Virus record (IMG/VR): IMGVR_UViG_3300021963_004406
Location: 1 to 20,038 of that record
Strand: one strand, 5' to 3'
Origin: a virus
DNA length: 20,038 nt
In this document: piece after piece, positions 1 through 20,038 of the stretch
Layout: each line of letters begins with the position of its first letter
Position numbering within the stretch: position 1 is the first letter of the stretch
The notes under the pieces: generated by a model
Seen by the model: the letters and a program-made list of their open reading frames with translations, nothing else
The model's database searches: none
Told to the model about the DNA's origin: nothing
Translations under genes and position numbers: made by a program

Positions 1-16
1 ACCTAATAGAGGTTCT

Positions 17-1759
17 TTACTTATTTGCCTTATCGATAAGTCTTTCACTAAATGTTCCTTCATATGTTTTGTGTGCTACTTGTAAAATCACCAAATGCAA
101 TAACGTCAAATAAAACCCTCTCTCGTAAGAATTGGTTGCTTTATGTTTGCGGTTATTGCTAGGAACCAAATTGCCACGCTCTACAATAAAATGATAAAAA
201 TCATCAACCTCCACGACTTCATCGGTCAGTAATCCTAGTATTGATTCAGAAAAATTTTCAGTGGTGAAATTGTAATCACCTTCATTTTGAATCATCTTTT
301 TCCAAAGAGCTAAAAGCTTTCTATAGTCATCGACATCATAAGAATGAGCGTGCACTAAATTCAAGTCTTTTGGATGATAATTGAAATGATAGTAAAACAT
401 CAAATAACTCAACCCCTTAGCAAAGGTGATATTCTCGCCTTCAGCGGTCAACGAATTACAAATGATGTCATATTTGTTTTTAAATTGTTTCTTTGCGATA
501 TCTTCTTGTAAGTCAATAAACAATTTGACGATCTTCTGACACATATCATCTGGTCTAAACATACGAGTACCAGTATCCAAATTACCAGCCGGACATTGAT
601 AACATGCATTCTTATAATCGCAGGTTTGGCATTGTTCTTCTTCTTCAAACATCTTGGCATATTCACGCTGAAAATGTTTATATCGATCGATATAGATTTG
701 ATCGTTGAATACATTTCCTAGAATCGCACCATTACCAGCTGCAGCTTTTTGATTGGTGAAAAAGTAACAGCCAGAAAAATCACCTGATGCATCAATAGCA
801 ATCATGTCTGAACCGATCATACAGTTCTCTTCACCCTTTTGACCAACACCCTCAGAGAAGTGAATCTGCATATCTTGATATTTGCTTAAAACGTCAAGGA
901 TATCTTTATGTAATTTATCCCATTCATCATCTGTCCAACGGATGAATCCTTTACTCGAATCGAGGACTAACGGATGTACAACCATTCTACGGATACCGCG
1001 AACATATAAATGATCTGCAAATTCAGTAAAGTATGGAGCATTTTCTCTTGCAAGGGTGCAACGAATGGTTATACGTTTTTCTTGCTTCGGACCATCTGGA
1101 ATATAGTCGATCATGTCCATCAACTTATCAATCTTATCTTGACCGATCTCACGGTGATCGACTTCAGCGCGATCAGTGTCTAACGATATAAGAATATATG
1201 TGAAGTCATGAGCTAAAAATTCATCAACGAGTTCTTCTGTTAATAATAGTCCGTTTGTGACCATGCCGACTACAGTGTTATTATCTCCACGTGCGTTTTC
1301 CTGTAATTCAGCTTCATTCTTGCGAACAAAATCCAATATAATATCTTTGTGGATAAGAGGTTCTCCACCAAAGAAATTAAAAACTTTGCGTTGTCTGGTA
1401 TTTGAATTTACGAGAAATCTGTATGCAGATAATAAACTATCTGCAGTAAATCTTCCAAAATCTTTATTGTGTTGCTCGTAGCAGTATGAACATGACAGAT
1501 TGCATGCGTTGGTTAGAATCAAATTCATTTGTTTAAGTTCTTGGAAAAGATACTTAACAGAATCTAATTTGACAGTAGTTTCTTGTTCTCTTGGAACGAC
1601 AGAAATAAGCTTATTGGTTTTAGATAACCCCTTTGGGGTTATAATTTGTTCACTTTTAAATTGAAAAGATCCATCATCTAAAACATTAACTGTAGCAGAG
1701 TGTTCACTTTTTCTTTTTGCAAGTTGTTCTTTACTCAACCAAACTATGGGTTGGCTCAT
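17..1759 (-). CDS. Radical SAM/SPASM peptide-maturase-like enzyme (580 aa)
   Basis: Radical SAM enzymes bind a [4Fe-4S] cluster and cleave S-adenosylmethionine to start radical chemistry; those with a SPASM domain often modify ribosomal peptides or proteins. Visible here are the cluster motif CNLSCSYC (C86, C90, C93), the SAM-binding GGEP at 131-134, and a SPASM-type cysteine set: C313, C331, then C377, C380, C386, C389 and C407 in the order CxxCx5CxxC...C. The first 80 residues and the last 170 (about 410-580) lie outside these domains. The C-terminal part looks helical and has a His-rich patch (H458, H462, H470, H472). The ATG at 1759 is preceded by GAGAGA at suitable spacing. It lies 18 bases after the stop of a Cys-rich small protein, the obvious candidate substrate. 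An anaerobic-sulfatase-maturase-like activity on another protein is the alternative; no sulfatase gene is visible. Enzyme class is sure, substrate is inference. Confidence 0.9.
   Translation of the reverse strand: MSQPIVWLSKEQLAKRKSEHSATVNVLDDGSFQFKSEQIITPKGLSKTNKLISVVPREQETTVKLDSVKYLFQELKQMNLILTNACNLSCSYCYEQHNKDFGRFTADSLLSAYRFLVNSNTRQRKVFNFFGGEPLIHKDIILDFVRKNEAELQENARGDNNTVVGMVTNGLLLTEELVDEFLAHDFTYILISLDTDRAEVDHREIGQDKIDKLMDMIDYIPDGPKQEKRITIRCTLARENAPYFTEFADHLYVRGIRRMVVHPLVLDSSKGFIRWTDDEWDKLHKDILDVLSKYQDMQIHFSEGVGQKGEENCMIGSDMIAIDASGDFSGCYFFTNQKAAAGNGAILGNVFNDQIYIDRYKHFQREYAKMFEEEEQCQTCDYKNACYQCPAGNLDTGTRMFRPDDMCQKIVKLFIDLQEDIAKKQFKNKYDIICNSLTAEGENITFAKGLSYLMFYYHFNYHPKDLNLVHAHSYDVDDYRKLLALWKKMIQNEGDYNFTTENFSESILGLLTDEVVEVDDFYHFIVERGNLVPSNNRKHKATNSYERGFYLTLLHLVILQVAHKTYEGTFSERLIDKANK
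1624..1642. repeat. Perfect inverted repeat, 8-bp stem, 3-base loop
   Basis: ATAACCCC and GGGGTTAT flank TTT, forming a perfect 8-bp stem. It lies inside the radical SAM gene, about 120 bases into the coding sequence (around codons 40-46). No run of T follows on the minus strand, so it does not look like an intrinsic terminator. It could act as an mRNA structure or be chance. Confidence 0.5.
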
Positions 1760-1777
1760 AATATATCTCTCAATTCT

Positions 1778-1981
1778 TTATAGTGTTCCTCTACTACAAT
1801 CACACTGGCACTGGCATTCACACACCGTTGTGTAATCATCATAGAATATATGATTGTGTGTAGCCAATGATTCTAATACATCAAGCATTTGCCTATATGT
1901 GTTAGCTGATATCGGCTCAGCCGGCTGAGCTTCAGCAGGAATAGGTAGTCCAGAATTAAATAGACTGGTTTGTTGTGTCAT
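1778..1981 (-). CDS. 67-aa HxH protein with CxCxCxCxC tail; candidate radical-SAM substrate
   Basis: A small protein with a Pro/Ala-rich N-terminus (1-23), a helical segment from I24, an HxH motif (H42, H44) followed by YDDY (47-50), and a C-terminus with five cysteines at every second residue (C54, C56, C58, C60, C62; spacers E, Q, Q, D) before SRGTL. Residues 24-49 match both modules of the 129-residue protein at 4179-4568, including the 18-residue distance from the conserved Ile to the first His. That suggests a tail-region structural protein. The Cys tail sits where that paralogue instead continues with LATYG. The next gene downstream, after 18 bases, is a radical SAM/SPASM enzyme, so this is likely its substrate, RiPP-precursor style. 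Alternatively the HxH and CxC residues may bind metal unaided. The start is well supported by GAGG 7 bases upstream. Function is inferred. Confidence 0.85.
   Translation of the reverse strand: MTQQTSLFNSGLPIPAEAQPAEPISANTYRQMLDVLESLATHNHIFYDDYTTVCECQCQCDCSRGTL
1915..1930. repeat. 16-bp perfect GC-rich palindrome
   Basis: GCTCAGCCGGCTGAGC equals its own reverse complement. It is much richer in GC than its surroundings and encodes part of the Pro/Ala/Glu stretch (about residues 18-22) of the Cys-rich 67-residue protein. Shorter matching arms (GCTGA at 1905-1909, TCAGC at 1932-1936) could extend the structure asymmetrically. As RNA it can fold as a 6-bp stem with a CCGG loop. It may be a regulatory structure, a protein-binding site, or a chance result of the coded amino acids. 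Confidence 0.5.
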
Positions 1982-1983
1982 CT

Positions 1984-2946
1984 TTAAACCTCTTCGTAAT
2001 GTTTAGATACTGTTATATTGTATACCAAACGGTTGCCGCTATTAATAAATGTCCAATCCATGGTATTACCAGTATTCAATCGAAGACTGATATAACCACC
2101 ATGTTGTCCATTTTTAAATCGCGCTTTATATTTATTAGATCCCAAACTGATGATATTTAAATCACTTACAACTTTTATCAATGAACTATCTAAGTTTTCA
2201 TCTAGTGCTTGTCGGAGTGTTCCTAATGCACCAACATCAAACTCAAATTCATCTCCTCGTACTACATACCACTTATCTTCTAATGGATATGCATTTTTAC
2301 TCATCTTTGGTTTTAAGAATTGAGTAGCAAAATCTCCCATATGCTGATCCATATTTCTAAATCTTGCAATATCAGTTTCAAATTCAACATCATCACCTAA
2401 TACAGTTATTGCTGGATTAAACACTATAAGATAGATGGGCGTATCTTTCATCTTATACGCATAAAACCATGTTACTGCGCTGACGCGTTTATTATCATTA
2501 GTCGTTATAAATTCATCTTTTTGAATATCATATATGTGACCTCCCATCCAAGGATTGCGAGTATAGAACACAGTATTTTGAATAATATCTTTATGAGAAC
2601 CGCCGCCATCCATAAATGTACCGAATCCCAAAGATTTCTCTTGATTATTATCAAGCCAATTAATTACAAAGTTAAGATCCACACCCTTTGTAACGGCTCT
2701 GTTGATATCCATTGTTGGTTCAACAAACTGTTTTGTCAATATGAATTCAGATCCTTCTACATGACCGAGATTCTTCTTAAACACAACCTTATTATCTCTT
2801 TTATTGAACTGATATAGATATGATTGTGAATCTTTTGGGTTTATCCAAAATCCTTTGTTATCATAATCAGAGTTCCATGTATTTGCAGCATCCAGCCATG
2901 GGGTACTTTGAGTTTCACCACATTGAAAAAATACTATAGGTTTCAT
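1984..2946 (-). CDS. Uncharacterised 320-aa protein, likely phage structural or accessory
   Basis: I do not recognise this protein. It is rich in Asn, Asp and aromatic residues, with no signal peptide, membrane helix or coiled coil visible. It looks like a mixed or beta-rich globular fold. Notable local motifs are a Gly-rich FGTFMDGGGSHKD and an adjacent NPWMGGHIYD, both near the middle. The chosen start is the ATG at 2946 (MKPIVFFQCGE) because GAGGATATA precedes it; the frame is open a further 16 codons upstream, to 2994, but that extension runs into the divergent aminotransferase gene. The Cys-rich 67-residue gene begins 2 bases after its stop, and its last codons carry that gene's ribosome binding site. 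It therefore belongs to one unit with that gene and the radical SAM gene. It could be a fibre or adhesin, or a partner of the modification system. Confidence 0.75.
   Translation of the reverse strand: MKPIVFFQCGETQSTPWLDAANTWNSDYDNKGFWINPKDSQSYLYQFNKRDNKVVFKKNLGHVEGSEFILTKQFVEPTMDINRAVTKGVDLNFVINWLDNNQEKSLGFGTFMDGGGSHKDIIQNTVFYTRNPWMGGHIYDIQKDEFITTNDNKRVSAVTWFYAYKMKDTPIYLIVFNPAITVLGDDVEFETDIARFRNMDQHMGDFATQFLKPKMSKNAYPLEDKWYVVRGDEFEFDVGALGTLRQALDENLDSSLIKVVSDLNIISLGSNKYKARFKNGQHGGYISLRLNTGNTMDWTFINSGNRLVYNITVSKHYEEV
1989..1992 (-). promoter_or_regulatory. Ribosome binding site embedded in the upstream gene's last codons
   Basis: GAGG, read on the minus strand, lies inside the codons for the final Glu-Val of the 320-residue protein (GAG GTT TAA), which is followed two bases later by the ATG of the Cys-rich protein. 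This fixes the start at 1981 and implies translational coupling. Confidence 0.75.
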
Positions 2947-2955
2947 TATATCCTC

Positions 2956-4182
2956 ATGTTTAATTATAACTATGTTCTTCCGTACACAAATCACGCAGAT
3001 CTTGAACCATTAATCATCAGTTCCGCTGAGGACTTCCATTTGATTACGAAGTCTGGTCAGCGGATCCTAGATGCCCAATGCGGCAATATAAACTGCAACC
3101 TGGGTTACTCTCAACATTCAATATCCAATGCTATTTATATGGCATCCAAGTCATTACCGTTCAGTAGACATAATAATGCTATGTTAGCTGAGATTGGTGC
3201 AGAGTATTCTAAGCGTCTTTCATATTATTTCCCCAAACACGAGAAGTTTTTCTTCGGAAGTTCTGGTTCAGACGCAATTGAGACGGCATTACGTTTGTCA
3301 TATATGACACGCTTAAAACAAAAGAGTGATAAGAAAAAGATAGTTACGTTTAAGGGATCATACCACGGATCTACATGGTTGACAGGATCCATTAGTGATT
3401 TAGGAGGTTTAGGACAACACTTGCCCCATTGGCCAGATAATTTAAAGTTGTCATCTCCATTTGGTAATGATGGACAACAAACATTGTACGAGCTTGAGAT
3501 GTTAGACTTGTCAGGAGTTAGTTCCATAGTAATAGAACCATTCACATATTTGTCTGGAGTGTTTGAATGTAGTTATACATTTTGGGAAGAACTTGAAAAG
3601 ATATGTAAACAAAATGATATCCATCTAATATTAGACGAATCTGCATCGAGTTTCTTTAAGACTGGAAATTCATTCTACTACACATCAATCCCAATAGAAC
3701 CAACATTCATAGTGTTATCAAAAAGTATTACTGCAGGTTACATGCCTCTCTCAGCCGTCGCTATCCACAATGATATTTGGAGTATATTACAAGACGAATG
3801 GATTGTACACGGTTGGACAAACAGCGGATCGGTACCTGCATTAGCAGCAGCAAACGAAGCGTTACTGATCTATGAAGAAAATGATTTTAATAATTGTGAT
3901 TTAGTAGAAGATTTTCTATCGTGGCTAGTGAGCGAGCATGACATTACCTCAACTAGACAAGTTGGTAACTTCTTTGCTTTTGATATGAAATCTAGGAAGT
4001 GGCGCCGAGATGTTGGCGTTAGGTTTGCATCAGTTGCACTTAAACATGATCTTCAATTGACGACTTTTAAGTATGATGCTATTGCTAGAGGTTTGATACC
4101 TCTAAATGCTGGTGAAGAATATTTTAATGAATTAAAAGAGAAAGTAAGTCGAGTTGTAAAAGATACGAGTTTACTGCGTTAA
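2956..4182 (+). CDS. Class III PLP-dependent aminotransferase (408 aa)
   Basis: This belongs to the fold-type I, class III aminotransferases (relatives include glutamate-1-semialdehyde aminomutase, BioA and acetylornithine aminotransferase). Numbering from the ATG at 2956, it keeps the phosphate-binding GSSGSDAIE (101-109), the PLP-stacking YHG (136-138), the cofactor-binding Asp in LDES (D227) and the Schiff-base Lys in SKSITAGYMPLSAV (K256), then HGWTNSG (285-291). Length is normal for the family, so the enzyme looks complete. A TTG at 2908 extends the frame by 16 codons, but that sequence overlaps the divergent gene and is poor in family features. The ribosome site is weak: AGG ends 15 bases before the ATG. 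It is the only plus-strand gene here. Its start is 9 bases from the divergent 320-residue gene and its stop shares TTAA with the convergent 129-residue gene. The substrate is unknown. Confidence 0.88.
   Translation: MFNYNYVLPYTNHADLEPLIISSAEDFHLITKSGQRILDAQCGNINCNLGYSQHSISNAIYMASKSLPFSRHNNAMLAEIGAEYSKRLSYYFPKHEKFFFGSSGSDAIETALRLSYMTRLKQKSDKKKIVTFKGSYHGSTWLTGSISDLGGLGQHLPHWPDNLKLSSPFGNDGQQTLYELEMLDLSGVSSIVIEPFTYLSGVFECSYTFWEELEKICKQNDIHLILDESASSFFKTGNSFYYTSIPIEPTFIVLSKSITAGYMPLSAVAIHNDIWSILQDEWIVHGWTNSGSVPALAAANEALLIYEENDFNNCDLVEDFLSWLVSEHDITSTRQVGNFFAFDMKSRKWRRDVGVRFASVALKHDLQLTTFKYDAIARGLIPLNAGEEYFNELKEKVSRVVKDTSLLR
2961..2968 (-). promoter_or_regulatory. Candidate promoter for the 320-aa/Cys-rich/radical SAM unit
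   Basis: TATAATTA on the minus strand matches the T4-type late element TATAAATA at 7 of 8 positions and contains a perfect sigma-70 -10 hexamer, TATAAT. A start about 6-7 bases downstream would give an mRNA beginning close to the GAGGATATA ribosome site of the 320-residue gene. The element lies inside the first codons of the plus-strand aminotransferase. Matches to such AT-only motifs arise often by chance in this sequence. Confidence 0.35.
3132..3139 (-). promoter_or_regulatory. Perfect TATAAATA, candidate late promoter inside the aminotransferase gene
   Basis: An exact match to the T4-type late element, read on the minus strand, lies 186 bases upstream of the 320-residue gene. If used, it would make a leader antisense to the aminotransferase mRNA. 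A handful of exact matches are expected by chance in a window of this composition, so support is only positional. Confidence 0.25.
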
Positions 4183-4568
4183 GCAGTTCTATCAGCAATG
4201 TAATGACTGTGATTTCCAAAGCCTCTGATTGCACCTCTAAGCTCATTGTGTGTTAAAGTAGTTATCTCACCCGCTGATGCGACGGTGGATGGAGGCATAT
4301 ATAACTGTGACAATCCATTTGGTTGGATAGCTCCAGTATTTTTATCTTCATAATAATTGCCACGATCGCCGTTATTACCATATGTAGCTAGTTGATATGC
4401 ATCATCATATGTGTGAAAATGGCCTTGCCAAGCATTGGTTAAGTTAATCAACGAATTAATATCACTAGCATTAATAGTGTTTCCAACTGCAATATTATTT
4501 CTTAATGTAGTTATAGGACTATTATCAGGAAATGAATTTGCTTTGGGGGTGCGTTCTGTTTGTGCCAT
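4179..4568 (-). CDS. 129-aa tail-region protein with two HxH modules
   Basis: No named family is recognised. The protein holds two copies of one module: an Ile, then N and L, then HxH, then Asp. Copy 1 has I32, N38, L40, HFH (50-52) and DD (55-56); copy 2 has I102, N108, L110, HSH (120-122) and D126. The Ile-to-His distance is 18 residues in both. The same module, with the same spacing, occurs in the Cys-rich 67-residue protein at 1778-1981. Between the copies is a Gly/Asn/Tyr-rich stretch. Position among fibre genes suggests a small virion or fibre-tip protein; the paired histidines could bind a metal ion, as HxH motifs do in some tail-spike tips. The start is fixed by GAGG 6 bases upstream. 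Its stop TAA overlaps the stop of the convergent aminotransferase gene. Confidence 0.8.
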   Translation of the reverse strand: MAQTERTPKANSFPDNSPITTLRNNIAVGNTINASDINSLINLTNAWQGHFHTYDDAYQLATYGNNGDRGNYYEDKNTGAIQPNGLSQLYMPPSTVASAGEITTLTHNELRGAIRGFGNHSHYIADRTA

Positions 4569-4569
4569 C

Positions 4570-5058
4570 TTAAACCTCTAAAAATTCTTCAATTGTGTTT
4601 TGAATTTCAATGGTATTATCCCACAATTTACTATCCCAACCAGTATTATCTTTAATAGTTGCAAAATATACGATTTTTGTATCTACATTGGATTTAATAA
4701 AAGGCTCAACAAAATACTCTAACCACAATTTAGCAGCATCTTCTTTAGATTCGGCCTCAACTGCTAATGACTTGATAAACTCTACTGTTTCTAAATTAAA
4801 ATCTATACTAATAAAACTATCATATAGATTATCATAGTTCAAGTCTATGACAGTATAGTCTTTATTATAAATTATGCTTTTTTTAGTTTTTCTATAAAGC
4901 GGTAAATAATTATCACCATCTCTATCTACGCTATCAGTAACTAGTAAGCGAACGATCTCTTGTTCTAAAACTGGATTTTCTGAATACTTTATATCAGATA
5001 GTGATGGATGTTGTTTGATAAAATCAAAGAATATTTTTTTGTGTTCATCTTTAGTCAT
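4570..5058 (-). CDS. Hypothetical 162-aa acidic protein
   Basis: I do not recognise this protein. It is rich in Asp, Glu, Lys, Ile and Tyr, with no signal peptide, membrane segment or Cys; it looks like a soluble alpha/beta protein. The ATG at 5058 overlaps the fibre gene's stop as TAATG, a common coupled start; a GTG at 5073 would add five residues, with no better ribosome site. It sits between the fibre-like gene and the HxH protein and runs into the latter with one base between. A fibre chaperone or an accessory virion protein are possibilities from position alone. Confidence 0.75.
   Translation of the reverse strand: MTKDEHKKIFFDFIKQHPSLSDIKYSENPVLEQEIVRLLVTDSVDRDGDNYLPLYRKTKKSIIYNKDYTVIDLNYDNLYDSFISIDFNLETVEFIKSLAVEAESKEDAAKLWLEYFVEPFIKSNVDTKIVYFATIKDNTGWDSKLWDNTIEIQNTIEEFLEV
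4575..4578 (-). promoter_or_regulatory. Ribosome binding site embedded in the upstream gene's last codons
   Basis: GAGG lies in the codons for the last Glu-Val of the 162-residue protein (GAG GTT TAA), one base before the ATG of the HxH protein. The layout is nearly identical to that before the Cys-rich protein at 1981. Confidence 0.75.
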
Positions 5059-6152
5059 TACAATATCACACACTCAACTAATTTTTCTTTGAATTCTTGG
5101 TTTGTTTCAAGAGCTATGCCAACAGGATTTAAGACTCCATAGATTGCTCTGCCATCAACACTAGCGATTACTGTTTGTCCTTTTTGAATTGGACCAATAA
5201 CTCTAACTGGAACTCGACCACGAAGAGCAATCGCTTGACCATCAGCATCTTTATTCATCAAGAATGCTGGCTTCTCAGAGATTACACCAACTGCGATTTG
5301 ACCTGGAGAATAAGAAGCTGTACACTCTGAATCAGTACTCAATGAAACCACCATGACAGTTCCAACTGGATATTCTTTATCGGTTGTATATTTTTCTGCT
5401 AAGTCGGCGTATCTAGCTGATGTTGCAACACCATTAAACACGTTTGCTGTTAAATTGCCTGAACTATCACGCGCTGCGATAGTAGAAGCTGTTGCAGCCG
5501 TAGCGCTGTTCATACCATCTAATAAGTCGGCATCAAGACCAGAACTTGCTCCATCATTACCAGAATGCCATGGAGTATAACCTAACGCAGCGACTACGTT
5601 AGCATTAGTTAGACTAAATTGACCATTCGTTGAATTGTAAGTAATATTACCATTAGTAGCAATACTAATTGCAGATCTTGCACGAGCGTTTGTGAAATAA
5701 AGGTTAGTACTGCCTTCTGCAGTAGCATCTGTAGTAAATGTTATGTTGGCAGAACCATTAAAAGAAGCGCCGTTGATCGTGCGAGCAGTTTGTAATGTTG
5801 TAGCGGTTGATGCATTGCCAGTAACGTTACCTGTTAAGTTACCAGTAACGTTTCCAGTAAGAGGACCGTTAAATTTAGTAGAAGTCATTTCTCCAGTAAC
5901 AGTTAAGTTACCAGCAGCAGTTAGTACAAGTTCGAATGTGTCTGCAGAATCTACGTTTACTTTGAATTCATTACCATCAGTAGAGATAACACCATCAAGA
6001 GGTGCTGCAGATCTTACTTCATTAATCGCTGCAACTACATTCGTTGCATCAGTTAATAATCCAGCCGTGTCTCCTACGAAGTCACCAATCTGATTAGTTT
6101 TTAGTCTCCACCCATTAAAGGTGTCGGTTAGATTTACGTTGATAGCTGCCAT
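5058..6152 (-). CDS. Tail-fibre-like protein with xTGN repeats (364 aa)
   Basis: Phage fibres and appendages recognise the host surface. Several motifs common in such proteins are visible: four tandem (L/V)TGN repeats (98-113), the segment STNLYFTNARARSAIS (148-163), ALGYTPWHSG (189-198), and GLDADLLDG (205-213). The C-terminal part (about 247-364) begins RYADLAEKY and looks like a separate folded domain of the sort ending many marine phage fibres; a trimerising or self-processing role is possible but not shown. The N-terminus (1-50) may attach to the baseplate. Start supported by GAGAGATATAA before the ATG. It follows the giant DUF4815-type protein and a small coiled-coil protein, as expected for peripheral baseplate or fibre parts. 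It is much shorter than long tail fibres, so a short fibre, spike or decoration is more likely. Confidence 0.8.
   Translation of the reverse strand: MAAINVNLTDTFNGWRLKTNQIGDFVGDTAGLLTDATNVVAAINEVRSAAPLDGVISTDGNEFKVNVDSADTFELVLTAAGNLTVTGEMTSTKFNGPLTGNVTGNLTGNVTGNASTATTLQTARTINGASFNGSANITFTTDATAEGSTNLYFTNARARSAISIATNGNITYNSTNGQFSLTNANVVAALGYTPWHSGNDGASSGLDADLLDGMNSATAATASTIAARDSSGNLTANVFNGVATSARYADLAEKYTTDKEYPVGTVMVVSLSTDSECTASYSPGQIAVGVISEKPAFLMNKDADGQAIALRGRVPVRVIGPIQKGQTVIASVDGRAIYGVLNPVGIALETNQEFKEKLVECVIL
5814..5861 (-). repeat. Four 12-base tandem repeats encoding (L/V)TGN
   Basis: Four consecutive imperfect 12-mers encode LTGN, VTGN, LTGN, VTGN in the fibre-like protein. Such repeats make regular beta turns and are prone to copy-number change by slippage or recombination. 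Confidence 0.8.
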
Positions 6153-6162
6153 TTATATCTCT

Positions 6163-6384
6163 CTATTTTTGAATGTTAGCAAGAATAGTAACTAACATGC
6201 TTTTAATTTCACTTACTTCTTTTTTGATATCGTTGATATCAGTAGTATTCTTTTCAACTTGTTGTTGTGCATTAATTAGTCTTTGTCTATTTTGCAAATA
6301 CTTATTATATGAAATGTCATCTTTATTTATTACAACTTTTGAAACGGGGTCTCGATATAACCCTGTTTCATTTTCTACTTTCAT
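6163..6384 (-). CDS. Small coiled-coil protein (73 aa, start uncertain)
   Basis: The N-terminal part (from ATG 6384: MKVENETGLYRD, then VVINKDD) resembles small proteins encoded among the structural genes of other T4-like phages (from memory). The C-terminal half has heptad-like spacing of Ile, Val and Leu (from about QQQVEKN to the end), suggesting a short multimeric coiled coil. Start choice is difficult. The ATG at 6384 begins the family-like segment but lacks a clear ribosome site. A GTG at 6405 has AAGG about 10 bases upstream. A TTG at 6411 has it too close. The last two starts overlap the end of the 2133-residue gene. Role unknown; position suggests a minor virion component or assembly factor. 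Confidence 0.65.
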   Translation of the reverse strand: MKVENETGLYRDPVSKVVINKDDISYNKYLQNRQRLINAQQQVEKNTTDINDIKKEVSEIKSMLVTILANIQK

Positions 6385-6397
6385 CAAAACTTTTTCA

Positions 6398-9300
6398 CTA
6401 AGCACAGGCAATTACCCTTAGATCTTTAACTCTAGGTACTTGAGCAGAATTACCAGTCTTGAATACTATCTTAACTACGACTGCATCGAATGCAGGTAAG
6501 TTTTCTAATTCATAAGCAACATCAGTAAATGTATTGCGATTAGATGTCTTAATTAAGTTGGCTGTAGGAGTAGCTTTTACAAAGTTAAACTTGGTAATAT
6601 CAGTAGTTGAACCAGCAGGTAATAGCTTGTAATAAACTTCTATGTCTGAACCAGTCACTGCTGGAATGTTAGCTCCAAACATGATCTTCAAGAATGTAGA
6701 AGAATTTGCTAAGTTAACAACGCGTGTAACATATTTAGATTCAGAAGATCCACCTGTTGGAGCGATCTCACTAACATAGTTATCCAATAAGGTAATAGTA
6801 GTAGTGGTTGCAGCTTGAGTTGTGAATGTGTGGTCACAAGTAATAGTAGAACCATCAGAAGCCACAGCTGTCACTAATATTGGATCAGTAGTATTATTCG
6901 TTGAAGATCCAGTTCCGGTTATTTCAATGTACTTACCGACAGCAATACCTGTCGCATCACTTCTTAAGCTACCAGTGTTCGCAATGCTGATAGTACTTCC
7001 TGAGTATGACACGTTATTTCCAGCAGTCGTCAATACTACTTTATAATCTAAATCATCATTATTTTTAGTTGAATATGTGTACGTATCAATCTTATTAGAA
7101 ATTGTTGTCAATGACATGCGTGAAGTATCAATAACTGGAGACAAGTTTTCATTCTCAGATGTTAATCTTGCAGTTACGACTAATGATTTGTTACCAGATA
7201 AAGCTGATAAGTTTTCATTAGTCTGTGAAGCTACGATATTCTTATTGTCAAAATATGTAGTTACGTTAGGTATCAATGAAGTTTCTGCAGAAGCTGCGCT
7301 ATATGATTCATTGATTGGTGTCATACCAAATGCTAATGTGGTCTCTGAGAATACTTGAGACTGCGCGATAAAGTTGACAGCATCGTATCCAACGTTAACT
7401 GTTGCAATTACATTTTCTCCACCAACAAAACCACTGTTAGTAGCATTAGTTCCAACATCGATTACGAATGAATCGATCTCACTATCTACGACCGTGAACG
7501 TTCCATTTAAACCAGTAGATGCTGTAGTAACTATACCGTTATATGTTCCTGCAGCCACGTTAGAGATGATGACTGATGAGTTGTTTGGCATAGCATGATT
7601 TTTAGCAAACACGCGTACTTTGTCTGTCCCGCTCTTAGTTTGGAAGGGATCAGTCTCTAATATGATTGGAGGAAGCGGTTCATTATTGAATTCGATTACA
7701 GGATATTTTGTAATATCGAATACAGCTGAACGAATCGTGAACTTTAGATCCTGTTCTTGGTTTGCTGTCCACGTAGAAGCATTTTGTGATTTAAATAAAA
7801 CACCAGCATAAGGTTGTTCAGATATGAAACGATCTGTATTAATTGCTTTTTCGCCAAGTTGTGCAATCCAAACTCTATATTGATTTGAATCAGATAATAA
7901 TACAATACAGTATTCTGTCAAATCTTGCAAGAATACTGGAGACTCGAACCTAAAAGTAGTAGGTTCAGATCCAATGTTTGGATCAATAGTAACCTTATCT
8001 GGAGTTAATGTAACTCTTGAGAATGGCAACACCCGTTGACCTGGATATCCATTTACAACTTCACGAATTTGAAGAGTTACTGGAATGCCAATATCCTTTG
8101 TTGCAAAGAATACGTCTACACTGGTAATAAATGCACCACCGGTGGATTGTACTAAGAATGTTTGAGCCAATGGATCATACCATCCGCTATCACGAGTTAA
8201 ACGTTCATCTGAATAAACTTCAGTAGTTTGAGATTCAGAAACTTGTTGAGTTGCAACCTCTGCATTTCTAACAGCATTGATAGTTTTTTGTCTAGTCTCA
8301 AGTATACCTTGTGCACGATATTGACCACGACCTTGTGTAGTGAAGTCTAAAGATCCTGTAGTACTATCAGTTAGTTTAAATTCTCTAACACCAGTTCTAA
8401 AACGAATTGAATCAGTATTTGGGATCTTAAATACACCAGCAACTGAACCGTTGAAGTTTGTTATAATATCATCAGCTTCTGTAGCTACTACTACGCTTCC
8501 ATTAACTTCATATTCTGTTCCAGAAATAGAACCTCTTATGATATCTCCATCTTGGAAAGAACCTTTGATGTTCATTATGTAAACAGCTTCAGCGCCAGTA
8601 TCAGTTGTTCTTTCAACCAATACTGCTATACCAGTTCCTGGAGAAACTGCTTGAGTATTATATGTTGTAGCACCGCGTTGTTTAACAAAAACGACATCGC
8701 CTTTATTATATGAAACTTCTGCTTTACCGTCTACTTGTCTAGCAAATTCTTCTGCTGCACCACCAACGTTGGTTTCAGTATTGAATTGATCTGTAGTTCC
8801 AGCAGTAAGTGTTAAATTCACCTTTGTCGCTGGAGTTACAAATAAAGATATATCAGTATCATCAAAGAATGGGAATAGTTTTGTATTTGGTTTTAAACCT
8901 TTACAAACAAAGAGTAAATCGCGGGATCTGATATATGGAATTAGAGCTGACTGCAATACTCTATCTTCGAGTACTTGATAATCGATTCTTGGTGTAACAG
9001 ATGTTTGAATACCAGTACGAGATTGACCAACGGTTGTAGCTTGAGTTTGGAATGTAAGAACGCGAGCACCCGCAGCATCATTACCAAAGCTAGTAGCATC
9101 ACCACCGATAGCTTGCAATTCTGCTTGAGTGAATGTACGACGATCTGACCAACGCGCAGCTCCAAGACCATAATCTCGACTATCGAATCCACGTGTTACA
9201 ACTAAACGATCGATATTTCGTGTTTGACCAACCCAGTTAGTTTCCCATGCACCCCAAACTGTACCTAATGCACCAGTTGCTTCAAGCGCAGTTTGTACAG

Positions 9301-12300
9301 CTGTAAAGTTACCTTCAAGATTATTTACAATATCTGGTCTACGATCAACTTCAAACCATTCGTCTGAAGGAGGATTTAAAGACATACTTCCTAAGAAAGT
9401 AAAGATAGCAAATGGGTTTACATTTTCTGTGCGAGATGCAAACTGTTGTTTAACTAATTCTCTCTCTGTATATGGTAATGTAATGATATCACCGGTTAAT
9501 GCATAACCATCAGCATCACGAGCTATGTCAGATTGATTTGTTTCTAATAAATTAACGTTATCCATTGTATAGAATGGTCGTAACTCTTGTAATGTCATAT
9601 CAATAGCACAACGATAATCTACTGAGCCCGTATCTCCAAGGTCAGAACCTTTAAAGCTATCAACAATGAAACCATTTTTGAAACGATCTAAGCCTAATTC
9701 ATCTTGAATGGTCAATGACTTGGTTTCTTGTTCCAACAGTGATAAAGCTGTGTAGTATTCTAGATTTTCGATGCGCTTATCAAGTTTACCAATATCTCGC
9801 ATGGTATATCGTTTAGTATCGACAGTTTCTATTTGAATAGAACCCTGTGATGGGAATAGCGTGTAAGCTGATATGTGCAACTTAGCAATTAGCATGCCTA
9901 AGTTTGGATCTTTCGGTTCTTCTGGTGATAGGCTTGCTACTCCATCGACGGAGAAGAATGAACCATCTATGTTTAATGCTAATTTGTCTGAACGTGGCAA
10001 GTAATATGAATAACTTGCAGAAGTTTCGAAACCAATTTTAGGAATTTCAGTTTGTGAAGCACCAGTGCCAGAGAATAATACACCAGCATCTCCTATACGA
10101 GGACGGAAATCCATAACGTCAGATAAAGCTACTACACCAGTTGAAGAGATATAGTATGGGATCTTATTGTATGGAACTTCTCCGCTGTAGGAGTTAACTG
10201 TAAAATAGTCACCAGCTGTACCAATACTATGATCAAAATAATCAAATATGACACGAACAGCTCCACTTGGAACTGGATAACCTTCTTTACGCGTGATAGT
10301 AGCAACATCGTAGTGAGTATCGCGTTGACCATTATCAAATGTAAACCAAGATGTGATATCAGTAGTAGTTGCTGGATTTGATGACGCAGCAGTAAAATCT
10401 TCTGCCATTCGTATAGTAACTATTCTATAACCGTCAGCTTTGCCTAATGACAGTGTTAATGGCGTTACAGATGCAAGAGTTGTAAAATCCGCTGTTGCAT
10501 TATCGATTAACGTCTTTTTCTTTTCCTGGGCTGGAGAACCAGCTTTACGAACAGGAGCTAGTAAGCTGTATGCTTTACTTGCTGTTAATCCACTAACTAA
10601 TACATCAACTCCGTTGTTTTGAAGTGTTATACCAGTTGGGGATTCAATTGTACCATCTGTTCTATTAACTAAGATATAGTCTGTAGTGGTTGCCGCAGGA
10701 TTGAATTCAGAACCACTAGTAGTAGGACTTGTTGCAGAACCTACCGAGAATGTCAACGAAGTTTGACCTGCACCAGTTGATGCATCAAAACGTTGCGTTG
10801 TAGTATATGTGGTTGCCTGTTCATTATCACCAGTGCCTCCACGTGTATTTCTAATAAATGAATATGCAAGCGGGAATAATAATGGTAAACCACCAGGTTC
10901 ATTGATCTCAGCACCAACTCTAGAATAAACTGCACCTGATACAGTACCGCTAAATGCTGAATCGATGGTGAGTGTATCATTATCAGTGATTGCTGTAACT
11001 CTACGGAATTCATATGTTGAAGAAGAGTTAATAGTTCTAATGTAATCACCAACTTTTAATTGTGTAGTGAATGCAGTTCCAGAAGAACCTGTGATAGTAG
11101 TAGTTGAAGCAGATATAAAACCTGAAAGGGTGGTATACTTACCATAAACATCGGCTGCAATATTGGTCTTTGTTGTACCGCTATCATAGAAAATTTGTTT
11201 TACATCACGATCGAATGTGTATCCGCTCTCCATCTTAACATCGAAGATGTATGCTTTATAAACACCGGTTGAAGTTCCTGGAGTACCTGAATGGAATTCC
11301 CATCCACGAAGTCTAGCTGTACCAACTTTAGTTCCTGAACCAGCAGTTTGTGGATTAGAACTCGGAGTTAATCGATTATGTAGATCTACTAATGGAAAGG
11401 TTGAACAATCTGGTAATCCTAAAACGTTTGAAACATAAACATAATTACCGTATGATACAGGAATCGCATCATTTGATATACGATCAAATGTTCTGGCTTT
11501 AGGTACTTTCACGTATTCAGTAGCGATCTTTTCGATCTCATAGCCTTGAACGTATGCTTTTCCAGGCTCAATAGCAACTGCTACAGCTGTCTCATCTCCG
11601 CCTTTTTCTGGAGTTAAGTATCCTCTATTAAATGGAGGATTTGTTGTGTAGTTCCAGTCAATGATACCATCATTTAAATTCTGATATGGATCAGTAGCAT
11701 CAAACAGTGTTGACGGTTCAACAGCTCCAGATAAACCGCTCTTAAGAGCTACAAAATAATTACCGCCAGATGTAACTATATCACCAAGCTGATAAGTTGT
11801 ACCTGGTCCACTCCATGCGCCTCTATCGTTGTTACGATGTTCACGAACTGCAACCTTAAATGGGGAAACTGTATAATGACCAGATTCATCAAATGTTCTC
11901 CTAGCTAGTGTCTTAGCTAAGATTGAATAATCTGTCTCTGTAACTCTAGATTGTAATACACCGTCAGTAATTCTAATGAGTTCAATAAATGTGTCGTCGA
12001 GTGTTGAATCGGGAGCTAATTTAGCTAATGTTAAAATAATTTGATAGCGATGTGCACCAGGAGCATTTTGATTTGGAACGCCGTTAGCGTTATCAGCTAG
12101 AGTACTATCATCATTTGAATCAACAATATTTTCATCAACATCTAAACCAATCCTATAACTTGGTGTATTACTATACTTAGAAATTACTAGGGTTTGATCT
12201 GTAACAAGGGTAAACTGACCTTTTACAAAATAGATGCCTTTTTGAATAGATGCGATGGTACCTTTACCAAGAACACCAGTACCAGATTTGATCTGTACAG

Positions 12301-12799
12301 TTCTTTCTACCAATGATGTAGTAGTAGTTGCGTCTGCGACTAATAACTCACCCGCAACGAATGTTTTTGTCTCTTTATCATCGCCTGAAGATGTATATCT
12401 GACAAATAAAGTTATAGCATCTGTTATTAATGGATTGTCTTCGTTGGGTTCTTCAAGAGTTACAGTCGTAACTTTAGCAGTAACTCCAGAAGTTTGACCA
12501 GTTATTGTAGAACCGATCAATTCATTGGCTATCGTGTTAATGTCTATGCCATTGGTCTCATTCTCAATCTTTATGTAAGTTATGTTTGTATCGACAGAAG
12601 ATTGACCAGGAATGACCATCGCACCTTCTTTGAACAAGTGCAAACCTACACGCTCTACTTGAGTTTGTAAGTATGTTTGAAGTTGATTTAACTCTCTTAC
12701 TTGTAAAGAAACAGCAGGTCTAAATAATACGCGAAGGTATCTTTTTGCCTCATCATAATCATCATAATATGGTGCTTGAGAAAAGATCTTTAATGACAT
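6398..12799 (-). CDS. Giant DUF4815-type virion structural protein (2133 aa)
   Basis: The N-terminus has a pattern typical of phage DUF4815 structural proteins: an aromatic start with YYDDYDE, then FRPAVSLQVRELNQLQ (about 27-42) and GLHLFKEGAMVIPGQ (about 52-66). Further along there is a carbohydrate-binding-like module around residues 327-380 (GAWSG, YQLGDIV, NYFVALKSG, ending at a Trp), then a long run of beta-rich and Ser/Thr/Gly-rich segments. The C-terminus ends in a domain with VPRVKDLRVIAC, like the end of homologous marine phage proteins (from memory). It is probably a peripheral baseplate or appendage protein, in the place T4 uses for gp9-gp12. TAAGG before the ATG supports the start. 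TATAATTC overlaps the end of gene 8 upstream but is only 6 of 8 to the late element. The frame is open throughout. Confidence 0.85.
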   Translation of the reverse strand: MSLKIFSQAPYYDDYDEAKRYLRVLFRPAVSLQVRELNQLQTYLQTQVERVGLHLFKEGAMVIPGQSSVDTNITYIKIENETNGIDINTIANELIGSTITGQTSGVTAKVTTVTLEEPNEDNPLITDAITLFVRYTSSGDDKETKTFVAGELLVADATTTTSLVERTVQIKSGTGVLGKGTIASIQKGIYFVKGQFTLVTDQTLVISKYSNTPSYRIGLDVDENIVDSNDDSTLADNANGVPNQNAPGAHRYQIILTLAKLAPDSTLDDTFIELIRITDGVLQSRVTETDYSILAKTLARRTFDESGHYTVSPFKVAVREHRNNDRGAWSGPGTTYQLGDIVTSGGNYFVALKSGLSGAVEPSTLFDATDPYQNLNDGIIDWNYTTNPPFNRGYLTPEKGGDETAVAVAIEPGKAYVQGYEIEKIATEYVKVPKARTFDRISNDAIPVSYGNYVYVSNVLGLPDCSTFPLVDLHNRLTPSSNPQTAGSGTKVGTARLRGWEFHSGTPGTSTGVYKAYIFDVKMESGYTFDRDVKQIFYDSGTTKTNIAADVYGKYTTLSGFISASTTTITGSSGTAFTTQLKVGDYIRTINSSSTYEFRRVTAITDNDTLTIDSAFSGTVSGAVYSRVGAEINEPGGLPLLFPLAYSFIRNTRGGTGDNEQATTYTTTQRFDASTGAGQTSLTFSVGSATSPTTSGSEFNPAATTTDYILVNRTDGTIESPTGITLQNNGVDVLVSGLTASKAYSLLAPVRKAGSPAQEKKKTLIDNATADFTTLASVTPLTLSLGKADGYRIVTIRMAEDFTAASSNPATTTDITSWFTFDNGQRDTHYDVATITRKEGYPVPSGAVRVIFDYFDHSIGTAGDYFTVNSYSGEVPYNKIPYYISSTGVVALSDVMDFRPRIGDAGVLFSGTGASQTEIPKIGFETSASYSYYLPRSDKLALNIDGSFFSVDGVASLSPEEPKDPNLGMLIAKLHISAYTLFPSQGSIQIETVDTKRYTMRDIGKLDKRIENLEYYTALSLLEQETKSLTIQDELGLDRFKNGFIVDSFKGSDLGDTGSVDYRCAIDMTLQELRPFYTMDNVNLLETNQSDIARDADGYALTGDIITLPYTERELVKQQFASRTENVNPFAIFTFLGSMSLNPPSDEWFEVDRRPDIVNNLEGNFTAVQTALEATGALGTVWGAWETNWVGQTRNIDRLVVTRGFDSRDYGLGAARWSDRRTFTQAELQAIGGDATSFGNDAAGARVLTFQTQATTVGQSRTGIQTSVTPRIDYQVLEDRVLQSALIPYIRSRDLLFVCKGLKPNTKLFPFFDDTDISLFVTPATKVNLTLTAGTTDQFNTETNVGGAAEEFARQVDGKAEVSYNKGDVVFVKQRGATTYNTQAVSPGTGIAVLVERTTDTGAEAVYIMNIKGSFQDGDIIRGSISGTEYEVNGSVVVATEADDIITNFNGSVAGVFKIPNTDSIRFRTGVREFKLTDSTTGSLDFTTQGRGQYRAQGILETRQKTINAVRNAEVATQQVSESQTTEVYSDERLTRDSGWYDPLAQTFLVQSTGGAFITSVDVFFATKDIGIPVTLQIREVVNGYPGQRVLPFSRVTLTPDKVTIDPNIGSEPTTFRFESPVFLQDLTEYCIVLLSDSNQYRVWIAQLGEKAINTDRFISEQPYAGVLFKSQNASTWTANQEQDLKFTIRSAVFDITKYPVIEFNNEPLPPIILETDPFQTKSGTDKVRVFAKNHAMPNNSSVIISNVAAGTYNGIVTTASTGLNGTFTVVDSEIDSFVIDVGTNATNSGFVGGENVIATVNVGYDAVNFIAQSQVFSETTLAFGMTPINESYSAASAETSLIPNVTTYFDNKNIVASQTNENLSALSGNKSLVVTARLTSENENLSPVIDTSRMSLTTISNKIDTYTYSTKNNDDLDYKVVLTTAGNNVSYSGSTISIANTGSLRSDATGIAVGKYIEITGTGSSTNNTTDPILVTAVASDGSTITCDHTFTTQAATTTTITLLDNYVSEIAPTGGSSESKYVTRVVNLANSSTFLKIMFGANIPAVTGSDIEVYYKLLPAGSTTDITKFNFVKATPTANLIKTSNRNTFTDVAYELENLPAFDAVVVKIVFKTGNSAQVPRVKDLRVIACA

Positions 12800-12821
12800 A
12801 TTTTAAAAGCCTTAAATTGAA

Positions 12822-14288
12822 TTATAGTTCTAATACTAACTTGATATCTTCTGTTTGATTTATGTTTCTATTTACAGGCGATAAATTTTCAAGATATACT
12901 AATTTGCCAGACATTGGCACATATTCTGGTGCAATTATTGAAGCGATGGTTGCAGTAGCACCACCAATAGTAATAGCTTCGCCCTCTTCAAAACTTGTAA
13001 ATCCAGTCGTCGAGTTTTGATGAAACTTTATTAAATTATCTGTTGTATCTACGCTGTCTACATAACCAATCGCTCCACTAGTATCTCCTATAACTTGTTG
13101 ATCTGCTGTAAGAGTGCCAGACAATCCTGTATATTCAATTGTAGTAAGAGCATTTAATGTTGCTGCAGAAGCCACGCTCGGGCCCGTCCACTTTGCAGAG
13201 TCTACTGCAAATGTTGTATCCGATGTGTGAGCTGTATCACATACGTATGCATAGTTGTTATAATAAACAACATCACCGACAATATATGCTGTACTTGCTG
13301 CCCAATTACCCAACAAACGTACTGCAGTTGCGTCAACCTCATGTGGATTTGCAATTAAACAAATTTGTCTATAATCGTTGTCAACCAAGAAATCTCCAGA
13401 ACCTTCAGCTGCAACAAGGTTAACGTCAATGATAACATAGAAACCGCCTAACTCTGAAACTGGATCTGAACCATGACCTCCCTTTGGAGAGATGATAGCT
13501 CTTGCTGTTGCAGGAGTAGTAGGAGTTCCACCACTAAAACTTACGGTTGCAGTCGTGTATCCACTACCAACTCTTGCTGAGTTCATTATAATTTCTGTAA
13601 CAACTCCACCTGTGAGAGTAACGTCTGCTGCAATCACAGAAGCTCCAATTCCATCACCAGTAATTGTAACCGTTGGTTTAGATGTATATCCAGAACCTCC
13701 GCTTGTTATTTTAATCCTTTGGATAGCTCCAGGAAGAGCAGCTTCTTGAACATCCCATTGAACTGAATCATCATCAGCTTCTAATTTTTTAACTGCAATA
13801 AATGAAGAGGTATTAAACTTAGCAACGTCTGCACCAGATAGTGTGTACATGTATTTCCATTGATAACCGTCTGCTAATACTGATCCCATGGAAGTTGGTG
13901 TACCAGTTGGCTTGATTGAAGAACCTGAAGTTCCTGCTTTAATACACTTATAGACGTTCAACTCGTCAGTCACGACATAATATTGTTTTGTGCTCAAAGC
14001 ACTATCTTGATCATCATACTCTGAATATGTTGAACCAGAAATCCAATTATAACGAGGGATAGCACGAGATATATTTGTAGTAGCTAATTTTTTTAGCGCC
14101 AATAAATTTCTTTGTGCATCAAATTCGGTCGATTGAACATCGGTCGGCGTTGGAGGAGATGATTCAGAAGACCAAGAAAATGCTCGGCCTATACCAAGAT
14201 AGTAAACATCATCGAGTTCTCCAGCTAAACCTTGAACCAAGGTATTAGCGTTTTGATAACGAAATTTAGTAGTAATAATAGCAGACAT
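12822..14288 (-). CDS. 8: Baseplate wedge protein gp8 (488 aa, enlarged)
   Basis: T4 gp8 is a dimeric wedge component. The family match is clear at both ends. The N-terminus has TTKFRYQNA, then YYLGIGRAFSWSS and PPTPTDV, and IPRYNW; T4 gp8 has TSKFRTEK, FGRSEPWSS, PYPTD and IPRRDW. Near the C-terminus are YRQICLIANPHE and KLVYLENLSPV followed by INQTEDIKLVL, matching FRQISIITNPLE and MIYMENRPP...DQTEEINIL. T4 gp8 has 334 residues, so about 150 are added here: a Gly-rich stretch with two SGYT beta-like repeats (about 196-255), a carbohydrate-binding-like module ending in Trp (about 326-367), and a further Thr-rich beta segment before the C-terminus. A perfect late element lies just upstream and AAGGAT precedes the ATG. 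Confidence 0.92.
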   Translation of the reverse strand: MSAIITTKFRYQNANTLVQGLAGELDDVYYLGIGRAFSWSSESSPPTPTDVQSTEFDAQRNLLALKKLATTNISRAIPRYNWISGSTYSEYDDQDSALSTKQYYVVTDELNVYKCIKAGTSGSSIKPTGTPTSMGSVLADGYQWKYMYTLSGADVAKFNTSSFIAVKKLEADDDSVQWDVQEAALPGAIQRIKITSGGSGYTSKPTVTITGDGIGASVIAADVTLTGGVVTEIIMNSARVGSGYTTATVSFSGGTPTTPATARAIISPKGGHGSDPVSELGGFYVIIDVNLVAAEGSGDFLVDNDYRQICLIANPHEVDATAVRLLGNWAASTAYIVGDVVYYNNYAYVCDTAHTSDTTFAVDSAKWTGPSVASAATLNALTTIEYTGLSGTLTADQQVIGDTSGAIGYVDSVDTTDNLIKFHQNSTTGFTSFEEGEAITIGGATATIASIIAPEYVPMSGKLVYLENLSPVNRNINQTEDIKLVLEL

Positions 14289-14318
14289 GGTTTTTAAAAT
14301 CCTTAGGAATATATGGTC

Positions 14319-14326
14319 TATTTATA
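14319..14326 (-). promoter_or_regulatory. T4-type late promoter element TATAAATA before gene 8
   Basis: An exact TATAAATA reads on the minus strand in the 38-base gap between the gp7-position gene and gene 8, directly after the upstream TGA stop. A transcript starting 6-7 bases downstream would have a leader of about 24 bases containing the AAGGAT ribosome site. T4-like late promoters use this element with a phage sigma-like factor and sliding clamp. The intergenic position makes it the best-supported promoter in the window. Confidence 0.7.
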
Positions 14327-15439
14327 TCAGTTGAGTTCAACTATAACATCAGATCCTGAAGTTGGATCAAGTAAATCTATTGTCTCATTATATGAGCTTC
14401 CAGCTAAATCTGCTGGTTGTAATGTCAAGAATGAAGACATCAATATCGTTGTACCATTTTCATACGTTTCATCGATAGCATTTCTAACTAACACTGGTAC
14501 GAAGTTAGTCTTCAATCCTAAACATGGACCTTCAAGTACAACATCATCATAATTAGATGCAAATTCTTCAGTTAAGAATTTATACTGATCAAAATGTTTA
14601 AATGTTGGTCCAAGCGCAAGTGCTGGTTTAGATGTTAATCCTTCAATTGCTTCTCCAACGACTGGAGTAATGACTGTACCCAATAACTCACGATATGTTT
14701 CGGCTATAGTTATTGGAACAGTTACTTTATCCAAGATGATAGGTCTAGTTGCTTCTTCAGCAATCACCCTACCAATCTGCACTAACTTCATCTTCAATCT
14801 TTGTTGGCCAACTGAAGCTGTAGAAACTACTTTAATCTGGCCAAAAAATATAAAACCTGCTGGATGAAGTACCTTAGTAACTATATCTTTCCAAGATTCG
14901 TATGACTTACTTGTCTTGATAACATATGAATAATCTTGGTAATAATAACTATCTTGCAAATATTTTCTATCAGATAAAAATCCATTATTATCAGCGTATC
15001 TTCCGTCAGCATCGCTCCACTTCCCAGAAGAAGGTTGTAACATATCAACTCTGGGGAAATAAAGTTCTATCTGATCTTGGAATAAGATATTAAATAAAGC
15101 TTCATATGAAGGTAATGAACCTTTAGCTAGATATAAATCAATAATCTGCTTATAAAGCTTTCTACGATCAACTCCTTCGACAGCTGGAATTGGTCCCGCA
15201 ACAGCACGCTGAATGTATGGTATAAATTCTTCAGCAACGTTATCAATGTTCTTAATATCAACTAATTTGTTTATAATACTACCAGGAGAATAAACAGTCG
15301 ATTGCTGCCACTCTAGGTAAGCTTCAAGGAATTCCATGAAGCGTTCATTAGAGCGAAGATGATCAGGTATTACTTCATGTAACACATAATACTGCGGTGT
15401 CGTAGTCCCTAACCTGTCAGTTAAAACGGTATACGGCAT
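14327..15439 (-). CDS. Baseplate wedge protein in the gp7/gpI position (370 aa)
   Basis: The gene follows gp25 and gp6, the place held by gp7 in T4 and by gpI in simpler contractile systems such as P2. The N-terminal part has features fitting that role: DHLRSNERFMEFLEAYLEWQQ (about 26-46), a hydrophobic stretch LVDIKNIDNVAEEFIPYIQR (about 60-80), and KLYKQIIDLYLAKGSLPSYEALF (about 94-116), a pattern shared with tail protein I-like wedge proteins. A conserved-looking VLHPAGFIFFGQI lies near the middle. T4 gp7 has 1032 residues, so this version is only about a third as long and probably lacks the peripheral domains. Identification rests mainly on gene order and general pattern. The ATG at 15439 lies 3 bases from the gp6 stop, after a weak GAAGA ribosome site. 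Confidence 0.65.
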   Translation of the reverse strand: MPYTVLTDRLGTTTPQYYVLHEVIPDHLRSNERFMEFLEAYLEWQQSTVYSPGSIINKLVDIKNIDNVAEEFIPYIQRAVAGPIPAVEGVDRRKLYKQIIDLYLAKGSLPSYEALFNILFQDQIELYFPRVDMLQPSSGKWSDADGRYADNNGFLSDRKYLQDSYYYQDYSYVIKTSKSYESWKDIVTKVLHPAGFIFFGQIKVVSTASVGQQRLKMKLVQIGRVIAEEATRPIILDKVTVPITIAETYRELLGTVITPVVGEAIEGLTSKPALALGPTFKHFDQYKFLTEEFASNYDDVVLEGPCLGLKTNFVPVLVRNAIDETYENGTTILMSSFLTLQPADLAGSSYNETIDLLDPTSGSDVIVELN

Positions 15440-15442
15440 TTT

Positions 15443-17317
15443 TTAATCTTCTTTGTGACGAGGAGTGGTTGTATAGTTTACACCAGCTGGTGTACCACCT
15501 GTAGCAATCGTATCAACTTCACCAGTTACTGTAACATCATCCATATTAATCTTTATCAATTGATTTCTCTTAGGAGCAATATCATTAGAATTTGGAATTC
15601 CAGTAATGGTAATATAATCTCCATTTATGGCTGATGGAGTAAATTTCTCCAGTACGACCAATCCTTGATCAGCGATGATATAACCAATATCAGATATAGT
15701 AGTGATTTTAGTGTTGTTCAATATTTTATATAATTCAAGTGTATGTGTACCACCTTTATCGGAGTGTGGTTCAGCACTACCCACTGTTTGAGCTCTATCT
15801 TGTATATAAGAAGTTACTCCATTATATGTAAATGAAGTCGAAGTAATAACTTTGTCATTTGAACGAGTATAATAGAGCGGAGAAGAGAACTGTATAGTGT
15901 AAAGTCTTGGAGTATTTAATATTGGAACCAAGCGTTTGACCATAAACACTCTAACTGTGCTGTTTAGAATAGAAGGATCACAGGCGTCTATCAATCGTGT
16001 CAATTTAGAATGTCTAAACACACCATCAAACTGTTGTAAGTCTGCAGAATTATAATTTGCGATGGTATCTGTCACTAGTTGTTTTAATTCTCCAGCAGTT
16101 CTAGATGTAAGAGCTGGATTGTATTTGTAAAATACTTCTAACTTAAGATACGTATACTCTGGATCAATGATTTCTGGACTAATAGAAACGATGTTGCGAG
16201 GTTTTAAGATCTGATCTTTGATCTTTTGTTTTTCAACTTCATCTAATGTTTCTCCATCCTTTGGTTTGATAGAGATGTAAGCTTTACCATACTGAGGAGG
16301 ATCATTTTGTTCTCCGCCCCAGACTGCGATAGATTCAATGTTAGAATAGTTTTCTAAGATCGCAGCTCGATAGTCATCAGGTGTAACTACTCGATTTTGT
16401 GCAATGTATGTTAATGGTGCATTAAACTTAATAGAGTCGTTCGATTCGCGATCAGAACCAGAATCAGATTTAGATACGGTTGATATAGTAACATTTGTGT
16501 TACCTTCAATATTTCCATTCAAAGTAAATATTGTCGCTCCATTACCTTCTTCTGCAGCAGTAGATAACCATTCGATCTCTACAACATTACCAGCATCTAA
16601 TTTTCTAGATGTTATGCCGTCGCCAAAATAGATTTCAAATCTTTCTGATACAGCTTCTTGTATGTAATAAGCTTTTGACTCTGCATTAACCTTTGTAAAA
16701 TCTTTTGCAAGTATATAGACGTCAGATAACGTTGCAGAAAGATTTTCTTTTACTTTAACAGTAATGGTTTCTCTATCACAGTTTAAGTCTGCGATTTCAT
16801 AGTATTGATAATCATCAAAAGAATCTACTACATAAAATGTAGATTTTAAAATACCCTGATTTATCTTGACATTAGAAAACGTGTACACTCCTCCAATAGG
16901 AGAAATGGTTTGTGTTTCGAGGACCGTGAAGATATATTGTTTGTCATTAATAGTCGTCGTAAATTCTGTGCCTCTATCGAGTGTTAACCTAGAAGGAGAA
17001 CCAGCTGGATTATTTACTGTGATATTGATAGTTGCAAATGCAGAAGTTTTAGAACGAGGGATATAACCCAATAATTTGGCATGCGATACGATGTTTTGTC
17101 TACGATCAGCAGAATCTAAGAAGACCTCATTCACAGCCATATTTGCATTCAATGCATTATAGTGTGTATTGTATGCTAAAAGATCTATGAGCACAGCCAT
17201 GCCTGATCCTTCGAAGTCATAGTCGGTAAATTTACCACCAGCTTGAAGACCTTTCAGATGATCTTTTAAATTTTCTTTTATTTGAAAGAAATCTAGTTCC
17301 GTTACATTGATCGGCAT
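15443..17317 (-). CDS. 6: Baseplate wedge protein gp6 (624 aa)
   Basis: gp6 forms the ring of wedge dimers that holds the baseplate together and drives its change of shape; it belongs to the gpJ/gp6 family. The N-terminus is diagnostic: LDFFQIKENLKDHLKG, then DYDFEGSGMAVLIDLLAYNTHY and NANMAVNEVFLDSA with RRQNIVSHAKLLGYIPRS (about 8-90). In the middle, FEIYFGDGITSRKLDAGNVVEI and the later TPDDYRAAILENYSNIESIAVWGGE are also typical of the family. Length is close to T4 gp6 (660 residues). Its ATG is one base after the gp25 stop; GAGAGA in the last gp25 codons is the likely ribosome site. Gene order gp25-gp6 is conserved in contractile systems. Confidence 0.95.
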   Translation of the reverse strand: MPINVTELDFFQIKENLKDHLKGLQAGGKFTDYDFEGSGMAVLIDLLAYNTHYNALNANMAVNEVFLDSADRRQNIVSHAKLLGYIPRSKTSAFATINITVNNPAGSPSRLTLDRGTEFTTTINDKQYIFTVLETQTISPIGGVYTFSNVKINQGILKSTFYVVDSFDDYQYYEIADLNCDRETITVKVKENLSATLSDVYILAKDFTKVNAESKAYYIQEAVSERFEIYFGDGITSRKLDAGNVVEIEWLSTAAEEGNGATIFTLNGNIEGNTNVTISTVSKSDSGSDRESNDSIKFNAPLTYIAQNRVVTPDDYRAAILENYSNIESIAVWGGEQNDPPQYGKAYISIKPKDGETLDEVEKQKIKDQILKPRNIVSISPEIIDPEYTYLKLEVFYKYNPALTSRTAGELKQLVTDTIANYNSADLQQFDGVFRHSKLTRLIDACDPSILNSTVRVFMVKRLVPILNTPRLYTIQFSSPLYYTRSNDKVITSTSFTYNGVTSYIQDRAQTVGSAEPHSDKGGTHTLELYKILNNTKITTISDIGYIIADQGLVVLEKFTPSAINGDYITITGIPNSNDIAPKRNQLIKINMDDVTVTGEVDTIATGGTPAGVNYTTTPRHKED

Positions 17318-17318
17318 G

Positions 17319-17786
17319 TTATCTTGTTCTCTCTAATACAATAGTTGTTGTTGCTACTTGTCCAGTAGTAATTACTTGAAATTCTAGTGTGAGTCTATAT
17401 GCATTCAACCCCTCATCGAATACAGAATCAACTTCAAGGATACGAGCTCTAGGCTCAAAGTTAGCAAGGACTCTACGAACAGCTTCTTCTATACTGTGAA
17501 TCGTAATATCATCTGCTGGTTCAAACAATAGACCTCTAACTCCAGATCCAATTTCTGGTTGAAATGGTCTTTCTTGGAAATTGGTCAATACTAAATTTTG
17601 CACAGACTTTTTAACTGCATCAACGTCGCGGATAGGATTTATATCTCCAGTCACAGGGTTAGGTCTAAAGAGTAGATCTAAGTCTGCATACGTGGATTCT
17701 CTGCCTCCGTATGTTAGCTCTCTCATAGGTTGAGAGTTGGCCGGACGGTTGCCTATTGGTAAGTCTGATAAGTTTTGTGATCGCAT
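17319..17786 (-). CDS. 25: Baseplate wedge protein gp25 (155 aa)
   Basis: gp25 is the small wedge core protein of the GPW/gp25 family, which nucleates the sheath and binds gp6. Family features are AVKKSVQNLVLTNFQERPF (57-75), IGSGVRGLLFEP (79-90) and the signature EPR (111-113) in ANFEPRARI. T4 gp25 has 132 residues; the extra length is an N-terminal extension of about 25 residues. There is no good ribosome binding site: the 11 bases between the previous stop and this ATG read TAAATAGAACC on the minus strand. Translation may depend on coupling to the upstream lysozyme gene. An in-frame alternative is the Met at residue 21, which would remove much of the extension. Confidence 0.95.
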   Translation of the reverse strand: MRSQNLSDLPIGNRPANSQPMRELTYGGRESTYADLDLLFRPNPVTGDINPIRDVDAVKKSVQNLVLTNFQERPFQPEIGSGVRGLLFEPADDITIHSIEEAVRRVLANFEPRARILEVDSVFDEGLNAYRLTLEFQVITTGQVATTTIVLERTR

Positions 17787-17797
17787 GGTTCTATTTA

Positions 17798-19198
17798 TTA
17801 TGCCGTGAATGCTTTATATGCTTTTTCTTGAGCATTTATTCTCTTTTGGTAATCTACTACTTTCGTAGGATCAGCATTAGGTTTACCTGCATTAACTATT
17901 GCACCACACTCTCCCCACGCTTTCTTGTCAGCATAGTCAGAAATATTTTTAGTCTTAAAATACCAAGCACCAGTCTCAACGGCAATATTCTTATCTTTAA
18001 CAACCAAGTCTGGATCTTTAACTAGGCGATCATCTCCAAAGAATGCCTTTGATGCTCTTAAATAGTTATCTTTAAACGTAAGTTGTTTTAAACCTCTGCC
18101 ACGATATTTCCAACCATCACCTGGTTGTGGATCTAACAACTTGCGCTCAACCATATAGATGATATTGGCAACGTATTCTGCACCTTTAGCTACAGCAGCT
18201 CTTGCATCATCAAGTGTAGCGAATCGTTTATTTCCTGGGTTTAATTTCGTGAATATGAAGTCTGCACTGTATTTCACGCTTTCTTCTATCTGCGTCCAGC
18301 TAGTCTCTACACCAACATTACCAACAAATGCAGCTACACGTTCAGGTGTGGTGATATTATATTTTGGTAGTGTGTCTCTCAAGTATTCATACCAATTACC
18401 TGCTGCTGCACCACCAGCTGCCACTAATTTTTCTTTAGTAAATGCAAATGTAAATCCAGAGGATGGAGGAGTTGATGGCTTAGGTTCGACAACTGGATTT
18501 TTTTGTGGTACTACTGGAGGAGTCGGCTTTACTTGAGGTTTAGTTTCATAGACCGGAGCAGGAGTTACTGCAGGAGCTCCAGGAGGGAGAGGAGTTACTT
18601 CAGTTATTGGAACTTCTTTAGTAGTAACAGGATCTACTACAACTGGAACGGGTTCTTTTGTAACTGGATCTGGAATAGTCTTTTGTACTACTTCAACGTT
18701 CGGTACAACTGGAACTTCCTTTTTAGTAATAGGGTCAATCTTCTTCTCATCACATATACTTGCCGTTAACGATTCTATTGAGAGTGAACTAAGTTGCTCT
18801 TGAACATTTTGGAATGCAGCACCAACATTGCCTAAAGCATCGTTAAGTTGAGTGAAAATATCCTTGTTGCCTTGAGCATTCAATCCAACAGGTTTGGGGA
18901 TCTTTGCAATAATGGCATCTAGATCAGGAACTGCTGTACCAAACTTAGCTTTTAGTTCTGCAACTTTTGCAGCATATTCTTCAGCATTTAAACTTGGAAG
19001 GTTCAGCAACTCTTCTTTTAAATTAATACTTTCAAGCTTAGGAACATTTACTTCCTTCAACTTATTTTTAATCGTATCAGCAATAGAACCCAGATCACCA
19101 ATAGAATTTAATCCACCAGCAATCTTTTCTTTTAAGTTGTCTATTCCAGCTTTAGCTTCGTCAAGAGCTGCATTAATTCCACAAGGAGATTGTGACAT
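17798..19198 (-). CDS. Tail-associated GH19-type lysozyme with Pro-rich linker (466 aa)
   Basis: The C-terminal domain (about 248-466) is a glycoside hydrolase family 19 domain of the phage endolysin type: GNVGVETSWTQIEESVKYSA (293-312) carries the likely catalytic Glu pair (E298 and E306), and GDGWKYRGRGLKQLTFKDNY (360-379) is the family hallmark. It should cut peptidoglycan. The N-terminal part (1-150) is mainly helical with coiled-coil character. Between them is a Pro/Val-rich linker (155-247) with three DP(I/V)T-type repeats. No signal peptide or holin is seen, and the gene lies between gp5 and gp25, so this is probably a virion enzyme used during DNA entry, doing the job of the lysozyme domain inside T4 gp5. 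A lysis role is the alternative. The ATG starts one base after the gp5 stop. Confidence 0.9.
   Translation of the reverse strand: MSQSPCGINAALDEAKAGIDNLKEKIAGGLNSIGDLGSIADTIKNKLKEVNVPKLESINLKEELLNLPSLNAEEYAAKVAELKAKFGTAVPDLDAIIAKIPKPVGLNAQGNKDIFTQLNDALGNVGAAFQNVQEQLSSLSIESLTASICDEKKIDPITKKEVPVVPNVEVVQKTIPDPVTKEPVPVVVDPVTTKEVPITEVTPLPPGAPAVTPAPVYETKPQVKPTPPVVPQKNPVVEPKPSTPPSSGFTFAFTKEKLVAAGGAAAGNWYEYLRDTLPKYNITTPERVAAFVGNVGVETSWTQIEESVKYSADFIFTKLNPGNKRFATLDDARAAVAKGAEYVANIIYMVERKLLDPQPGDGWKYRGRGLKQLTFKDNYLRASKAFFGDDRLVKDPDLVVKDKNIAVETGAWYFKTKNISDYADKKAWGECGAIVNAGKPNADPTKVVDYQKRINAQEKAYKAFTA
18602..18736 (-). repeat. Three degenerate DP(I/V)T..E.PV repeats in the linker
   Basis: DPITKKEVPVV (155-165), DPVTKEPVPVV (177-187) and DPVTTKEVPIT (189-199) are imperfect copies of one 11-residue unit. 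They form an extended linker of the sort that keeps an enzyme domain at a distance from its anchor. Confidence 0.7.
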
Positions 19199-19199
19199 A

Positions 19200-20038
19200 T
19201 TAGTTCAAGTCCACTTTAGGAGCAGTAACTTTATAGTCGCCACCACTATTAATTGTAAATTTACCTACAGTTGTGATTGTAAGATCTGCATCACACTTAA
19301 GGTTCCAGTTAGCTTTAGATCCAAACTCTAAACCATCTTTTGATAAGAATTGTTGTGTTGAATTTGTTGATACTGATTGTGCGCCATTTGAGAAAGTGCT
19401 CATCGTATCTAAAAATACATTATCTACTTTTCCTGTTACCATCAACGAAGAACTTCCGCCAATAGTTTCAGTCTTATCTACATCGATTAATAATGTTTGA
19501 TTTTTACCAACGCGTGTTAGGAAATCTTCTTTTACGTTTAAGTTAAAGTTACCAACAGTTTCAATCGCATCATTTTGAGTTATTTTAGTATAGCGATTAC
19601 CATGCACTTTTAAGTTATAGTCTCCCATAACTTCCATCACATAATCACCTTTGACTAATACTCGTTGATCACCTTCAATCGTAATATTTTGTGTTCCACG
19701 AATTAAGATGTTGTCATCATAGACAACGATCGTGTAATTTTCACCAGAAACTTTAGTTACCTTATCTCCATCTGGAAATATCTCGTAGAATGTACCTGCG
19801 GGATGATGCTCAACGATTCGCGAGTTATTTTCAGAATCATCGATCTCACGGACGATGCCCGTTTCACTCTCAAATGTGTGGACGAATGGATATGTTCCTC
19901 TAACTCCACGGCGTGGTTCTGGCTCTTCCCATGAGCCCCTGGACTCTTCTGGGGAGTCACTTACAACTGTTGGGATATACGGTTTAGTAGCTTTTTCTAT
20001 CCCTTTAACCTGCTCAGCATAGCGAGAATAATAGGACA
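19200..20038 (-). CDS. 5: Baseplate hub/spike protein gp5, C-terminal part (cut by window edge)
   Basis: Only the last 278 residues are in the window; the start lies beyond 20038. The visible part first has the segment typical of gp5/VgrG spikes: YPFVHTFESETGIVREIDD, then HHPAGTFYEIFPDGDKVTKV (visible residues about 49-96). After that comes a long series of roughly 8-residue strands with V.G or I.G turns (LIRG, TIEG, LVKG, EVMG, KVHG), the pattern of the trimeric beta-helix that forms the membrane-piercing needle. An internal ATG at 19640 is not the start, because the frame stays open and family-like upstream. No lysozyme domain is in the visible part; the adjacent GH19 gene may supply it, but T4 places its lysozyme domain upstream of the helix, which cannot be seen here. 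The tip (last 30 residues) ends in APKVDLN. Confidence 0.85.
   Translation of the reverse strand, partial: SYYSRYAEQVKGIEKATKPYIPTVVSDSPEESRGSWEEPEPRRGVRGTYPFVHTFESETGIVREIDDSENNSRIVEHHPAGTFYEIFPDGDKVTKVSGENYTIVVYDDNILIRGTQNITIEGDQRVLVKGDYVMEVMGDYNLKVHGNRYTKITQNDAIETVGNFNLNVKEDFLTRVGKNQTLLIDVDKTETIGGSSSLMVTGKVDNVFLDTMSTFSNGAQSVSTNSTQQFLSKDGLEFGSKANWNLKCDADLTITTVGKFTINSGGDYKVTAPKVDLN

What the first reader, a model, noticed from the sequence alone, without database searches (positions are those of the whole stretch)
17..1981. Phage-encoded RiPP-like pair: radical SAM/SPASM enzyme plus CxC-tailed small protein in a baseplate/fibre operon
A 67-residue protein ending in five alternating Cys lies 18 bases before a radical SAM enzyme with a full SPASM cysteine set. 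This is the layout of a RiPP precursor and its maturase. The precursor's N-terminal part, however, is related to a tail-region protein rather than a toxin or pheromone leader. The proposal is that the enzyme makes thioether or other crosslinks (Cys to neighbouring Glu, Gln or Asp, or Cys-derived) on a virion component, hardening or metallating a fibre tip. I know of no described phage that modifies its own virion with a RiPP-type radical enzyme.
Basis: partly seen in the sequence, partly recalled or inferred. Interest (0 to 1): 0.88.

Follow-up and report, generated by a model that had tools for sequence, protein, structure and literature searches.

The report
Phage fibre tips with radical-SAM maturases
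Many phage genomes encode fibre-like proteins that end in alternating cysteines (C-x-C-x-C...) beside a radical enzyme of the kind that cross-links peptides, which suggests that these viruses chemically remodel the tips of their own particles; this is not yet tested at the bench.

Summary
In relatives the enzyme (17-1759, -) is followed by three more radical-SAM-like genes and often DUF3050, missing here because the contig ends. Of 57 enzyme loci at 36-99% identity, 54 carry the HxH/CxC protein; the 3 misses are contig ends. Of 23 more distant enzyme loci, none does. In reverse, all 42 contigs found with the small protein carry the enzyme.

A DNA scan for five [Asn/Asp]-Cys repeats, blind to enzymes, gave 120 loci. 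In 90 the run ends the protein or precedes an S74 chaperone: 83 of these records hold a radical SAM gene, against 2 of 30 controls, and both controls proved to be cut-off or Hint-fused true cases. Seven of eight carriers searched match tail families.

Best reading: phages use RiPP-type radical enzymes to modify the cysteine-run tips of their fibres. Modification is likely, thioether cross-linking plausible, function inferred; nothing was measured, and virion presence is unproven. Isolates exist (Achromobacter phages JWF and 2-1; probably Ralstonia phage RP12). My literature searches found phage radical SAM genes read only as metabolic or left unexplained.

The parts
1778..1981 (-). CxC protein (proposed substrate, 67 aa): N-terminal His-x-His fibre-type segment, YDDY, C-terminal CECQCQCDC-SRGTL
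   Evidence: in 28 diverse homologues H42, H44, D48, C58, C60, R64, G65 invariant; in 19 close ones all five Cys invariant
1796..1822 (-). alternating-cysteine run (codons 54-62) of the CxC protein
   Evidence: 40 distinct homologues have 3-6 Cys, and the 150 residues between are only Q 47, N 42, A 28, E 20, D 13
1850..1858 (-). His-x-His motif (codons 42-44), also seen in the neighbouring tail-region protein
17..1759 (-). radical SAM/SPASM enzyme, rSAM1 (580 aa), proposed maturase
   Evidence: AlphaFold model mean pLDDT 82.9; best PDB matches are thioether maturase CteB 5wgg/5why
1481..1504 (-). CX3CX2C motif of the radical SAM cluster (codons 86-93)
   Evidence: invariant in 31 of 31
539..823 (-). 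SPASM segment with seven invariant cysteines (codons 313-407)
   Evidence: Pfam SPASM 313-381
1984..2946 (-). protein C (about 320 aa), conserved module gene of unknown function with a C-terminal Ig-like domain (start at codon 17 of the listed ORF chosen by me)
   Evidence: found by profile in 53 of 59 loci; model pLDDT 89.1; Ig-like 206-322, Z up to 6.6, a common arrangement; BFVD best hit a Ralstonia phage RP12 protein, E 2e-17
4179..4568 (-). HxH-A, 129-aa tail-region protein with two HxH motifs
   Evidence: phrog_31780, unknown function; profile HxHA also hits 24 of 56 CxC proteins of relatives
4570..5073 (-). small protein of unknown function in the same gene row
   Evidence: no confident family
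5058..6152 (-). tail-fibre-like protein upstream in the same gene row (context)
   Evidence: phrog_22593 unknown, phrog_19602 tail fiber protein
6163..19198 (-). baseplate/tail genes (context): virion structural protein phrog_473, 2133-aa protein, gp8-like wedge, further ORFs, endolysin-like protein
   Evidence: phrog_438/Phage-Gp8, phrog_181; ORFs 6398-12799 and 14327-17786 were not family-searched

Best explanation
Phages encode a maturation system for their own tail fibres. A fibre-tip protein ends in an alternating-cysteine run, exposed at the C-terminus directly or after a self-cleaving domain is removed, and a phage radical SAM/SPASM enzyme modifies that run before or during assembly. 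In the window's family the tip is the 67-aa HxH-CxC protein, and four radical-SAM-like enzymes (rSAM1-4), protein C and often DUF3050 serve it. The most likely chemistry is cross-linking of Cys sulphur to carbons of the Asn/Gln/Asp/Glu/Ala residues between the cysteines or to upstream residues such as the conserved YDDY aspartates, giving a locked, protease-resistant, possibly metal-holding tip. Shown here: genes, motifs, two-way linkage, terminal placement, fibre-like identity of the carriers examined. Inferred: that modification happens (about 0.75), that it is a thioether (about 0.4), that it serves virion stability or adsorption.
For: Two-way linkage: 54 of 57 rSAM1-family loci carry the HxH-CxC protein (of 105 relatives 80 were kept); 42 of 42 contigs found with the small protein are in the enzyme list. 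In L083/L084 the enzymes lie on the opposite strand, convergent, and still adjoin it. First 80: rSAM in 51 of 59 with a terminal or S74-followed run, 1 of 21 controls. The other 40, unread until then: 23 of 31 against 1 of 9 (Fisher p 0.0012). All: 74 of 90 against 2 of 30 (p 7e-14), same strand in 74 of 74; with 3 kb or more downstream 61 of 63; whole records 83 of 90. Carriers: 7 of 8 searched match tail families. Exposure: plain ends; Hint right after the run in phages JWF and 2-1; S74 in L209; intein-like insert in L110. Enzyme: nearest solved structure by sequence and fold is thioether maturase CteB; best curated family PapB, below cut-off.
Against: No product was measured and virion presence is unproven. 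Residues between cysteines include Ala, so PapB-like Cys-Asp/Glu links cannot explain every Cys. No leader cleavage site is evident, and a RiPP recognition element was not tested for. Among the 25 families shown for each enzyme, none of the maturase families reaches its cut-off (only the general SPASM domain model TIGR04085 does, for rSAM4 and two JWF-type enzymes). Why four enzymes are needed is unexplained. Loci include near-identical contigs (first 80 loci: 33 fibre clusters at 90%, 15 at 40% identity), so counts are not all independent. One copy of the module lies in a Bdellovibrio MAG contig with no phage genes recognised.
Confidence: 0.68

Rival explanations
1. Metal column: the CxC run is an extension of the HxH metal sites known from fibre needles. 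In a trimer, inward cysteines bind Fe, Zn, Cu or Fe-S, and the radical SAM proteins help load iron-sulphur or act on another target, leaving the cysteines chemically unmodified.
For: HxH stands just before the run. Residues between the Cys are polar or Ala only, as expected for outward positions of a beta-strand. Binding of iron by HxH in T4 gp37 is recalled, not from a call.
Against: Does not explain why a peptide-maturase-type radical SAM enzyme is nearly always present and why its fold is closest to a thioether maturase.
Confidence: 0.13
2. Reactive tip: the enzyme oxidises Cys to formylglycine or another carbonyl, as anaerobic sulphatase maturases do, so that the tip can bond covalently to host amines.
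For: JWF enzyme is annotated as anaerobic sulfatase-maturating enzyme; anSME is among the fold matches of rSAM1.
Against: The CxPSR motif of anSME substrates (recalled) is absent; a row of alternating Cys is not needed for one aldehyde; anSME family cut-off not reached, 62 bits against 349.
Confidence: 0.07
3. Free peptide: the small protein is a RiPP acting in the infected cell or released by it (signal, toxin or metal carrier), not a virion part.
For: In the window family the protein is small and beside its enzyme, as RiPP precursors are; a MAG carries the module without recognised phage genes.
Against: The same terminal run sits on long tail-fibre-like proteins elsewhere; the gene row is tail/baseplate; the HxH segment is shared with a tail-region protein in part of the relatives.
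Confidence: 0.07
4. Metabolic cargo: the radical SAM genes are auxiliary genes for host metabolism, and the Cys-run protein is an unrelated neighbour.
For: Earlier papers read phage radical SAM genes so. Campylobacter phage CP220 has many radical SAM genes and no terminal CxC run in 150 of 177.5 kb examined.
Against: Near-perfect two-way linkage across unrelated fibres, against 2 of 30 controls.
Confidence: 0.05

Closest known systems
CteB / SCIFF and PapB ranthipeptide maturases (radical SAM/SPASM, Cys thioether cross-links)
   Same: Radical SAM core plus SPASM cysteines; CteB is the closest solved structure by sequence (E 3.5e-24) and by fold (E 1e-14); PapB is the best NCBIfam hit (E 5e-36). 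PapB accepts Cys-Xn-Asp with n 0-6 (PMC9413430, abstract seen).
   Different: Scores far below the family cut-offs; substrate is a fibre-type protein with a terminal CxC run, not a short peptide with CX3D motifs; several enzymes per locus in the window's family; encoded by phages.
QhpD/QhpC of quinohemoprotein amine dehydrogenase (radical SAM cross-links in a structural subunit; recalled)
   Same: A radical SAM/SPASM enzyme that cross-links Cys in a working protein rather than a secreted peptide; NCBIfam hit E 1.2e-21.
   Different: Below cut-off; enzyme subunit in bacteria, not a virion tip.
phrog_1802, 'radical SAM domain-containing protein' (category other)
   Same: rSAM1 (E 4.6e-44), rSAM2 and rSAM4 of relatives and the JWF enzyme (E 2.1e-74) match it.
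   Different: No function or partner is recorded there; this report proposes both.
Ralstonia phage RP12/RP31 radical SAM gene row (PMC5468394, passages seen)
   Same: A 279,845-bp contig, the stated length of RP12, carries the whole module (L104); the paper lists radical SAM, Fe-S oxidoreductase, MoaA and MgoB among 'other genes' at ORF76, 77, 79 and 80.
   Different: Not linked there, in the passages seen, to the CxC protein or to the virion. That the contig is RP12 rests on length and on a BFVD hit.
HxH iron-binding needle of T4 long tail fibre gp37 (recalled)
   Same: HxH motifs in a fibre tip.
   Different: No CxC run and no radical SAM gene (recalled, not tested).

Membership tests
Radical SAM/SPASM enzymes | Radical_SAM domain above curated cut-off | tested here: met
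   PF04055 62 bits against 29.5
Radical SAM/SPASM enzymes | CX3CX2C and seven SPASM cysteines conserved | tested here: met
   invariant in 31 of 31 homologues; Pfam SPASM itself 20.2 bits, just under its cut-off 21.5
Radical SAM/SPASM enzymes | partial TIM barrel fold like solved maturases | tested here: met
   Foldseek PDB: CteB, SkfB, SuiB, anSME, ChlB at probability 1.00
PapB ranthipeptide maturases (NF047865) | score above family cut-off | tested here: not met
   124.6 bits against 340
PapB ranthipeptide maturases (NF047865) | precursor with CX3D/E motifs | tested here: not met
   run is CxCxCxCxC with Q, N, A, E, D between
SCIFF maturases (TIGR03974) | score above family cut-off | tested here: not met
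   84.0 bits against 425
RiPP systems in the wide sense | maturase gene linked to a dedicated ribosomal substrate | tested here: met
   54 of 57 loci forward, 42 of 42 contigs reverse
RiPP systems in the wide sense | modified core, usually released from a leader | not testable with these tools
   needs MS; Hint, S74 and intein-like domains at or in the run suggest processing in some carriers
Tail-fibre tip (virion) proteins | encoded among tail/baseplate genes or part of a fibre protein | tested here: met
   window gene row; 7 of 8 CxC carriers searched match tail PHROGs, two with collagen repeats
Tail-fibre tip (virion) proteins | present in purified particles | not testable with these tools
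   RP31 virion data are deposited as PXD006355 but supplement and raw data were not seen
phrog_1802 | significant full-domain match | tested here: met
   E 4.6e-44 over residues 69-435; PHROGs gives no cut-off

The most novel reading that the evidence does not exclude
A widespread, unrecognised kind of viral protein maturation: unrelated phage tail fibres carry a genetically encoded RiPP at their C-terminal tip, an alternating-cysteine run cross-linked by phage radical SAM/SPASM enzymes and exposed by plain ends, S74 chaperones or Hint domains, giving the host-contacting point a covalently locked, perhaps metal-holding structure.
Probability: 0.5. Interest if true: 0.96.

Novelty: categorically new. 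Interest (0 to 1): 0.92.

Why it matters
If true, viruses use radical enzymes to build part of their own particle, at the point that meets the host. It would give a function to phage radical SAM genes so far read as metabolic cargo, explain puzzling CxC-ended fibre proteins, and open a new source of peptide-cross-linking enzymes with long natural substrates. It makes an open question (what do radical SAM genes do in phages?) directly testable in an isolate, JWF, and in already deposited virion mass spectra.

Tried and rejected
Tried without result: the 67-aa protein has no Pfam, PHROGs or NCBIfam family, no tblastn match in the phage collection up to E 10, no PDB sequence match as a profile. 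tblastn of rSAM1 in that collection gave only 16 unannotated faecal contigs, 21.8-32.4% identity; rSAM3 gave none. Searching viral contigs with HxH-A as a control gave only 5 loci, too few for a test. Genome contigs gave 2 relatives of the CxC protein, both in MAGs; the enzyme is in 1 of 66 genomes of that Bdellovibrio family at E 1e-60, the one already known. Protein C: no whole-chain PDB match; only its last domain resembles Ig-like folds. The gene between fibre and enzyme in JWF-type loci is not a profile match to protein C (0.2% probability), so I dropped the idea that they are one family. rSAM3 has no Pfam hit; it keeps CX3CX2C in 16 of 16 and matches rSAM2 weakly by profile (78.9%), so I call it radical-SAM-like only.

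Considered and rejected: chance Cys run; a daptide-type role for the neighbouring aminotransferase (it matches many class III families, and by eye it is in 1, L012, of the 16 gene rows listed); plain host metabolism (rival 4). SPN3US and CP220 radical SAM genes were looked at as possible further cases: no C-terminal CxC fibre was found (one 57-aa ORF in the SPN3US stretch ends in a CxC run and is chance-like).

Rows dropped or corrected: one search printed 80 of its 120 loci; I first counted those 80 and found the other 40 only, then counted them with the same rules. The two control loci with an enzyme were inspected afterwards: L198 is a fibre end cut by the contig edge, and L284 has a Hint-like start right after the run; I left both in the control count.

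Literature: ten searches; some searches bore on the question, on JWF, PapB and RP12. None of the listings or passages seen links phage radical SAM enzymes to virion modification. Of the 28 papers, passages of five were read (PMC5468394, PMC2853527, PMC3322345, PMC7029224, PMC10783043), the other 23 only as listing. The library holds open-licence papers only, so this is not proof of absence.
Full report
WHAT IS THERE. The window is a 20,038-base IMG/VR virus record. Read on the minus strand it is a myovirus-type tail row: endolysin-like protein, gp8-like wedge, a 2133-aa protein, phrog_473 structural protein, a tail-fibre-like protein, a small unknown, a 129-aa protein with two HxH motifs (HxH-A), protein C, the 67-aa CxC protein and the radical SAM enzyme rSAM1. 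The gp8-like protein is about 31% identical to cyanophage gp8, and 534 records of the phage collection match it. Between HxH-A and protein C, on the plus strand, lies a class III aminotransferase. The contig ends just after rSAM1.

THE MODULE. One search fetched 28 loci of rSAM1 relatives and a wider set (80 kept of 105). In relatives rSAM1 is followed by rSAM2 (about 370 aa), rSAM3 (about 355 aa) and rSAM4 (about 440 aa): all four are present in 50 of 59 loci (57 viral plus 2 MAG contigs); eight of the other nine are cut by contig ends, and L110 has a fused rSAM2-rSAM1 with no rSAM3 or rSAM4 in the stretch held. A DUF3050 protein (Pfam E 5e-81 in one case) is in 32 of 59, a B12-rSAM profile match in 14 of 59, protein C in 53 of 59. 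rSAM2 and rSAM4 have Pfam Radical_SAM. rSAM3 has no Pfam hit but keeps CX3CX2C in 16 of 16 and matches phrog_36229.

LINKAGE, FORWARD AND BACK. Of 57 viral loci with rSAM1 at 36-99% identity, 54 have an HxH-CxC protein. The misses are L081 (contig starts 52 bases before the enzyme), L099 (contig ends inside the enzyme) and L107 (contig ends in the next gene); close relatives of each carry the protein. Of 23 loci with enzymes at 32% identity or less, none does. One search searched with the small protein, using a pattern with no cysteine (the confirmation step, however, compares with the whole window protein): 44 stretches, 42 confirmed, and all 42 contig names are among those (compared by eye; the 2 unconfirmed were not examined). 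The partner usually precedes rSAM1 directly, sometimes 1-2 genes upstream; in L105 it lies 4 kb downstream, in L083/L084 on the opposite strand. Several contigs are near copies of each other, so the numbers overstate independence.

THE SUBSTRATE. In 28 diverse homologues H42, H44, D48, two cysteines, R64 and G65 are invariant. Over 40 distinct sequences the run has 5 Cys (30), 4 (4), 3 (4) or 6 (2), and the 150 residues between cysteines are Q 47, N 42, A 28, E 20, D 13 and nothing else. In L110 the run is interrupted by an intein-like insert that starts with Cys and ends with Asn before the next Cys (judged by sequence only, no Pfam hit). Inteins tend to sit in functionally central motifs (established knowledge).

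THE INDEPENDENT SCAN. I worked on the 80 first. In 69 of them the run is in frame in an ORF of 40 aa or more: 55 at the C-terminus (12 aa or fewer after it), 4 just before an S74-like chaperone, 10 internal or other; 11 are not in frame. A radical SAM gene, found with profiles built here, lies in 48 of 55, 3 of 4, 0 of 10 and 1 of 11. The other 40 loci, not looked at before, gave 22 of 30, 1 of 1, 1 of 6 and 0 of 3 by the same rules: 23 of 31 against 1 of 9, p 0.0012. Together: 74 of 90 against 2 of 30, p 7e-14; all 74 have the enzyme on the same strand, at most 5.4 kb away; where 3 kb or more downstream is held it is 61 of 63, the misses being ORFs of 49 and 53 aa (L259, L269) that look like chance. 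Whole-record searches with the JWF enzyme found it in 9 of the 16 misses (L208, L212, L218, L258, L260, L266; L270, L275, L296), making 83 of 90; the match for L208 is weaker (E 3.9e-13). Of the 7 left, L202, L271, L289, L292 and L303 lie on contigs that end within 1.5 kb downstream, and L259 and L269 are the short ORFs. All 30 control records were searched whole: only L198 and L284 match. On inspection L198 is a fibre end cut by the contig edge, and in L284 the run is followed by a Hint-like start, as in JWF; both look like true cases, but stay counted as controls. Grouping the fibres of the first 80 loci by the stretch before the run gives 33 clusters at 90% and 15 at 40% identity; 14 of the 15 include a radical SAM neighbour.

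THE CARRIERS ARE FIBRE-LIKE. Of eight representatives searched, L220 and L195 match tail-fibre PHROGs and collagen repeats strongly, L209 matches distal long tail fibre families and Peptidase_S74, L222, L226 and L189 match tail-fibre families more weakly, L240 marginally (E 0.009), L208 only an unknown family. In isolated Achromobacter phage JWF the fibre PJWF_00028 has NCNCDCNCNCSC followed at once by a Hint domain (Pfam residues 308-344), and PJWF_00030, two genes on, is a radical SAM/SPASM protein. Achromobacter phage 2-1 has the same arrangement: run NCNCDCNCSC followed by the Hint start and an enzyme 79.7% identical. Plain C-terminus, S74 removal and Hint cleavage would all leave the run at a chain end (inferred from the known action of these domains). 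In many JWF-type loci a gene of about 250-320 aa lies between fibre and enzyme; L245 has three small tip proteins in a row, each ending in a CxC run.

THE ENZYME. AlphaFold gives rSAM1 a mean pLDDT of 82.9. The closest solved structures are CteB (5wgg, 5why), then SkfB, SuiB, anSME and ChlB. Best curated family is PapB at 124.6 bits, against a cut-off of 340. PapB accepts Cys-Xn-Asp with n from 0 to 6, in-line and nested (PMC9413430, abstract), so neighbouring or upstream acceptors are chemically reasonable. Asn, Gln, Asp and Glu all offer a carbon next to a carbonyl; the Ala side chain does not, so Ala positions are either unmodified or linked otherwise. All of this is inference.

WHAT WAS KNOWN. 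Phage radical SAM genes are on record: 11-12 in Campylobacter phages CP220/CPt10, read as metabolic (PMC2853527, passages); also noted in vB_CcoM-IBB_35 (PMC3322345, passages) and alphaproteobacterial phages (PMC10783043, passages); 12 in a T4-like marine genome, read as Fe-S metabolism (PMC5332604, one section); cassettes in pelagimyophages (PMC7029224, passages); four named genes of this row in RP12/RP31, listed as 'other genes' (PMC5468394, passages). The JWF isolation paper does not mention radical enzymes (PMC3899368, term search and passages). A study of ocean RiPPs and phages (PMC11118758, abstract and passages) treats RiPPs of prokaryotes; the passages seen do not describe virion modification. 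None of the searches named in Tried and rejected found the link proposed here.

AN ISOLATE WITH THE FULL MODULE. L104 comes from a 279,845-base record, the stated length of Ralstonia phage RP12 (PMC11530567, passages), and protein C's best structural neighbour is an RP12 protein. RP12 itself was not found in the phage collection, so the identification rests on these two facts. RP31, its close relative, has deposited virion proteomics.

JUDGEMENT. The gene linkage and the terminal placement are close to certain. That the enzymes modify the run is likely, since an enzyme of the peptide-maturase type is present nearly every time a terminal run is found with enough flanking DNA. The chemistry, presence in the virion and the biological gain are open.

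Noticed in passing
window 2908-4182 (+): A class III aminotransferase on the strand opposite to the tail genes, between HxH-A and protein C; in relatives this spot can hold other cargo (rubrerythrin-like, MaoC-like, desaturase-like genes).
   Followed up: partly
L310 1971-9326 and 15840-16970 (Bdellovibrio MAG contig NCGL01000045): The whole module (HxH-A, CxC, protein C, rSAM1-4, DUF3050) and a second rSAM3-like gene sit among BamE-like, prepilin-like and lipid-metabolism-like genes with no phage genes recognised; found in 1 of 66 genomes of that family. Possibly a domesticated fibre system in a predatory bacterium, or a binning error.
   Followed up: partly
L110 9793-10416 (-) and 5037-7313 (+): Intein-like insert inside the cysteine run of the CxC protein, and an rSAM2-rSAM1 fusion in one 758-aa frame.
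   Followed up: partly
L284 2-850 (+): Another fibre-like protein whose CxC run is followed by a Hint-like start, with a JWF-type enzyme in the record.
   Followed up: partly
L245 2048-2972 (+): Three tandem small tip proteins, each ending in a CxC run, before one radical SAM gene.
   Followed up: no
L192, L201, L234: A Cys-rich protein with CQxC-type repeats and a C-terminal NCNCDCNCNC, with one or two rSAM4-like genes nearby; more like a classical RiPP precursor.
   Followed up: no
L023, L083-L086, L088, L090, L093-L098, L179: A B12-rSAM profile match near the module in 14 of 59 loci; B12-binding plus Radical_SAM confirmed by Pfam in L179 only.
   Followed up: partly
window 12822-14288 (-): The gp8-like wedge protein contains a CBM_5_12 carbohydrate-binding segment (residues 328-358, E 7e-8).
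   Followed up: no
L098 8959-10602 and 13153-14508: rSAM1 and rSAM4 are each split into two frames in this contig; sequencing errors or decay.
   Followed up: no
L314 20690-29273 (Campylobacter phage CP220): A radical SAM cluster with amidinotransferase and nucleotide-sugar transferase genes and no CxC fibre; apparently a different system.
   Followed up: partly
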